In this document: one piece after another, positions 1-64,000 of the stretch
Layout: each line of letters opens with the position of its first letter
Position numbering within the stretch: the first letter of the stretch is position 1
Origin: Paeniglutamicibacter sulfureus
Lineage (GTDB): Bacteria; Actinomycetota; Actinomycetes; Actinomycetales; Micrococcaceae
Length of the DNA stretch: 64,000 nt
NCBI RefSeq assembly: GCF_039535115.1
Contig: NZ_BAAAWO010000001.1
Span: forward strand, 4,509,526-4,573,525
Reading direction: 5' to 3'
The notes under the pieces: generated by a model
Databases searched by the model: none
The model's input: the letters and a program-made list of their open reading frames with translations, nothing else
What the model was told of the DNA's origin: nothing
Made by a program: the position numbers and the translations under genes

Positions 1-339
1 ATCGGACTGAACCTCGAGCGTGCCCTGTTGCACGATCGGTTGGCGGCACGGGTGGGCAAGATGGTCGAGCTCGGTCTGTTGGAGGAGGTGCGCCGGCTTG
101 ATGCCCAGGGGCTTCGGGATGGAAAGACCGCCTCGCGGGCCATAGGCTATGCCCAGTTCCTGGCGGTGCTCGACGGCACCATGTCGGTGAAGGAAGCCAC
201 GGAAAAGACGGTGATTGCCACGCGCCAATTTGCGCGCCGGCAGGTCACCTGGTTCGGGGCCGATGACCGGGTGAACTGGTTTGACCCGACGGATCCCCAC
301 ATGCTGTCGAGGGTCCTGGAGACCATCCGGAAACCCTGA
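1..339 (+). CDS. miaA: tRNA dimethylallyltransferase MiaA, C-terminal part
   Basis: The reading frame is open from the first base of the window, so only the last 112 residues are present. MiaA transfers a dimethylallyl group to A37 of tRNAs that read codons starting with U. The visible part matches the MiaA C-terminus: an arginine-rich RKL-type helix region ([10 protein letters not shown]), the RAIGYAQ segment, and the terminal [12 protein letters not shown] signature followed by a D-W-F-D tail. The neighbouring dapF downstream is the usual actinobacterial order. The start and the P-loop lie outside the window. Confidence 0.93.
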
Positions 340-406
340 TCCGCGGCCTTGGCGGGGGCTGGCCGGAAATAGGTGCCGCGGCCTGGATCCCCGTATCCTT
401 GGAGGC

Positions 407-1363
407 ATGAGTGCGAGCAAACCCGCCATGACGACCACGCCAACCCTGCAGTCCATCGTGGGTGGCCTGAGCTATGCCAAGGGACACGGAACCGGAAACG
501 ATTTCGTCCTCATTTCCGACCCGGCGGATGAACACCGGCTCGAGGCCGAACAGGTCGCCGCGCTTTGTGACAGGCACCGCGGCATTGGCGCCGACGGCTT
601 GATCCGCGCGGTTCCCTCCAGCTCGCTGGCGGAGGGCAGGGAAGTCCTGGAAACGAGCCCCGAGGCCTATTGGTTCATGGACTACCGCAACGGCGACGGG
701 TCCGTGTCGGAGATGTGCGGCAATGGCGTGCGCGTGTTCGTCCATTTCCTACTGAGCGAAAAGCTGGTGGAGCTTCCGGTGGGGGAGCAGCTGGCCATTG
801 GCACGCGGGCCGGAGTGAAGCTGGTGACCCGTCTTGAGGACGGATATGCCGTGGACATGGGTCCCTGGGAGTTCATCTTCGAGCAGGCAGCCAAGCAAAA
901 CGGGCTGGATTCGAAGGTTTCCACCGCCGGACTGGGCAATGCCCGCGGTGCCCTAAGCATTTCCATGGGCAACCCCCACACCGTCGTGGCACTGGCCAAC
1001 GCCGGTGAATTGGAAAACCTGGAGCTCTTTGCGATCCCCGAGGTGCAGCCGCTGCCCCCGCACGGCACCAACGTCGAATACGTCCTTGCCGCAGACCCGG
1101 TGGTCCAAGACGGTGTCGGGTCCTTGCGCATGCGCGTGCACGAACGCGGCGTGGGGGAGACCCTGTCGTGCGGCACCGGGGCCTGCGCCGCCGCCGCTGC
1201 CACGCGACACTGGGCCCAGGCCCAGGACATCCGAAACTGGAAGGTCCAGGTGCCCGGCGGCGAGGTTGGCATCGAGTTCATCCGGGGAGCCACGGGACGT
1301 GAACACGTGGTGCTCAGCGGGCCCGCAGTCCTGGTCTCCCGCGGCCGGATCACCGAGATCTGA
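407..1363 (+). CDS. dapF: Diaminopimelate epimerase
   Basis: Converts LL-diaminopimelate to the meso form for lysine and peptidoglycan synthesis. The 318-residue protein shows the family landmarks: KGHGTGNDF near the N-terminus, the first catalytic cysteine in MCGNGVR, SMGNPHTV, and the second catalytic cysteine in LSCGTGACA. The frame stays open upstream into miaA, but homology starts near the ATG at 407. The GGAGG there leaves only one base before this ATG, which is too tight for a ribosome site. A TATCCT hexamer seven bases before the ATG fits a leaderless start instead. The ATG at 428 is the alternative start. Confidence 0.93.
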   Translation: MSASKPAMTTTPTLQSIVGGLSYAKGHGTGNDFVLISDPADEHRLEAEQVAALCDRHRGIGADGLIRAVPSSSLAEGREVLETSPEAYWFMDYRNGDGSVSEMCGNGVRVFVHFLLSEKLVELPVGEQLAIGTRAGVKLVTRLEDGYAVDMGPWEFIFEQAAKQNGLDSKVSTAGLGNARGALSISMGNPHTVVALANAGELENLELFAIPEVQPLPPHGTNVEYVLAADPVVQDGVGSLRMRVHERGVGETLSCGTGACAAAAATRHWAQAQDIRNWKVQVPGGEVGIEFIRGATGREHVVLSGPAVLVSRGRITEI

Positions 1364-1368
1364 GACAG

Positions 1369-1405
1369 CAATGGCCGGATTCCCGCAAGGGGAATCCGGC
1401 CATTG
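1369..1405. terminator. Bidirectional terminator between dapF and the methyltransferase gene
   Basis: A perfect 16-bp inverted repeat (1369-1384 with 1390-1405) has a 5-base loop and lies between two convergent genes. It can form the same hairpin in either transcript, although it has no strong T-run. Confidence 0.8.
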
Positions 1406-1417
1406 GCGTAAAGAGGG

Positions 1418-2035
1418 CTAGGAGGCCTCGGGGCGCGCCACGCGCAGAATGCGGAAGGCCTTGTCCGTCGAGACCCGCTCGATGTCCCAGTCCTGGGGCA
1501 GGACAGTGCCCAGCCACTTCTGCAGGGAATCGGCACCCAGGTTCTTCTGGACCACCAGCCAGGCGATCCCGCCCGGGGCCAGTCGCGGAAGCCACAGCAG
1601 CAAAAGCTCGTGCAGGGCCTCTTTGCCGATGCGGATCGGAGGATTCGACCACATCGTGTCGAATGTCAGCTCCGGGTCGATTGCTTCGGGAAGCGCCACG
1701 ACCACGTTTTTCAATCCCAGGGCTGCGGCATTGTCACGGGTCAGGCCGAGGCTTCGCTCGTTCACATCAACCCCGTACACCGTCGCCTCCGGGGAGGCCA
1801 TGGCCATCGAGAGCGCAATGGGTCCCCAGCCGCAGCCGATGTCCAGGAGGTTTCCGCTGACCGAGGGATCGGGAACGCCGTCCAGGAGAATGGCGGTTCC
1901 CTTGTCGATCCTGTCCGGGCTGAAGATGCCGCCGGAGGTTTGCACCTTGTGCACGGCGCCGCGCAACTCGACGCTGATGTGGCGCCGCTTCTCTGGGGTG
2001 GAAGGCTGGGCGCTGAAATAATGTTCCGGGCTCAT
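1418..2035 (-). CDS. Class I SAM methyltransferase, RsmC/RlmG-like
   Basis: A 205-residue methyltransferase of the MTS (methyltransferase small) family. The SAM-binding motif I is LLDIGCGWGPIAL, the acidic end of strand 2 is VYGVDVNERS, and the catalytic motif IV is WSNPPIRIG. The NPP motif is typical of N-methylation of exocyclic amino groups of guanine in rRNA, so a 16S or 23S rRNA guanine-N2 methyltransferase is the most likely role. The protein is about half the length of E. coli RsmC because the N-terminal duplicated domain is missing, which is common in actinobacteria. The exact target base cannot be read from sequence. Confidence 0.85.
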   Translation of the reverse strand: MSPEHYFSAQPSTPEKRRHISVELRGAVHKVQTSGGIFSPDRIDKGTAILLDGVPDPSVSGNLLDIGCGWGPIALSMAMASPEATVYGVDVNERSLGLTRDNAAALGLKNVVVALPEAIDPELTFDTMWSNPPIRIGKEALHELLLLWLPRLAPGGIAWLVVQKNLGADSLQKWLGTVLPQDWDIERVSTDKAFRILRVARPEAS

Positions 2036-2608
2036 CTTGGCAGGTTAACCGCCCGGGGGCGGCAAACCCAAACCCGTGGCACGAATTCGGGCGCTGGAAG
2101 TGTGTGAGATGCCTCAATGCGCCAAGCCGGGGCAAGTGATAGAGTTTTCCCTATGACTTTCCTGTAAGACGCATCAAGCACACCATCGACCCCGGGTCCT
2201 TCCCCCACTGGAGCTGCAGGCTCATTGGCTGGAAGGCGGCCCACTGAGGGCGATTGGCTGTCGCGCCGAAAAGTCATTCCGCCGAGGCGAACCTTCGAAA
2301 CCATAACGTTTCCAAGATCAGGTTCGCGCGAGGGCGCATCACTTTTCGCGATCGACATGGCCCGCGCCGCGTATGCAGGCGCCGGCCCCACGCAATCGCC
2401 ATTCCCAGCACGAGCGAGACTCCGACTCGATCGTGCCACTGACACTGACACCAAATTCGGCGCTTGCCGACCCGCGCGCGGCATCCAGCCCAAGGAGCAA
2501 ACCATGCATCCATTCACCGAACCCGGACATCCAAGCAACCAATCCACGCACAACGCCGCTTCTGTGGGTGCGGGGCACTATTCTGGAATACAGCAAACTA
2601 AGGGGAAC
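2036..2608. other. 573-bp intergenic region before hflX
   Basis: No convincing gene. It separates two divergent genes and should hold both promoters. The hflX frame stays open upstream, with an ATG at 2504 preceded by AAGGAG at a good distance, but the 35 codons from 2504 to 2608 use rare codons such as ATA and look like leader rather than protein. An early T-rich stretch near 2150 (TTTTCCCTATGACT) may be a promoter. Confidence 0.5.
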
Positions 2609-4180
2609 ATGACCAATCCACAAACTTCCGGCCCGCAGGACAACGAGATGGACGAGGCCAAGCTCCAAGCCGCCATCGAACGGATCCTCGCCAGCGACAA
2701 GGCCGCGGCCAGCAAGAGCAGCCACTTCGGCGCACCCGAAGACGAGGGCGTGCTTTCCGGACGGGCCCAGGCCCTGAGCAAGTTCACCGGCGAGCATTCC
2801 TCCTCCGACGGCGACCAGCAGGAGTTGGCCGAACGCCGAGCCCTGAGGCGCGGCGCCAGCCTTTCAACCGAACTCGAGGACGTCACCGAGGTCGAATACC
2901 GCCAGCTGCGCCTCGAGCGCGTCGTGCTGGCCGGCATTTGGAACGAGGGGACCGCCCAGGATGCGGAAAACTCGCTGCGCGAGTTGGCGGCACTGGCCGA
3001 GACCGCGGGTTCGGAAGTGCTCGACGGAATGGTGCAGCGCCGTGCAAAGCCGGATCCCGGCACGTACCTGGGATCGGGCAAGGCCTTGGAATTGCGCGAA
3101 ATCGTGGCGGCCACCGGTGCCGACACCGTCATCATCGACACCGAACTCGCCCCGTCGCAGCGCCGCGCCCTGGAAGACGTCGTCAAGGTCAAAGTCATTG
3201 ACCGCACCGCCTTGATCCTGGACATCTTTGCCCAGCATGCCAAAAGCCACGAGGGCCGCGCCCAGGTCGAACTCGCCCAGCTCGAATACCTCCTGCCGCG
3301 CCTGCGCGGCTGGGGCGACTCGATGTCCCGCCAGGCCGGTGGCCGCGTGGGTGCTGCAGGCGGCGGCATCGGATCCCGCGGCCCGGGTGAAACCAAGATC
3401 GAACTGGACCGCCGGCGCATTCGCGACCGCATGGCAAAGCTCCGCAAGGAGATCAAGGGAATGCTGCCGGCCCGCGAGTCCAAGCGCGCGAACCGCAAGC
3501 GCAATGCGGTGCCGTCGGTGGCCATTGCCGGGTACACCAACGCCGGCAAGTCCTCGTTGCTCAACCGGCTCACAGATGCCGGGGCACTGGTCGAAAACGC
3601 CCTGTTCGCAACGCTGGATCCCACGGTCCGCCAGGCCGAAACCAGCGACGGGCTGACCTATACGCTCGCTGACACCGTCGGCTTCGTGAAGTCACTGCCC
3701 ACCCAGCTGATCGAGGCCTTCCGCTCCACCTTGGAGGAAGTGGCCGACGCCGATTTGATCCTGCACGTTGTGGATGCGTCGCACCCGGACCCGGAAGGCC
3801 AGATCCAAGCCGTGCGCGAGGTGCTCAACGACGTCGACGCGCGCAACATCCCGGAGATCATTGTCCTGAACAAGGCGGATGTCGCCGACCCGTTCGTGGT
3901 CGAGCGCCTGCGCCAGCGCGAGCCGAACCACGTCATCGTCTCGGCGCGCACCGGCGAAGGCATCGACGAATTGCAGGCCCGGATCAGCGCCGCAATCCCG
4001 AGGCCCAATGTCCAACTAGAATTGATGATTCCCTATGATCGAGGCGACGTGGTCAACAAGCTCCACGGCGCCGAGGCCGAGATCCTGGCCGTCGAACACA
4101 CCGAAACGGGAACCCGCATGATGGTCAAGGTCCGCGAAAGCATGGCCGCAGAAGTGGAGCAATTTAGTATTCATGGCTGA
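2609..4180 (+). CDS. hflX: GTPase HflX
   Basis: A translational GTPase that binds the 50S subunit and splits stalled or stressed ribosomes. The 523-residue protein has a long acidic N-terminal extension, the HflX N-domain with the GPGETKIELDRRRIRDR signature, and a TRAFAC GTPase domain with GYTNAGKSS (P-loop), DTVGF (switch II) and NKAD (base specificity). The start at 2609 follows AGGGG. An in-frame ATG at 2504 has better ribosome-site spacing and would add 35 residues. The stop overlaps the start of the helicase gene by 8 bases, so the two are probably co-translated. Confidence 0.93.
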   Translation: MTNPQTSGPQDNEMDEAKLQAAIERILASDKAAASKSSHFGAPEDEGVLSGRAQALSKFTGEHSSSDGDQQELAERRALRRGASLSTELEDVTEVEYRQLRLERVVLAGIWNEGTAQDAENSLRELAALAETAGSEVLDGMVQRRAKPDPGTYLGSGKALELREIVAATGADTVIIDTELAPSQRRALEDVVKVKVIDRTALILDIFAQHAKSHEGRAQVELAQLEYLLPRLRGWGDSMSRQAGGRVGAAGGGIGSRGPGETKIELDRRRIRDRMAKLRKEIKGMLPARESKRANRKRNAVPSVAIAGYTNAGKSSLLNRLTDAGALVENALFATLDPTVRQAETSDGLTYTLADTVGFVKSLPTQLIEAFRSTLEEVADADLILHVVDASHPDPEGQIQAVREVLNDVDARNIPEIIVLNKADVADPFVVERLRQREPNHVIVSARTGEGIDELQARISAAIPRPNVQLELMIPYDRGDVVNKLHGAEAEILAVEHTETGTRMMVKVRESMAAEVEQFSIHG

Positions 4181-6179
4181 GGAATCAGAGGTCATCGCCC
4201 TGTTGGACGAAGCAGTGTCCAGCATGGGCGGGCAAAGCCGTCCGGGCCAGCACGAGATGACACGCCAGGTCGTGCGCGCCATGGAAACCGGTGAACACCT
4301 GCTGGTGCAGGCAGGAACCGGAACCGGCAAGTCCATGGCCTATCTGGTTCCGGCGCTGGCGCACGCGCTGGGATCCGAAAAACCTGTGGTGATTTCCACC
4401 GCAACCCTCGCGCTGCAGGCGCAGATCGTCGGGCGCGATGTGCCGCGCCTGTTGTCGTCCCTGAAAGACAAACTGCCACGCGAGATGGAAGTGGCCCTGG
4501 TCAAGGGCCGCTCCAACTACGTGTGCCAGTACAAACTCAGCGGCGGATACCCGGACGACGACGAGGGCGCCCTGTTTTCCATGGAATCCGGCACCCCCGT
4601 TCTCGGTGGTTCCTCCGAGGGCCCCGGCTCTGCCCTGGGCCAGGAAGTGGTGCGCCTGCGGCAGTGGGCCGAACGAACCGACAGCGGTGACCGCGACGAC
4701 CTGACCCCGGGAGTCAGCGACAAGGCCTGGCGCCAGGTTTCGGTCAGCGCGATGGACTGCCTGGGCGCGCAAAAGTGCCCCATGGCCGCCGAATGTTTCA
4801 GCGAACTGGCACGCGCCCGAGCGGCCGACGCCGACGTGGTGATCACCAACCACGCCATGCTGGCCGTCTCGGCCTTCGAAGGCCTGGCCGTGCTGCCGGA
4901 CTTCGACACCGTCATCATTGACGAGGCCCACGAGCTGCAGGACCGGGTGACCAGCTCGGTGACGCGGCCGCTGTCGGTCAACATGGTCCAGACCGCCGCT
5001 TCGGCTGCCCGCAAGCACTGCTCGGTGAGCGTGGACGCGCTGAACCAGGGCGCCAAGGCCCTGCAGCGTGCGCTGGAGGGAGTGCCCACCGGGCTCATGG
5101 CCCGCGGCCTGAACGAGGACCAGGAAGCCGCGATCAACCAGATCGCCGAAGCCGCACGCGTGGTGCTCTCCGACTCCAAGCCCGAGGCCAACGCCCCTGC
5201 GGACGGGGGACGCCAGATGGCCCGTTCCCAGGTCATGTACCTGGTGGAGCAATGCACCAAGATGCTTGAAATGACCGAGGAGCGCGAGGTGATCTGGGCC
5301 TCTCGGCCCGGCCACTTCAGCCCCGGGGAGGGCTATGTCCAACCGGACGAGTCAAGCCAGCCGACCTTGATGGTTGCACCGCTCTCGGTGGCGGGAAAAC
5401 TCAGGGAAGGTCTCTTCGACGGCCGGACCGTCATCCTCACGAGCGCAACCCTGGCCATCGGTGCGGCGTTTGAACCGGTGGCAGGATCCCTGGGGCTCGT
5501 GGGGGACGGGGCGCCGACCTGGAACGGCGTCGACGTCGGCAGTCCCTTCGACTATCCCAAGCAGGGCATCCTCTACGTTGCCAAACACCTGGCCAAGCCC
5601 GGGCGCCAAATGTCCCAGGAGACGCTTGCAGAGATCGAGGATCTCATCAAGGCCTCCAACGGCGGGGCGCTGGCGCTGTTTACCTCCCGCCGCGCGGCCG
5701 AGGACGCTGCGGAGATCCTGCGCGCACGCCTGGACATTCCCATCCTGTGCCAGGGCGAGTCCAGCATGAAGGCGCTGGTCGACCAGTTCTCGGCGGAGCC
5801 CGATACCTGCCTCTTTGGGACGATGACGCTGTGGCAGGGCGTCGATGTGCCGGGAAACGCCTGCCGATTGGTCATCATCGACAAGATCCCGTTCCCGCGC
5901 CCGGATGATCCGCTCTCCTCGGCACGCAGCCGCGATGTCGCCAAGCACGGCGGAAACGGTTTCATGGCCGTGGCCGCAAGCCATGCGGCGGTGCGTCTGG
6001 CACAGGGTGCGGGCCGCCTGATCCGCTCGGTCAACGACAAGGGCGTGGTCGCGGTGCTCGACTCGCGCCTGGCCACCGAACGCTACGGAACGTTCCTGCG
6101 GGCTTCCCTGCCACCGCTGTGGGCAACACCGAACAAGGCCACCGTCATTTCCGCGCTCGAAAGGCTCAGCGAGGGCTGA
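4173..6179 (+). CDS. dinG: ATP-dependent DNA helicase, DinG/YoaA type
   Basis: A 668-residue superfamily 2 helicase of the XPD/DinG group. It shows motif I QAGTGTGKSMAYLVP, the four-cysteine region between about residues 110 and 210 (CQYK, MDCLGAQKCPMAAECF) that in DinG/XPD holds a 4Fe-4S cluster, the DEAH box IIDEAHELQD, and the C-terminal motifs QGVDVPG and QGAGRLIRS. These enzymes unwind DNA 5' to 3' and are linked to repair and R-loop removal. It overlaps hflX by 8 bases and lies next to lexA, but no SOS box precedes it. Confidence 0.9.
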   Translation: MAEESEVIALLDEAVSSMGGQSRPGQHEMTRQVVRAMETGEHLLVQAGTGTGKSMAYLVPALAHALGSEKPVVISTATLALQAQIVGRDVPRLLSSLKDKLPREMEVALVKGRSNYVCQYKLSGGYPDDDEGALFSMESGTPVLGGSSEGPGSALGQEVVRLRQWAERTDSGDRDDLTPGVSDKAWRQVSVSAMDCLGAQKCPMAAECFSELARARAADADVVITNHAMLAVSAFEGLAVLPDFDTVIIDEAHELQDRVTSSVTRPLSVNMVQTAASAARKHCSVSVDALNQGAKALQRALEGVPTGLMARGLNEDQEAAINQIAEAARVVLSDSKPEANAPADGGRQMARSQVMYLVEQCTKMLEMTEEREVIWASRPGHFSPGEGYVQPDESSQPTLMVAPLSVAGKLREGLFDGRTVILTSATLAIGAAFEPVAGSLGLVGDGAPTWNGVDVGSPFDYPKQGILYVAKHLAKPGRQMSQETLAEIEDLIKASNGGALALFTSRRAAEDAAEILRARLDIPILCQGESSMKALVDQFSAEPDTCLFGTMTLWQGVDVPGNACRLVIIDKIPFPRPDDPLSSARSRDVAKHGGNGFMAVAASHAAVRLAQGAGRLIRSVNDKGVVAVLDSRLATERYGTFLRASLPPLWATPNKATVISALERLSEG

Positions 6180-6233
6180 GCACGTTGCCTTGCAGGCATC
6201 CCGGTCGCGGGAGATGTGCAGGGTGCGCAAACA

Positions 6234-6269
6234 ACAGCGAGGGCCGATCCGATGATCGGCCCTCGCTGT
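6234..6269. terminator. Bidirectional terminator between dinG and lexA
   Basis: A perfect 16-bp stem (6234-6249 with 6254-6269) closed by a CGAT loop, placed between convergent genes. Confidence 0.85.
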
Positions 6270-6296
6270 GTTGCGGGATGAGTTGTGGCTGCGGAC

Positions 6297-7016
6297 CTAG
6301 ACGGAGCGCATGACCGATACGACCTTGCCCATGACGGTTGCGGCGTCACCAAGGATCGGTTCGTATCGGGAGTTCTGCGGCAAAAGCCAGGTGTGGCCAT
6401 CGCGCTGGCGGAAGGTCTTCACCGTGGCTTCGTCCTCGAGCAACGCGGCGACGATGTCGCCGTTGTTCGCCGTCGGCTGGCGCCTCACGACAACCCAGTC
6501 GCCGTCGCAGATGGCGGCATCGATCATGGAGTCGCCGCTGACCTTGAGCATGAAGAGCTCGCCATGCCCCACCAGCTGGCGCGGCAAGGCGAAAACGTCC
6601 TCGATCGCCTGGTCGGCCAGGATCGGTCCGCCGGCGGCAATGCGCCCCACCAGGGGGACCATGGCGGTGTCCGCGGAGGTTGTCAGTTCCGAGACGTTCA
6701 TGCCGTTGGCTGCCCTGAGATCCGACTGGCCCTCCACCACCTCGAGCTTGGCCTCGCTCTTGAGCTGCAACGGCAGCAGGATCTCCATGGCGCGCGGGCG
6801 GCGCGGATCGCGCCTGATGTAGCCAAGTTTCTCGAGCTGGCTGAGCTGGTGGGTCACGCTCGAGAGGCTGGCAAGTCCCACGGCGTCCCCGATTTCACGC
6901 ATCGACGGCGGGTAGCCGTTGCTGCTCACGGAGCGCTGGATGGTCTCCAGGACCTTCTTCTGGCGAATGGTCAGGCTCTTCGCGTCGCGTCGAGGGGTTC
7001 GTTGTTCGGTCGTCAT
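6297..7016 (-). CDS. lexA: SOS regulator LexA
   Basis: Repressor of the SOS regulon and self-cleaving protease. The 239-residue protein has an N-terminal winged helix ([12 protein letters not shown], then [16 protein letters not shown]), a linker with the Ala-Gly cleavage site in RIAAGGPIL, the catalytic serine in [12 protein letters not shown] and the catalytic lysine in EATVKTF. The ATG at 7016 follows a GAGG ribosome site at 8 bases; an upstream in-frame start at 7064 lacks one. It is divergent from a LysM gene, the same layout as lexA-yneA in Bacillus. Autoregulation is likely through the box at 7137-7152. Confidence 0.96.
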
Positions 7017-7111
7017 TGTCAATGCCTCATCCCGATCGTCGCCGGTTGCCCGCGCGTGCCGCAAATTGTCGGTGTGGGTTGATGTAGTAAATACATCGCT
7101 TCACAACCAAC

Positions 7112-7140
7112 ATCCTAGTAGACAAAGTCACTGCTTTCAA
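7112..7140 (-). promoter_or_regulatory. lexA promoter
   Basis: On the minus strand, TTGAAA (7140-7135) and TAGGAT (7117-7112) are separated by exactly 17 bases. This fits a sigma-70 class promoter reading into lexA, with a leader of about 90 bases. Confidence 0.65.
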
Positions 7141-7152
7141 AGATTTGTTCGA
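7137..7152. promoter_or_regulatory. Degenerate SOS box over the lexA -35
   Basis: The minus strand reads TCGAACAAATCTTTGA, matching 10 of the 12 fixed positions of the Gram-positive/actinobacterial pattern TCGAAC-N4-GTTCGA. It overlaps the -35 of lexA, which suits autorepression. Confidence 0.5.
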
Positions 7153-7203
7153 ACAGATCTGGACACGTGTCGTCGAAAAGTGCTAGAAATAAGATACGCA
7201 CTA

Positions 7204-7217
7204 CGAACACATGTTCG
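7204..7217. promoter_or_regulatory. SOS box (LexA site) of the LysM gene
   Basis: CGAACACATGTTCG is a perfect match to CGAAC-N4-GTTCG. A TAAGAT hexamer at 7190-7195 lies just upstream, so a LexA dimer here would sit at the transcription start of the LysM gene. Confidence 0.8.
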
Positions 7218-7304
7218 AAAGATGCGTTCGAATAATCGTCACGTGTTCGACTAGGCGCCCCAGGGTCCCAGCCGGCCACGTGAATTCAGAGGAAAGGCAA
7301 AGAC

Positions 7305-7691
7305 ATGGCAAACACTGCTTTCTCGGCCCCGCTCCACCTTGTAACATCCGACGACTACTTGCCCGAATCCCAGCCAACGCTGGCACCCCTGCGGCTCACT
7401 CGTCGCGGAAAGTTCGTGCTGATCGGACTTCCCATCTTCGTGGTGAGTGCCGCAGCACTGATGCTCCTGGGCCTGTTCCTTTCCCCGGCCAACGCATCGG
7501 CGGAAGTGCCGCTGGGCGTTGACGCGGTCAGCGTCACCGTCATCGAAGGGGATACGCTGTGGGGGATTGCCCGCGAGTTCGCTCCGCAGCTCGAGCCCCG
7601 CGATGCGGTTCAACAGATCGGCGACCTCAACAACCTCAACAGCTCGGTGCTGCACCCCGGTGCCGAACTCTTCGTTCCCACCGGAAGCTAG
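7305..7691 (+). CDS. LysM-domain membrane protein, probable SOS cell-division inhibitor (YneA-like)
   Basis: A 128-residue protein with a cytoplasmic N-terminus, one membrane segment (about residues 37-62, VLIGLPIFVVSAAALMLLGL) and an extracellular LysM domain (about 76-126, VIEGDTLWGIAREFAP to LHPGAELFVP) that should bind peptidoglycan. It is preceded by AGGAAAGG at 7 bases. The divergent position from lexA and the SOS box in its promoter match yneA of Bacillus and analogous actinobacterial division inhibitors, so a damage-induced block of septation is inferred. Sequence similarity alone would only say LysM protein. Confidence 0.8.
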   Translation: MANTAFSAPLHLVTSDDYLPESQPTLAPLRLTRRGKFVLIGLPIFVVSAAALMLLGLFLSPANASAEVPLGVDAVSVTVIEGDTLWGIAREFAPQLEPRDAVQQIGDLNNLNSSVLHPGAELFVPTGS

Positions 7692-7769
7692 CCCCCGCAC
7701 CGGCGCTCCCGCGGGCGCCGATACAAGGCATTGCGAACCGATTATTACCCTCTGCACCGGCGAAGATTC

Positions 7770-7797
7770 TTGGCCCCACCTGCCACCGCCGTAGACT
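7770..7797 (+). promoter_or_regulatory. Leaderless promoter of hisC
   Basis: TTGGCC at 7770-7775 and TAGACT at 7792-7797 are 16 bases apart. The GTG start of hisC begins 6 bases after the -10, and no ribosome site lies in between, so the transcript probably begins at the start codon. Confidence 0.6.
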
Positions 7798-7803
7798 TGG
7801 CCC

Positions 7804-8925
7804 GTGAATGAACGGCTAAATCGCCTGGCAAATCTGCCCCTGCGAGAAAATCTTCAAGGTCTCGAACCCTACGGTGCTCCCCAAATTGACGTACCGATTC
7901 AGTTGAACGTCAATGAAAACACCCACCCGCTACCCGCGGAAGTGCATCGCGCCATTGTCGAAGAAGTCTCCGCGGCCGCCGTGGGATTGAACCGTTATCC
8001 CGACCGTGAATTCACCGAATTGCGTGAACGTCTTGCCGCGTTCCTGGGCCACGGGCTCGAAGCGGACAACATCTGGGCAGCCAACGGATCCAACGAAGTG
8101 CTCCAGCAAATCCTGCAGGCCTTCGGCGGGCCGGGCCGCACCGTCCTGAGTTTCCCTCCCACCTACTCCATGTATCCGCTGCTGGCAGCAGGGACCGACA
8201 CCACCTACGTTGCGGGAATCCGTTCCGAGGACTATGGACTTTCGGCGGAGGATGCGGCGGCACAGGTTCGTGAGGCCGCGCCGAACATTGTCATCCTGTG
8301 TTCGCCCAACAATCCCACCGGTACCGCGTTGGGACTCGACGTCGTCGAAGCCGTCTACGAAGCCGGCCGGGCCAGCAACGCCATCGTGATCGTTGACGAG
8401 GCCTACGCGGAGTTTGCCCACACCGGGACGCCTTCGGCGTTGTCCCTGCTGCCCGATCGCGAGCGGCTCATTGTCTCGCGCACCATGTCCAAGGCCTTCG
8501 CCTTGGCCGGAGCACGCCTCGGCTACCTTGCCGCGGCCCCGGAGGTCACCGACGCGATCCGCCTGGTGCGCCTGCCGTACCACCTTTCGGCGGTCACCCA
8601 GGCGACCGCGAATGCGGCGTTGAAGCACTCCGACATCCTGCTGGCCAACGTCGAGGCCATCAAGGTCCAGCGGGACCGGATCGTCAACGAGCTCACGCGC
8701 ATGGGGCTGCGCCCTGCCTCCAGCGATTCGAACTTCGTGTTCTTCGGGGGAGTCAAGGACACCAAGGCCATCTGGGAGGGCCTGCTGGAGGCCGGAGTGA
8801 TCATCAGGGATGTCGGGATTCCCGGCCACCTTCGGGTCACCGCGGGCACCGAGGACGAAACCACCGCATTCCTTGTCCGTCTCGAGGAACTGCTCGATCA
8901 GGGTCCTCACACGCACTCACGCTAA
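7804..8925 (+). CDS. hisC: Histidinol-phosphate aminotransferase
   Basis: A PLP-dependent transaminase that makes histidinol phosphate from imidazole-acetol phosphate. The 373-residue protein has the family landmarks: NVNENTHP (substrate and phosphate end), ANGSNEVLQQIL, SPNNPTGTALG, VIVDEAYAEF, and the PLP lysine in SRTMSKAFALAGARLGY. The GTG at 7804 is chosen because of the leaderless promoter signature just before it; an ATG at 7808 is out of frame. It begins the his gene run here, and hisD is not upstream, where the LysM gene lies instead. Confidence 0.94.
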   Translation: MNERLNRLANLPLRENLQGLEPYGAPQIDVPIQLNVNENTHPLPAEVHRAIVEEVSAAAVGLNRYPDREFTELRERLAAFLGHGLEADNIWAANGSNEVLQQILQAFGGPGRTVLSFPPTYSMYPLLAAGTDTTYVAGIRSEDYGLSAEDAAAQVREAAPNIVILCSPNNPTGTALGLDVVEAVYEAGRASNAIVIVDEAYAEFAHTGTPSALSLLPDRERLIVSRTMSKAFALAGARLGYLAAAPEVTDAIRLVRLPYHLSAVTQATANAALKHSDILLANVEAIKVQRDRIVNELTRMGLRPASSDSNFVFFGGVKDTKAIWEGLLEAGVIIRDVGIPGHLRVTAGTEDETTAFLVRLEELLDQGPHTHSR

Positions 8926-8935
8926 ACTTGGTGGG

Positions 8936-9028
8936 GTGGCGCTGGACGCGGCGGGCGAATTTCACGAAATGCCCGGTCGCGCACGAGCCAGCCGCCGCAC
9001 CACATCCTCGTCTCAACGCCTGATCTAA
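8936..9028 (+). CDS. Possible 30-residue leaderless upstream ORF before hisB
   Basis: GTG at 8936 opens a 31-codon frame ending in TAA at 9026-9028. A TAAACT hexamer at 8923-8928 lies exactly 7 bases before it, the spacing seen at several other starts in this window. The stop touches the AAGGA ribosome site of hisB. The peptide (begins [14 protein letters not shown], then arginine- and serine-rich) has one histidine and no run of His codons, so it is not a classical his attenuator. It may only mark a promoter inside the operon. Function unknown. Confidence 0.35.
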
Positions 9029-9038
9029 AGGAATGTGC

Positions 9039-9659
9039 ATGTCTGCCGAAAAACTCACGGGTCGTCGCGCTCGCCTCGAACGCATCACCAGCGAGTCCTC
9101 CGTCTTTGTCGAACTTGATCTGGACGGCACCGGCCGCTCGGAAATCAGCACCGGCGTCCCGTTCTACGACCACATGCTGACCGCGCTTTCGAAGCATTCG
9201 CTGATCGACCTGACGGTGCGCGCCACCGGAGACATCCACATCGACGTGCACCACACCGTCGAAGACACCGCCATCACCATTGGCGAGGTGCTGCGCACCG
9301 CCCTGGGAAACAAGGCGGGCATCACCCGCTTCGGCACCGCCTATGCCCCGCTGGACGAGGCCCTGGCACGCGCCGTTGTCGACATCTCCGGGCGCCCCTA
9401 CCTGGTCCACGGCGGCGAGCCCGCAGGCCAGGAATACCACCTGATCGGCGGCCACTTCACGGGGTCGATGACCCGGCACGTCTTCGAGGCGCTGACCTTC
9501 CACGCCCAGATCTGTGCCCACATCGAGGTGCTTTCCGGACGCGACCCGCACCACATCGTCGAGGCCCAGTTCAAGGCATTTGCCCGTGCCCTGCGCGAAG
9601 CCGTGCAACCCGATGCCCGCATCGGCGACGCCATCCCGTCCACGAAGGGTGCGCTGTAG
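9039..9659 (+). CDS. hisB: Imidazoleglycerol-phosphate dehydratase
   Basis: Dehydrates imidazoleglycerol phosphate in histidine synthesis. At 206 residues it is the monofunctional bacterial form. Manganese-binding histidine motifs are present: [26 protein letters not shown] and the second half [22 protein letters not shown]. An ATG at 9033 overlaps the AAGGA; the ATG at 9039 has it at 6 bases and is preferred. hisH follows immediately after the stop codon. Confidence 0.95.
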
Positions 9660-10295
9660 ATGGCGGCCAAGACAGTCACCGTCCTTGACTACGGTTCCGG
9701 CAACGTCCGCTCGGCCGTCAGGGCCCTTGAGGCAGCCGGCGCCGAGGTCAAGCTCTCGGCCAAGCCCGAGGACATCCTGGAATGCGACGGGCTCTTTGTT
9801 CCCGGCGTCGGTGCCTTTGCCGCCGTCATGCAGGCACTGAAGGATGTCGGTGCCATCCGCTGGATCGGACGCCGCATCGCCGGCGGTCGCCCGGTGCTCG
9901 GCGTCTGCGTCGGACACCAGGTCTTCTTTGACGAGGGCGTGGAACACGGGATCCGCACCCCGGGACTGGCCGAATGGCCCGGCACCGTGGAGCTGCTCAA
10001 GGCCCCGGTCGTCCCGCACATGGGATGGAACACCGTTACCCCGCCGGCCGGAAGCAAGCTCTTTGCCGGTATCGAGGACGAGCGCTTCTACTTCGTGCAC
10101 TCCTACGCGGTGCAGGAATGGAACTTCGACGTCGCCCAGCCCAAGATGGTCCCGCCGCAGGTCACCTGGGCCGAACACGGCGTTCCCTTCATTGCCGGGA
10201 TCGAGAACGGGCCCCTGTGCGCCCTGCAATTCCACCCGGAGAAGTCCGGCGAGGCCGGGGCCAAATTGCTGCGCAACTGGTTGGGGACCCTCTAG
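9660..10295 (+). CDS. hisH: Imidazole glycerol phosphate synthase, glutaminase subunit
   Basis: Supplies ammonia from glutamine to HisF. The 211-residue class I amidotransferase has the strand start [13 protein letters not shown], the nucleophile cysteine in [12 protein letters not shown] and the His/Glu pair in [10 protein letters not shown]. The ATG directly follows the hisB TAG, so translation is probably coupled. The partner hisF is not in this window. Confidence 0.95.
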
Positions 10296-10298
10296 ACC

Positions 10299-10448
10299 AT
10301 GTGGTCCATCATCCTCATGGCGGTCGCCGGCCTGCTGGCCGGCGGAGCGCTCTCGCTGCGCCAGCAACGCGCCCATATCTCCTGGATCATCGCCGCCTGG
10401 GTGCTGGCCGGGATGGCGCTCTTCGCAGCCTACGCCCTGACGCTTTAA
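10299..10448 (+). CDS. Small two-helix membrane protein in the his operon
   Basis: A 49-residue ORF starts 3 bases after the hisH stop. It has two hydrophobic segments (about 3-18 and 28-48) separated by a short basic loop RQQRAH, predicting a hairpin in the membrane. GC-rich third positions match its neighbours, which supports real coding. Its position between hisH and hisA suggests co-translation. I know of no function, and it resembles no enzyme. Confidence 0.65.
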   Translation: MWSIILMAVAGLLAGGALSLRQQRAHISWIIAAWVLAGMALFAAYALTL

Positions 10449-10541
10449 CCGGCACCCCCCACCGGCCGGCACGATCGTTGCCGGACCCGCCTCGCATCAC
10501 CCGGCCCCAATGCGCCGGCCCGGAAAAACCAAGGAATGATC

Positions 10542-11285
10542 ATGACCGAGAACCAAAACAACATCCTGGAATTGTTGCCCGCCGTGGACGTGGCCGACGG
10601 CCAGGCCGTGCGCCTGGTCCAGGGCGAGGCCGGATCCGAAACCGGATACGGCGACCCGCTTGAGGCAGCACTTGCGTGGCAGAACGCAGGAGCCGAATGG
10701 GTGCACCTGGTGGACCTGGACGCTGCCTTCGGCCGCGGCCACAACACCGAGATCCTGGGCCGCATTGCCAAGGAACTGACCATCAAGGTCGAGCTCTCCG
10801 GCGGCATCCGCGACGACGAGTCCCTCGACCGCGCCCTGGAATTCGGCGCCACCCGTGTCAATCTGGGCACCGCCGCCCTGGAAAACCCGGAGTGGACCGC
10901 ACGGGCCATCGCCCGCCACGGCGACAAGATCGCCGTGGGCCTGGACGTGCGCGGAACCACGCTGTCCGGCCGCGGCTGGACCAAGGAGGGCGGGGACATC
11001 TGGGAGGTCCTGGCCCGCCTGGAAGATGCCGGATGCGCCCGCTACGTGGTCACCGACGTGACCAAGGACGGAACGCTGCGCGGACCCAACGTCGAACTGC
11101 TCGCCGAAATGTGCAAGCGCACCGACAAGCCGGTCATCGCCTCCGGCGGCATCTCCAGCCTTGAGGACCTGCGCGTTTTGCGCGAACTGGTCCCCAACGG
11201 CGTTGAAGGCGCGATCGTGGGCAAGGCGCTGTACGCCGGCAAGTTCACCATGGCCGAAGCACTGGACGTGGCAGGCCGCCGCTAG
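10542..11285 (+). CDS. priA: Phosphoribosyl isomerase PriA (HisA/TrpF bifunctional type)
   Basis: A 247-residue (beta-alpha)8 barrel that isomerises ProFAR in histidine synthesis. In actinobacteria the same enzyme usually also serves tryptophan synthesis in place of TrpF. Visible: catalytic Asp in [24 protein letters not shown], the phosphate motif [14 protein letters not shown] with the second catalytic Asp, and the PriA-style loop [11 protein letters not shown] with its tryptophan. The ATG at 10542 has AAGGA at 6 bases; the ATG at 10536 overlaps it. That it is bifunctional is inferred from lineage and loop. Confidence 0.9.
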
Positions 11286-11326
11286 GATCCAGCGGCCGCC
11301 GCTTTCGGGCGGCAACAGGCATCGAT

Positions 11327-11367
11327 CGGATGGGGGCACTGCCGCGTTGCGGCGCTGCCCCCATCCG
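11327..11367 (+). terminator. Terminator after hisA/priA
   Basis: A 12-bp outer stem (11327-11338 with 11356-11367) and a nested GCCGC/GCGGC stem form one long GC-rich hairpin between priA and the sseB-like gene. Confidence 0.65.
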
Positions 11368-11500
11368 TGTCTCCGAGCGAGCTTCACCACACCGCCGGGG
11401 CGCCGGCACCCAACGAATCGGCCCGGCACATGGGCGCCCGGGCCACAGGCACCGAATCCCGCGATCCACCCCTGACGTGGGCGCAAGATAGCATGTGCAT

Positions 11501-12415
11501 ATGAGCACGAATTCTCCTTCTTCCCCCGCCGGACAAGGCGCACAGCGCCACCTGCCCGGACATATCGCCGCCGCCCTGGCACGCGCCGGCGGGTCCGGAG
11601 ATTCCGCGGGGCAAAGCTGGGAAGGCCGGGACCTCGGCGGCGAGGGAAACCCGCTGCACAACTTCGACAACGACAACGGCCTGATCGACGCGCAGCTCAA
11701 GGCGGCCCTCGAGGGCCTCATCGCCGGAACCGGCACCGAGCAACAGGTCCATGCCGCCCTTGCAGGGGCCCGCGTCTACATCGCCGTCGTGGCCCAGCTG
11801 GCCGAAGGCGGCATGGGGGAACACGGCTTTGCCGAGGACAAGGAAGCCGACATGGCCCTGGTCACCCTCACGGCTCCCGACGGCCGGAAGGCCCTGCCGG
11901 TGTTCAGCAGTGTCGAGAACCTCCAGGCCTGGCATGCCGAGGCGCGCCCCGTGGCCGTCTACGCCCCGCGGGCTGCACTTTCGGCCGTGAGCGAGGAAGC
12001 CCAAATGCTGGTCCTGGACCCCGGCGCCGACTTCACTTTCGTGCTGCGCCGTCCGGGCATGTGGGCCCTTGCCCGGCAAGAGGACTGGACCCCCAGCTAC
12101 CTCAGCGAGGAGCTGGCAGCCGTGGTTGCCGAACAGGCAGCGAGCGAAGCGGCACTAGCCGCGATCCACATGGCACCGGGACGCGGGGTGGGGTCGCGCA
12201 CCGCCGCAGGCACGTCCGTGCCCGGTGGGGGTTCCGGACCGGAACTGCGCCTTGAATTCACCTTCCGCCCGGGTATCGACGAGGCAGGGGCCCGCGAGTG
12301 CGTCTCGCGGATCCACGCTCGGTTGTCGGCCAACCAGGACTTTGCCCACAATGTCGATTCGCTCGAGGTTGCCCTGAAGGCAGGACCAACCTCGGATCCC
12401 GGTACGCCGGCATGA
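11501..12415 (+). CDS. SseB family protein
   Basis: A 304-residue soluble protein whose middle part (about 60-190) resembles the SseB N-terminal domain (DAQLKAALEGLIAGTGTEQQ, LTAPDGRKALPVFSSVENLQAW). The C-terminal part is Ala/Gly-rich with a further alpha-beta stretch. The molecular role of SseB proteins in actinobacteria is not established. A TAGCAT hexamer lies 6 bases before the ATG at 11501, favouring a leaderless start over the GTG at 11495. The stop overlaps the ATG of the transporter gene (ATGA). Confidence 0.75.
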   Translation: MSTNSPSSPAGQGAQRHLPGHIAAALARAGGSGDSAGQSWEGRDLGGEGNPLHNFDNDNGLIDAQLKAALEGLIAGTGTEQQVHAALAGARVYIAVVAQLAEGGMGEHGFAEDKEADMALVTLTAPDGRKALPVFSSVENLQAWHAEARPVAVYAPRAALSAVSEEAQMLVLDPGADFTFVLRRPGMWALARQEDWTPSYLSEELAAVVAEQAASEAALAAIHMAPGRGVGSRTAAGTSVPGGGSGPELRLEFTFRPGIDEAGARECVSRIHARLSANQDFAHNVDSLEVALKAGPTSDPGTPA

Positions 12416-13755
12416 AATTCGGTCGCTACGGCCAGTTGCTGCGGCAGCCGGGTGTGGCTCCGCTGCTGCTGATCGGCATGGTGGCCCGGCTTCCGCACGC
12501 CACGGTCGGCCTGCTCCTATTGCTGCACCTGGTCAACGAACTGGGACTTGACTGGGGCCCGGCCGGTCTCGTGGTCGGGCTGATGACCATTGGCATCGCC
12601 CTGGGCGCACCTTGGCGCGGACACGTGGTGGACATGTACGGGCTGCGTCGGGCGCTGATTCCCTCCATCATCGCCGAAGCCGTGGTGTGGAGCATCGTTC
12701 CCCAGGTCTCCTTCACCTGGGTGCTGCCACTCGTGTTCCTCGGCGGACTCTTTTCCCTGCCGGTCTTCTCCGTGGTCCGCACCGCCCTGGGCGTGATGAC
12801 CACGGGGGAGACCCGGCGGTCGGCCTTCGCCCTGGATGCGATGGGCACCGAACTGGTTTTCATCGTCGGACCGGCGACAGCGGGGATCGTGGCCACATCA
12901 CTGGACACCACCGTCGGGATGATCGGGATCGCCGCCGCGGCATCGCTCAGCGGCGTGGCGCTGATGATCCTGAATCCGCCCACCCGGTCCGGCCAGCCCG
13001 GAGCCGTGGCCACCCAGGCCAACCCGCACGAGGAACGCCTCGGGGCCGAGGCCTCGCTGATCGCCGCCGGACCCGGCGGCCTGGCAGAGGTCGAGGGCGA
13101 GTTGATCCTGGCCGGGGCCAAGTCGACGCGGGCGCGCATCTCCGCCCGCGGACGCGGCTTCCGTCACAAGTTCGGATGGGTCAGTGCCTCGGTGATCGCG
13201 GTGTTCATTGCAGCCTCCGGCGCGGGGCTGCTGCTCTCGGGCACCGAGGTCGGCATCATTTCGCTTCTCGACGCGCAGCACAGCGAGGGCCAGCTGGGAA
13301 TCGTCTTCCTCTTCTGGTGCGGCGCCTCGCTGGTGGGCGGGCTGATCTACGGCAGCCAGAACCGGCGCATCTCACCGATTGTGCTGTTGCTGGCCATGGC
13401 GGTGCTCACCGTCCCGATGGCGTTCGCCACCGGCACCTGGTCGCTGGCCCTGCTCTCGATCCTGCCCGGCATGCTGTGCGCGCCGGTGCTCTCGGCGGCC
13501 TCGGAATGGTTGACCGACCTGGTGGCGGAAAAGCGGCGCGGGGAGGCCATGGGCTGGTACGGCTCGGCATTGACCACCGGCACGGCACTGGGTTCGCCCA
13601 TCACCGGTGCCACCGTGGACTCGTTCGGTGCAAACGCGGGATTCATCGTGGTCGGTGCCATTGCCGCCGTGGTGTGCGCGGTGGCGTTGGTGGCACAGCA
13701 GGTGCGCCGGCGCCGGGCCACGACCCGGGCACGCACACTCATCCAGGACGCATAA
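12412..13755 (+). CDS. MFS transporter
   Basis: A 447-residue membrane protein with about twelve hydrophobic segments in two halves joined by a charged cytoplasmic loop (about 195-245). The first loop carries a GxxxDxxGRR-like motif (GHVVDMYGLRR). C-terminal segments include FLFWCGASLVGGLIYG and GSALTTGTALGSPITG. The substrate cannot be deduced; drug or sugar efflux are both common in this family. It overlaps the SseB-like gene by 4 bases and ends in a strong terminator. Confidence 0.85.
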   Translation: MKFGRYGQLLRQPGVAPLLLIGMVARLPHATVGLLLLLHLVNELGLDWGPAGLVVGLMTIGIALGAPWRGHVVDMYGLRRALIPSIIAEAVVWSIVPQVSFTWVLPLVFLGGLFSLPVFSVVRTALGVMTTGETRRSAFALDAMGTELVFIVGPATAGIVATSLDTTVGMIGIAAAASLSGVALMILNPPTRSGQPGAVATQANPHEERLGAEASLIAAGPGGLAEVEGELILAGAKSTRARISARGRGFRHKFGWVSASVIAVFIAASGAGLLLSGTEVGIISLLDAQHSEGQLGIVFLFWCGASLVGGLIYGSQNRRISPIVLLLAMAVLTVPMAFATGTWSLALLSILPGMLCAPVLSAASEWLTDLVAEKRRGEAMGWYGSALTTGTALGSPITGATVDSFGANAGFIVVGAIAAVVCAVALVAQQVRRRRATTRARTLIQDA

Positions 13756-13770
13756 GCCGGGGGACAAACA

Positions 13771-13802
13771 AAAAATGCCCCGCCGTGAAGCGGGGCATTT
13801 TT
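13771..13802. terminator. Rho-independent bidirectional terminator
   Basis: AAAAATGCCCCGC at 13771-13783 pairs with GCGGGGCATTTTT at 13790-13802. A-tract and T-tract flank a GC-rich stem, so it works in both directions, serving the MFS gene and the convergent DUF1844 gene. Confidence 0.92.
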
Positions 13803-13907
13803 CGGCACTGCGGCCGGGAGGAACAAGTCGGTGCCGGCTGCCCGGAACCACTCTGTGATCAACCTCTCGACCGCAAGCCGCCAAAATCTTGCAGTGTTAC
13901 GCGGGTG

Positions 13908-14273
13908 TTAGTTCACCGGGCCGGTGAGCTTTTCGCCCGGGCCCTTGCCCGGCTCGTCCGGGAAGGTCGAGGCTTCGCGGAAGGCAAGCTGCAGCGAACG
14001 CAGGCCGTCGCGCAAAGGACCGGCGTGCTGGGAGCCGATTTCCGGGGATGCGGAGACGACCAAACCTGCAAGGGCGGTGATGAGCTTGCGGGCCTCGTCA
14101 AGGTCCTTCAGCTCTTCGGCGTCGTTGCCCTCGGCCAGTCCGCATTTGACTGCGGCGGCGCTCATGAGGTGAACGGCGGCGGTGGTGATGATTTCAACGG
14201 CTGCCACCTCGGCGATGTCGCGGATCTCGTTGGTGGCGTTGTTGGAGTCCGGATTGGTTTCAGGGGTGCTCAT
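13908..14273 (-). CDS. DUF1844 domain protein
   Basis: A 121-residue protein with a helical DUF1844 core: IAEVAAVEIITTAAVHLMSAAAVKCGL followed by LDEARKLITALAGLV. The C-terminal tail is Pro/Gly-rich. The function is unknown in the family. The divergent position just upstream of infC is common in actinobacteria. The ATG at 14273 follows GGAAAG at 9 bases on its strand. Confidence 0.82.
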   Translation of the reverse strand: MSTPETNPDSNNATNEIRDIAEVAAVEIITTAAVHLMSAAAVKCGLAEGNDAEELKDLDEARKLITALAGLVVSASPEIGSQHAGPLRDGLRSLQLAFREASTFPDEPGKGPGEKLTGPVN

Positions 14274-14477
14274 ACTGCTAAGCTTTCCATAGACCGACTG
14301 AATCCGTGTACTTGGATGCGCCGCCCACCGGGTGGATGTGACCAAGGAGCCATGGAACCAGTACGCAAGTGGAGGCCACTCCCACCCGCAGCAGCCGAAT
14401 CAGGCGGCCGGGTAAGTTCGGTGCCGATGACCCCGCGGGGTTCGTTGGCTGGATGAATTTTCATCGATCGAATCTGG

Positions 14478-14516
14478 GGCCTTCGCCTGCACATGCAGCC
14501 GAGGGCCTTTCCTTTT
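14478..14516 (+). promoter_or_regulatory. Hairpin plus T-rich tract in the infC leader, candidate attenuator
   Basis: GGCCTTCGCCTGCA (14478-14491) pairs with TGCAGCCGAGGGCC (14494-14507) apart from one mismatch and one G-T pair. TTTCCTTTT follows at 14508-14516. The site is about 40 bases before infC, so it could terminate transcription ahead of the ribosomal-protein operon. Regulation by L20 or IF3 is known for this operon in other bacteria; here it is inference. Confidence 0.5.
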
Positions 14517-14557
14517 GCTGCGGTGGCCTCGAACTTCGAACTACTCAGGAGCAACAC

Positions 14558-15568
14558 ATTAGCGATCCACGCATTAATGATCGAATCCGCGTCCCAGAGG
14601 TGCGGCTTGTCGGCCCTGCCGGTGAACAGGTTGGCATTGTCCGTATTGAGGATGCACTTCGTCTTGCCGTCGAGTCCGACCTTGATCTCGTGGAGGTGGC
14701 GCCTACCGCCAAGCCTCCCGTGTGCAAGTTGATGGACTTCGGAAAGTACAAGTACGAGGCTGCAGTCAAGGCACGTGAAACGCGCAAGAACCAGACGAAC
14801 ACCGTGCTGAAGGAAATTCGTTTCCGTCTGAAGATCGACACGCACGACTACGAAACCAAGGTCGGACACGCCCTTCGCTTCCTGGGCGCCGGTGACAAGG
14901 TCAAGGCCATGATCCAGTTCCGTGGCCGCGAACAGCAGCGTCCGGAAATGGGCATTCGTCTGTTGAACAAGTTTGCCGAGGCAGTTGCCGAGGTTGGCTT
15001 GGTTGAGTCGACGCCACGTATCGATGGCCGAAACATGGTCATGGTTGTCGGGCCTCTCAAGAACAAGGCAGAGGCCAAGGCCGAAGCCCGTCGCTTGGAA
15101 CAGCGCGATGCCGACAAGGCCAAGGCAGCCAACCCGAAGGCCAAGATGGACACCTCGGAGCCCCAGGGCGAGATCGGCGGCTCCGTTGCCGATGTCATCG
15201 AGTCGGACATCATGGAAAAGCTTGCCAAGGTACGTGCGGAGGCAGCGGCTGAAGAGGCCGCAGCAGCCGCGGCACCAAAGGTCGCCCCGGTCAGGACAGC
15301 CCCAGCAGCGGCCAAGGCCCCTGTCAGGTCGGCACCCGCCCGCGAGACTTCCAGCCGTCCGGCAGCCTCAAAGGCACCGGCAGCAGCACGTCCGGCGGTC
15401 AGCAGGCCGGCAGCGGCAGCGGCCCCCAAGCCAGCCGTCGCAGCCAAGCCGGCAGCGGCACCGAAGCCAATGGCCGTTCCCAAGCCAATGGCCATGCCAC
15501 CAAAGCCTGCGGGCAAGCCGGGTCCGAAGCCCGCAACCCGCGCGCCCAAGCCCGGGACGACCAAGTAA
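14558..15568 (+). CDS. infC: Translation initiation factor IF-3 with AUU start and long Ala/Pro tail
   Basis: Prevents premature 50S joining and checks the start codon. The N-domain starts at [18 protein letters not shown], and the C-domain holds [17 protein letters not shown] and [13 protein letters not shown]. Family homology begins at an ATT at 14558, with CAGGAG 6 bases before it. No ATG or GTG lies nearby in frame, and an ATT start is the textbook autoregulatory feature of infC. From about residue 200 to 336 an Ala/Pro/Lys-rich low-complexity tail follows, which roughly doubles the usual length of about 180 residues. Confidence 0.93.
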
Positions 15569-15691
15569 GGTCGCCCCGAGCAGGGCAGCTCGCAAGAGCA
15601 ACACCAGAACCACGGATTCCCCCAAACGCGGGAGTCCGCACGATCCCCCGGTCCGAAAGGATCCCGGGAGCAAGTAAGGAGAACGGCGGAT

Positions 15692-15886
15692 ATGCCGAAG
15701 TTCAAGACCCACAGTGGCGCCAAGAAGCGCTTCAAGCTCACCGGTAGCGGCAAGCTCGTGCGCCAGCAGGCCAACCGCCGCCACTACCTGGAGCACAAGT
15801 CCTCCCGCATCACCCGTCGCCTGGCATCTGACCAGTTGGTCGCCAAGGCGGACGTCAAGACCATCAAGCGGATGCTCGGTCTCTAA
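15692..15886 (+). CDS. rpmI: 50S ribosomal protein bL35
   Basis: A 64-residue basic protein with the L35 signature [20 protein letters not shown] and the C-terminal LGL-type end (IKRMLGL). A strong AAGGAGAA ribosome site precedes it. It is the second gene of the infC-rpmI-rplT operon. Confidence 0.97.
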
Positions 15887-15992
15887 CACCAGTCCGTCTT
15901 GGGAATCCTGATCCTGGATTCCCGACCACATAAAGATTTTTTGCCGGCCCAATATTTGAGGCCAGGCGGAACAGAAACAAAGGAGTACACAC

Positions 15993-16682
15993 GTGGCACG
16001 TGTGAAGCGGGCAGTAAACGCCCATAAGAAGCGTCGCGTCATTCTTGAACGCGCCAAGGGCTACCGCGGTCAGCGTTCGCGCTTGTACCGCAAGGCCAAG
16101 GAGCAGCTGCTCCACTCGTTCGTCTACAGCTACGGCGACCGCCGCAAGCGCAAGGGTGACTTCCGTCGCCTCTGGATCCAGCGCATCAACGCTGCATCCC
16201 GCGCCAACGACCTGACCTACAACCGCCTGATCCAGGGCCTGAAGGCTGCGTCGGTCGAGGTTGACCGCCGCATGCTGGCCGAGCTGGCTGTTTCGGATGC
16301 CAAGGCTTTCGCCGTACTGGTTGCAGTTGCCAAGCAGGCCCTCCCGGCCGATGTCAACGCCCCCAAGGCCGCCGCCGCAGCTCCGGTTGCACCGGCCAAG
16401 AAGGCTCCGGCCAAGAAGGCTGCCGTTGCAGCCCCGGCAGCAGAGGGTACCCCGGCCGAAAAGGCCGAGGCCGCCGGTGCCGTCAAGGGTGTCGAGGGTG
16501 AAGAGGCTCCGGCCGGATTCATCATCAAGGGCAACGCCGGTTCCAACAAGTACCACGTCCCGGGTTCGACCTGGTTCGACCAGACTGTTGCCGAATACTG
16601 GTTCAACAGCATTGAGTCTGCCAAGGCAGCCGGCTTCGAGCCTGCAGGCGGCGAATCCCGCCAGCAGATCAAGGACGCCTAG
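15993..16682 (+). CDS. rplT: 50S ribosomal protein bL20 with C-terminal extension
   Basis: Residues 1-117 are a normal L20 (GTG start after [43 protein letters not shown]), which binds 23S rRNA early in 50S assembly. Then comes an Ala/Lys/Pro linker (about 120-170) and a compact domain of about 50 residues: [19 protein letters not shown], then a WF pair and AAGFEPAGG. That last module resembles the short 'sunset' domain found at the ends of unrelated actinobacterial proteins. At 229 residues it is almost twice the usual L20. Confidence 0.95.
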
Positions 16683-16706
16683 TCCTTGAGCTCATAAAGC
16701 TCTAGT

Positions 16707-16744
16707 CCAAAGGGACGGAATCGTTGGCGATTCCGTCCCTTTGG
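16707..16744 (+). terminator. Terminator of the infC-rpmI-rplT operon
   Basis: A perfect 17-bp stem (16707-16723 with 16728-16744) is closed by TTGG, 24 bases after the rplT stop. Confidence 0.85.
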
Positions 16745-16768
16745 CGTATCCCCGGTAAAGTCATTCCC

Positions 16769-17677
16769 ATGAATCTTGCCGGAGACAACGAAGTGACCAT
16801 GACCAATGTTCGTGCCGAAAAGGTTCGCGAAGTGGCCCGACTGGCCACCCGCACGGGACGCGCCCGCAGCGGCGAGTTCCTGACCGAGGGCCCACAGGCC
16901 GTCCGCGAGGCCTTGCGCCTCCACCTTGAAAATGCCGAACATGGCCGGGCACCCGTTGTTCGGGCCGTCTATGCCACCGAAGACTGCCTGGACCGCTATC
17001 CGGAACTCGAGGTCATGTCCAACAAGGCCGACGGCATCCATACTCGACTGGTCAGCCAGGAAGTCTTGGCGGCGATGGCCGACACCGTGACACCACAGGG
17101 AATCGTGGCCGTGTGCATCATCCCCGAAACCAGCCTGCAGCAGGTAGCTGCCGGCAAGCCCCGCCTCGTGGCCGTATTGTGCCGCGTGCAGGATCCGGGC
17201 AACGCCGGCACGATCATCCGGGCAGCGGACGCAGCGGGCGCCGACGCAGTGGTGCTGACCGGGGGAAGCGTGGACGTCTACAACCCCAAGGCCGTGCGTT
17301 CCACCGTCGGTTCCGTCTTCCACCTGCCTATCGTCACCAATGTCGATTTGGGTGAAATCCTTGCCGCGTTCAAGGGCCAAGGCAGCACCGTTCTTGCAGC
17401 CGACGGCTACGCTGCCGCTGATTTGGATGCGCTCCAGGATGCCAGCGCCGCACGGCGCGCCGGGGCCGGGGCAGCTGCGCCCGAAGGGGAACCGGCGCTG
17501 GAAGACCAGACGGTGTGGCTTTTCGGAAACGAGGGCCAGGGCCTGGACGAAGCCGAACTTGCAGGTGCCGACCACCGCGTGGCTGTGCCGCTGTACGGGA
17601 TCGCCGAATCTCTCAACGTGGGAACCGCTGCGACGATGTGCCTCTATGCCTCGGCACGGGCGCAACGACGCGGTTAG
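16769..17677 (+). CDS. TrmH/SpoU family RNA 2'-O-methyltransferase
   Basis: A 302-residue SPOUT enzyme. An N-terminal RNA-binding substrate domain (about 12-100, REVARLATRTGRARSGEFLTEGP) precedes the knotted SAM domain with motif 1 QDPGNAGTIIRAADAAGAD, motif 2 FGNEGQGL and motif 3 VAVPLYGIAESLNVGTAATMCLY. Such enzymes methylate ribose in 23S rRNA; the exact nucleotide is not readable. The ATG at 16769 lies 7 bases after TAAAGT, so a leaderless transcript is likely. An upstream start at 16724 would sit in the terminator. Confidence 0.9.
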   Translation: MNLAGDNEVTMTNVRAEKVREVARLATRTGRARSGEFLTEGPQAVREALRLHLENAEHGRAPVVRAVYATEDCLDRYPELEVMSNKADGIHTRLVSQEVLAAMADTVTPQGIVAVCIIPETSLQQVAAGKPRLVAVLCRVQDPGNAGTIIRAADAAGADAVVLTGGSVDVYNPKAVRSTVGSVFHLPIVTNVDLGEILAAFKGQGSTVLAADGYAAADLDALQDASAARRAGAGAAAPEGEPALEDQTVWLFGNEGQGLDEAELAGADHRVAVPLYGIAESLNVGTAATMCLYASARAQRRG

Positions 17678-17805
17678 GTCGCCGGCCGCGCAACTGCGCG
17701 ACGGCGAAACACGCATCCGAGCGCCGTTCCGCTCCCGTGCGTGATCCACATCGAACCCGACATCCTCGGGGCTTCCGCGACGCTTCCCAACGAAGGATAA
17801 AGACC

Positions 17806-18240
17806 ATGGCCTACAAACAGATAGTCGCCGCCGCGATCCTGGACTCGCTCGTGTCCCCGAGCCGGCTGCTGGCCGCGCGACGCACCGCGCCGCCGGAGCT
17901 GGCGGGAATGTGGGAATTTCCCGGAGGCAAGCTCGAACCCGATGAGACCTGTGAAGACGGGGTGAAGCGCGAACTGGCCGAGGAGCTCGGCATCGAAGTG
18001 GCCCTGGGCAGCGAGGTCTTCGGTCCGGTCCCCGAGGGATGGGTGCTCAACGAACGTGCAGCGATGCGCGTCTGGTTTGCCGAGGTCACCGCCGGAACCC
18101 CGGACACGCTCGAGGACCACGACCAGCTGGCCTGGGTCGCATTGGAACACGAAGCACTCGAGGCCCTGGAATGGATACCTGCAGACCTTCCCATCGTCCG
18201 CGCGGTCCTGGCCGACACCTTGGCAGGTGCCACCCGGTGA
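17806..18240 (+). CDS. NUDIX hydrolase, MutT-like (8-oxo-dGTP diphosphatase family)
   Basis: A 144-residue protein with a full NUDIX box: GGKLEPDETCEDGVKRELAEELGI. The N-terminus (VAAAILDS, LLAARR) and WEFPGGK match MutT, which removes oxidised nucleotides. The ATG at 17806 follows GAAGGA at 9 bases. The TGA overlaps the GTG start of pcp (GTGA). Confidence 0.87.
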   Translation: MAYKQIVAAAILDSLVSPSRLLAARRTAPPELAGMWEFPGGKLEPDETCEDGVKRELAEELGIEVALGSEVFGPVPEGWVLNERAAMRVWFAEVTAGTPDTLEDHDQLAWVALEHEALEALEWIPADLPIVRAVLADTLAGATR

Positions 18241-18869
18241 TCCTGTTCACCGGTTTTGAACCCTTCGGCGACAGGGACTCAAACCCCTCGATGTCCATCG
18301 CACGCCAAGCCGCGAGCATTCTGGAGCAGCAGGGGATTGCGACCATTGCCGCGGAACTGCCCTGCGTGTTTGCCACGGCCCCGGCGATGCTCGAAGAGCT
18401 GTTGGCCACCTGGCAGCCACGCGTGGTGATCAGCCTCGGGCTCGCCGAGGGCCGCGGAGCACTGGGTCTGGAAAAGGTCGCCATCAACCACCTGGACGCC
18501 CGGATCGCAGACAACGCCGGGAACCAACCCATCGACCTGCCGGTATTGGCGGGAGGGCCGGCCGCGTACTTCTCGGGCCTTCCGCTGAAAGCCGCCCTGC
18601 AGGCACTACGGGACCCGTCCACCGAACTCGGCGACGTCGAGGCCGAGATCTCCTATTCCGCCGGGACCTTTGTCTGCAACCAGGTGTTCTATTCCCTGAT
18701 GCACCACGCCGGAAGGGCGCCGGGGCTCCGCGCAGGGTTCATCCATGTTCCCTGGATGGATCCCGCCTCCCCCCGGATCGCGATCCATGCCCGGGCCGTG
18801 GCATGCGTGGCACAGCTGGCCTTGGCCGGTGCCACCGAACCAAGGCTTGGCGCCGGCACGGAGTATTAG
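18237..18869 (+). CDS. pcp: Pyroglutamyl-peptidase I (pyrrolidone-carboxylate peptidase)
   Basis: A 210-residue cysteine peptidase (C15) that removes N-terminal pyroglutamate. Visible are the opening ILFTGFEPFGDRDSNPS, LGLAEGRGALGLEKVAINH with the catalytic Glu, the catalytic Cys in GTFVCNQVFYSLMHH and the catalytic His in GFIHVPW. The GTG start is within the NUDIX stop overlap. Its 3' end shares 4 bases with the convergent SIMPL gene. Confidence 0.92.
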   Translation: MILFTGFEPFGDRDSNPSMSIARQAASILEQQGIATIAAELPCVFATAPAMLEELLATWQPRVVISLGLAEGRGALGLEKVAINHLDARIADNAGNQPIDLPVLAGGPAAYFSGLPLKAALQALRDPSTELGDVEAEISYSAGTFVCNQVFYSLMHHAGRAPGLRAGFIHVPWMDPASPRIAIHARAVACVAQLALAGATEPRLGAGTEY

Positions 18870-19522
18870 GCACCCGCCCCCGGCGATGGTTCATCGGCGC
18901 TGAGTTCCCAGCGGATCTCGAGCGTCACCGAGAGCTGCCGCCGGCCGGCAACCACCGGCATGGACTCCGCCGCAAATTGGGTCGACTTGGTGCGTTGTAG
19001 CGGCAGCACTGGTTCGCCGGCGACCTCTCGGACCAGTAGCACGGGCCCGAGCCGTGCTCCGGCGAGCGAGGCCAGGTGCTCTGCCTTGGAACGTGCATCG
19101 GCGAAAGCCGATTCCCTGGCGGCCCGCAAGGCGTCGGCGGCGTCGGAAACCTCGGCATTCATCGAGTGGATCCGCAACGCGTCCCCGCCGGCGGCCACGG
19201 CGGCCGCCAACACCCAGGTCACGTTGTCCGTCGTCAGCTCGGAGGCCTCGATGTTGGTTTCGGCATCGTAGCCATCCAGCACGGATTCCTCGTTGCGCCA
19301 GGCGTTGCGGGCGGCCAGTGCGATTCCCGTGGTTGCCAGGTTTGCCCCCGGGGCGGCAACCAACACTGACTCGATGACGTCCCTGGCACGCTCCGAGGCA
19401 AGCCCGAAGGCCTCCGCAGCTTGCGCATGGTGAACCTGGACGGTGAGGGAGATGCCCATGACGTCGGGTACTGCAGTCGCGGAGGCTGTCCCGCGCACCG
19501 TGATGGCCGGTGTGCGCCTCAT
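18866..19522 (-). CDS. SIMPL domain (DUF541) protein
   Basis: A 218-residue protein matching the SIMPL/DUF541 family: ITVRGTASATAVPDVMGISLTVQ at the start, the mid-region ARESAFADARSKAEHLASLAG, and QFAAESMPVVAGRRQLSVTLEIRWEL at the end. No signal peptide is evident, unlike many family members. The function of the family is unclear; some are periplasmic oxidative-stress proteins. The start overlaps the stop of the upstream gene by 4 bases, so the two form an operon. Confidence 0.82.
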   Translation of the reverse strand: MRRTPAITVRGTASATAVPDVMGISLTVQVHHAQAAEAFGLASERARDVIESVLVAAPGANLATTGIALAARNAWRNEESVLDGYDAETNIEASELTTDNVTWVLAAAVAAGGDALRIHSMNAEVSDAADALRAARESAFADARSKAEHLASLAGARLGPVLLVREVAGEPVLPLQRTKSTQFAAESMPVVAGRRQLSVTLEIRWELSADEPSPGAGA

Positions 19523-20016
19523 GCCGGAGTTCCCTTGGTCGTGCGTGCAGTTGCCGTTGCGAGGCGAAGACCCCGTCGCAGGCCGGCTGCCACCACGGGG
19601 AGCAGCTTGCGTACCGGCCGTTCACGATAGCCGCCGGCCTGCAGATCGGCGGCGCGTTCAAAGATGTTCCGCGATGCCGGATCCGAGGTGCGCAGCCACG
19701 AATAGCCGGCCGCCGCAAAGTACAGGGGGATGAAGGGGAGTCCCAGGCACAAGGCGTATTGGGTGGCATGTGTTTCCTCGTGGGACAGCAACGCGGGGCG
19801 CTGGGCCGGCGTGCCAAGGGAAGGGCGGAAAAAAACCACGTTGCCCACGGTGAAGGCTCCCGCCTTGGGAAGCACCGGAGTGTAGTTGCGCGCATAGAGG
19901 ATTCCCCGCGCACCGCCTTCGATGTTGCATCCGGTGCCGGCGGCCAGCAGCAGGCCGCTGATGGTGCTCAGGTTCAGCCAGTTGGCGACCTCGCGTGTGC
20001 GCTCCCAGGTGTCCAT
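19519..20016 (-). CDS. HExxH-containing membrane-associated protein, unknown function
   Basis: A 165-residue protein. A zinc-site-like HEETHATQYA (about residues 84-93) is followed by a hydrophobic helix LGLPFIPLYFAAAGYSW, then ASRNIFERAADLQAGGY, where an E could act as third ligand. This resembles the core of small metallopeptidase-like proteins (DUF4157-like), but the resemblance is limited and activity is unproven. A TACACT hexamer lies 8 bases before the ATG, so the message may be leaderless. It is co-transcribed with the SIMPL gene. Confidence 0.65.
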   Translation of the reverse strand: MDTWERTREVANWLNLSTISGLLLAAGTGCNIEGGARGILYARNYTPVLPKAGAFTVGNVVFFRPSLGTPAQRPALLSHEETHATQYALCLGLPFIPLYFAAAGYSWLRTSDPASRNIFERAADLQAGGYRERPVRKLLPVVAAGLRRGLRLATATARTTKGTPA

Positions 20017-20163
20017 GGTTCCCCAGTGTAATCCCGGAGCCCACGCAAAGGCGGGTGGGGAGCCCATGCGGCAATTCTCGGCCAAGGCAATCCAACCATT
20101 AGTGTTGACTATTGAACCGGGAGCATCGTTGCAGATCAATGCCCCGAACGTGGAGGAGAATAC

Positions 20164-20820
20164 ATGAAGAAGATCGTATCCGTCATTGGAATCATGGTGG
20201 CGCTGATGTTGAGCCTGACCGGGTGCATAAAGATGGATGTGGATCTGGTCGTCTCGAGTCCGGAAGAGGCCAGCCTCGACATGGTGGTGGCATTCGACAA
20301 GCGCGTTGCCGGCGACATCTCGGTCGAGGAGCTTATGACCCAGATGGGTACCACCGAGGAGGAATTCTTCCTGGGCATCCCCGCGGAGGCACAAAAGGCG
20401 CCATACGACGAGGAAAACTTCAAGGGCTACGTCTTCAGCATCGAGAACCAATCGCTGACCAAGTTGGGCGACCTTTCCGGCAGGCTTGGCCCGAAGGTCA
20501 ACATCGAATACCGCGACGACCTGTACCACTTCTCCGCCCGGGGACTTGCCGGGACCGACACCTCGAGCCTGAGCGAGTCCACGATGACCGTCACCTTCCC
20601 GGGGGAGGTCACCTCCGCCAGCGCCGGGGCACACATCGAGGGCAACACCGTGAGCTTCGACATGCGCGAAGCCACCGGCGAGATGACAGCCGTGGCCAAG
20701 CCCAAGGACAACACTCCGATCTACCTGTCTCTCGGTTTCGGCGCCCTGGCCCTGCTGGGTGCCGTAGTCGCCGTCGGCACGATGCGCCGCCCCGAGCGCA
20801 CCGAAGACGTGCACGCCTAA
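20164..20820 (+). CDS. LppM-like lipoprotein
   Basis: A 218-residue predicted lipoprotein. The signal peptide ends in the lipobox LSLTGC, with the modified Cys at about residue 20. The extracellular domain resembles mycobacterial LppM (MDVDLVVSSPEEASLDMVVAFD; GLAGTD; STMTVTFPGEVTSA). A C-terminal membrane helix (IYLSLGFGALALLGAVVAVGT) is followed by a basic tail. LppM is linked to cell-envelope and host interaction in mycobacteria; here the role is unknown. The ribosome site is GGAGGAGAA. Confidence 0.82.
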   Translation: MKKIVSVIGIMVALMLSLTGCIKMDVDLVVSSPEEASLDMVVAFDKRVAGDISVEELMTQMGTTEEEFFLGIPAEAQKAPYDEENFKGYVFSIENQSLTKLGDLSGRLGPKVNIEYRDDLYHFSARGLAGTDTSSLSESTMTVTFPGEVTSASAGAHIEGNTVSFDMREATGEMTAVAKPKDNTPIYLSLGFGALALLGAVVAVGTMRRPERTEDVHA

Positions 20821-20859
20821 TACCGCGCAACGCCGAACTTCGGGGTTCGGCCGCTGAAC

Positions 20860-20910
20860 GCCAAGGGGACCGACAGTCCGGGAAAAACCGGGTTTGTCGG
20901 TCCCTTTGGC
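20860..20910. terminator. Terminator between lppM-like gene and PBP gene
   Basis: A 16-bp stem (20860-20875 with 20895-20910, one G-T pair) encloses a smaller CCGG stem. It lies between convergent genes. A separate 7-bp GTTCGGC hairpin precedes it. Confidence 0.75.
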
Positions 20911-20938
20911 ATGCCTGGGGTGTGCGGCGGAGCGGCGC

Positions 20939-22843
20939 CTACTGGGCGTCGGCCAGGAATTCGGCAAGGATGGGGCCGGCCGTCTGCGCCCCGCCGCTGC
21001 CGTCGCCCACAAACACGGCCACCGCGAGATCTCCCTGCGCGGCGATGGACCATGCGTGGGCATTGCGTTCGGCATCGTATTCCGCCGTGCCGCTCTTGCC
21101 GATGATCGCGGGGCCGGGGACGGACTTGAGGTCCTTCAGCGTGCCGTGGTCGACGACCTGGGCCATCATGCCCGAAAGCGCCTTGGCCTCGGCAGCAGTC
21201 AACGGGTTCTTGGGCTTGGCGGCGGCATCCGGTTTGGGGTCTACCACCAGGCGGGGGCTGACGGTGGCGCCGTTTTGGACCGAGGCTGCCACCGTGGCCA
21301 TGCCCAGCGCCGAGGCCTGGACCACTCCCTGGCCGATGCCGTTGGCCGCCAGCTCGGTGCCCGTGGAGTCCTCCGGCACCGACCCCAGGAAGGATGCCGC
21401 GCCCGTGGCGGGGCTCATGTTCAGGCCCAGGGAGGCCGCAGCGTCGGCGAGGGCAGGTGCCTTGACCTTGGAAGCGCCCTCAAGGAAGACGGTGTTGCAC
21501 GATTGCGCCACGGCCTCGGAGAGCGGGATGCTTCCCAGCGCGCTGGAGGGGTAGCCGTCGTAGTTCTTGAACGCCTTGCCGTCCACGCTCATGGTCGCCG
21601 GGCAATCCACGCTCGTTGTCGGGGTGTCCCCGGAACGGAGCATGGCCAGTGCTGTGATGACCTTGAAGGTGGAGCCCGGGGCGTACTTGCCCAACAACGC
21701 GGTGTTCTGGGCGTTGTCGGTGGGCCCGGCGGCGGCGGCCAGGATGGCCCCGTCGGAGGGACGCACCGCGACCAGCGCGGCGTCGCTGTCCGAGTCGGCG
21801 ATCAACGACTCGGCAAATTCCTGCAGGTTCCGGTCCAGCGTGGTTTTAAGATCCTTGCCGTCCACCGCTTCCCGCGTCACCAGGGTTGAAACTTCGGCCT
21901 TGTCCTGGTTGTAGATGTTGATGCTGTAGCCCCGGGTGCCCGCCAACTCGTCCTGGTAGGCCTTTTGCAGGCCCGACAGTCCGACCCGGTCCCCGGAAGC
22001 AACGCTGCCCTTGGAATCTGCGACGATTTCCGCTGTGGCCTCGCCCACCGACCCGAGGATGGCCCGGGCAAAACTCCGGCTCGGGGCCAGCGACTGGGTA
22101 TCGGGCTGCGCCAGCACGCCGGGGATCGCCTTCAATTGCTGATCGGTGACGGTGCGGTCGGCATCGTCGCGCAGGGTGATGGCCTGGACGAACGCCCGCG
22201 GGCCGGAAGCTGCAACCCTCTTGGCATACGGTTCGGCATCGATCTCCAATACCTTGGCGAGCTTGGTGGCCGAGTCCTCCCATTCCGTCTCCCCGATGGC
22301 CTCCTTGTTGATCCCGATGCGGAGCACCGGGCGGTCCGTCACCAGGGTTTGGGCGTTGTTGCCCAGGATCTCCCCGCGCTTGGCCGGGGAGTTGCGCTTG
22401 GCCACGTACTGACCGGATTCCAGCCCGGGCACGGCCATCGAGGGGGAGTAGCGCACCGCCCAGGTCTTGGTTTCGTTATCGAGTTCCAGCGTTGCCTGCG
22501 TCTGGTAGGTCCAGTCGGTGTCGGAGGCATCGACGTCCCACACGGTGTTGTACACGGCCGTGGCGGTCTTGGGTACATCAGAGCCCTCGTCCTCGGTGAC
22601 GGAGGCGAGGGTGACTGTGCGGGGGATCGATTCCAGCGGCTTGAGCGATTCCGCCAGCTCGGCGCTCGCGGTGGCTGCGTCGCTGCCCGCCAGCGGGACC
22701 GAGGCGAGGTCCAGGTCCGCCAGCGAACCGGCCAGGAGTTCGGCGGTGGCATTGGGCGCGGGTGGCGCGGAACACGCCCCGAGGGAGCCGATCATCAGCA
22801 GGGCGGCGGCAGGCAGGGCAAGGGTTCGAATTACTCGGGACAT
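20939..22843 (-). CDS. Lipoprotein penicillin-binding transpeptidase
   Basis: A 634-residue class B-like PBP. Signal peptide with lipobox GSLGAC (Cys about 24), an N-terminal NTF2-like MecR1-type domain (about 30-150), a dimerisation domain, and a transpeptidase domain with the SxxK serine in APGSTFKVITAL, SxN as SCN in VAQSCNTVFLEGA, and KSGTAEYD in place of KTG. It should cross-link peptidoglycan outside the membrane. The lipid anchor and MecR1-like domain recall low-affinity PBPs of the PBP3/PBP2a group, so reduced beta-lactam affinity is possible but not shown. Confidence 0.88.
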   Translation of the reverse strand: MSRVIRTLALPAAALLMIGSLGACSAPPAPNATAELLAGSLADLDLASVPLAGSDAATASAELAESLKPLESIPRTVTLASVTEDEGSDVPKTATAVYNTVWDVDASDTDWTYQTQATLELDNETKTWAVRYSPSMAVPGLESGQYVAKRNSPAKRGEILGNNAQTLVTDRPVLRIGINKEAIGETEWEDSATKLAKVLEIDAEPYAKRVAASGPRAFVQAITLRDDADRTVTDQQLKAIPGVLAQPDTQSLAPSRSFARAILGSVGEATAEIVADSKGSVASGDRVGLSGLQKAYQDELAGTRGYSINIYNQDKAEVSTLVTREAVDGKDLKTTLDRNLQEFAESLIADSDSDAALVAVRPSDGAILAAAAGPTDNAQNTALLGKYAPGSTFKVITALAMLRSGDTPTTSVDCPATMSVDGKAFKNYDGYPSSALGSIPLSEAVAQSCNTVFLEGASKVKAPALADAAASLGLNMSPATGAASFLGSVPEDSTGTELAANGIGQGVVQASALGMATVAASVQNGATVSPRLVVDPKPDAAAKPKNPLTAAEAKALSGMMAQVVDHGTLKDLKSVPGPAIIGKSGTAEYDAERNAHAWSIAAQGDLAVAVFVGDGSGGAQTAGPILAEFLADAQ

Positions 22844-22996
22844 GGGACTAACTATTGCCCAACCTTCCCTTGGATGTCCACAACCACGCCCGGAAGGGGC
22901 GGAGCCAGTTGCGATTCCAAACCCATCGGGGCTAGCACCTAGAATGGGATGCAGAACCAGAGACACCATCAACAGTGAAAAGGGCCGTAGAACCCC

Positions 22997-24085
22997 ATGT
23001 CTGAACCCACGAGCCCGGAAGTGGATGTCATTGACAGCCACGCGCCGGTTGTCCCGCATCCCACCGACGAGGCCGGCATCGACATTGCTGTGCAAGCCGC
23101 GCTGGCCGCCTTTGCCGCCGCGAAGAACCTGGACGAGCTGAAGGCGGCACGCCTGGCACACACCGGGGAGAAGTCCCCGCTGTCCTTGGCCAACCGGGAA
23201 ATCGGCCGCCTCGACAAGTCCGAGAAGGCAGTCGCAGGCAAGCTCCTGGGCGCTTCCCGCGGCCGCGTCAACAAAGCCCTCGCCGGACGCACCGCCGTGC
23301 TGGAAGCCGAGGACGCCGCCCGCATCCTCGTCGAGGAGACGGTTGACGTCACCGCCGCCCCGCGCCGCCGCCGTGCAGGTGCCCGCCACCCGCTCTCCAC
23401 GCTGCAGGACCGCGTGTCCGACATTTTCGTGGGCATGGGCTGGGAAATCGCCGAAGGCCCGGAGATCGAATCCGAGTGGTTCAACTTCGACGCGCTGAAC
23501 TTCGCCCCGGACCACCCGGCCCGCGAAATGCAGGACACCTTCTTCATCGAGCCCGCCGATTCGCACCTCCTGCTGCGCACCCACACCTCACCGGTCCAGG
23601 TGCGTTCGATGCTCGAGCGCGAGCTGCCGATCTACGTGCTGTGCCCGGGACGGGTCTACCGCACCGACGAGCTGGATGCCACGCACACCCCTGTCTTCCA
23701 CCAGTTCGAGGGCTTGGCCATCGACAAGAACCTGACCATGGCCGATCTGCGCGGCACCCTGGAGCACTTCGCCCGGCAGATGTTCGGCGAGGACGCCTCC
23801 ATACGCCTGCGCCCGAACTTCTTCCCGTTCACCGAACCCTCGGCCGAGCTGGACATCTGGCACCCGGGTGCCAAGGGTGGCCCGCGCTGGATCGAGTGGG
23901 GCGGCTGCGGCATGGTCAACCCCAATGTGTTGCGTGCAGCTGGCATCGACCCGGAGGAATATTCCGGGTTCGCCTTCGGCATGGGCGTGGAGCGGACCCT
24001 GATGTTCCGCAACGAGGTCCCCGACATGCACGACATGATCGAGGGCGACATTCGGTTCAGCGAGCACTTCGGGATGGAGATCTAA
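22997..24085 (+). CDS. pheS: Phenylalanine-tRNA ligase alpha subunit
   Basis: A 362-residue catalytic subunit. It has the N-terminal coiled coil ([20 protein letters not shown]) and class II motifs: [19 protein letters not shown], motif 2 around [23 protein letters not shown], and motif 3 [23 protein letters not shown] box at 22940-22945 gives a leader of about 45 bases. pheT starts 3 bases after the stop. Confidence 0.96.
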
Positions 24086-24088
24086 GAC

Positions 24089-26629
24089 ATGCGTATTCCA
24101 CTTTCATGGCTGCGCGAATACGCGCAGGTACCGGCCGATGCCTCGGCCGAAGACGTCATGGCCGAGCTGGTCAAGGTAGGCCTCGAGGAAGAGGACGTGC
24201 ACCGTCCCACCGACGAGATCTCCGGCCCCATCGTGGTGGGCCAGGTCCTGTCCATCGTCAAGGAGCAGCAGACCAACGGCAAGACCATCAACTGGTGCCA
24301 GGTCCGCGTGGTGCCCGAAGGTGCCACTCAGACCCTGACGAACGAGGGCATCGACCCCTCGGGTGTGCAGGGCATCATTTGCGGCGCCCACAACTTCGTC
24401 GAGGGCGACAAGGTCGTGGTGACCCTGCCCGGCGCCGTGCTTCCGGGCGATTTCCGGATCACCCCGCGCAAGACCTACGGCCACGTTTCGGCCGGGATGA
24501 TCGCCTCCTCCCGCGAGCTGGGCATCGGGGACGACCACGACGGCATCATCGTGCTCTCGGCCCTGGGCCTTGACCCGGAGATCGGCACCGACGCGATGGA
24601 ACTGCTGGGTCTCTACGACCAGGCGGCGGAAATCAACGTCACCCCGGACCGCTCCTACGCGTTCTCCATCCGCGGGGTGGCCCGCGAATACGCACATGCC
24701 ACGGGCACCCCCTACACCGACCCTGCCTCGCTGGTCACGGTGGATGCTGCCACCGCACCGGGCCACCCGGTCAAGCTTGCCGATGCCGCCGGCATCTACG
24801 GCAAGGACGGCTGCGACAGGTTCCTCACCCGCAAGGTCACCGGAGTGAATCCGGCACTGCCCACCCCGCCGTGGATGGCCAGCCGGCTGAACCTGGCAGG
24901 GATGCGCTCGATCTCGCTGGTCGTCGACATTTCCAACTACGTGATGCTGGAGCTTGGCCAGCCGCTGCACTTCTACGACGCGGACAAGCTCACCGGCACC
25001 ATCACCGTGCGCCGAGCGAACCCGGATGAGACGCTGAAGACCCTCGATGGCAAGGAGCGCAAGCTGCACGCCGAGGACCTGTTGATCACCGACGAATCCG
25101 GGGCCATCGGCGTTGCCGGGGTCATGGGCGGGTCGGCCACCGAGGTCTCCGACGCGACGTCCACGGTGCTCATCGAGGCGGCGCACTTCGAGCCGATCTC
25201 GATTGCGCGTTCGCGCCGCCGCCACAAGCTTCCTTCCGAGGCCTCGAAGCGCTTCGAGCGCGGCGTGGACTGGAACATCGCCGACGTGGCCGCCCAGCGC
25301 GCCGTGGACCTGCTGGTCCAGCTGGCCGGCGGCACCGCCACCACCGAGATCACCGACGAGGGCACCGCGCCCGAAGCCGTGGTCATCGACCTGCCCGCCG
25401 GGTTCGCCTCGGCATTGATCGGCATCGACTACACCGAGGAGCAGATCACCTGGGCGCTGGGCGAGATCGGCGCGGAGATTCAGAACGTCGAGTCAGGCTA
25501 CCGCGTCACCGCGCCGTCATGGCGCCCCGACCTGGCCACCAAGCAGGACCTGGTGGAGGAAATCGCCCGCCTGGTCGGCTACCACCTGATCCCGGCGACG
25601 CTGCCCACGGCCCCTCCGGGCCGCGGCTTCTCCCGCGTGCAGGGCCAGCGCCGCCGCGTCGTGGCGGCATTGGCCGACGCGGGCCTGACCGAGGTGCTTT
25701 CCTACCCGTTCGTCACCAAGGTGCAGAACAACACCTTCGGTGCCCCCGAGGCCGGGGAGGTTGCGGCCGTGAAGCTGAACAACCCGATGTCCAGTGAGTT
25801 CGGCTTCATGCGCACCTCGATCCTGCCGGGCCTGCTGGGCATCGCCCGCCGCAACCACGGCCGCGGCTTCCGCGACCTGGCGCTGTACGAGGCCGGCCAG
25901 GTCTTCCTGCCCGGCGAGACCCTGGGCACCGCCACGATCCCGCCGCTGGGGGAGCGCCCCTCCGAGGAGGAACTCGAGGCGCTGTACAACGGGCTGCCGC
26001 ACCAGCCGACGCACATTGCCGCGGTGCTCACCGGACACGATTCGCCGGTTGCCGCCGCACACGTCCCGCGCGTCTACGACTGGGCCGATGCGCTGGACAC
26101 CGCCAAGCTGGTCGGTGACGTGCTGGGCGTCGAGGTCGTCGTCTCGCAGGGTTCGCACCAGGCATTCCACCCGGGACGCACCGCGGCCCTGGCGCTTCGC
26201 AACGGCACGCACGTCGGCTACGCCGGCGAACTGCATCCGAAGCTGTTGGCCGAGCTGGACTTGCCCGAGCGCACCGTCGCGATGGAAATCAACGCGGACG
26301 AGCTCTTCGAGGCCGCTGCCGACGTGATCGTGGCCAAGGAGATCTCTACCTTCCCGATCTCCACCCAGGACGTGGCCCTGGTGGTTGATGCGCACGTGGT
26401 GGCGGCAGAGGTGCTCGAGACCCTGCGCGAAGGCGCTGGGGAACTGCTCGAGGACCTTGCACTCTTCGACGTGTACTCGGGCACCGGGATTCCGGAAGGC
26501 AAGAAGTCGCTGGCCTTCGGCCTGCGCTTCCGTGCCGCGGATCGCACGCTGACAGCCGACGAAGCTTCCGAGGCGCGTGTTGCCGCGGTGGCACTTGCCG
26601 CCGAGCGGTTCGGAGCCGTGCAGCGCTAA
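24089..26629 (+). CDS. pheT: Phenylalanine-tRNA ligase beta subunit
   Basis: An 846-residue subunit with all expected domains: N-terminal MRIPLSWLREYAQVP, a tRNA-binding OB domain (about 40-150, GPIVVGQVLSIVKEQQ and ICGAHNF), the B3/B4 editing domain, the B5 domain, the catalytic-like core, and the C-terminal anticodon-binding FDX-ACB domain (STFPISTQDVALVVDAHV, then GKKSLAFGLRFRAADRTLT). It is translated with pheS in an operon. Confidence 0.96.
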   Translation: MRIPLSWLREYAQVPADASAEDVMAELVKVGLEEEDVHRPTDEISGPIVVGQVLSIVKEQQTNGKTINWCQVRVVPEGATQTLTNEGIDPSGVQGIICGAHNFVEGDKVVVTLPGAVLPGDFRITPRKTYGHVSAGMIASSRELGIGDDHDGIIVLSALGLDPEIGTDAMELLGLYDQAAEINVTPDRSYAFSIRGVAREYAHATGTPYTDPASLVTVDAATAPGHPVKLADAAGIYGKDGCDRFLTRKVTGVNPALPTPPWMASRLNLAGMRSISLVVDISNYVMLELGQPLHFYDADKLTGTITVRRANPDETLKTLDGKERKLHAEDLLITDESGAIGVAGVMGGSATEVSDATSTVLIEAAHFEPISIARSRRRHKLPSEASKRFERGVDWNIADVAAQRAVDLLVQLAGGTATTEITDEGTAPEAVVIDLPAGFASALIGIDYTEEQITWALGEIGAEIQNVESGYRVTAPSWRPDLATKQDLVEEIARLVGYHLIPATLPTAPPGRGFSRVQGQRRRVVAALADAGLTEVLSYPFVTKVQNNTFGAPEAGEVAAVKLNNPMSSEFGFMRTSILPGLLGIARRNHGRGFRDLALYEAGQVFLPGETLGTATIPPLGERPSEEELEALYNGLPHQPTHIAAVLTGHDSPVAAAHVPRVYDWADALDTAKLVGDVLGVEVVVSQGSHQAFHPGRTAALALRNGTHVGYAGELHPKLLAELDLPERTVAMEINADELFEAAADVIVAKEISTFPISTQDVALVVDAHVVAAEVLETLREGAGELLEDLALFDVYSGTGIPEGKKSLAFGLRFRAADRTLTADEASEARVAAVALAAERFGAVQR

Positions 26630-26648
26630 CGCCCGCCGGCAACACGGG

Positions 26649-27848
26649 CTACGAAGGCCGGCCACCTCCCGCGAAATCGCGGGCGGTGGCCGGCCTTCGG
26701 CGTTCGTTGTATTCGTCGTGTAGATCCTTGATGGCCTCGCGGACAATAGGCTGCGCGACGAGGGTTCCGGCGGTGTATTCCAAGACCCCGGCTTCCAGCC
26801 AAGCGAAGATGGAGGCGGATAATTCGCCATACCGTTCCGCTAGCCGGTCCTGGATGTCTTCGCCGAGGGTCAACATGTTCGTTTCCGTGGTGGCCCGTTC
26901 AACGGATGGTTGCTTGGAGACGTCAGCAAGGAGGGCCAAGCGTTCCTCGGCCCGTCGAAGGCCTGCCAAGCCGACCGCGGGCTTGGCCTCGGCCCAGATC
27001 AGGATCTTGAGGTAGGCGGCCAGCAGGCTGCGGATGGCATCCTGGTTTCGTGGATGCCCGTCATCCAGCAAGGCAATCCCCGCATGCGTGGGATAGGGCT
27101 CGCCGCTGTTCTCCGGAACTTCCCCGACATATTCGTCCTCGTCCCAGGCGCATTCGTCTCCAGCGGTTTCGAAGAGCTCCGCTTCGTCCATGGCGGTGAA
27201 AAGGTCCATGAAGATCGTGAGCGGAAGCGGGTAGAGTCCCGGGGCCAGCAGGATGGGGCCCGCAGGATCTGTGACCGGAAGCGCCAGCGATGCGGTGGAA
27301 TTCGGAATGAATTTCCCCTCAATCATCTCGTCCAGGAGATAGGCGGCCCACTGCACGAGCGCTATGCCGTGGCCGTGCCTGGCGGGGATGTCGATCGGGC
27401 ATTCGCGAGGGGTTCGTCGATGGGCAGAGCCAGGAATCCGCATCAGCACCAGCATGTGCAACAGGCCGAAGTCCTCGCTTCCGGCCGTCCATCGGCCGTT
27501 GTCTTGCAGGAAATGCAGGTAGCCATCCAGGCGGTTCAGGGCCTGGCAGGCGACATCACCGGGCAGCCGGCGGATGGACTTGATCATGGTGGCGAATGGT
27601 CGGGGGGCCAACGCGTCGGGTGCGTTGAATGGCCAGACATTGGCGTAGGACTCTAGGAGGACAAGCAACCCGTCCCAGTCGTCGTGGGCCTGGCCGTGCG
27701 TCACGGTGCGGGATCTCCAGGCGATGTAGGCAGGTTCCAGCCCGTGGAGCCGTTCGATTCCCGAGGCGCGCGACGGGTGGGGGCCGGGTCGCCGTGCTTT
27801 CGGTGATTTGCGGTGTTTTCGGCGCAATTGCTTGCTCGTCGTGGTCAT
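26649..27848 (-). CDS. Hypothetical protein, 399 residues
   Basis: I do not recognise the family. The N-terminus is very basic (SKQLRRKHRKSPKARRPG). The rest is a soluble helical-looking protein with an acidic patch near the middle (ECAWDEDEYVGEVPENSGE) and long helices in the C-terminal third. The ATG at 27848 has AAGGA at about 5 bases on its strand; an ATG at 27854 and longer forms to 27980 are possible. Its last codons overlap the terminator hairpin of pheT. It is the first gene of the accessory stretch. Confidence 0.6.
   Translation of the reverse strand: MTTTSKQLRRKHRKSPKARRPGPHPSRASGIERLHGLEPAYIAWRSRTVTHGQAHDDWDGLLVLLESYANVWPFNAPDALAPRPFATMIKSIRRLPGDVACQALNRLDGYLHFLQDNGRWTAGSEDFGLLHMLVLMRIPGSAHRRTPRECPIDIPARHGHGIALVQWAAYLLDEMIEGKFIPNSTASLALPVTDPAGPILLAPGLYPLPLTIFMDLFTAMDEAELFETAGDECAWDEDEYVGEVPENSGEPYPTHAGIALLDDGHPRNQDAIRSLLAAYLKILIWAEAKPAVGLAGLRRAEERLALLADVSKQPSVERATTETNMLTLGEDIQDRLAERYGELSASIFAWLEAGVLEYTAGTLVAQPIVREAIKDLHDEYNERRRPATARDFAGGGRPS
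26652..26699. terminator. Terminator hairpin after pheT, inside the 3' end of the convergent gene
   Basis: About 22 paired bases with one mismatch (26652-26673 with 26677-26699). It lies 22 bases after the pheT stop and also encodes the last residues of the minus-strand gene ending at 26649. Confidence 0.75.
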
Positions 27849-28023
27849 GGCCATCCTTGGGGATTCGGTGCGGGAATCCCAGCATGGACCGATCCGCGGG
27901 TCGGTGGACCCGTGGCCTGCAGGGCTGTGGATAAGTCGCCAATCCGCCCGGTCGAAGCCCCGGGAACAAACCGCACGCACCCCCGCGAACTGGGGGGGCG
28001 TGTTGCCAGCCTGCGGCGTATCC

Positions 28024-28440
28024 TCAGGCGTTCCCGGCCCCGGTGGCGATCGCCCCGATCCCCACGGCCAACAGCCCCGCGGTAAGTGAGGCGGCGCTGA
28101 GGCCGATCAGCAGCGACAGTCGGTTGGGCTTCTCGGGGTTTTTCCCGAGCACCGAGAGAAAGGAGCCGGCGGGCATCAAGATAGCGGCGACCGGGACGCC
28201 TGAGCGGGCGATCCAGTCGACCCAGGTCGGGACGTCGAGGTGGTCGGCGAAGGCTAGGATCGCCAAGGACAGAACCAGCAGGACCGCTGCATGGGCGTGC
28301 CCTGCCCGGTACCAAGACTTCTGCAGGTCGTTGGCGGGAACCCCGCCGGCGGCGACGCGGACGAGGAAGGCGCCGCCTGATTCGACAGTGATGAGGGCCA
28401 GAAGCAGAATTTCGGCGAGGACCAACGTGCTCGGTTCCAT
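28024..28440 (-). CDS. Four-helix membrane protein next to MerR regulator
   Basis: A 138-residue protein with four hydrophobic segments (about 6-22, 48-66, 78-98 and 112-134) and a conserved-looking W-Y-R-AGHAHA element after helix 1. The AGHAHA histidines could bind a ligand or metal, but nothing more can be said. It is divergent from a MerR-type gene with palindromic sites between them, so it is probably the regulated target. Confidence 0.72.
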   Translation of the reverse strand: MEPSTLVLAEILLLALITVESGGAFLVRVAAGGVPANDLQKSWYRAGHAHAAVLLVLSLAILAFADHLDVPTWVDWIARSGVPVAAILMPAGSFLSVLGKNPEKPNRLSLLIGLSAASLTAGLLAVGIGAIATGAGNA

Positions 28441-28463
28441 GGGGGTGTTTCTTTCGAACCCGT

Positions 28464-28506
28464 TTGGATAGCTGTACTATCCAACATAGATACCTTAACT
28501 ATCCAA
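28464..28506. promoter_or_regulatory. Palindromic operator between the membrane protein gene and merR-like gene
   Basis: TTGGATAG-CTGTA-CTATCCAA (28464-28484) is a perfect 8-bp inverted repeat, and a third CTATCCAA half-site lies at 28499-28506. On the minus strand TTGGAT (28506-28501) and GATAGT are 19 bases apart, the long spacer typical of MerR-activated promoters. On the plus strand TTGGAT at 28464 can serve as a -35 for the regulator gene. Confidence 0.6.
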
Positions 28507-28522
28507 CACAAGGGGTTGCCGC

Positions 28523-29155
28523 ATGCGAATGTCCGAACTTCTCAAGCGCTCCGGGATGCCGCTGGCGACCGTGAAATACTACCTGCGCGAGGGCCTGCTG
28601 GCCCCCGGAGAGTCGGTCGGTGCAACAATGGCCGACTACGGCGAAGAGCATGTGCGCCGGCTGGCGCTGATCCGCGCGCTCACCGAGGTCGTGGGGCTGC
28701 CGCTGGCAGGGGTGCGCACCATCGTTGGAATCATCGACGAACCGGAGGCCGACCGCTACAGTACTTTGGGACGAGCGATCGCCGTGCTGCCGCCGGCCGT
28801 GGAGGCGGACGCACACGGTGACTATCCGCGGGCCCGGGCGGCGTTGGCGGAGATCGGCCAGCTCTGCGACCCCGGCTACGCGGCCGTCGCCCAGCTCGAA
28901 CGCGCCTTGGCCGCCGCCGAAGCGGCCGGCCTGCCCATGGGGCGCGAACGGCTGCACGGCTACGCACGGCACATCATGGCGATCGCCGAGATCGACATGG
29001 CGGAACTGCCCGAAGCCGACACATCGCGGGCCGTGGAGTACTCGGTGCTCGGAACGGCGCTCTACGATCCGATCTTTGCCGCGATGCGGCGCCTGGCCCA
29101 CCAGGACCTGGCAAGCCGGATGCTGGGCGGAAGCGCGGGGGACCAGACCCGGTAG
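28523..29155 (+). CDS. MerR family transcriptional regulator
   Basis: A 210-residue protein with an N-terminal MerR helix-turn-helix (MSELLKRSGMPLATVKYYLREGLL) and the second DNA-contact wing (YGEEHVRRLALIRAL), then a helical effector domain of about 130 residues without the cysteines of metal-sensing MerRs. The effector is therefore probably organic or unknown. The ATG at 28523 has AAGGGG at 7 bases; an ATG at 28529 is also possible. Confidence 0.85.
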   Translation: MRMSELLKRSGMPLATVKYYLREGLLAPGESVGATMADYGEEHVRRLALIRALTEVVGLPLAGVRTIVGIIDEPEADRYSTLGRAIAVLPPAVEADAHGDYPRARAALAEIGQLCDPGYAAVAQLERALAAAEAAGLPMGRERLHGYARHIMAIAEIDMAELPEADTSRAVEYSVLGTALYDPIFAAMRRLAHQDLASRMLGGSAGDQTR

Positions 29156-29213
29156 GCATCGGTGGCCGGGTTCGAAAGCGCCAGCGCACATTCGTTCGTG
29201 CCAAGATGGGGGA

Positions 29214-29474
29214 ATGAGCGCAGAAATCCCGGTTGCCGCCCGTGCCACGTCCGTGTGGACCAAGTCCCGCTGGCTGAAGATTCCATATCGCTCTTTTCGA
29301 TTCGACGTCAGATACGCCGACGGGCGTGAGGAACAAGTCGAGAGTTTGGACAAGGTGCTCCAGGGTGCAAGCTATCCAGCGGATGCGTGGAGCACCCGGA
29401 AGGGCGCCGAAAAGGCATGTCCGAAGGAGGGCACCGGAGCCTGGGTTGATTATCCCTACGGGCGGCCGCTGTGA
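29214..29474 (+). CDS. Hypothetical small protein, 86 residues
   Basis: A short soluble basic protein with aromatic-rich N-terminal half (VWTKSRWLKIPYRSFRFDVRY) and a C-terminal YPYGRPL. Not recognised. A GGGGG stretch right before the ATG gives a poor ribosome site. It may form an operon with the merR-like gene, 58 bases upstream. Confidence 0.45.
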   Translation: MSAEIPVAARATSVWTKSRWLKIPYRSFRFDVRYADGREEQVESLDKVLQGASYPADAWSTRKGAEKACPKEGTGAWVDYPYGRPL

Positions 29475-29633
29475 GAACGACCGCCTGGGCTCGGTTCGGC
29501 GGGCCAACCCCGAGGCCGGCCACGATCGATCGGTTCACCGGCACCGATCCTGGGCCGGGGCCGTGGCCCCGCTTGCGCCCCTGGCCCCGATCGACCTGTA
29601 GCGGAAGGAGAACAGTTTTCGTAGGCTATGCCC

Positions 29634-30035
29634 ATGGCTGCTCCCCAGATCTATGTCAGTTTCCCCGGCACGGCGCGTGAAGCGCTCGGCTTCTATGCGG
29701 ACGTTTTCGGCGGAAAACTCTCCTTGTACACCTATGAAGAATTTGGCCGAAAGGACGGTCCGCCGGAATCCATCGCCCATGGCGTTCTCGACGGCGTAGT
29801 GGCGCTGGCCGGATCGGATGCTGCCACGGGAGGAAAGAGCGTCAAGTTCGAAGGACTCATGCTCTCGTTGCTGGGGACCGCCGGACCGTCCGTCCTCCAC
29901 GAGTGGTTCGACAAACTCGCAGTTGGCGGGAAGGTGCTGGATCCGCTTTCCCCCAAACCATGGGGAGCCTCCGACGGCCAGGTCATCGACCGCCACGGGC
30001 TGCACTGGCTCATCGGATACGAGCCGGATTCGTGA
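29634..30035 (+). CDS. VOC family protein, PhnB/glyoxalase-like
   Basis: A 133-residue protein of the vicinal oxygen chelate superfamily, PhnB-like subgroup: IYVSFPGTAREALGFYADVFGG at the start, AHGVLDG and MLSLLG in the middle, and WGASDGQVIDRHGLHWLIGY at the end. Substrate unknown. TAGGCT ends 6 bases before the ATG at 29634, suggesting leaderless expression; the ATG at 29628 is two codons upstream. Its TGA overlaps the GTG of the hydrolase gene. Confidence 0.8.
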   Translation: MAAPQIYVSFPGTAREALGFYADVFGGKLSLYTYEEFGRKDGPPESIAHGVLDGVVALAGSDAATGGKSVKFEGLMLSLLGTAGPSVLHEWFDKLAVGGKVLDPLSPKPWGASDGQVIDRHGLHWLIGYEPDS

Positions 30036-30826
30036 GGGACCAACACTCAACGAGCAATCTCTCTCCGGGCGGCCACGAATATTCATGGCGGCGCGGCCGC
30101 GGTTCGCAGGTGGAAAAGCGGTTGGTGGAGCTCGGCAGCGGAATCCGAATCGGCTGCCGCATTTCCGGCCCTGCCGGTGGGCCGCCGATGGTCCTGTTGC
30201 ACGCGCTCGGGGAACAAGCAGCGAGTTGGTCCGGGGTCGAGGAGCGGTTCGCTTCGCTGTTTCGAGTAGTCAATCTGGATTTGCGCGGGCATGGCGACAG
30301 CGATCGGCCGGGCACCTACTCGTTCGAACTCATGCGGGAGGACGTCATCGACGTCCTTGACATCATGGATCTGCGCGACGTGGTGCTGATCGGCCACTCG
30401 ATGGGCGGCGCTGTCGCATATATGGTTGCCCAAGCGCAGCCGGGTCGCATCGCACGGCTCGTGGTCGAGGACGTCCCGCCGCCGTTCCCCCGGACACGGC
30501 CGGTTCCCGAACGCCCCGAGGGAGTCCTGGGGTTCGATTGGGCGGTCGTGCCGGCCATCGTTGAACAGGTTAACGATTCCACTCGCCGCTGGTGGAGGCG
30601 ACTGCCCGATATCGCATCTCCCACGTTGCTCATCGGAGGCGGTCCCACCAGCCCTGTTCCGCAGGACCTACTCGTGGAGGTCGCAGGGCTCATCCCCGAG
30701 TGCGCTCTCGTCACCATACCCACTGGTCACAACGTTCACGAGACGCGTCCGAGCGAATTTGCCGACACTGTCCTGCGGTGGTTGGACGGCACCGGCATTT
30801 TCCCGAACCATAGGCCGGCACTGTAG
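30032..30826 (+). CDS. Alpha/beta hydrolase
   Basis: A 264-residue hydrolase. Oxyanion strand VLLHALGEQAASW, conserved DLRGHGDSDRPGTYSFE, the nucleophile elbow in IGHSMGGAVAY and the catalytic His in PTGHNVHETRP are present; the acid is probably the Asp or Glu near the strand before it. The substrate is unknown. The GTG at 30032 is chosen because it overlaps the VOC stop (GTGA); homology begins later, around VEKRLVELGSG. Confidence 0.8.
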   Translation: MRDQHSTSNLSPGGHEYSWRRGRGSQVEKRLVELGSGIRIGCRISGPAGGPPMVLLHALGEQAASWSGVEERFASLFRVVNLDLRGHGDSDRPGTYSFELMREDVIDVLDIMDLRDVVLIGHSMGGAVAYMVAQAQPGRIARLVVEDVPPPFPRTRPVPERPEGVLGFDWAVVPAIVEQVNDSTRRWWRRLPDIASPTLLIGGGPTSPVPQDLLVEVAGLIPECALVTIPTGHNVHETRPSEFADTVLRWLDGTGIFPNHRPAL

Positions 30827-31056
30827 GTTGCTATCCCACGGACGCTGCCCTTTCACCGACATCCAGCGGATGTGCAAACCATTTTCCGCGGGGGAGGCCC
30901 CCGGACGCGGCGCCCTGCAAGATCGGGACGACCACCTCACGCCTGGCATCGGGGAAACGCGTTCATTGCCCGGCCGGGTAGCATCGGAGGTGCGAATCAT
31001 GGCACCTCCGGGAGAGTGCCCCGCAACATTCCCGCCGCCAAGATCCAAGGAATCCG

Positions 31057-31557
31057 ATGCCGTTCAACAAAAAAACGCTCAAAGACGACGGATTCACCGG
31101 ATTCCGCCCCATCACGGACCTTGAAATCAATCGGATTCCGCAGCGTCAGGGGATATTCGTTGTGTTGCGGCCCGAGGGGTTTGAGCCGCGGTTCCTCACC
31201 AAAAGCACGGCCGGAATTTTCAAGAAGAAGAATCCATCCCTGCCCATGGCCGGGCTCACCGCTGAATGGGTTGAGGACGCAGATGTCCTCTTCATTGGCA
31301 AGGCCAGCCCCGGCAGTAAGGGCAACCGCGGGCTTCGACGCCAGATCCAAGAATTTTTGGACTTTGGAAATGGAAAGCCGCCGGGACACTGGGACGGCCG
31401 GCTGATCTGGCAGTTGGCGGAAACAGGAGCCCTTCTCATGGCATGGAAGGAGCTACCTGCGGAGGAGCTCAATGCGGCCCAGGCAAACTACCATGCCGAG
31501 TTCCGCCAATTGCACGGTAGGTTGCCGTTCGCCAATCTCGTCCAGGCCCGCGCCTAA
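31057..31557 (+). CDS. Hypothetical protein, possibly GIY-YIG-like fold
   Basis: A 166-residue protein. GIFVVLRPEG (about 33-42) and VLFIGKASPG (about 81-90) resemble the GIY and YIG strands of GIY-YIG endonucleases, and an Arg-rich helix GLRRQIQEFLDFG follows as expected. GHWDGRLIWQL is a strong local motif. The classical tyrosines and the terminal Asn are not clear, so activity is uncertain. ATG at 31057 follows CAAGGAATCC. It stands alone. Confidence 0.5.
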   Translation: MPFNKKTLKDDGFTGFRPITDLEINRIPQRQGIFVVLRPEGFEPRFLTKSTAGIFKKKNPSLPMAGLTAEWVEDADVLFIGKASPGSKGNRGLRRQIQEFLDFGNGKPPGHWDGRLIWQLAETGALLMAWKELPAEELNAAQANYHAEFRQLHGRLPFANLVQARA

Positions 31558-31732
31558 AACGCGTCTCCGCTGAATGCCGCGCACGGCAAAACGTTCGCGC
31601 CCGCATTGGTCCGCCCGCAAGGGAAGACCCTGCCCCGCTCGGCGAGGATCTGCAAGGGCAATTTTGGAAATGCGACGACAGTTTTCCAGGAGGGGTAGCA
31701 CCCCCTCCCGCCTTCAGGATAGCGCCGCGAGG

Positions 31733-31768
31733 GGGTCTTGCAGCAAGACCCGTGCTGTGGAATACACT
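31733..31768 (+). promoter_or_regulatory. RAE-like inverted repeat and promoter of the flavin monooxygenase gene
   Basis: GGGTCTTGCAGCAAGACCC at 31733-31751 is a perfect 9-1-9 inverted repeat. It resembles the 19-bp rifamycin-associated element as I remember it (TTGC-GCAA core flanked by G and C runs). A TACACT -10 follows at 31763-31768. The gene starts 50 bases later. Confidence 0.6.
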
Positions 31769-31817
31769 GCTCTGGCGTGCCCGTCAGCACAGCATCACGC
31801 GAAGAGGATGGGATGGG

Positions 31818-33281
31818 ATGGCAGACGTAATCATCGTGGGAAGTGGACCGGCCGGCATGATGCTGGCTGGTGAGTTGGCACTGGCTGGTATTGACGTGGC
31901 GATCATGGAGCGGCGTCCGACAGGGGCCTTGACGGAATCCCGTGCGGGCGGCTTTCACTGTCGCACCATTGAGATCCTTGACCAGCGGGGCATCGCCGGT
32001 CGATTCCTGGACGAGGGCACGACCGTGCAGACGGCCCGATTCGGAAAGTCGGTTCTGGATATCAGCGACTTTCCGACGCGGCACCCTTACGGGCTCGGCC
32101 TGTGGCAGAGCCGCATCCAACCAATCCTCGAAGACTGGATCAAGGAGCTCGGGGTGCCCGTCCATCGCCGTCATGAGGTGGTTGGCTTCATCCAGGACGA
32201 GACCGGCGTCGAAGTCGAGACCGCCGACGGCGCAAAGATCCGGGCCGCGTTTCTTGTCGGCGCGGACGGTGGCCGCAGCGTGGTCCGCAAGTGCGCCGGT
32301 ATCGACTTCCCCGGCTGGGACGCGACCCGGAGCAACCTGATCGCCGAAGTGGAAGCAACCGATGAAGTACCCTCCGGTACGCACTTGGATGAGTCCGGGG
32401 TCCACGGCTTCAGTTTGATGCCGGACGGGCGTACCTATCGTGTCATCACGACGGAGCGACAGGTCGGTTCGAGGCAGGATCCCACCCTGGGTGACCTGAG
32501 CGATTCCCTGACCTGGGCGTATGGAACAGACTTCGGAGTGCATACACCGACCTCTATCTCCAGATTCACCGACGCCACCCGGCAGGCAGCAACCTATCGC
32601 AAGGGCCGGGTGCTGCTGGTCGGGGACGCCGCTCACGTTCACTATCCCGCAGGCGGCCAGGGGATCGGCTTGGGCCTGCAGGACGCAGTCAACCTTGGGT
32701 GGAAGCTCGCACAGGTGGTCAATGGCCTCTCACCCGAGTCCCTTCTGGACACCTACCACGCGGAGCGACACCCCGTCGGTGGTCGCGCGCTCAAGCATTC
32801 GATGGCGCAAACAGCCCTGCAACGCGCCGATGCCCGAACCGAGGCGCTCGCCGAGACCGTCGAGGAACTCATGTCGATGGATGAGCCTCGGCGGCACGTT
32901 GCCGCACTGATCCACGGACTCGACATCACCTACGACTTAGGGGAGGGGCACCCGCTTCTCGGACGTCGCATGCCGGATCTTGATCTCGATACGGCAAACG
33001 GTCCGACCCGTGTCTTCACGCTGCTCCACGATGCAAAGCCGGTCCTGCTAACACTCGACGGTCTGAGCCACTTCGAGATCGAACCCTGGGCCGATCACGT
33101 CCAACAGGTCGAGGCCCGGTATACCGGCCCGTGGCGACTGCCCCTCCTGGGTGACGTGACGCCTCCTACCGCCGTGCTAATCCGCCCGGACGGATATGTT
33201 GCCTGGGTTGGGCAAGGAACTGCCCAGAACCTGACGGACGCGCTATGCCGCTGGTTCGGCCCTGGGCTGCCAGCGCGATAA
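31818..33281 (+). CDS. FAD-dependent aromatic monooxygenase, rifampicin monooxygenase (Rox)-like
   Basis: A 487-residue class A flavin hydroxylase: GxGxxG in VIIVGSGPAGMMLAGELAL, the FAD-phosphate motif GRVLLVGDAAHVHYPAGGQG, then LGLQDAVNLGWKLA, and a C-terminal thioredoxin-like domain ending LIRPDGYVAWVG. The segments TDFGVHTPTSISRFTDATRQA, LLDTYHAERHPV and YDLGEGHPLLGRRMPDL closely recall Rox enzymes that oxidise and linearise rifampicin. The RAE-like repeat in its promoter supports a rifamycin role. Other aromatic substrates remain possible. Confidence 0.82.
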   Translation: MADVIIVGSGPAGMMLAGELALAGIDVAIMERRPTGALTESRAGGFHCRTIEILDQRGIAGRFLDEGTTVQTARFGKSVLDISDFPTRHPYGLGLWQSRIQPILEDWIKELGVPVHRRHEVVGFIQDETGVEVETADGAKIRAAFLVGADGGRSVVRKCAGIDFPGWDATRSNLIAEVEATDEVPSGTHLDESGVHGFSLMPDGRTYRVITTERQVGSRQDPTLGDLSDSLTWAYGTDFGVHTPTSISRFTDATRQAATYRKGRVLLVGDAAHVHYPAGGQGIGLGLQDAVNLGWKLAQVVNGLSPESLLDTYHAERHPVGGRALKHSMAQTALQRADARTEALAETVEELMSMDEPRRHVAALIHGLDITYDLGEGHPLLGRRMPDLDLDTANGPTRVFTLLHDAKPVLLTLDGLSHFEIEPWADHVQQVEARYTGPWRLPLLGDVTPPTAVLIRPDGYVAWVGQGTAQNLTDALCRWFGPGLPAR

Positions 33282-33327
33282 CGATCGTTTCACGGACCAG
33301 GTAGCGCGAGTTTGCCCTCGGGATCCT

Positions 33328-33849
33328 TCAGCGGGACTCAGCTACCGGGGGTGTACCTCGTCCATCCAGCGAGCGGAGATAGGCCGCGTTCCCACTGATC
33401 GCCGACTTGTATCTATCGATGTCCGGAGAGCGAACGAAGTCCACCACGACATCAAGCAGCGAAGCAATGGCTTCATCTGGTCGGCCTGCTGCGTGGAGGG
33501 TGATTGCTTCGAACACCCCCAGCGATGGGGACCCGGGAAACTCAGTGCGAGCTGTCGCGAAGACCGCGCTGGACTTTGCGTACTGTCCCACGTTTCGCAA
33601 GGTTGACCCGTATTGGACATAGCAACGGCGGAGCAGATCGCCCTTGAGGCCAGCAGCGAGGGCGTTCTCGTAAAATCCAAGGGCTGTTTCTTCCTTGCCA
33701 GCAGTGTCATATGCCCCTCCGACTTCGTAGAGCACTCGCGCATTCCCGGGATTCGAAGCAAGCAGGGGAAGCAACGCATCGATGGTCGGCTGCATGTTCG
33801 CCCGGTCTCGGGCAGCGAAGATCCTGTCCAGCTCCTTGTCTAAAGTCAT
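33328..33849 (-). CDS. Tetratricopeptide repeat protein
   Basis: A 173-residue helical protein made of TPR-like units: DALLPLLASNPGNARVLYEVGGAYDTAGKEETALGFYENALAAGL, then a further pair and AITLHAAGRPDEAIASLLD. Such proteins act as protein-binding scaffolds. The partner is unknown. It stands alone. Confidence 0.72.
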   Translation of the reverse strand: MTLDKELDRIFAARDRANMQPTIDALLPLLASNPGNARVLYEVGGAYDTAGKEETALGFYENALAAGLKGDLLRRCYVQYGSTLRNVGQYAKSSAVFATARTEFPGSPSLGVFEAITLHAAGRPDEAIASLLDVVVDFVRSPDIDRYKSAISGNAAYLRSLDGRGTPPVAESR

Positions 33850-34482
33850 GCCGCTCAGTCTTGCACATGCAGCATCCGCTGGTCTGTGGGCGACCGAATC
33901 ACCCCTTGACGACCGGGAGACGCCGGGATCTATAGACTGTGGAATTCCGATAGCGGAACCTTCCGCAGGACAAAACCCACCGCGTGACGCGAGCCTCAAA
34001 TGGAAAGCATCTCGTGGGAGCGGGACAGAATCGCCATGCGACTCGGTGCGGTGGCAGGATGCCCGCTGGCCCATTGGCCGGGCCTTCAATCCATGTTGGC
34101 CAATATGGAAGTGCTTGTCCCCTTGTTACACGGGAGGTTACCCATCCTCAAGAACAAGTCCTTTGACGCGGCGGACGCCGAGTCCTGATTCGCGATGGCC
34201 CCGTCCAGCCCGCGCTCCAGAGAGTCATTCGTCCCACCCTCGGCGTAAGAGCATGGCCAATGCCTCGTATTCACCAGCTCAAGTTTTACCGGATCTTGTG
34301 CCAGCCAGCTCGTTGGGGTAACAACGGAAGTTGTTGCTAGTGTCATTAATGGTGATCGTTCTCCTTTAGTGGTTGTCGCCGTTGAAGCCTCTCCAACGGT
34401 TTCGAGGGCGCTTTCTGTTGAAGGAACGATAAAACGATGCCGGTGAAAATCTTTGGCTGATGATCGACGCGGGGGTAAAAAT
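33850..34482. other. 633-bp intergenic region
   Basis: No convincing gene. TTGACG (33906-33911) and TATAGA (33931-33936), 19 bases apart, read rightwards. A 62-codon frame at 34000-34188 (MESISWERDRIAMRLG...) lacks a ribosome site and resembles nothing I know. A short AACAAC/GTTGTT hairpin lies near 34320. The region could be a decayed gene or a long leader of the lipoprotein gene. Confidence 0.35.
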
Positions 34483-36027
34483 ATGACGATTCGGGCAAGG
34501 GGACGTCTCGCTGCGGTTGCTTCCGGGCTGGTTCTTGCCCTGGTCGCGGCCGGGTGCACCGCAGCGGATCCGGGGGACGACGCCGGCGCTGTCGGTGCCA
34601 AAGCGCAGGAGAACCAAGACAGCGTTGTGTTGGCCGGGGCCGAGGCTGGCATCGGCCAGATCGGCGGCAACCCCGCGGAGATGGCGCTGAAAGCCAGCGA
34701 GGCGTTCTTCGAAAAGGCACCCGCAGTCGTCGTGCTGGGCAATGACGGCGGGCAGGAAGCCGCCGCCGGTCAGGCCCGCGCACTCGGCGTCCCGCTGCTC
34801 GTGGCACCTGGCGACGCACCGGACGAAGCAACGGAGCGGCAAGATTTCTCCGCCGAGCTGGAGCGTCTGGGCGCACGTACCCTCATTGCCCACGGAACTG
34901 TGCCGGATTCACTGGCGGGGAATCTGGAAGTTGTCGACGGGGCGGCACCCGATGCCGATCTGCCAGACATTGACCCGGTCGAGGGAACCACGGATTCCGG
35001 CTTCGCCGTCGTCGTTCGCTCGGGGGAAGAAGCCGCGGAAGCGGCAGGTCCGGCACTGGTCACGGCCCAAGCCGCAGGGGCCGAGCTCCACACCATGGCC
35101 TCGCCTGACCCACGGGCTGCGAAGAACCAGAAATTTTTCCAAGAACACGCGGACTCGGAGCTGTACGCGATCGGCGGCGGCTTCGGGAAAGCCGCGGATT
35201 TCTCTGCCCTGGCGGCAACGGCTGCCGGAGGAATGCAACTTCCAGGCGGCGGGCAGATCGTGTTTCCGGACCGGCGCATGGTCGCGCTGTACGGGACCCC
35301 CGGGACGGCTTCACTGGGTCTGCTCGGCGAACAGGACGTCGATGGGGCCATCAAGCTCGCCAAAAAGTACGCCGCGGAGTACCAGCCCTTTAGCAAGGAG
35401 AAGGTCGTGCCGGCCTTCGAGATCATCTCGACAGTCGCCGCGGCGTCCGCGGGCAAGGACGGGAAGTACTCCAGCTACGTTCCCGTGGAACGACTCGAGT
35501 CCTGGGTGAAGGCGGCCGAGAAAGCAGGGGTATACGTGGTTCTTGACCTGCAACCGGGTCGCAACGACTTCCTGACCCAGGCCAAGCACTATGAAAAGTT
35601 GCTGGCCTACCCCAACGTCGGCATTGCCTACGACCCCGAGTGGCGGCTCAAGCCCGGCCAGCGTCACATGGTCCAAATCGGTTCCGTGGATGCCGCTGAG
35701 CTCAACCGCACCAACGATTGGTTGGCTGCGCTGACGCGCAAGCACCACCTGCCGCAGAAGGTCGTCATCCTGCACCAGTTCAAGTTGAGCATGATCCGCA
35801 ACCGATCCGCGCTGGATACTTCGCACCCCGAACTTGCGATGGTCTTGCATGCAGACGGCAACGGCACGCCGGGGATGAAGATGGAGACGTGGAAGAGCCT
35901 GCGCCGTGACCTGCCCGACGGCATCAGGATGGCGTGGAAGAACTTCATCGACGAGGACTCCCCAACGTTCACACCGAAGCAGACCTTCGACATCGATCCG
36001 AAGCCATGGTTCGTTTCCTACCAGTAG
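34483..36027 (+). CDS. Large lipoprotein, unknown function
   Basis: A 514-residue predicted lipoprotein: basic start, hydrophobic helix and lipobox LVAAGC (Cys about 25). The first half (about 40-270) contains repeated VVVLGNDGG/GVPLLVAP/ARTLIAHG elements that recall cell-wall-binding repeat 2 folds. The second half (about 290-500) looks like a barrel-type domain: VVPAFEIISTVAAASAG, VYVVLDLQPGRNDFL, NVGIAYDPEWRLKPGQ, KVVILHQF and MAWKNFIDEDSPTF, with several acidic residues at strand ends. A secreted hydrolase-like role is possible but unproven. Confidence 0.68.
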   Translation: MTIRARGRLAAVASGLVLALVAAGCTAADPGDDAGAVGAKAQENQDSVVLAGAEAGIGQIGGNPAEMALKASEAFFEKAPAVVVLGNDGGQEAAAGQARALGVPLLVAPGDAPDEATERQDFSAELERLGARTLIAHGTVPDSLAGNLEVVDGAAPDADLPDIDPVEGTTDSGFAVVVRSGEEAAEAAGPALVTAQAAGAELHTMASPDPRAAKNQKFFQEHADSELYAIGGGFGKAADFSALAATAAGGMQLPGGGQIVFPDRRMVALYGTPGTASLGLLGEQDVDGAIKLAKKYAAEYQPFSKEKVVPAFEIISTVAAASAGKDGKYSSYVPVERLESWVKAAEKAGVYVVLDLQPGRNDFLTQAKHYEKLLAYPNVGIAYDPEWRLKPGQRHMVQIGSVDAAELNRTNDWLAALTRKHHLPQKVVILHQFKLSMIRNRSALDTSHPELAMVLHADGNGTPGMKMETWKSLRRDLPDGIRMAWKNFIDEDSPTFTPKQTFDIDPKPWFVSYQ

Positions 36028-36268
36028 GCCGTACGATCACACCCGGAGGGGGGCCTTCCAGAGAAGGGTTTCGGATGGCATTTCCAGTCCCTGCCCGCCA
36101 GCTTCGAATGTATTCGGGGGCGAACCAAAAAGCCATGAGACCAACAACGGCGACCGCCGAACCCGAAATCAACAGGGCCGCACCAAGGCCGAATGCTGCG
36201 AGAAAGCACCCCGCCAGCACAGCAAATCTTATCTGTCTGGTTGTCTTTGGCGTCGACGCCAGGAACAC
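35969..36268 (-). CDS. Possible small two-helix membrane protein
   Basis: A 99-codon frame from a GTG at 36268. It encodes two adjacent hydrophobic segments (RFAVLAGCFLAAFGLGAAL and ISGSAVAVVGLMAFWF), then a hydrophilic tail. The tail overlaps the 3' end of the convergent lipoprotein gene by 59 bases. There is no clear ribosome site. The hydrophobic pattern is the main support, so this is tentative. Confidence 0.4.
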   Translation of the reverse strand: MFLASTPKTTRQIRFAVLAGCFLAAFGLGAALLISGSAVAVVGLMAFWFAPEYIRSWRAGTGNAIRNPSLEGPPPGVIVRPTGRKRTMASDRCRRSASV

Positions 36269-36289
36269 TTGTCGAAAGATTTTTGGACG

Positions 36290-36775
36290 TTAACCAAGCT
36301 GCACCTTGCATGTTTTTCCAGTTGGTTCTCCATCGAGAGTGAACTCAATGCGTAGGAATCGGGCAGCAGCAGGAGGTTCCGGAAGATACACCCAGGTGGC
36401 ATCCCAATCGGTCCCGCTTCCTGCGACTTGTCCGGCAGACCATCGATAGATGGTTCCTAAATCATCCGAGATATCCGCTCCAACAGGGCCAAGAACTAGC
36501 TGACCGGGCATCGCCGGTGCGTCTCCGGCTGCTTCCGCCCCATCACGTTCCCTCAGGTTTGCCCACTGCGATATTTCCTTGACGTGGTGTTCGTCGCGGC
36601 GCTGGGTTTCGGGACTGCGGATCCCTTCAAGGTGGAGTCTTGTTCCCTGTTTTCCCAACCATTCAGTTGCGGAAAACGGAGCGTCGGCAATCGACTCAAC
36701 CCCGGCGAACCGCACGTCCACACCATCCTTGGTTGCCACGATGAGATCCCCTGGGGCTGAAATGATTGTCATCAT
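36290..36775 (-). CDS. Hypothetical protein, 161 residues
   Basis: Not recognised. It begins with a beta-rich stretch (MTIISAPGDLIVATKDGVDVRFAGVES), has an acidic middle, and ends in a jelly-roll-like strand pattern (WVYLPEPPAAARFLRIEFTLDGEPTGKTCKVQLG). A TAGGGT hexamer lies exactly 7 bases before the ATG at 36775, so a leaderless start is likely. It is divergent from the next small gene, which has the same type of start. Confidence 0.6.
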   Translation of the reverse strand: MMTIISAPGDLIVATKDGVDVRFAGVESIADAPFSATEWLGKQGTRLHLEGIRSPETQRRDEHHVKEISQWANLRERDGAEAAGDAPAMPGQLVLGPVGADISDDLGTIYRWSAGQVAGSGTDWDATWVYLPEPPAAARFLRIEFTLDGEPTGKTCKVQLG

Positions 36776-36848
36776 GTGACCACCCTAGCGTGTGGTTTTC
36801 GACGCCGAATGTAGCATCCCAGCTCGGTGTGATCCGTAAGATTGTTCC

Positions 36849-37154
36849 ATGAGTAGCAAACGATGGGCTGTTGAAACTGTCCGCGATGAAATCCTCTCCG
36901 CAATCGCCGAAGTCCGCACCGTTGCTCGCTCCGAAAGCGACAAGCAGCGGAGCCACGCTGCCGACTGGCTCCACGAGCTGTTCGTCGGCGTCGCGGACAG
37001 GCGCGGTCTCCGTGCGGCCGCTGCAAAAGCCTTCAGCTTGTATGGCGGGACGGGGTCGTTTTCCGACGTCGGGTCGGCCGAGTCGGCTCACGCGGTCGAC
37101 AGGTTGGCCAAGGGCCTCCGGCGTGGGCGTTTCTGGTTACTGCGCCACTCTTGA
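36849..37154 (+). CDS. Hypothetical small helical protein, 101 residues
   Basis: A mostly helical protein with a glycine-rich motif SLYGGTGSFSDVGS followed by HAVDRLAKGLRRGRFWLL. I recall similar YGG-GSFSD motifs in small conserved hypotheticals of bacteria (possibly DUF6966), but the match is from memory. TAAGAT ends 6 bases before the ATG, a leaderless signature. Function unknown. Confidence 0.58.
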   Translation: MSSKRWAVETVRDEILSAIAEVRTVARSESDKQRSHAADWLHELFVGVADRRGLRAAAAKAFSLYGGTGSFSDVGSAESAHAVDRLAKGLRRGRFWLLRHS

Positions 37155-37503
37155 CGAGATGATGAGACTCTTCGCAAATTGAATTGACGACTGGCACCGG
37201 GAGGGTCCGGCGGAATCGGGGATCACTGACCAGGCCGGGACGAACCGGAGTCGACGGCGTTGCTGTCGTGTCATGGTCCACCCGCCGAATCACTGTGTCG
37301 CAAGGAATCCAGTCATGCGCCATGGCCGTCCTGTAATGGGAACCAGTTGGGGAATTGGACTTTCAGAATATTGAAAGAGGATCGTCCCGAAAGCTTAATT
37401 TCGGGTGAGTGTGTCGTTCCTATTTTTATTCGTGGGAATGCGGGAAGGCTGTTAGCCTCATATAAATGAGCCCCCCCATTCTGAGGTCCGGAGGAATTGG
37501 TTT
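37155..37503. other. 349-bp intergenic region before the methyltransferase gene
   Basis: No gene seen. The right half is AT-richer than its surroundings. It holds a CCCGAAA-GCTTAA-TTTCGGG hairpin (37386-37405), a T-rich stretch, and a CTCAT/ATGAG hairpin around TATAAA (37461-37466), which may be the -10 of the following gene. Confidence 0.45.
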
Positions 37504-38205
37504 ATGACGCAGGACACCGATTACGACAGCTTTGCCGAAGCGTACTCGACTGAAAATGAAACCAGTCTGATCAATGGATTCTACGAACGGCCGGCGATGA
37601 TCAAACTCGCAGGGGATGTCCGTAATCGTCGAATTCTAGATGCTGGCTGCGGTTCCGGGCCGCTGACGAAGGCGCTCCGTGATCGCGGCGCCAGCGTGAC
37701 AGGATTTGACTCCAGTGAAGCAATGATCAGCCTTGCCCGGAAAAGACTTGGTGCGGAAGCAGATCTGCTGACAGCCGACCTCGGCCAGCCGCTGCCATTC
37801 GCCGAGGAAACGTTCGATGACGTGATTTCCTCGCTGGTTTTTCACTATTTGCAAGACTGGCTGAGTCCGCTACAGGAGATACGGCGAGTACTGCGACCCG
37901 GAGGCCGACTCATCATGTCTGTCAACCATCCGATCCTCTACCCATGGACCAACCCCGGTTCCGACTACTTCAAGCTCACGAAGTATTCAGATGAGCACAC
38001 GTTCAATGGCCAACCGGCGATCCTCACATATTGGCATCGACCATTGCACGAAATGACGGACGCATTTGCCAAGGCCGGATTCCAGATCGAGGTAGTCAGT
38101 GAACCACCGTTCTCTGCCGATGCGCCCCCGGAACTCATCCCGCCTCAATTCGAAGGCAGGGAATCGTTCTTGAGCTTTATTTTCTTCGTGCTGCGTGCGA
38201 AATGA
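37504..38205 (+). CDS. Class I SAM-dependent methyltransferase
   Basis: A 233-residue methyltransferase (methyltransf_11 type). Motif I ILDAGCGSGPLTKALRDRG, acidic strand 2 end GFDSSEAM, motif II TFDDVISSLVFHYLQDW and motif III LRPGGRLIMSVNHP are present. It probably acts on a small molecule; the substrate is unknown. GGAGGAATTGGTTT precedes the ATG. Confidence 0.82.
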   Translation: MTQDTDYDSFAEAYSTENETSLINGFYERPAMIKLAGDVRNRRILDAGCGSGPLTKALRDRGASVTGFDSSEAMISLARKRLGAEADLLTADLGQPLPFAEETFDDVISSLVFHYLQDWLSPLQEIRRVLRPGGRLIMSVNHPILYPWTNPGSDYFKLTKYSDEHTFNGQPAILTYWHRPLHEMTDAFAKAGFQIEVVSEPPFSADAPPELIPPQFEGRESFLSFIFFVLRAK

Positions 38206-38410
38206 CGGTGTTTCTCTCAAGCTTCGGCAAGTGGGAACCAGGAAGTTCATTGGGATCCGGATAACGGAACGGAACCCTCAAGGCCCCGATACTTAAGAAG
38301 TTCTGATTCGCAGGAAAATACGGTGTCACGCGGGACCGGACCACCGAGGGCGCTTCTTACCGCACACGAATTGCAGGCCAGCGCCGCATCCCAGCGGGGG
38401 AAACCGAACC

Positions 38411-39295
38411 CTAGAATTCCTCACCGTCGGCGACGACTGCCGAGGCGGGTCCGACGATGTGCGGGTCGGGGGCCCCCACGAGCTCGTGATCCTTGCCCTC
38501 GTAGTCGAAGAGGCTCAGCACGTGGCGCATTGCCTCGAGCCTGGCGCGCTTCTTGTCATTGGACTTCACCACGGTCCACGGTGCCCAATCGGTATCCGTG
38601 CTGCGGAAGGTCTCTTCCTTGGCCTCGGTGTAGGCGTCCCACTTGTCCAGCGAGGCGAGGTCGGTGGGGGAAAGCTTCCACTGCCGAACCGGGTCGATCT
38701 GGCGGATGGTGAAGCGGGTGAGCTGTTCGCGGCGGGAAACCGAGAACCAGAACTTCACCAGAACGATCCCGTCATCAACCAGCTGCCGCTCGAAGGCAGG
38801 TGCCTGGTGCATGAACCTGTCGAATTGCTCCCGGGTGCAGAAGCGCATCACGCGTTCGACGCCGGAACGGTTGTACCAGGAGCGGTCGAAGAGGACCATT
38901 TCCCCGGCGGCCGGCAGGTGGGCGATGTAGCGCTGGAAGAACCACTGGGTGGATTCGCGTTCACTGGGCTTTTCCAATGCCACGACGCGGGCCCCGCGCG
39001 GGTTCAAATGCTCGGTGAACCTCTTGATGGTCCCGCCCTTGCCGGCGGCGTCGCGGCCCTCGAAGAGCACCACGAGTCGGCGCCCGGTGGCTTTGACCCA
39101 GACCTGCAGCTTGAGCAGCTCGATCTGCAACAACCGCTTTTCCAGGTCGTACTGGGCACGGTCCATGCGCGAGGAGTACGGGTAGCCCTCCCGCCAGGTG
39201 TCCACGACTTCGCCGGTGGAGGTCAACAGGACCGGGTCGTCATCATCGTCGTCGCGGACGGAGTAGCCGTGGGCGGCCAAATCAAGCAATTGCAT
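38411..39295 (-). CDS. ppk2: Polyphosphate kinase 2
   Basis: A 294-residue PPK2 family enzyme that transfers phosphate between polyphosphate and nucleotides. Walker A VLFEGRDAAGKGGTIKR, the lid region NPRGARVVALEKPSE, Walker B VLFDRSWYNRSG and the C-terminal WTVVKSNDKKRARLEAMRHVL are present. The N-terminal acidic run (RDDDDDDP) is unusual. The ATG at 39295 sits 7 bases after TACGGT, a leaderless signature; an upstream ATG at 39337 is the alternative. Whether it makes polyphosphate or uses it (class I-III) cannot be told here. Confidence 0.9.
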   Translation of the reverse strand: MQLLDLAAHGYSVRDDDDDDPVLLTSTGEVVDTWREGYPYSSRMDRAQYDLEKRLLQIELLKLQVWVKATGRRLVVLFEGRDAAGKGGTIKRFTEHLNPRGARVVALEKPSERESTQWFFQRYIAHLPAAGEMVLFDRSWYNRSGVERVMRFCTREQFDRFMHQAPAFERQLVDDGIVLVKFWFSVSRREQLTRFTIRQIDPVRQWKLSPTDLASLDKWDAYTEAKEETFRSTDTDWAPWTVVKSNDKKRARLEAMRHVLSLFDYEGKDHELVGAPDPHIVGPASAVVADGEEF

Positions 39296-39422
39296 GGGGT
39301 TGACCGTATCCGCGCGCCATGAACGGAAGATGAACATTGGGTGCCCGGAAGGGGGTTTGTGACCAGGCTCTATACGGTGAAAAGAGCACCGCGACGGCGG
39401 TGGGGCCGAGCCCCCTCCGCTG

Positions 39423-40832
39423 TCAGTTTGCCGCCGGGGCAGGCAGTGCCGGCAACGCCTTTTCAAAGAGCCAGGGTTTCAGGAACGCCTCGGCGGAGAG
39501 TGCGGTGGGCAGGTGCGCGTCCACGTGGTCCCGGAAGAGCCGGTAGGTGACCGTCCCGTGGCGCCGGGCCCCGGTCCAGGCCCGCAACATCGCGAAAAAC
39601 GCACGATCGCCCGATGCCAGCCGCAGGGCGTGCAGCGTCAGCGCACCGCGCTTGTAGACCCGGTCGTCGAACATGTCCTTGGGCCCGGGGGCCCCGATGG
39701 TGATGTCCTGCTCCAGGGATTCAATCATCGCCCAAGCGTCCCTGGCGCGTGAATCGGCGCTCGGGCCGCCGGAGGCCTCGGACCAGATCCATTCGGCATA
39801 GCAGGCGAAGCCCTCATGCAGCCAGATGTCCTCCCACGACCCGACGGTCAGCGAGTTCCCGAACCACTGGTGGGACAGCTCGTGGGCGATCAATCGCTGC
39901 TGCTCCCATCCCGGGAGCAGGTGGTTGTTGCCCAGGATGGAAATCCCGTGCGCCTCCAGCGGGATTTCCAGGTCGTCCTCCGTGACCACCACGGTGTAGT
40001 CCTCGAAGGGGTAGGGGCCGAAGGCCTCGATGAAGGTTTCCATCATCCGGGGCTGATCGGCCAATGCGGAGGAAACCCGGCGCAGCTGGGAGGTGTTCGA
40101 GGCAACCAGCTGGGGCACCGGGACCGGGGCACCTGCATGCCGTCCGCCCAGCGGTGCGGCACCGGCTTCGGTGCCGGCCAGGGAGCGCAGCTCGTAGCGG
40201 CCGATCTGCATAGTAGCCAGGTAGGTGGCCATGGGCTCGTGGACCTCGTAGGTCCAACGTTCGCGGCTGGAGCGCCGCTGGCGGTCAACGAGTTTTCCGT
40301 TGCAAACCGGGCGGTACCCGGCGTCGGTGTTGACGGAGATCCTGTAGCTTGCCTTTTGGCTGGGGTGGTCGTTGCAGGGGAACCAGGTGGGGGCCCCGTT
40401 GGGCTGTCCGGCCACGAGCACCCCGTCGGTGAGTTCCTCCCAGCCGACCTCGCCCCAGATGCCATCGCGCACATTCGGGACCCCGCCGTAGCGGATCTCC
40501 ACGGTGAACTGCTCCCCGGCGGGCACCGGGGTCACCAGGTGGAGCTCCAGCTTGCCGGCCTTCTGCGTGGACCGGGCCACCTTGGCACCGTTGACCTGGC
40601 AGCGCGAGGCCCGCAGCCCGGACAGGTCCAGGCTGATGCGGTGCAGCTCGACCAGGGCCACGGCGGTGATGGTGGCCCTGCCGTCGAGCCGGTTGCCCCC
40701 GAGCTTGCAGTCCAGGTCCAGGTCGTAGTGCGTGACACGGTAGTCGGCGCTGCCGGAGCGGGGCACGTAGGCATCCGGGATGAAGGAAGCCTCGGTGGCG
40801 GTGGTGGTGTCGGTCTGTTGGGTGTGGCTCAT
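39423..40832 (-). CDS. M1 family zinc aminopeptidase
   Basis: A 469-residue gluzincin peptidase. The N-terminal beta domain (VTHYDLDLDCKLGGNRLDGRA) is followed by the catalytic domain with HELSHQWFGNSLTVGSWEDIWLHEGFACYAEW, giving the HExxH-x18-E zinc site. The usual GAMEN is replaced by AHGISILGNN, so amine recognition may differ. No signal peptide is seen. The ATG overlaps the stop of the NRPS gene by 4 bases, so it belongs to that operon. A role in cutting the NRPS product is suggested by the known aminopeptidase-type degraders of epsilon-poly-lysine. Confidence 0.85.
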   Translation of the reverse strand: MSHTQQTDTTTATEASFIPDAYVPRSGSADYRVTHYDLDLDCKLGGNRLDGRATITAVALVELHRISLDLSGLRASRCQVNGAKVARSTQKAGKLELHLVTPVPAGEQFTVEIRYGGVPNVRDGIWGEVGWEELTDGVLVAGQPNGAPTWFPCNDHPSQKASYRISVNTDAGYRPVCNGKLVDRQRRSSRERWTYEVHEPMATYLATMQIGRYELRSLAGTEAGAAPLGGRHAGAPVPVPQLVASNTSQLRRVSSALADQPRMMETFIEAFGPYPFEDYTVVVTEDDLEIPLEAHGISILGNNHLLPGWEQQRLIAHELSHQWFGNSLTVGSWEDIWLHEGFACYAEWIWSEASGGPSADSRARDAWAMIESLEQDITIGAPGPKDMFDDRVYKRGALTLHALRLASGDRAFFAMLRAWTGARRHGTVTYRLFRDHVDAHLPTALSAEAFLKPWLFEKALPALPAPAAN

Positions 40833-43800
40833 GCGCGCGGCTGGCTCCAGGGTTGGACGGGGTTGCCCATCCAGTAGCTTGAAGGGGGAACGGATTCTCC
40901 GCGCATCACCAGCGAACCGGGGCCCACGGTGGCGCCTTCCGACAGGGATGCCGCCGGCAGGATGACCCCGTGCGGGCCCATCGTGGATCCAGCGGAGAGT
41001 TCCACCGTATCAATTGCCATGACCCGGTCGTGGAAGAGGTGGGTCTGGACCACCGTGCCGCGGTTGACGGTCGAGGAGTCACCGAGGGTGACCAGGTCGG
41101 CCTCGGGCAGCCAGTAGCTTTCGCACCAGACGCCGTGGCCGATCTTCGCGCCCAGGGCCCGCAGCCACCAGACCAGGGCCGGGGAGCCGGCGGCGGAGTG
41201 GGCGAACCACGGGGCGCAGACCATTTCGATGAACGTGTCAACTACCTCGTTGCGCCAGATAAAGGAGCTCCACAGGGCGTGTTCGCCCGGGCGGATGGGG
41301 CCCACCAGCAGCCACTTGGCGACGACCGCGGAGGTGGCGGCGACGGCACCTGCGGCAAGCATCACCGCGCCGCTGAGCAGTACCGCGGCCAGATAGCCGT
41401 ATTCGGCGGCCAGGAAGTCAAGCAGCGCCAGCACCAGCGCGGCGACGCCAACGGTGACCACGACGGGCACGATCCGGCAGATTTCCCACAGGGCGCGGGC
41501 AAACTTCAGGCGCAGCGGCGGGGCATAGGTGAGCGAGTCATCCGAGGCCACCGCGGTGCGGCGCAGGCGCACCGGCGGGCTGCCCAGCCAGGAGGTCCCG
41601 GCCTTCGCCTTGGCGGGGGTGGCCGAGAGCACCGCGACCAGGCCGTTGCGCGGCACGCGGCGCCCGGCTCCGGCGATGCCGGAGTTGCCCAGGAAGGCGC
41701 GTTTGCCGATCTTGGCCCGGCCCACCTTCATCCAGCCGCCGCCGAGTTCGTAGGTGGCGACCATGGTGTCGTCGGCCAGGAAGGCCCCGGCACCGATGGT
41801 GGTCATCTTGGGGATCAGCAGCACCGTGGAGGCCTCGACGTTGCGTCCGACCTTGGCGCCGAGCAGGCGCAGCCACACGGGTGTGAAGAGCGAGGCGTAA
41901 ATGGGGAAGAGGAGGTCGCGGGCCATGTCCAGCAGGCGTTCGGTGGCCCAGACCTGCCAGCCGATCCTGCTGTCGACCCGGTGCCAGCCCTCGCGCAGGC
42001 GAATTCCCAGCAGGCGCGTGGCCACCAGCACCAGCAGCATGTTCAGGCCGAACCACACCAGTGCCGCCACCGGGACGGCCAGCGTGAGCCGGAGCAGGGA
42101 TTCGTGCAGCGAGGCCTGGCCGCGCAGCAGCAGGGCAGCGGCGATGATGGCTCCCAGGATGGAGAGCAGGGGAATTGCGCCCAGGGCCGAGGAGGCCACG
42201 GCGAACATCGCGTTGCGCACCCGGCGGGTACGCAGCGGTTCCTGCGGCCAGGAGGGCTTGGACTTGCCGCTGCGTTCTGCGGGGGAGCCGGAGTAGGAGG
42301 AGAAGGCCTTGGTGCTTCCGGCAAGGGCGGAGCCCGCTGCCAGCTCCACCCCGTCGGCGACCACGGAGCCGGGCATCAACGTGCTGCGTGCCCCGACCGT
42401 GGCCTGGGCACCGACCTCGACGGTGCCCACATGGACACGGTCCCCGTCGATCCAGTAGCCGGTGAGATCGACCTCGGGTTCGATGCTGGCGCCGCGGCCC
42501 ACGGTGAGCAGGCCGGTGACCGGCGGGATCGAATGCAGCTGGACGTCGGCGCCGATCTTCGCGCCCAGGGCGCGGGCGTAGAACTGGATCCAGTGCGCGT
42601 TGCCGAGCGAGACGGGATCAACCAGATCGGCGATCTGCTGGGCCATCCACAGCCGCAGGTGCACCTTGCCCGAGCGCGGGTAGTTCCCGGGCTTGAGATT
42701 GCGTAGCAGCATCCGGGCCGCGATGACCGAAAGCGCCATGCGCCCCGGGGAGGAGACGAAGACGAGCCAAAGGGCGGCCACCGCCCACCAGGAGAGCCTG
42801 GGTGCGTCGGTGAAGACCCCCAGGGCGCCGAGCACGTTGTTGCCGGCGGCCAGGTACACGAGCCAGCGCATGCCCACCAGGATGAAGGTGGGGATGCCCA
42901 TCAGCGTCTGGAAGACCTGGGCGCGCCGGGTGGTGCGCTCGACGATTCGGGTCTCGGGTTCGGCGCCGGAACTGGTTCCCAGGGCCTCGAGCAGGGACCC
43001 GATGCGCGGGTGGGAATAGATCTCGGCCACCGTGACGGTGCGGTAGCGCACGCGCAGGGCGGAGACCAGCTGGGCGGCCGAGAGCGAACCGCCGCCGGAG
43101 GCGAAGAAATCGGTGTCAAGGCTGCCGACAGGGGTCCCCAGCACGCGGGTCCACTGCTCGATCACCCATGCAGCGTCCTGGCCGAGATCCGGCAGCACCC
43201 CTTCGGGCCCGGTGGCGGTGGCTCCGGGCAGCGGCCAGGGCAGCGCGTTGCGGTCGACCTTGCCGCTGGTCTTGGTGGGCAAGGTGTCGACGATTGCCAG
43301 CAGCGGGATCAGCGGTGCCGGAAGCATGTCCGCCAGCCGCCCGCGCGCAGCCGAGGTGTCGTAGGCGGGATCGGCGGCCAGGTAGCCGACGAGGATCTGG
43401 TTTCCGGCGGCGGTGGTCTTCACCGCTGCCGCGGCGCCGGAGACCTCGGGCAGGGACTGGAGAGCGGCATCGATTTCGCCCAATTCGATGCGTCGGCCGC
43501 CGAGCTTGACCTGTTCGTCCATCCGGCCCAGGAAGACCAGACCCTCGGGGTCGGCCTGCACCAGGTCACCCGAGCGGTAGGCGCGCTCCCAGCCCAGGGT
43601 TTCGAAGGGCGCGTATTTCTCGGCGTCCTTGGCCGGGTCCAGGTAGCGACCGAGTCCGACGCCGCCGATGATCAGTTCCCCGCTCTGACCGGGGGCCACG
43701 GGGAAGCCCGAGGCGTCGACGACGGCAAGGTCCCAGCCCTCGAGCGGCAGGCCGATGCGCACCGGATCCATGCCGTCCATCTGCGCGGCACAGGCCACAA

Positions 43801-44731
43801 CGGTCGCTTCGGTCGGACCATAGGTGTTCCAGACCTCGCGCCCCGGAACCGCAAGGCGGGCGGCAAGCTCGGGCGGGCAGGCTTCGCCGCCGAAGATCAG
43901 CAGGCGCACGTTTTCCAGGGCCTCGGCCGGCCAGAGGGCTGCGAGGGTGGGGACGGTGGAGACCACGGTGACCCCGCGGGTCACCAGCCAGGGACCCAGG
44001 TCCATGCCCGAACGAACCAGGGCACGCGGGGCCGGCACCAGGCAGGCGGCATGGCGCCAGGCCAGCCACATTTCCTCGCAGGAGGCATCGAAGGCCACGG
44101 ACAGGCCGGCAAGCACGCGGTCCTCGGCGCCCAGGGGCTCACTTGTCAGGAAGATCCTGGCCTCGGCGTCGACGAAGGCGGCCGCCGAGCGCTGCGTGAT
44201 GGCAACGCCCTTGGGAGTCCCGGTGGATCCGGAGGTGAAGATGATCCAGGCGTCGTCGCCCAGCGCGGCGTCCCGGGCCGGCGCCGGGTTTGCCGTCTCG
44301 CGCAGGGAGGTGATCTTGCCCTTTTCGCCCACGACCGCGGCGACCTTGGCCTCGGAAAAGACCAGTTGGGCGCGTTCCTCCGGATCGTCGGCATCGACGG
44401 GAACGTAGGCTGCGCCGATCCTCATCGTGGCCAGGATGCCGATGTAGAGTTCGCGCGTTCCCGAGGGGATGCGGATGCCGATGTGGTCCCCGGCGCCGAG
44501 TCCGGCTGCGCGCAGACGCCCGGCCATCTCGTCGACGGCCACGAGCAGTTCCGCGTAGGTCAGCGAGCGCTCGCCGTCATCAAGTGCGGGGGCTTCGGGG
44601 TGGGCCGCCGCGCTGGCCTCAAGGATGTCGATGAGGGTGCGGGGCTTCGGTGCCAATTCGCTGCCCGGGTACTGCGGCAGGAACAAGGGGGCGGTGGATC
44701 CATTGTCGGCAATGCTGGGAGTCGTTTCCAC
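40829..44731 (-). CDS. Pls/PosA-type non-ribosomal peptide synthetase (epsilon-poly-lysine synthetase-like)
   Basis: About 1300 residues, single module. Adenylation domain 30-500: A3 FTSGSTGTPKGV, A5 NTYGPTEAT, A7 YRSGDL, A8 GRMDEQVKLGGRRIELGEID, A10 TSGKVDRNAL. Carrier domain with the pantetheine serine at about 549 (FFASGGGSLSAAQ). Then six membrane helices in three pairs, with three tandem hexapeptide-like domains, each opened by an LGAK-[IV]G motif. There is no condensation or thioesterase domain, exactly the Pls layout. My hand alignment to GrsA gives the pocket code DAESIGTVV-K, close to lysine codes. The GTG at 44731 is uncertain; longer starts to 44824 exist. Confidence 0.88.
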   Translation of the reverse strand: METTPSIADNGSTAPLFLPQYPGSELAPKPRTLIDILEASAAAHPEAPALDDGERSLTYAELLVAVDEMAGRLRAAGLGAGDHIGIRIPSGTRELYIGILATMRIGAAYVPVDADDPEERAQLVFSEAKVAAVVGEKGKITSLRETANPAPARDAALGDDAWIIFTSGSTGTPKGVAITQRSAAAFVDAEARIFLTSEPLGAEDRVLAGLSVAFDASCEEMWLAWRHAACLVPAPRALVRSGMDLGPWLVTRGVTVVSTVPTLAALWPAEALENVRLLIFGGEACPPELAARLAVPGREVWNTYGPTEATVVACAAQMDGMDPVRIGLPLEGWDLAVVDASGFPVAPGQSGELIIGGVGLGRYLDPAKDAEKYAPFETLGWERAYRSGDLVQADPEGLVFLGRMDEQVKLGGRRIELGEIDAALQSLPEVSGAAAAVKTTAAGNQILVGYLAADPAYDTSAARGRLADMLPAPLIPLLAIVDTLPTKTSGKVDRNALPWPLPGATATGPEGVLPDLGQDAAWVIEQWTRVLGTPVGSLDTDFFASGGGSLSAAQLVSALRVRYRTVTVAEIYSHPRIGSLLEALGTSSGAEPETRIVERTTRRAQVFQTLMGIPTFILVGMRWLVYLAAGNNVLGALGVFTDAPRLSWWAVAALWLVFVSSPGRMALSVIAARMLLRNLKPGNYPRSGKVHLRLWMAQQIADLVDPVSLGNAHWIQFYARALGAKIGADVQLHSIPPVTGLLTVGRGASIEPEVDLTGYWIDGDRVHVGTVEVGAQATVGARSTLMPGSVVADGVELAAGSALAGSTKAFSSYSGSPAERSGKSKPSWPQEPLRTRRVRNAMFAVASSALGAIPLLSILGAIIAAALLLRGQASLHESLLRLTLAVPVAALVWFGLNMLLVLVATRLLGIRLREGWHRVDSRIGWQVWATERLLDMARDLLFPIYASLFTPVWLRLLGAKVGRNVEASTVLLIPKMTTIGAGAFLADDTMVATYELGGGWMKVGRAKIGKRAFLGNSGIAGAGRRVPRNGLVAVLSATPAKAKAGTSWLGSPPVRLRRTAVASDDSLTYAPPLRLKFARALWEICRIVPVVVTVGVAALVLALLDFLAAEYGYLAAVLLSGAVMLAAGAVAATSAVVAKWLLVGPIRPGEHALWSSFIWRNEVVDTFIEMVCAPWFAHSAAGSPALVWWLRALGAKIGHGVWCESYWLPEADLVTLGDSSTVNRGTVVQTHLFHDRVMAIDTVELSAGSTMGPHGVILPAASLSEGATVGPGSLVMRGESVPPSSYWMGNPVQPWSQPRA

Positions 44732-45209
44732 TGTGGCTTTCTGGAAGTGGTGCTCGGCCCAGCCCCCTGTAGGGGACGGACCAGGACGATGGAGCCCAAC
44801 CATGCTCCGGCGGCACGCCGACAAGGCGTGCGCCGCCGCCCGGCCGGCACGTACGCGCCCACCGTAGTCACGGCAGGTGAACGGCAGGTGGACCGGGAGG
44901 TTAACGGGAGGTGTCTTGGGGCGGGAATCACAGGGCCGTGTGATGCCTCACCAACTTGGTTGGAGGGAGCTGCCGTCCACCCGCTTGGGAATCCGGCGAT
45001 CCCTGCCAGCGGGGCCAATGCCCGGGCCTGGGCAGGAGCGCCGGTCGGGTTGAAGCCGGCCGCGGGAGCTCAAACCAATATGTGGCGCAGCGCCCACTGT
45101 ATGTATCGGAATTGGTTCCGGCTTCCAGCGCTGATGCGAGATACTCGATGCAGTCGAACCGGCCATGCATCCGTGGCCAGTGACCCGCGGAACAAGGAGC
45201 GCAATCCGA
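44732..45209. other. 478-bp divergent regulatory region of the NRPS cassette
   Basis: No gene seen. It contains the tandem PHO-box-like repeats (44876-44916), a TACGGT (44866-44861, minus strand) that may be the -10 for the NRPS gene, and a GATACT near 45136 that may serve the phosphopantetheinyl transferase gene. Confidence 0.5.
44876..44916 (-). promoter_or_regulatory. Four tandem PHO-box-like direct repeats
   Basis: On the plus strand GGTGAAC (44876), GGTGGAC (44887), GGTTAAC (44899) and a decayed GGTGTCT (44910) recur at 11, 12 and 11 bases. Read on the minus strand the first is GTTCACC, the core repeat of actinobacterial PhoP sites with 11-base units. This suggests phosphate-responsive control of the NRPS operon. 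Confidence 0.5.
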
Positions 45210-46007
45210 ATGCACGACGTACCGGGTAAGAGTCTTGAGGCGGGACTCTCGGCCCCTTTGTGGGCGGCCGCCCCGTTGGCGGAGGCCGCGACGCATCCCG
45301 AGATCCGATTGCTGCCCGACGAACTCGCCCGCGCCGGCGCATACCTTGCCGGGCGCCCGAGCGACGACTTTGTGGCAGGACGGATCCTTGTCCGGGTATT
45401 GGCGGCGGACCTGTTGAACCGTGTGATGCCTTCGGGCCGCGGGATCCTTCCCGGCGACCTCGAACTCACACAGTACTGTCAGCAATGCGCGTCGGTGGCG
45501 CACGGGACCCCGAAGCTCCGGATGGCGAAGACCGGGCAGTCTTTTTCCCTCTCCTACGCACGGACTGCTGGCTGGCTACTGCTTGCGCTGGCCCCCGCGA
45601 ACAGTCGGCTGGGCGTTGACCTGGCCGACCTGGACGACAGCGCGTTTTCCTCCGGAGACGGCGGCATGCTCGAGGATTATGCCTACGCGCGGGAAGAGCG
45701 AGAACGACTCGAACTGTTGCCGGAGTCCGAACGGCAGCGGCTTCGGGCCAGATGGTGGGCCCTGAAGGAAGCGGTCGCCAAGGCCAGCGGGGAGGGCCTG
45801 GCCGGTGAGGCCGGCATTCCCGTGGTTGCCGGGAAAAACGTCCACCCGTTGTTGCACAGCCCCGGACTCCGCGTGCTGGATCTTGATCCAGAAAGCCTCG
45901 ACTCCCTGGGTGCCATGCTTCCTCCCCATTTGGTGGGCAGCCTCGTTTGGGCCCCTGGCCCGGAGGCCTGGGAAAATCGAGTAGGTGGGGCGGTGGGAAT
46001 CGCCTGA
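45210..46007 (+). CDS. 4'-phosphopantetheinyl transferase
   Basis: A 265-residue Sfp/AcpT superfamily enzyme. The Mg-binding LGVDLADLDD and the WWALKEAVAKASGEGL motif are intact. AAGGAG lies 10 bases before the ATG at 45210. It is divergent from the Pls-like NRPS, whose carrier domain is inactive without this modification, so it is probably the dedicated activator. Confidence 0.87.
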   Translation: MHDVPGKSLEAGLSAPLWAAAPLAEAATHPEIRLLPDELARAGAYLAGRPSDDFVAGRILVRVLAADLLNRVMPSGRGILPGDLELTQYCQQCASVAHGTPKLRMAKTGQSFSLSYARTAGWLLLALAPANSRLGVDLADLDDSAFSSGDGGMLEDYAYAREERERLELLPESERQRLRARWWALKEAVAKASGEGLAGEAGIPVVAGKNVHPLLHSPGLRVLDLDPESLDSLGAMLPPHLVGSLVWAPGPEAWENRVGGAVGIA

Positions 46008-46118
46008 TTTGCTGTTGGGATTGTCCACGGGCGGCTTCTTTTGGGTACGGGACTGTAGTAGGAATGGACCCAGACCCAACTTGCCCGGCATCTGTTTGGA
46101 TTGTGAGGAGAGTGGCGC

Positions 46119-46592
46119 GTGACCAGTCCGGATCTTGCCCATTGGCCGCCGGGCGACGGTAAGTATCGTCGCTCGGAATTCTCGTCGTTCATTGGAACCG
46201 GGGATCTGGTGTGGGAACGCGTCATCGCGGACGTGCTGCGCTGGAAGGTGAAGACAGCGAGCGGGTTTACGGTGAGTTCAGCTGCTCCGGTGAGACGGGG
46301 CGACCGCGTGGACGTCACGGTGCACCTTTTCGGTGCCACCGTCCTTGAGCCCGTGGAAGTTGTCGCAGTCGTGGATAGCCCGGATCGGGTCGGGTTTGCG
46401 TATCGCACGCTGCCGGGGCACCCCGTTTGCGGCGAGGAAGCATTTGTCGTGAGCCGTCACGGGGATGACGTGCGACTCACCATACGATCCCTCACCCGGG
46501 CGGCATCGCGGCAACCGTGGCGAGCGCTGTACCCGTTGATTCTTGTCGCGCAGCGAATCGTACGCCGGAGATACCTGCGCGCACTCCGCTGA
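46119..46592 (+). CDS. DUF1990 family protein
   Basis: A 157-residue protein matching DUF1990: WERVIADVLRWKVKTASGF, RVDVTVHLFG, GFAYRTLPGHPVCGEEAF and LTIRSLTRAAS, then a basic C-terminus with RRRYLRAL. The function of the family is unknown; some relatives are linked to cell-envelope processes. GTG start at 46119 with GAGGAG about 8 bases before it. Confidence 0.78.
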   Translation: MTSPDLAHWPPGDGKYRRSEFSSFIGTGDLVWERVIADVLRWKVKTASGFTVSSAAPVRRGDRVDVTVHLFGATVLEPVEVVAVVDSPDRVGFAYRTLPGHPVCGEEAFVVSRHGDDVRLTIRSLTRAASRQPWRALYPLILVAQRIVRRRYLRALR

Positions 46593-46702
46593 CGACTTCG
46601 GCAAGGCATCGCGGTGCGGCCACAACAGCCAGAGGATGAAAACCGATTCCTGAACACACTCGGGCATCAGCGGGCGGCCGCTGATTCCGGGTAAGCCCGG
46701 CG

Positions 46703-46744
46703 CGGGCCGCCACGTGGGAGTCTGTCCTCCGGGGTGGCGGCCCG
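46703..46744. terminator. Terminator between DUF1990 gene and quinone oxidoreductase gene
   Basis: An 11-bp GC-rich stem (46703-46713 with 46734-46744) with a 20-base loop, between convergent genes. Confidence 0.6.
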
Positions 46745-46772
46745 TGGTGGTTCGGCAACGATTGGATCGTGG

Positions 46773-47741
46773 CTACGGGATGAGGATGGTTTTACCGGTG
46801 GTCGCTCGGGATTCAAGGGCGGTGTGGGCGTTGCCCGCCTCGGCCAGCGGGAAGCGTGCCCCGATGCGGACGTCGAGCTTGCCGAGCGAGACCAATTCAA
46901 AAAGCTCGCCGGAACGCCAGCGTCGCTCCTCGGCATCAAGGAGGAAGTCGGCGACCTTGGGTCGGGTCACGGTCAATGAACCATGGGCGTTGAGGCGCTG
47001 CAAGTCAAAGGGCGGCACCTGGCCCGAGGCTCCGCCAAAGAGCACCAGGGTGCCGCGGATCTTGAGGGCTTCGAGTGACCCTTCGAAGGTGTCCTTGCCG
47101 ATGCCGTCGTACACGACATCGACGCCCTTGCCGCCGGTGATTTCTCGGACGCGCACCGGCACTTCGTCGTAGGAAAGGACATGGTCCGCGCCGGCGGCGC
47201 GCGCCAGTTCCGCCTTTTCCCGAGTCGAAGTGGTGGTGATGACGGTGGCCCCGCGCAGCTTCAGCAGCTGGATCAACAGCAGGCCGACGCCACCGGCGCC
47301 GGCATAGGTGAGCACGGTGTCGCCCTGCTGCACGTTGTAGCTGGAATTGACCAGGTAGTGGGCCGTGATGCCCTGCAGCGGCAGCGCGCCGGCGGTTTCC
47401 AGCGACACATTCTCCGGGACGGGCAGTGCCTTCTCGGCATCCAGCAGCGTGTGGGTGGCATAGGTGCGCGAGCCTTCAGTGGTGGCCACCCGGTCCCCGA
47501 CGGCGAAATCGGTGACGCCGGCGCCAACGGCCTCGACGGTGCCGGCGCACTCGCTGCCCGGGGTGAAGGGATACTTGACGTTGTAGACGCCCGAGCGCTG
47601 GTACGTCTCAATGAAATTCACGCCAACGGCAGCGACCTTGACCAGCAGTTGTCCGGGCCCGGGGGAGGGCATCGGCGACGCAACATAGTCGAATACTTCG
47701 GGTCCTCCGGCCTGACGGGCGATAATTGCATGGGAACTCAC
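46773..47741 (-). CDS. NADPH:quinone oxidoreductase, zeta-crystallin type
   Basis: A 322-residue zinc-free medium-chain dehydrogenase. VAAVGVNFIETYQRSGVYNVKYPFTPGSE is the quinone reductase signature, and LTYAGAGGVGLLLIQLLKLRGA the Rossmann motif. It reduces quinones with NADPH. The GTG at 47741 has AAGGAG at 8 bases on its strand. It is the last gene before the arginine operon. Confidence 0.88.
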   Translation of the reverse strand: MSSHAIIARQAGGPEVFDYVASPMPSPGPGQLLVKVAAVGVNFIETYQRSGVYNVKYPFTPGSECAGTVEAVGAGVTDFAVGDRVATTEGSRTYATHTLLDAEKALPVPENVSLETAGALPLQGITAHYLVNSSYNVQQGDTVLTYAGAGGVGLLLIQLLKLRGATVITTTSTREKAELARAAGADHVLSYDEVPVRVREITGGKGVDVVYDGIGKDTFEGSLEALKIRGTLVLFGGASGQVPPFDLQRLNAHGSLTVTRPKVADFLLDAEERRWRSGELFELVSLGKLDVRIGARFPLAEAGNAHTALESRATTGKTILIP

Positions 47742-47844
47742 GTGCTGGACTCCTTGGGTCGGCGCTTGGCTTTGTTTCCACCATAGCGTTCGGGCCCCCG
47801 GGGCCCGTGACCAGGGCCCCGATGTTGCGTTGCGGGACCAAACA

Positions 47845-47882
47845 AATGAATATTTATTAGCTATCATGCATAAATGCGTAGT
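47845..47882 (+). promoter_or_regulatory. Paired ARG boxes and -10 of argC
   Basis: AATGAATATTTATTAGCT at 47845-47862 fits nearly all fixed positions of the ArgR consensus (WNTGAATWWWWATTCANW). A weaker second copy starts at 47865, 20 bases later. A TATCAT -10 at 47862-47867 sits between them, so bound ArgR would block polymerase. Confidence 0.75.
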
Positions 47883-47893
47883 AGGGTTGGGTT

Positions 47894-48925
47894 ATGACGA
47901 TTTCAGTAGCTGTATCCGGAGCCAGTGGGTATGCCGGCGGCGAGGTCCTGCGCCTGCTGTCCAACCACCCCGACGTGACCATTGGTGCGATCACCGCCCA
48001 CTCGAATGCCGGCCAGCGACTGGGCGAGCTCGCCCCGCACCTGCATTCGCTGGCCGACAGGGTCCTGGTGGAAACCACGGTCGAGCAACTGCGCGGACAT
48101 GACGTCGTCTTCCTGGCCCTGCCACACGGTGCCAGCGCCGAGATCGCTGCCCAGCTACCCGCCGACACCCTCGTCATCGACGCCGGGGCCGACCACCGCC
48201 TGGAATCCCCGGAGGCCTGGGAAAAGTTCTACGGCTCCTCCCATGCCGGAACCTGGCCCTACGGCCTGCCGGAGCTGCCCGGAGCCCGGGAACTGCTCGT
48301 CGGCGCCAAGCGCATTGCGGTGCCCGGATGCTACCCGACCTCGGTCCAGCTGGCACTCGTGCCCGGATTCGCCGCCAACCTCCTGGAACCCGACGACGTG
48401 GTCGTGGTTTCCGCCTCCGGAACCTCGGGAGCGGGTAAGAGCGCCAAGGTGAACCTCATTGGCTCCGAGGTCATGGGCTCCATGAACCCCTACGGCGTGG
48501 GCGGCTCCCATCGCCACACCCCGGAAATGGAACAAGGTCTCTCCAAGGCCGCCGGCGTCCCGGTGACTGTCTCCTTCACCCCGACCCTGGCGCCGATGCC
48601 GCGCGGCATCCTCACCACCGCCACCGCCAGGGTCAAGCCCGGTGTGGACGAGGCAACGCTGCGCGCTGCGTGGACGGCTGCCTACCAGGACGAACCATTC
48701 GTGCATTTGCTGCCCGAAGGCCAGTGGCCCGCAACCTCGTCGGTCATGGGCTCGAACCACGCGCAGATCCAGCTGGCCTTCGACCCGCACGCGAACCGCG
48801 TGATCGTTTCCGCGGTCATCGACAACCTCACCAAGGGCACCGCAGGCGGAGCCGTCCAATCCATGAACATCGCCCTGGGCCTGAAGGAAACCGCCGGCCT
48901 GGCACTTGAAGGAGTAGCACCGTGA
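47894..48925 (+). CDS. argC: N-acetyl-gamma-glutamyl-phosphate reductase
   Basis: Third step of arginine synthesis. The 343-residue protein has the NADP motif [18 protein letters not shown], the catalytic cysteine in [27 protein letters not shown] and the C-terminal [20 protein letters not shown]. It heads the argCJBDFR operon; its stop overlaps argJ (GTGA). Confidence 0.96.
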
Positions 48926-50100
48926 GCAACGCACCCATGGGAATCACCTACCCCGGCGGCTTCAGCGCCTCGGGTATCACCGCCGGGCTCAAGGCCTCGG
49001 GAAACCCGGACCTTGCCCTGGTGCGCAACAACGGCCCGCGCTTTGACGCGGCAGCCGTGTTCACCTCCAACCGCGTGGCGGCGGCCCCGGTGCACTGGTC
49101 GCGCCAGGTGATCTCCGACGGACGGGCCGACGCCGTGGTGCTGAACTCCGGCGGCGCCAACGCCTGCACCGGCCCCGAGGGCTTCGCCAACACCCACGCC
49201 ACCGCCGAACACGTGGCCACGGTCCTGGGCGTTTCCAGTGGGGACGTGCTGGTCTGCTCCACCGGGCTGATCGGCGAGCAACTGCCCATGGACAAGATCC
49301 TGCCCGGCGTGGACGCGGCCGCTGCGGCACTGGGCTCCGGCAATGAATTCGACGGGGGAGCTGCTGCAGCCACCGCCATCATGACCACCGACACGGTGTC
49401 CAAGCAGGCGGGGTTCGCCGGATCCGGGTACTCCATCGGCGCCATGGCCAAGGGCGCAGGCATGCTTGCCCCCGGGCTGGCCACGATGCTGGTGGTCATC
49501 ACCACCGATGCGGTGCTGGAACCGGCGCAGTTGGATGCCGCACTGCGCGAGGCCACCCGCGTCAGCTTCGACAGGGCGGATTCCGACGGCTGCATGTCGA
49601 CCAACGACACCGTGATCCTGATGTCCTCCGGCGCCAGCGAAACGACGCCCGACGTCGCGGAGTTCACCGCCGGACTCACCGAGGTCTGCGTCGGACTGGC
49701 CAAGGCGCTGATCTCCGATGCCGAGGGCGCCGCCCATGAAATCACCATCCGCACCTTCAACGCCGCCACCGAGGACGACGCCGTCGAGGTTTCGCGCACC
49801 GTGGCCCGGTCCAACCTCTTCAAGACCGCGATCTTCGGCCAGGACCCCAACTGGGGCCGGGTGCTTTCCGCGGTGGGAACCACCCGGGCGGCCTTCGAGC
49901 CGGACGAGCTGAACGTGTCCATCAACGGCGTCCAGGTATGCCGCAAGGGCGGGGTGGGCGATGACCGCAACCTCGTGGACCTTTCCGGGCGCAACGTCCT
50001 GGTGGAAATCGACCTCAACGCGGGCATGCAGGAAGCCAGCCTGTGGACCAACGACCTGACCCACGACTACGTCCACGAGAATTCGGCCTACAGCAGCTAG
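48922..50100 (+). CDS. argJ: Bifunctional ornithine acetyltransferase/N-acetylglutamate synthase
   Basis: A 392-residue self-cleaving enzyme that recycles the acetyl group. Cleavage occurs before the threonine of [20 protein letters not shown] (Ala-Thr within GLATML). N-terminal [12 protein letters not shown] and C-terminal [14 protein letters not shown] are also typical. The GTG overlaps the argC stop by 4 bases. Confidence 0.96.
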
Positions 50101-50151
50101 GCGACGCAAGTGCCCCGGCTCAATCGTTTCAGTGAGGAAGCACCTAAGAGC

Positions 50152-51078
50152 ATGTCTGAGAACAAACCCACGCCAACGCCCATGGACGTGGCACAGCGCA
50201 AGGCCGAGGCCCTGATCGAGGCCCTGCCCTGGATCCAGCGCTTCGCCGGAACCACCATGGTCATCAAGTACGGCGGCAACGCCATGATCAACGAGGACCT
50301 GCGGCGCGCCTTTGCCGAAGACATCGTGTTCCTGCGCCACGTGGGCATCAACCCCGTGGTCGTGCACGGGGGAGGCCCGCAGATTAACTCCATGCTCAGC
50401 CGCCTGGGCATCGAGTCCGAATTCAAGGGCGGGCTGCGCGTCACCACCCCCGAGGCCATGGACGTGGTCCGCATGGTGCTCACCGGGCAGGTGCAGCGCG
50501 AACTGATCGGCCTGATCAACTCCCACGGACCCTACGCGGTGGGACTTTCCGGCGAGGACGGAGCCCTGCTGCGGGCAGTGCGCACCGGGACCTACATTGC
50601 CGGGCAGCACGTGGACCTTGGACTGGTGGGAGAGGTGACGGGGGTCAAGCCCGACCAGATCCTCGACCTGCTGGCCGCCGGCAAGATTCCGGTGGTCTCC
50701 ACCGTGGCCCCGGAGGTCGACGAGAAGGACAACCCCACCGGACAGGTGCTCAACGTCAACGCCGACACCGCCGCGGCGGCACTGGCCAGCGCCCTGGGCG
50801 CCTCCAAGTTGGTGATCCTCACCGACGTGGAGGGGCTGTACGCGGCCTGGCCGGACAGGTCCTCGCTGATCTCATCGATGGACGCCGAGCAGCTGCGCGC
50901 CCTGATGCACAAGCTCGAATCGGGGATGATCCCCAAGATGGCGGCCTGCCTCAAGGCCGTGGACGAGGGCGTGGGCCAGGCCCACATCGTCGACGGCCGC
51001 CAACCACACTCCATGCTGCTGGAGGTCTTTACCTCCGCCGGCGTCGGAACCCAAGTCATTCCCAAGGACAAGGCATGA
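50152..51078 (+). CDS. argB: Acetylglutamate kinase
   Basis: A 308-residue amino acid kinase: [47 protein letters not shown] and [16 protein letters not shown]. The N-terminal helix (about 8-25) is the arginine-sensing element in feedback-inhibited hexameric forms, so feedback control is likely. The ATG at 50152 was chosen because homology begins there. Confidence 0.95.
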
Positions 51079-52319
51079 ACGAGATCATTGAACAGGAAAC
51101 GGGCGCCCTGGGCGCCCTGCAGGGCAGCGAATTGCTCGCCCGCTACAACCACTCGTTGCTGGGTGTCTTCGGCACCCCGCAACAGGTTCTGGTGCGCGGG
51201 GCAGGCTGCCACGTGTGGGACGCCGACGGCAAGGAATACCTCGACCTGCTCTCCGGGATCGCCGTCAACGCCCTGGGCCACGCCCACCCGCTGCTCACCT
51301 CGGTGATTTCCTCGCAGCTGGCCACCCTGGGACACATCTCCAACTTCTTCACCAGCCCCACGCAGATCGCGCTGGCGGAAAAGCTCCTGGAGCTCAGCTC
51401 GGCACCGGAGGGCTCCAAGGTGTTCTTCACCAACTCCGGCACAGAGGCCAATGAAGCTGCCTTCAAGCTGGCCCGCCGCAACGCGGGCACGCCCGAAGCA
51501 CCGCGTACCAAGATCATTGCCCTGGAGCAAGCCTTCCACGGCCGCACCATGGGCGCGCTCGCGCTGACCTGGAAGCAGGCCTACCGCGAGCCGTTCGAGC
51601 CGCTTCCGGGCGGGGTCGAATGGATCCCGGCCGGGGACATCGAGGCGCTGCGCGCAGCGGTGGATGAAACCACCGCCGCGGTCTTCATCGAACCCATCCA
51701 GGGGGAGGCCGGGGTCATCGAATTCGGCACCGGATACCTGCGTGAGGCACGGGAGATCACCGAGGCCGCCGGCGCGCTGCTGGTCTTTGACGAGGTCCAG
51801 ACGGGCATCGGCCGCACCGGCGACTGGTTCGCCTCCGCCGGGGTCATCCCCGACGCCATGACACTGGCCAAGGGCCTGGGCGGCGGATTCCCGATTGGCG
51901 CGATGGTCGTCTTCGGCACCGAGGCCACCGGGCTGCTCACCCCGGGCCAGCACGGAACGACCTTCGGCGGCAACCCCGTGGCCACCGCCGCGGCCCTGGC
52001 CACCCTGCATGTCATAGAATCCCAGGACCTGCTGGCGCAGGTGCGAAGCGTGGGCCAGGAGATCCGGACCAAGCTCGCCGCGCTCGACTTCGTCACGGCT
52101 GTCCGCGGCCAGGGGCTGCTCATCGGTTTCGACCTGGCGGCCGCCGTGGCCCCGGCGGTTGTCACCGCCGCATTGGCGGCGGGGTTCATCATCAACGCCC
52201 CGGGCCCCAACACGCTGCGCCTGGCACCTCCCCTGATCATCACCACCGAACAACTCGACACCTTCGTAGCAGCGTTGCCCGCGATATATGCCGCGGCCGT
52301 TGCCGGCACCCAGGAATAG
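51075..52319 (+). CDS. argD: Acetylornithine aminotransferase
   Basis: A 414-residue class III PLP transaminase. [48 protein letters not shown] and the PLP lysine in [17 protein letters not shown] are present. It overlaps argB by 4 bases (ATGA). Confidence 0.95.
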
Positions 52320-52331
52320 GACCACAGCACC

Positions 52332-53300
52332 ATGACCAACACAGTTCGCCACTTCCTGACCGACCTTGACCTCACGCAGGCCGAACAGACCGAGGTCCTT
52401 GACCTGGCGCTGGCCATGAAGAAGGACAAGTACGGATACAAGCCGTATGCCGGCCCGCAGACGGTTGTCGTCTTCTTCGACAAGACCTCCACCCGCACCC
52501 GGGTGTCCTTCGCCGCCGGCATTGCCGAGCTCGGCGGTTCCCCGCTGATCATCAACTCCGGCGAATCCCAGTTGGGCCACAAGGAGTCCATATCCGATTC
52601 CGCCAAGGTCCTTGAGCGCATGGTCTCCACCATCGTGTGGCGCACCTACGAACAGGCCGGCCTGGAGGAAATGGCCGAGAACTCCAACGTCCCGGTCATC
52701 AACGCCCTCTCAGACGACTACCACCCCTGCCAGCTGCTGGCGGACCTGCTGACCGTGCGCGAGCACAAGGGCACGCTTGCCGGCCTGTCCATGGCCTACC
52801 TGGGCGACTCGGCCAACAACATGGCCAACTCCTACCTGCTGGCCGGCGTCACCGCCGGGATGCACGTGCGCATCTGCGGACCGGAGGGCTATCTGCCGAG
52901 TGCTGACATCATTGCGGCTGCCGAGAAGCGCGCGGCCGAAACCGGCGGTTCGGTGACTGTCACCACCGATGCCGCTGCCGCACTGGCCGGCGCCGACGTG
53001 GTGGCCACCGACACCTGGGTTTCCATGGGCCAGGAAGACGAGAAGGCGCAGCGCATGGAACTCTTCCGCGACTACGCCGTGGATTCGGCCGCCATGGCGC
53101 ACGCTGACAAGGACGCCATCGTCCTGCACTGCCTGCCGGCCTACCGCGGCTACGAAATCGCTGCCGATGTCATTGACGGACCCCAGTCGGTGGTCTTCGA
53201 CGAGGCCGAAAACCGCGTCCACGCCCAGAAGGCCATCATGGGCTGGTTGATGGCCAAGTCCAACCTGGCCGAGGTGCCGGGAGTGAACTCGAACCGATGA
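52332..53300 (+). CDS. argF: Ornithine carbamoyltransferase
   Basis: A 322-residue transcarbamylase. The carbamoyl phosphate site KTSTRTRVSFAAGIAELGG, HPCQLLADLLT and the ornithine site HCLPAYRGYEI are intact. Its stop overlaps argR by 4 bases. Confidence 0.96.
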   Translation: MTNTVRHFLTDLDLTQAEQTEVLDLALAMKKDKYGYKPYAGPQTVVVFFDKTSTRTRVSFAAGIAELGGSPLIINSGESQLGHKESISDSAKVLERMVSTIVWRTYEQAGLEEMAENSNVPVINALSDDYHPCQLLADLLTVREHKGTLAGLSMAYLGDSANNMANSYLLAGVTAGMHVRICGPEGYLPSADIIAAAEKRAAETGGSVTVTTDAAAALAGADVVATDTWVSMGQEDEKAQRMELFRDYAVDSAAMAHADKDAIVLHCLPAYRGYEIAADVIDGPQSVVFDEAENRVHAQKAIMGWLMAKSNLAEVPGVNSNR

Positions 53301-53812
53301 GCACCCCCGCCTCGTTCCAGCCCACAACAAAGATCGCGCGCCAGGCGCGGGTGGGTGCCATCCTGTCCACCCGCACTGTGCGTTCGCAGGCCGAGTTGGT
53401 GGTCCTGCTGGCTGAGGAAGGCATGGCCGTCACCCAGGCAACGTTGTCGCGGGACCTGGTGGAGCTCGGCGCGGTGCGTGTGCGCGGGGCCGACGGGGGA
53501 CTGGTCTATGCGGTACGCCAGGAGGGCGGTGACCGCAGCCCCCAGGTTGGGGTCAGCCCGGAGGTGCACGATGCCAAGCTGGCCAAGCAGTGCGCTGAAT
53601 TGCTGATTACCGCCGAGGCCTCGGGCAACATCGTGGTTTTGCGCACCCCGCCAGGTGCGGCAAATTTCCTGGCCCTGTCCATCGACCATTCCACGATGCC
53701 GCAGATCCTGGGGTGCATCGCCGGGGACGACACCGTCATGCTGGTGACCCGCGACGTCAACGGTGGGGCCGAGGTTGCAGCGCGCTTCCTGGCTCTTGCC
53801 GACCCGCAGTAG
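53297..53812 (+). CDS. argR: Arginine repressor ArgR
   Basis: A 171-residue protein with an N-terminal winged helix (RVGAILSTRTVRSQAELVVLL, TQATLSRDLVELGAVRVRG) and a C-terminal arginine-binding hexamerisation domain (LRTPPGAANFLALSID, LGCIAGDDTVMLVTRD). It probably binds the ARG boxes upstream of argC and argH. Confidence 0.95.
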   Translation: MSTPASFQPTTKIARQARVGAILSTRTVRSQAELVVLLAEEGMAVTQATLSRDLVELGAVRVRGADGGLVYAVRQEGGDRSPQVGVSPEVHDAKLAKQCAELLITAEASGNIVVLRTPPGAANFLALSIDHSTMPQILGCIAGDDTVMLVTRDVNGGAEVAARFLALADPQ

Positions 53813-53857
53813 CCAGGTCGACCAGTCGCACGGTCGCAGGAGTCCCAGGAGCCTGGA

Positions 53858-54037
53858 ATGGGTCCTTCCAAGAAGGCGGCGATGCTAGGTGCAATCCTGG
53901 TAACGCTTCTCTTGCTGGCGATCCTCATCGGTGTCATCGTCGGGACAAGCGGCATGATCGCCGGTCCCGGCGGCGGAGAGGTCTTTTCCGCGGACGGTCG
54001 CGGAATGCCGGAGGGCCTTGCGACTACCGGCCGGTAA
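53858..54037 (+). CDS. Small single-helix membrane protein, 59 residues
   Basis: An AGGAG site 6 bases before the ATG and good codon use support this ORF. A basic start (GPSKKAAM) leads into one membrane helix (LGAILVTLLLLAILIGVIVGT) and a Gly-rich hydrophilic tail, predicted N-in. It follows argR by 45 bases and ends in a terminator, so it is probably the last gene of the arg operon. Function unknown. Confidence 0.65.
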   Translation: MGPSKKAAMLGAILVTLLLLAILIGVIVGTSGMIAGPGGGEVFSADGRGMPEGLATTGR

Positions 54038-54086
54038 CCCTTGTGCAACCACAGCCCTTGTGCAACCATTCTGTTGCACAAGGGCT
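54038..54086 (+). terminator. Terminator with duplicated left arm, end of the argCJBDFR operon
   Basis: AGCCCTTGTGCAAC (54053-54066) pairs with GTTGCACAAGGGCT (54073-54086), followed by TCTCGTTTT. A direct repeat of the left arm, CCCTTGTGCAACCA, lies at 54038-54051, so the right arm could pair with either copy. Confidence 0.85.
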
Positions 54087-54108
54087 TCTCGTTTTGAGGG
54101 GAAAACAC

Positions 54109-54549
54109 ATGGACGTCAAACGTCAGGATGCCATCGAGGCATCCATCGACATCAATGCCACGGGCGCATCCGTCTGGGAACTGATCAGTGAACCAGGATG
54201 GTTCATCAACGGCGGTGCCATCACGACGCATCGGATCGAAACCGACGGTGCATTCTCAACCGTTTACGATGCGATCTATGGAAAATTCGAATTCGAGACA
54301 ATCACCCTCGAGGCGCCCCGCTATGCCGCGTTCCGTTCGCTGGGGGGTCATGCATGGGACGATCCCGTCCCCAACACCCTCGTTGAATTCTGGATCGAAC
54401 CCACACATTCCGGAGCCGTGAGGTTGCGCGTCATGGAAAGCGGATTCGCTGACTTCGGTGCCGATGAGCATGCTCACGCCATCAGCGCCAACACCCAGGG
54501 CTGGAAAGCGGAGATGCTGGCGGCGCAGCGTTATTTGGACGGAAAATGA
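54109..54549 (+). CDS. SRPBCC (AHSA1-like) domain protein
   Basis: A 146-residue START/Bet v1-like protein: SIDINATGASVWELISEPGWF, LVEFWIEPTHSGAVRLRVMESGF and a C-terminal helix GWKAEMLAAQRYL. These bind hydrophobic ligands. It overlaps the ArsR-type gene by 4 bases, a frequent pairing in actinobacteria. GAGGGG precedes the ATG. Confidence 0.82.
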   Translation: MDVKRQDAIEASIDINATGASVWELISEPGWFINGGAITTHRIETDGAFSTVYDAIYGKFEFETITLEAPRYAAFRSLGGHAWDDPVPNTLVEFWIEPTHSGAVRLRVMESGFADFGADEHAHAISANTQGWKAEMLAAQRYLDGK

Positions 54550-54866
54550 CCGGGCAGCCTGAACCGGCTTCCACCCAATTGATTTTTGCAGCGCTCTCCG
54601 ACCCTACGCGGCGAGAGATGCTCGTGCTACTAGGTGAGAAGGCGAGCAGTGCGTCGCGACTCAGTGAACCGTTGGGCATCAGCAGGCAGGCCGCGGCCAG
54701 GCATCTCGGGATCCTTCTGGACGCCGGCCTCGCCAGACGGCGCCGCGACGGCAGGGAGATAGTCTTCGAATTGGTCCCGGGCGGATGGGGCCCGGCGACC
54801 GACTACATCGGCGGATTGCAGGCCGGCGTGGGCGGGATGTCGGCCAAGGCGTCAGAATCGGGCTGA
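54546..54866 (+). CDS. ArsR-family transcriptional regulator
   Basis: A 106-residue winged-helix protein: LSDPTRREMLVLLGE, LSEPLGISRQAAARHLGILLDAGLARRRRDGREIVFEL. No metal-binding cysteines are present, so it belongs to the non-metal group found next to SRPBCC proteins. It probably regulates its own operon. Confidence 0.85.
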   Translation: MTGQPEPASTQLIFAALSDPTRREMLVLLGEKASSASRLSEPLGISRQAAARHLGILLDAGLARRRRDGREIVFELVPGGWGPATDYIGGLQAGVGGMSAKASESG

Positions 54867-54926
54867 GGCCGCACCCGCCGCTTCTCTTGCCACGGTAAGG
54901 GCACCGAGTGCTTGGGTCTTGTTGGG

Positions 54927-54979
54927 ACCGCGCGCAAAATTCGGGGCACCGCGCGCAAAATTCGCGGGGTGCCCCGAAT
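54927..54979. repeat. Direct repeat and hairpin between ArsR gene and macro-domain gene
   Basis: ACCGCGCGCAAAATTCG occurs at 54927-54943 and 54948-54964 (21-base period). A 12-bp stem ATTCGGGGCACC (54939-54950) with GGTGCCCCGAAT (54968-54979) overlaps it. It may be the shared terminator of the convergent genes. Confidence 0.6.
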
Positions 54980-55011
54980 GCAGGATCGCGCGCGGCGTGC
55001 GCGCCGGCATG

Positions 55012-55572
55012 CTACGGCCCGTGGACCAGTTCGCTATCGGTGCGCGGCGTGTTGAAGGCCTTGCGGAATGCGGATTCAACCTTGTCGTTGTAGGCAACCA
55101 GCACGACGCGGTGGATCGATGTCGAATGCAGGTACGTCTCAAACCATTCGTGGATGGCGTGGGCGGCGATCGAGGCAACGTCCTCCGGGTCCCAGCCGTA
55201 TGCACCGGCACCAATGGCCGGAAACGCCACGCTGGTGGCACCGAGGCGCGAGGCAACGTACAAGGAATTGGTGAAGCACTGCGAAAGCGTCTTGGGGTTG
55301 GTCTGCCCGACGTGCCGGTTTGGCCCGGGGGAATGGATGACCCAGCGGGCGGGTAGGTCGCCGGCTCCGGTGGCCAAGGCAAGGCCGGAGGCGAGGCCGT
55401 CGGGGTGGGTCGTGGCCCTGAGCTTCCGGCATTCGGCCAACAAGGCGGGACCAGCGGCCGCATGGATGGCATCGTCGACACCACCGCCACCGAGCAGGGA
55501 TGGATTTGCAGCATTGACGATCGCATCGACCTTTTGTTCGGTGATGTCTCCACGCACGATGTCGATATGCAT
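55012..55572 (-). CDS. Macro domain protein (O-acetyl-ADP-ribose deacetylase type)
   Basis: A 186-residue macro domain: IDIVRGDITEQKVDAIVNAANPSLLGGGGVDDAIHAAAG, and FPAIGAGAYGWDPEDVASIAAHAI. The NAAN and GGGGVD residues of MacroD-type deacetylases are present, so removal of ADP-ribose or hydrolysis of O-acetyl-ADP-ribose is likely. AGGAG lies 7 bases before the ATG at 55572. Confidence 0.9.
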   Translation of the reverse strand: MHIDIVRGDITEQKVDAIVNAANPSLLGGGGVDDAIHAAAGPALLAECRKLRATTHPDGLASGLALATGAGDLPARWVIHSPGPNRHVGQTNPKTLSQCFTNSLYVASRLGATSVAFPAIGAGAYGWDPEDVASIAAHAIHEWFETYLHSTSIHRVVLVAYNDKVESAFRKAFNTPRTDSELVHGP

Positions 55573-55810
55573 TTCTTTGCTCCTGTCAGTGATCCAGAAC
55601 ACCTGATAAGCACCACGATACGCGCCAGTCCTGATCTTGTGGAGGGGCATACAGCGGATTCTCAGGCGTGACTAGCGCAAAGCTGATCAGGAGGCCAAAA
55701 GCAAGGGCTTGGGGGATTTGTGTGGCACCGGCGGGAACCGCGCGGACGGAATCTAGATCCGTCTCAGCGCGGTGCCCGAAGCCGGAAAGGCAATGTCCGC
55801 GGGACCTGTC

Positions 55811-56221
55811 CTAGAGATATTCCTCGATGACTGCCTTGAACTCGGGCAGGTCGAACATTTGGGCGACGGCCAAGGCGTTTTGGGCACCTAAGTGGGGGTC
55901 CGCGCCGTTGACCAGCAGCATCCGGGTCAGTGGTTCGTTCTTGCGGAACACGGCGCAGGTCAAGGCACCCTGGCCCTTGTCGTTGAGGCGGTTGATGTCG
56001 GCGCCGCGCTCGAGAAGGCCGGAGACGGTCTCGTCGTGGCCGTTGTAGGCAGCCAGGATCATCAGGGTGTCGCCCTTGGCGTCGGTCAGGTCCGCCGGGA
56101 TTCCCTGGTCGAGGATGGCCATCAGCTTCTCGGTTTTTCCCTCGCGGGCCAGGTCGAAAATGGAGTGCAGGAACGCGAGCTCTTCATCGGAAAGCGCGTC
56201 GGGGGTGTTCGAATCGGTCAT
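55811..56221 (-). CDS. Ankyrin repeat protein
   Basis: A 136-residue protein with about three ankyrin units: AREGKTEKLMAILDQGIPADLTDAKGDTLMILAAYNGHDETVSGLLERGADINRLNDKGQGALTCAVFRKN in part. It acts as a binding scaffold; the partner is unknown. TACGAT ends 7 bases before the ATG at 56221, so a leaderless start is likely. Confidence 0.82.
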   Translation of the reverse strand: MTDSNTPDALSDEELAFLHSIFDLAREGKTEKLMAILDQGIPADLTDAKGDTLMILAAYNGHDETVSGLLERGADINRLNDKGQGALTCAVFRKNEPLTRMLLVNGADPHLGAQNALAVAQMFDLPEFKAVIEEYL

Positions 56222-56270
56222 ACCCCAAATCGTACCGGGCTGCCGCCAGGGGAATGGCGGTGACATCGTA

Positions 56271-57830
<1,560 letters not shown>

Positions 57831-57847
57831 CAAGCCCGCAGTTCCCT

Positions 57848-57883
57848 CGCAGGCGGGGCCCACCATTCGGGGCCCCGCCTGCG
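57848..57883 (+). terminator. Terminator after argH
   Basis: A 13-bp GC-rich stem (57848-57860 with 57871-57883) with a 10-base loop, 17 bases after the argH stop. Confidence 0.75.
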
Positions 57884-57919
57884 TGATTTCCGGCTACCGG
57901 GCCGGATAAGGTGGTCAGT

Positions 57920-58657
57920 ATGAGTGAGCTCACACAACAGGACCTGACGACCCGGATCCTCTCCGCCTTGTCGACCCTTCGCGAGACCATGGCCACCGTC
58001 GACGATGCGGCCGCCGCCGAGCCGAGCGCCCTTCCCGGGTGGAGCCGTGCACACGTGCTCGCCCACCTGGACGGGTTCAGCCGTGCCGCAGCGCGCCAGC
58101 TGGACACCGCTGGTGCCCAGGAACCCTTCCCCATGTACGACGGTGGAATGGAGGCCCGCGACGACTCCATCGAGATCACCGCGTTGATGCGCCCCGAGGC
58201 GCTGGTGGCCCGCGTCACCGAGTCCCTCGACGCACTGGAATCCAGCATCCGCGGCATCAGCCCGGCGGAGTGGGCCCTGGCAACAGGGTTCCGTGAGGGA
58301 GGCAGTGTGGAAGACCTCTTCCATGCCATCTGGCGCGAGCTGGTCATCCACACCTCGGACCTTGCCCTGGGCAACTCCGTCGCCGACTGGGAACCGGAAT
58401 TCTGTGCGCACCTCTTCGACGCGCTCGAGGCCCGGGTGCCCGAATCCCGCCGCTACATCCTCCAGCCCCACGGTGCCCAGCGCATCACCCTGGGACAGGG
58501 CGAGGCGACCACGGTGCTCAGCGGCACCGCCTTCGACCTGGCCGCCTGGCTCGCCGGCCGCCAGCCGCTGGGACCGGTCCAGGCCACCGCCGCCGCCGAC
58601 GGCACCGACCTGCCCGAGCTCGGACCCTGGGCCGTCAAGCTGAAGGCCAACAACTAG
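57920..58657 (+). CDS. Maleylpyruvate isomerase N-terminal (DinB-like, mycothiol-dependent) family protein
   Basis: A 245-residue protein. The four-helix DinB-like N-domain carries LPGWSRAHVLAHLDGFSRAA (metal His) and AIWRELVIHTSDLALG (second and third ligands Glu/His). A C-terminal sterol-carrier-like part ends LGPWAVKLKANN. Relatives use mycothiol as cofactor. Substrate unknown. TAAGGT ends 7 bases before the ATG at 57920, which supports this start over the GTG at 57911. Confidence 0.78.
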   Translation: MSELTQQDLTTRILSALSTLRETMATVDDAAAAEPSALPGWSRAHVLAHLDGFSRAAARQLDTAGAQEPFPMYDGGMEARDDSIEITALMRPEALVARVTESLDALESSIRGISPAEWALATGFREGGSVEDLFHAIWRELVIHTSDLALGNSVADWEPEFCAHLFDALEARVPESRRYILQPHGAQRITLGQGEATTVLSGTAFDLAAWLAGRQPLGPVQATAAADGTDLPELGPWAVKLKANN

Positions 58658-58690
58658 CCAACCGGGATATCCGGAAGGAGGGGGGGGGTC

Positions 58691-59344
58691 GTGAACAGCC
58701 CGGACCGCGTTGGGTTGCTAGGTCTGCCGTCGCTGGAACTGGCACCGCACCTGCTCGGCGCCCATGTCTCCACCTTCATCGGCGGGCGGCTGGTCGTGGT
58801 GCGACTGACCGAGGTCGAGGCCTACGACGGGCACCAGGATCCCGGCTCCCATGCCTACCGGGGCAAGACCGCCCGCAATGCCGGGCTCTTCGGCCCACCG
58901 GGCACCGCGTACGTGTACTTCACCTACGGGATGCACTTCTGCGCCAATGTGGTGTGCGGGCAGGAGGGAACAGCCTCGGCCGTGCTGATGCGCGCCGGGG
59001 AAGTCGTTTCGGGCCGGGACACGGTGTTGGCCAGACGGGGAAACCCGAAAGGACCCGAGGCACAGCTACTCAGCGGGCCTGCCCGGTTGGCCCAGGGACT
59101 GGGGCTGACGCTGGAACACAACCTGGCGCGCTTCCGCGACGGCACCGCCGTGCCGCCGGGACCCGACCTGGCGTTGGGGAACCTGGCCATCGCCCCGGCC
59201 GGCTACCTGGCCGGTCCGCGCACCGGGGTGGCGGGGGACGGGGGCGGGGAAGAATACCCGTACCGGTTCTGGCTCCCGGGCGAGCCCAGCGTCTCGCCGT
59301 ACCGGAAGGCGGCACCGCGCAAGGTGCGCGGCGGAAGGGACTAG
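58691..59344 (+). CDS. 3-methyladenine DNA glycosylase (AAG/MPG family)
   Basis: A 217-residue repair enzyme that excises alkylated purines. The catalytic Glu is in VVRLTEVEAYDGHQDPGSHAYRGKTARNAGLFGPPGTAYVYFTYGMHFC in part. GTG start at 58691. The Shine-Dalgarno GGAAGGAG runs straight into nine consecutive Gs (58680-58688). The stop codon TAG is part of the TAGACT promoter box of apt. Confidence 0.9.
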   Translation: MNSPDRVGLLGLPSLELAPHLLGAHVSTFIGGRLVVVRLTEVEAYDGHQDPGSHAYRGKTARNAGLFGPPGTAYVYFTYGMHFCANVVCGQEGTASAVLMRAGEVVSGRDTVLARRGNPKGPEAQLLSGPARLAQGLGLTLEHNLARFRDGTAVPPGPDLALGNLAIAPAGYLAGPRTGVAGDGGGEEYPYRFWLPGEPSVSPYRKAAPRKVRGGRD

Positions 59345-59353
59345 ACTTGTCGG

Positions 59354-59890
59354 GTGAATCCAGAGCCTGAAACCATAAGCGACCTCCTTGACCGACTGTG
59401 CGAAATCGTTCCCGATTACCCCAGCGCAGGGATTTCCTTCAAGGACTTGACCCCGGCCTTTGCCGACGCGGCGGGACTGCGCCGCATGGTCGATGAGATC
59501 GTCGCCCCCTTTTCCGGCCAATTCGACGTCATTGCCGGGCTCGAGGCCCGCGGATTCGTGCTGGCCGCGGCCGCCGCCTACGCCACGGGAACCGGCATGG
59601 TCACGGTGCGCAAGGCCGGAAAGCTTCCCCGCGAGGTGCACCGCGACGAATACACCCTGGAATACGGGACCGGGACCCTGGAACTGCACCGCGACGATGT
59701 CGCGCCCGGCACCCGGGTGCTGATTCTCGATGACGTGCTGGCCACCGGCGGCACGGTCGGCTCCGCCGCCCGTTTGCTGAAAATGGTCGGCGCACAGGTC
59801 ATCGGGGTCGGCGTGGTCCTTGAGCTCCAGGGCCTGGGCGGGCGCGAAAAGCTCTCCGGCCTGCACGTCCATTCGCTCCAGCTCGTCTAG
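59354..59890 (+). CDS. apt: Adenine phosphoribosyltransferase
   Basis: Salvages adenine to AMP. The 178-residue protein has DYPSAGISFKDLTP, VIAGLEARGFVLAAAAAY and the PRPP loop VLILDDVLATGGTVGSA. TAGACT (59342-59347) ends exactly 6 bases before the GTG start, with no ribosome site: a leaderless gene whose promoter overlaps the stop of the glycosylase gene. Confidence 0.94.
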   Translation: MNPEPETISDLLDRLCEIVPDYPSAGISFKDLTPAFADAAGLRRMVDEIVAPFSGQFDVIAGLEARGFVLAAAAAYATGTGMVTVRKAGKLPREVHRDEYTLEYGTGTLELHRDDVAPGTRVLILDDVLATGGTVGSAARLLKMVGAQVIGVGVVLELQGLGGREKLSGLHVHSLQLV

Positions 59891-60002
59891 CAACACCCGC
59901 CTGCCGTATCCGCATCGGTCGCCCCAAGGCGTCCGGTCAAATGCCCGGTGCCGCAGAGCGTAAACTGGTCTGTCCACGATTTGTTCCATCAGGGAGTGCT
60001 GA

Positions 60003-62291
60003 ATGTCAGAGTCCACGACCGTTCAACCGGAGCTCGACGCCGAACGCAACTACGTTTCGATGCTCTATACCCGCTTGGATGAGCTGCGCGCCGAAAAGCT
60101 CGAGCAGCTCACCCGCACCCGCCGCGGCGGGGCGCAGGGATCCATCCAGAACGTGTCCGAACGCGACTCCTTTGCCGCCCTGTACGAAGACCGCCTGGCG
60201 CAGCTGAATGCCGTTGAGGACCGCTTGGTGTTCGGCCGGCTGGACCTTGACGATGACATGAACCGTTCCGGGGAGGAACCCGGCGCCCCGCGCTACATCG
60301 GCCGCATCGGCATGACCGACGAGGACCTGACGCGCCTGATGGTCGACTGGCGCGCCCCGGAGGCCGCCGCCTTCTACCAGGCCACCGCGCTGCACCGGCA
60401 GGGAGTGCGCCGCCGCCGGCACCTGATGCTGCGCGGGCGCACCGTGCTGGGCATCGACGACGAGGTCCTGGACACCGAACTCTTCGGCGAAAACGACAAC
60501 CTGCAGGGAGAGGGCGCTCTCATGGCCGCCCTGACGCAGAAGCGCACCGGGCGCATGGGCGACATCGTGGGCACCATCCAGGCCGAGCAGGACCGCATTA
60601 TCCGCTCCCCGCTGGCCGGAGTGTTGGTGGTCCAGGGTGGACCTGGCACCGGCAAGACTGCGGTGGCACTGCACCGTGCCGCCTTCCTGCTCTACGAACA
60701 CCGTGAACGGCTCAAGAGCGCCGGCGTGCTGCTGGTCGGCCCCTCATCATCGTTCATGCGCTACATCGAGCGCGTGCTGCCCTCCCTGGGCGAGACCGGC
60801 GTGGTCATGTCCTCGGTCGGCGAGCTGTATCCGGGCCTGCGTGCCGTGCCCGAGCACAGCCGGGAGGCCGCCCGCATCAAGGGCAAGGCCTTCATGGCAA
60901 AGGTCGTGGCCAAGGCGGTTTCCAACCGCCAGCGACTGCTGGCCGAGGACCGCCGCGTCGTGGTCGAGGGTACCCGGCTGGTGCTGACCCGCGGCCAGGT
61001 GCGTCATGCGCGCGAAAAGGCGCGGGCCTCCCGCAAGCCGCACAACGAGGCCCGCGAGGTGTTCACCAAGATCCTGGTGCGCGAGCTGGCCACGCAGCTG
61101 CAGCAGGTCCTTGAGGATTCCTCGGGCAACGGCAATGCCGTGGACCGCAGCTACCTGGTCCAGGAAGTGCGCGAATCACGCGATGTCCGCATTGCCCTGA
61201 ACCTGTGTTGGATGCCGCTGACACCGCAGTCCCTGCTGGAGGAACTCTTCGCCAAAGAAGACCTGCTCGCCGCGGCCGCTCCGCAGCTGAACGCCCGCGA
61301 GCTCAAGGCGCTGCGCCGGAAGCCCGGGGCGCCCTGGACCGAGTCCGATGTGCCGCTGCTGGATGAGGCAGCCGAACTGCTGGGCGACTTCAAGGCCGTG
61401 GGCAACAAGGACGCCGGTGTCGAGGCGCAGCTCAAGCGGGACCTGGAAAACGCCGAGGCGACCCTGCGCAACGTCAACGAGATGCTCTTCAACGCCGGCA
61501 TCGACGGGCTCGTCGAGGCCCAGGACCTGGCAGATATGAACCAGGAGACCGAGGCACGCCAGACGGCAGCCGAGCGTGCCGTGGCCGACCGCAACTGGGC
61601 CTACGGGCACGTGGTGGTCGACGAGGCCCAGGAGCTGTCCCCGATGCAGTGGCGACTGCTGATGCGCCGCTGCCCCCTGAAGTCCTTCACGGTGGTCGGC
61701 GACATCGCCCAGACCTCCTCGGCCTCGGGCGCCAACAGCTGGGCGCAGGCCATGAAGCCGTTCGTGGCCGAGCGCTTCACCCTGGAGGAACTAACGGTCA
61801 ACTACCGCACCCCCATGCAGATCGCCGCTGCCGCGACCAGGGTTGCCCACGCCGCAGGACTGAAGATCTCCACGCCGAAGGCAGTGCGCGAGGGCCAGTG
61901 GCCGCCGCTGGTGGACCGGCTGGAACCGGGGCAGTTGCTGCCCAAGCTCCGTGAGGTTCTACCCGGGGAAGTCGCGATCGCCGACGGCGGTCTGTTGGCC
62001 GTCATCGTGCCCGAGCCGCGTCTGGCCCAGGTTCGCTCCGCCGTGGTCGAGCAATTCGGCCGCCGCGTGGGAAGCGGGTCCGGTGGCTTGAGCCAGGACA
62101 TCGTGGTGCTGGGTGCACGCGAGGCCAAGGGCCTGGAATTCGATGTGGTGGTTGTCCTGGAACCGCAGGAATTGATCGACGAAGTCGAGGGCAGCGTCGG
62201 TGACCTGTATGTTGCGATGACCCGCACCACGCAGCGCCTGCGAATCCTGGCCGAGGGCTCGATTCCTGCGGGCATTGACTCGGAAGCGTAA
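60003..62291 (+). CDS. HelD/HelR-like RNA polymerase-recycling ATPase
   Basis: A 762-residue UvrD-like ATPase. The N-terminal coiled arm (about 5-70, NYVSMLYTRLDELRAEKLEQL) reaches into RNA polymerase in HelD. Walker A LVVQGGPGTGKTAVALHRAAFLLY, Walker B VVVDEAQELSPMQWRLLMRR, TVVGDIAQTSSASGANSW and the C-terminal ARE-AKGLEFDVVVV and YVAMTRTTQRL motifs are intact. HelD strips stalled polymerase from DNA, and actinobacterial HelR protects it from rifamycin. No RAE-like repeat precedes it; TAAACT at 59961-59966 is the likely -10. GGGAG lies 7 bases before the ATG. Confidence 0.87.
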   Translation: MSESTTVQPELDAERNYVSMLYTRLDELRAEKLEQLTRTRRGGAQGSIQNVSERDSFAALYEDRLAQLNAVEDRLVFGRLDLDDDMNRSGEEPGAPRYIGRIGMTDEDLTRLMVDWRAPEAAAFYQATALHRQGVRRRRHLMLRGRTVLGIDDEVLDTELFGENDNLQGEGALMAALTQKRTGRMGDIVGTIQAEQDRIIRSPLAGVLVVQGGPGTGKTAVALHRAAFLLYEHRERLKSAGVLLVGPSSSFMRYIERVLPSLGETGVVMSSVGELYPGLRAVPEHSREAARIKGKAFMAKVVAKAVSNRQRLLAEDRRVVVEGTRLVLTRGQVRHAREKARASRKPHNEAREVFTKILVRELATQLQQVLEDSSGNGNAVDRSYLVQEVRESRDVRIALNLCWMPLTPQSLLEELFAKEDLLAAAAPQLNARELKALRRKPGAPWTESDVPLLDEAAELLGDFKAVGNKDAGVEAQLKRDLENAEATLRNVNEMLFNAGIDGLVEAQDLADMNQETEARQTAAERAVADRNWAYGHVVVDEAQELSPMQWRLLMRRCPLKSFTVVGDIAQTSSASGANSWAQAMKPFVAERFTLEELTVNYRTPMQIAAAATRVAHAAGLKISTPKAVREGQWPPLVDRLEPGQLLPKLREVLPGEVAIADGGLLAVIVPEPRLAQVRSAVVEQFGRRVGSGSGGLSQDIVVLGAREAKGLEFDVVVVLEPQELIDEVEGSVGDLYVAMTRTTQRLRILAEGSIPAGIDSEA

Positions 62292-62320
62292 TTCGGGGCC
62301 GAGACTGCTAATTTAGTAGG

Positions 62321-63637
62321 GTGTCTGAAATTGAGCAGAATCCCGCACTGTCGGGACAACGTAATGATCCGTCCTTTGAAAACGTCTGGCAGGAACTGAA
62401 GTGGCGTGGCCTGGTCCACGTGTCCACCGAGGAAACCGAGCTGGAAAAGGTCCTCTCCGGAGAGAGCATTACGTATTACTGCGGTTTCGATCCCACCGCC
62501 CCGTCCCTGCACCTGGGCAACCTGGTACAGCTATTGAACATGCGCCGCCTGCAGTTGGCCGGCCACAAGCCCCTGGGCTTGGTTGGCGGCTCCACCGGCC
62601 TGATCGGTGATCCGCGCCAGACGGCCGAGCGTGTGCTGAACACGAAGGAAACGGTTGCCGAATGGGTGGGCAAGCTCGAGTCGCAGGTTTCCCGCTTCCT
62701 CTCCTTTGAGGGCGAGAACGCGGCCCGCATGGTCAATAACCTGGACTGGACCGCCAACCTGAGTGCCATCGATTTCCTGCGCGAGGTTGGCAAGTACTTC
62801 CGCGTGGGCACCATGATCAAGAAAGAAACTGTTGCCGCCCGTCTGAACTCGGACGAGGGCATCAGCTACACGGAGTTCAGCTACCAGGTGCTGCAGGGTT
62901 ACGACTACCTGAAGCTGCACCAGCTTTACGGTTGCACGCTGCAGACCGGCGGCTCCGACCAGTGGGGCAACCTCACCAGCGGCACCGACTTGATCCGCAA
63001 GGCCGAGGGCAAGAGCGCCTACGCCTACGGAACCCCGTTGATCACGAACTCCGACGGCACCAAGTTCGGCAAGTCCGAGGGCAACGCCATTTGGCTGGAT
63101 GCAGAGATGTGCAGCCCGTACACCTTCTACCAGTTCTGGCTGAACACCGCGGATGCCGATGCCATTTCGCGCTTGAAGGTCTTCACTTTCCTTTCCCGTG
63201 CAGAGATCGAGGCACTCGAAAAAGAAGTTGCCGAGCGTCCCTTCGCCCGCAAGGCCCAGAAGGAACTGGCTTACCTCGTGACATCGTTGGTCCACGGTGT
63301 GGATGCCACGGAAAAGGTCATCGCAGCTTCGGCCGCCCTTTTTGGCCAGGGCGAATTGGGCGATATGGACGAAGCGACGCTCAGGGCCGCGACCCAGGAG
63401 CTAAAAAGCACCACTGTTACCGGGGAGGATCTGGATATTATCTCGGTATTGATGGCTTCCGGTCTTTCCGAATCGAAGTCGGCCGCCCGGCGCACGATCA
63501 GTGAAGGCGGCGCCTACGTGAACAACGTGAAGTACTCGGACCACGAAGCAGTCGTTAGCCGAGAGGACCTATTGCACGGTCGCTACCTTTTGGTACGCCG
63601 CGGGAAAAAGAACCTGGCAGTTGTTGAGGTCTCCTAA
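62321..63637 (+). CDS. tyrS: Tyrosine-tRNA ligase
   Basis: A 438-residue class I synthetase. HIGH-like HLGN in DPTAPSLHLGNLVQLL, tyrosine site YDYLKLHQLYGCTLQTGGSDQWGN, KFGKSEGNAIWL in place of KMSKS, and a C-terminal S4 RNA-binding domain (SKSAARRTISEGGAYVNN). TAATTT (62309-62314) ends 6 bases before the GTG, so the message is probably leaderless and lacks a T-box. Confidence 0.96.
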   Translation: MSEIEQNPALSGQRNDPSFENVWQELKWRGLVHVSTEETELEKVLSGESITYYCGFDPTAPSLHLGNLVQLLNMRRLQLAGHKPLGLVGGSTGLIGDPRQTAERVLNTKETVAEWVGKLESQVSRFLSFEGENAARMVNNLDWTANLSAIDFLREVGKYFRVGTMIKKETVAARLNSDEGISYTEFSYQVLQGYDYLKLHQLYGCTLQTGGSDQWGNLTSGTDLIRKAEGKSAYAYGTPLITNSDGTKFGKSEGNAIWLDAEMCSPYTFYQFWLNTADADAISRLKVFTFLSRAEIEALEKEVAERPFARKAQKELAYLVTSLVHGVDATEKVIAASAALFGQGELGDMDEATLRAATQELKSTTVTGEDLDIISVLMASGLSESKSAARRTISEGGAYVNNVKYSDHEAVVSREDLLHGRYLLVRRGKKNLAVVEVS

Positions 63638-63677
63638 ATAGGGAAATGAATTTCCGGCTTGCTGACAACGCAATTTG

Positions 63678-63731
63678 AACCGGGGCGGGGGAGTGCTGTG
63701 AATCACGGCGACGACCTCGCCCCGGTTTTTG
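63678..63731 (+). terminator. Rho-independent terminator of tyrS
   Basis: AACCGGGGCG (63678-63687) pairs with CGCCCCGGTT (63718-63727), followed by TTTTTGCCTTTT. Confidence 0.85.
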
Positions 63732-63808
63732 CCTTTTGGGCTCCGATTTACGCCTAATCCCGGTTGTTTCGGGGGAATCCGGGGTCATGGTGTGCAGGAT
63801 CCGTCGAT

Positions 63809-63837
63809 TTGCCGGGACGCGGAAACGTGTGTATTGT
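63809..63837 (+). promoter_or_regulatory. Promoter P1, probable rrn
   Basis: TTGCCG (63809-63814) and TATTGT (63832-63837) are 17 bases apart. Confidence 0.5.
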
Positions 63838-63966
63838 TTTCTAAGTCGCCGCGGCCAAGGCAAACGAAAAGCTACCAGCCGCGAATGACAAAAGAATTCT
63901 TCTAACAACGTTTATTCGTTGAAGGAAAGATGTGTTTTTAGCAAATTAGATCGACGATAAGCCGGT

Positions 63967-63995
63967 TTGACAAAGCGAAGAACATGTAATAAATT
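63967..63995 (+). promoter_or_regulatory. Promoter P2, probable rrn
   Basis: TTGACA (63967-63972) and TAAATT (63990-63995) are 17 bases apart, a near-consensus sigma-70 promoter reading out of the window. Confidence 0.65.
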
Positions 63996-64000
63996 ATTCA

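Follow-up and report, generated by a model that had tools for sequence, protein, structure and literature searches.

A polyphosphate kinase gene and PHO-box-like sites at a predicted epsilon-poly-L-lysine locus of Paeniglutamicibacter sulfureus

The window analysed here, a stretch of 64,000 nucleotides from the soil bacterium Paeniglutamicibacter sulfureus, contains a gene (pls) for a non-ribosomal peptide synthetase (NRPS) of the Pls/PosA type, followed on the same strand by genes for a pldII-like M1 metallopeptidase and a polyphosphate kinase 2 (PPK2). A phosphopantetheinyl transferase (PPTase) gene lies on the other side of pls and diverges from it (Table 1). The original prediction described a three-gene cassette of synthetase, aminopeptidase and divergent transferase in a Micrococcaceae member, a host that fits Paeniglutamicibacter. 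The interval it gave for that cassette (40829..46007) omits the M1 gene (39423-40832), and it makes no mention of the PPK2 gene or of the PHO-box-like sites. Because the family matches are full-length or above curated cut-offs, the predicted gene assignments at the pls locus are not a matter of chance.

Table 1 Features of the pls locus, in window positions.
Feature	Position	Strand	Evidence
ppk2, TIGR03707-type polyphosphate kinase 2	38411..39295	-	TIGR03707 373.2 bits, cut-off 301.8
PHO-box-like direct repeat GTTCA-N6-GTTCA before ppk2	39303..39335	-	11 strict dimers across the genome (4.57 Mb), of which this is one
Terminator-like hairpin between M1 and ppk2	39387..39402	-	Scan no better than chance (4 hits against 4.2 expected)
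pldII-like M1 metallopeptidase	39423..40832	-	PF01433 82.4 bits
pls, Pls/PosA-type NRPS (epsilon-poly-L-lysine synthetase type)	40829..44731	-	TIGR02353 693.3 bits, cut-off 423.1
Membrane terminal (polymerising) domain of Pls	40856..42916	-	TIGR02353, residues 637-1323
Carrier (thiolation) domain of Pls	42980..43168	-	PF00550 40.7 bits, residues 553-615
Adenylation (A) domain of Pls	43220..44653	-	659 bits to 7wew, a Pls A domain; alignment 58-535
PHO-box-like repeat upstream of pls	44861..44905	-	TACGGT follows at +5
Sfp-type 4'-phosphopantetheinyl transferase	45165..46007	+	PF01648 33.8 bits, cut-off 25

The open reading frame containing pls spans 40829-44824 on the minus strand (1331 aa counted from the first TTG, at 44824). 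GTG 44731 is the likely start, because the block around it, AGAAAGCC[AG]CAGTGGA, is kept across nine aligned Paeniglutamicibacter loci. A Pfam profile search places the AMP-binding domain at residues 68-391, and the TIGR02353 terminal domain is full-length (model positions 1-695). A, carrier and TIGR02353 domains were thus all matched, and no condensation or thioesterase domain was detected in Pls (Pfam, E up to 0.001), as expected of the single-module Pls-type enzyme that had been described. Its three LGAKIG-type domains were also located, as LGAK[IV]G motifs at residues 753, 988 and 1224; from a PDB search the terminal domain gave weak hexapeptide-acyltransferase similarity alone (best E 5e-5). 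In a simple hydropathy scan five of the six expected helices exceed the cut-off (peaks at 641, 881, 916, 1121 and 1145), as does one further peak inside the A domain (497). The description of six helices in three pairs depends partly on the TIGR02353 family match.

The M1 gene lies directly downstream of pls, its start overlapping the pls stop as ATGA (40832-40829), which bears out the overlap originally predicted. The zinc site, HELSH-X18-E, is intact by the HEXXH-X18-E pattern. The N-terminus and hydropathy of the peptidase (maximum 1.19) gave no obvious signal or membrane helix, and in the 120 matches listed for a protein search with it, M1 or aminopeptidase names came up and none mentioned polylysine. 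It probably trims the polymer or gives self-protection. For Streptomyces albulus, translational coupling of pls and pldII has been reported and PldII has been published as self-protection (PMC9223678, available part). The genome has two PF01648 matches, the 280-aa PPTase and one in a 136-aa frame.

Enzymes of the Sfp type range from about 220 to 290 aa. The ppk2 reading frame extends over 38411-39466, with an ATG 127 bp past the M1 stop. PPK2 proteins of the TIGR03707 type belong to class I. The PDB relatives are 5ll0, 3czq and 6dzg, the last named a polyphosphate:ADP phosphotransferase, and by its closest relatives the enzyme appears to be of the ADP-phosphorylating kind. Genes for PPK1 and PhoU are also present in the genome.

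The ten-residue pocket code of the Pls A domain, at positions set by PheA numbering, is DAESIGTVVK. This is identical to the code of the Pls A domain 7wew, which is the best PDB relative of the window domain, and lysine is therefore the likely substrate. A code for a non-basic amino acid had been named as evidence against the cassette; the lysine code was found instead. All 79 aligned named loci share it; these loci are drawn from the best 80 of at least 592 confirmed and therefore lean to close relatives. A second set of 100 family regions was hand-picked among the matches listed, excluding copies with short frames (~1040-1160 aa); L196 and L038 were left out of code typing for broken or wrongly placed frames. 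DAESIGTVVK occurs in 88 of the 94 lysine-type Micrococcaceae loci (picked among the matches listed), and the remaining six comprise four that differ at one position, one gapped and one not aligned. Ornithine and diaminobutyrate were rejected as Pls substrates on the pocket code. With high confidence, the product of the window locus is predicted to be epsilon-poly-L-lysine, an antimicrobial polymer.

Loss of the three-gene linkage in close relatives had been named as a further point against the cassette, but the linkage extends to relatives. Among the same 94 lysine-type loci, all picked among the matches listed, the M1 gene is adjacent to pls in 85 and on the pls strand within the fetched region in 93, and a PPTase gene is nearby in 78, a frequency on which a chance neighbour was rejected. 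No PPTase was found near the synthetase in the six diaminobutyrate-code loci. Its placement differs: downstream on the opposite strand in 66 of the 78, divergent upstream of pls in Paeniglutamicibacter, and upstream on the pls strand in three loci of genus g32. In 31/94 loci (picked among the matches listed; 9/20 genera) a PPK2 gene is found no more than 6.5 kb downstream of pls; in two named Arthrobacter loci (L026 and L031) it is upstream and overlaps the pls frame. Where ppk2 stands differs as well: it may follow M1, follow the PPTase, or precede pls and overlap it. Chance proximity was rejected for ppk2 too, as genomes carry just one to four PPK2 matches each (193/197 genomes).

Both PHO-box-like sites in the window lie in promoter regions and match the PHO box consensus, in which GTTCACC-like units are directly repeated at 11-nt spacing (PMC4415409, PMC7244524, as far as available). 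Before ppk2, a TAnnnT element stands 7 nt ahead of the ATG and 5 nt beyond the second 11-nt unit, a placement that would give a leaderless mRNA. We compared 33 linked PPK2 genes (31 in the family set, with L026 and L031 added from the named loci; L007 and L008 were excluded as duplicates of genus-mates) with 20 unlinked genes hand-chosen from the strong PPK2 matches listed. A repeat over threshold precedes 31/33 linked genes (shuffles 6/990) and 1/20 unlinked genes (shuffles 1/600). TAnnnT follows within 24 nt in 29/33 linked regions (shuffled tails 887/3300), and at exactly 5 nt in 24/33. The composite site ahead of pls is more restricted. All nine Paeniglutamicibacter members examined score at or above 10 of 14, a threshold of our choosing on which two of them fall exactly. 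Elsewhere the site is rare, with 12/94 lysine-type loci positive in all (nine of them Paeniglutamicibacter; picked among the matches listed) and 9/77 named loci; shuffles of the 94-locus set give 1/1880. The dimer was also found upstream of one of the three pstS genes in the genome, with no TAnnnT at +5 and a composite score of 6 of 14, and not upstream of the other two. No PHO-box-like site occurs in the S. albulus pls promoter fragment as published. In the window, scanning for the E. coli-type promoter consensus gave no hit against 0.7 expected. On balance ppk2 is likely to be under Pho control.

We propose that the best explanation, to which we give a probability of about 0.6, is a Pho-controlled, polyphosphate-fuelled epsilon-poly-L-lysine locus. 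Pls, its carrier domain primed by the PPTase encoded alongside, would activate L-lysine using ATP, load it onto that domain and polymerise it at the membrane into an epsilon-linked chain. The PldII-type M1 peptidase, predicted to be translationally coupled to pls, would cut the polymer, probably for self-protection. From the PHO-box-like promoters on ppk2 and pls we infer that a PhoP/RegX3-type regulator would switch on ppk2, and in Paeniglutamicibacter pls, under phosphate shortage. PPK2 would then regenerate ATP from ADP with stored polyphosphate for this ATP-costly polymerisation; that PPK2 serves epsilon-poly-L-lysine synthesis seems somewhat more probable than the contrary. The gene identities, pocket code, coupling overlap, conserved linkage and PHO-box-like sites can be read directly from the DNA. 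A wider proposal, less likely than not, is that epsilon-poly-L-lysine synthesis in Paeniglutamicibacter and several other Micrococcaceae genera may be a phosphate-starvation response. A PhoP/RegX3-type regulator would induce pls and ppk2, PPK2 would draw on stored polyphosphate to meet the cost of polymer synthesis, and the polycation would attack neighbouring cells, freeing their phosphate-rich contents.

The locus could instead be an ordinary pls-pldII cassette in which the PPTase and PPK2 are neighbours by descent and PPK2 is merely a Pho-regulon gene. Such a reading would sit well with the 63 of the 94 lysine-type loci (picked among the matches listed) that have no PPK2 within 6.5 kb downstream, and with the terminator-like hairpin, from a chance-level scan, that separates M1 and ppk2 in the window. 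In the PPK2 tree the pls-linked enzymes fall on one side of a branch with weak support (56/76). Much of the shared layout could therefore be due to common descent; the related loci are not independent. Yet pls, PPTase and ppk2 stay linked across differing gene layouts, and in Paeniglutamicibacter the pls and ppk2 promoters share one layout. In six genera, chosen for holding a linked PPK2, pls and a strong PPK2 match (best E 1e-90 or lower) appear to be gained and lost together, the match occurring in 28/32 genomes with Pls and 0/17 without (hand count among the matches listed), although beyond these genera equally strong matches also occur without Pls. Taken together, we regard descent alone as an unlikely account, if a serious one.

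Two further readings change the chemistry. As PPK2 reactions are reversible, the enzyme might make polyphosphate from ATP under stress, either to store phosphate or to supply a polyanion by which the polycation is neutralised or exported, and the adjacent encoding of polycation and polyanion is suggestive. This is improbable, given that its closest relatives (TIGR03707; 6dzg) are of the ADP-phosphorylating type and that the PHO-box-like site points to expression under phosphate shortage, which would be a poor time for building polyphosphate. More improbable still is that the polymer is poly-ornithine or poly-diaminobutyrate. An argCJBDF-like cluster (named from inspected translations) begins 1.9 kb past the PPTase and could supply ornithine, but arg genes adjoin pls in 20/80 named loci and look like general synteny. 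A second synthetase for a different amino acid does exist in the same genome, but the window code is unlike its diaminobutyrate-type code and unlike DMEHNGTVSK of PosA (PMC10522769, available part).

The second synthetase belongs to an ask-dat-pls2 locus (L119) with the code DFECLSVVTK; no homologue of the M1 peptidase, PPTase or PPK2 was detected beside it. This locus, separate from that in the window, resembles the gamma-poly-diaminobutyrate synthetases with dat and ask (PMC8117764, available part).

The pls-pldII core of the polyphosphate-fuelled locus we propose is already known, since the pls-pldII operon and coryneform pls homologues, Arthrobacter included, have been published (PMC8117764). 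In the available part of that source, S. albulus Pls/PldII and the Corynebacterium variabile pls operon share architecture, code and downstream peptidase with the window, which adds the Sfp-type PPTase, PPK2 alongside and PHO-box-like promoters before ppk2 and pls. PosA, the delta-poly-L-ornithine synthetase of Acinetobacter baumannii, is of the same NRPS-like family, with A, T and membrane terminal domains, but differs in its pocket and in forming a single-gene operon (PMC10522769, available part). Engineered S. albulus offers a likeness in function, as PPK2 turning ADP into ATP, together with PAP, raised epsilon-poly-L-lysine by 21%; there PPK2 was added by hand with the AMP-phosphorylating enzyme, whereas in the window it is a natural neighbour of pls (PMC10012588, available part). 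This suggests that nature may have equipped such loci with the kind of enzyme for ATP regeneration that S. albulus received by engineering.

The Pho-regulated ppk of Streptomyces lividans encodes PPK1. It is a phosphate-controlled polyphosphate kinase gene, as we propose for the window ppk2 (PMC4415409, PMC7244524), and ATP regeneration under phosphate limitation has been stated (PMC7244524). The available parts of these sources describe no link to a polymer synthetase. In the full-text literature, partly surveyed and with few subscription papers, we found no account of pls being naturally linked to ppk2 or to Pho control.

Homologues of pls are common in cheese and skin coryneforms, but under the conditions tried neither C. 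variabile itself nor C. glutamicum carrying its pls produced epsilon-poly-L-lysine, and the authors surmised that some unknown signal acts as the trigger (PMC8117764, available part). The PHO-box-like promoters on pls and the linked polyphosphate kinase point to a cheap test of phosphate limitation as that trigger. If the phosphate-starvation proposal is true, low phosphate would be the missing trigger of 'silent' coryneform pls genes. In an epsilon-poly-L-lysine overproducer, RegX3-SenX3, alkaline phosphatase D and ppk1 were reported to be raised (PMC10157215, available part).

The original prediction of a compact cassette uniting an NRPS, an M1 aminopeptidase and a phosphopantetheinyl transferase (PPTase) proved to be real. 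The genome is one contig of 4,573,525 bases, whose final 64 kb form the window. The top PDB relative of the A domain of pls, the NRPS gene, is the epsilon-poly-L-lysine synthase 7wew (659 bits). The pls stop and the start of the pldII-like M1 peptidase overlap in an ATGA, the zinc site of the peptidase is intact and the Sfp-type PPTase gene is divergent from pls. A genome profile search found a single further PF01648 match, a 136-aa frame whose length suits a putative AcpS; since this is the only other match, the window PPTase probably primes every NRPS carrier of the cell. The next gene of the locus encodes a polyphosphate kinase 2 (ppk2).

Features of the pls locus (window positions)
Feature	Position	Strand	Remark
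ppk2	38411-39295	-	TIGR03707 373.2 bits, cut-off 301.8
PHO-box-like site of ppk2	39335-39303		ahead of ATG
M1 peptidase gene	39423-40832	-	pldII-like
pls	40829-44731	-	likely start codon GTG 44731; TIGR02353 693.3 bits, cut-off 423.1
PHO-box-like site of pls	44905-44861		upstream of pls
PPTase gene	45165-46007	+	Sfp-type

It is already published that pls and pldII exist, are coupled and have spread into coryneforms including Arthrobacter, and genome papers on Arthrobacter relatives, as far as their available text goes, name epsilon-poly-lysine. In the accessible portions of the open-licence literature searched, no description was found of a natural ppk2-pls link or of PHO-box-like promoters.

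The three-gene linkage expected in close relatives holds. Among the named loci (the best 80 of 592 confirmed pls loci), an M1 homologue lies downstream of pls in 80/80; a PPTase model derived from the same loci gives a match in 31/80. TIGR02353 is found at E <=1e-30 in 114/197 Micrococcaceae genomes; 100 pls regions were fetched, chosen among the matches listed, and 94 are lysine-type. In these 94 the M1 gene is immediately downstream of pls in 85 and on the same strand within the fetched region in 93, and a PPTase of the window type is within the region in 78. Of these 78 PPTase genes, 66 follow pls and are encoded on the opposite strand, and three (all genus g32) precede pls on its own strand; in 9/9 Paeniglutamicibacter members the gene is upstream and divergent. 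The six diaminobutyrate-code loci gave no match to M1, PPTase or PPK2. The Pls of L210-L213 (genus g13) and L215-L217 (g32) are ~50% identical to the window Pls, and there the M1 match is not adjacent, lying 3-4 kb farther downstream.

The ten pocket positions of the A domain, placed via PheA numbering, read DAESIGTVVK, with identical residues in the 7wew alignment. The same code is present in 79/79 aligned named loci (from the best 80 of 592) and in 88/94 lysine-type Micrococcaceae loci; four carry DAESIGTVIK, one is gapped and one did not align. This shared code makes L-lysine the likely substrate, and the non-basic substrate that would have spoken against the prediction was not what the code indicated. 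The PosA pocket differs (DMEHNGTVSK); its authors propose, in the available text, that the second pocket position sets chain length and that alanine pairs with lysine (PMC10522769).

PDB relatives of the window PPK2 include 5ll0 and 3czq as well as 6dzg, an entry named polyphosphate:ADP phosphotransferase. A PPK2 gene is located <=6.5 kb downstream of pls in 31/94 lysine-type loci, from 9/20 genera. In two named Arthrobacter loci (L026, L031) it is upstream, its frame overlapping the pls open frame; among the other 78 named loci (of the best 80 of 592) it is nearby only in L007 and L008, both duplicating genus-mates, and a weak match lies 8 kb upstream in L078. A tree built from 33 linked and 20 unlinked PPK2 places the linked ones to one side of a single branch, whose support is weak (56/76, 54% of bootstrap trees). 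In six genera picked for having linked PPK2, a match of best E <=1e-90 occurs in 28/32 genomes with Pls vs 0/17 without (hand count). The tie is not universal, because beyond those genera such matches also occur without Pls.

The Streptomyces PHO box consists of GTTCACC-like 11-nt units in direct repeat (PMC4415409, PMC7244524, available text). Ahead of the ppk2 ATG the window reads GTTCATCTTCC GTTCATGGCGC gcgga TACGGT. The strict dimer occurs at 11 places in the genome, against one for the backward control; two of the 11 are ahead of ppk2 and upstream of one pstS gene, and the remaining two pstS genes lack it. It lies just upstream of ppk2 in 8/8 Paeniglutamicibacter genomes with linked PPK2 among those surveyed, the window's included. 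A PHO-box-like repeat exceeds the 1% shuffle threshold in 31/33 linked PPK2 (shuffles 6/990) and in 1/20 unlinked (shuffles 1/600). TAnnnT follows within 24 nt in 29/33 linked PPK2 (shuffled tails 887/3300); its start is exactly 5 nt past the second unit for 24 of them, 16 nt past for four and 4 nt past for one. The last four, read by eye, have it at 27 nt. The spacings 5, 16 and 27 are steps of one 11-nt unit. Because ATG or GTG comes only 6-8 nt past TAnnnT in the 24 (by eye; frame confirmed for the window), a leaderless ppk2 mRNA is suggested in these loci. Two strict dimers with starts 42 bp apart also precede a GntR/UTRA regulator frame (G000:C1:3923527-3923584, L245), and such pairs occur in other Paeniglutamicibacter genomes, among the matches listed.

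Upstream of pls the window reads GTTAACCTCCCG GTCCACCTGCC GTTCACCTGCC gtgac TACGGT. A composite site (two units scoring >=10/14, then TAnnnT at +5) occurs in 9/9 Paeniglutamicibacter members, 12/94 family loci overall, 0/6 diaminobutyrate-code loci and 9/77 named loci from the best 80 of 592 (two Brevibacterium, two Humibacillus, Compostimonas, Plantibacter, Agreia, Cryobacterium and a Pseudarthrobacter). Shuffles gave 1/1880 and 0/1540, and control stretches 0-3 per offset. Counting against our reading, the dimer-bearing pstS gene lacks TAnnnT at +5. A looser dimer score is passed by 24/94 family and 18/77 named upstream regions (best 80 of 592); control offsets gave 0-4, except 9/93 at an offset about where ppk2 begins. 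Sites facing away from pls number 8/24 and 3/18, five in genus g15. Unlike the window, the published S. albulus pls promoter fragment, when scanned, had no such box. On these site counts and controls, the support for predicted Pho control is strong at ppk2, and at pls it is good within Paeniglutamicibacter.

Pls spends one ATP, converted to AMP and PPi, per lysine, and PPK1, whose gene is present in the genome, is able to build a polyphosphate store. The simplest reading of these genes and sites is that in phosphate shortage polyphosphate would be drawn on and would pay for epsilon-poly-lysine synthesis. In S. albulus, an ADP-to-ATP PPK2 together with a polyphosphate:AMP phosphotransferase raised epsilon-poly-lysine by 21% and ATP by 72% (PMC10012588); PldII is described as the main degrading enzyme, and its repression cut tolerance to the polymer (PMC9223678; both as far as the available text goes). 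The phosphate-shortage reading is weakened by the partial distribution of PPK2 and sites across loci and by the common descent of the loci. A possible terminator between the M1 gene and ppk2 in the window also counts against it, from a scan that performed at chance level.

A second synthetase locus, ask-dat-pls2, is at 4,345,353 (G000:C1:4340304-4349465 = L119:2305-11466), followed by a 654-aa frame with no Pfam match. The pls2 code, DFECLSVVTK, is diaminobutyrate-type and the context is that described, in the available text, for poly-diaminobutyrate synthetases with ask and dat alongside (PMC8117764). Taken with pls, this indicates that the strain probably encodes two cationic polymers. Elsewhere, TIGR02353 terminal domains occur in frames of ~1040-1160 aa (G085:C1:325523-327667, G136:C7:97369-99513, G180:C1:2639751-2641895 and others), which is short for a complete A-T-terminal synthetase; these may be split or differently built synthetases.

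GC dips to 0.57 at window 36001-38000, the remaining 2-kb bins being 0.58-0.71, and the methyltransferase gene at 37504-38205 has a match in 0/80 named loci (best 80 of 592). Window 46773-53300 holds a quinone-reductase-like gene and an argCJBDF-like cluster (arg names by eye), whose first genes adjoin pls in 20-22/80 named loci (best 80 of 592).
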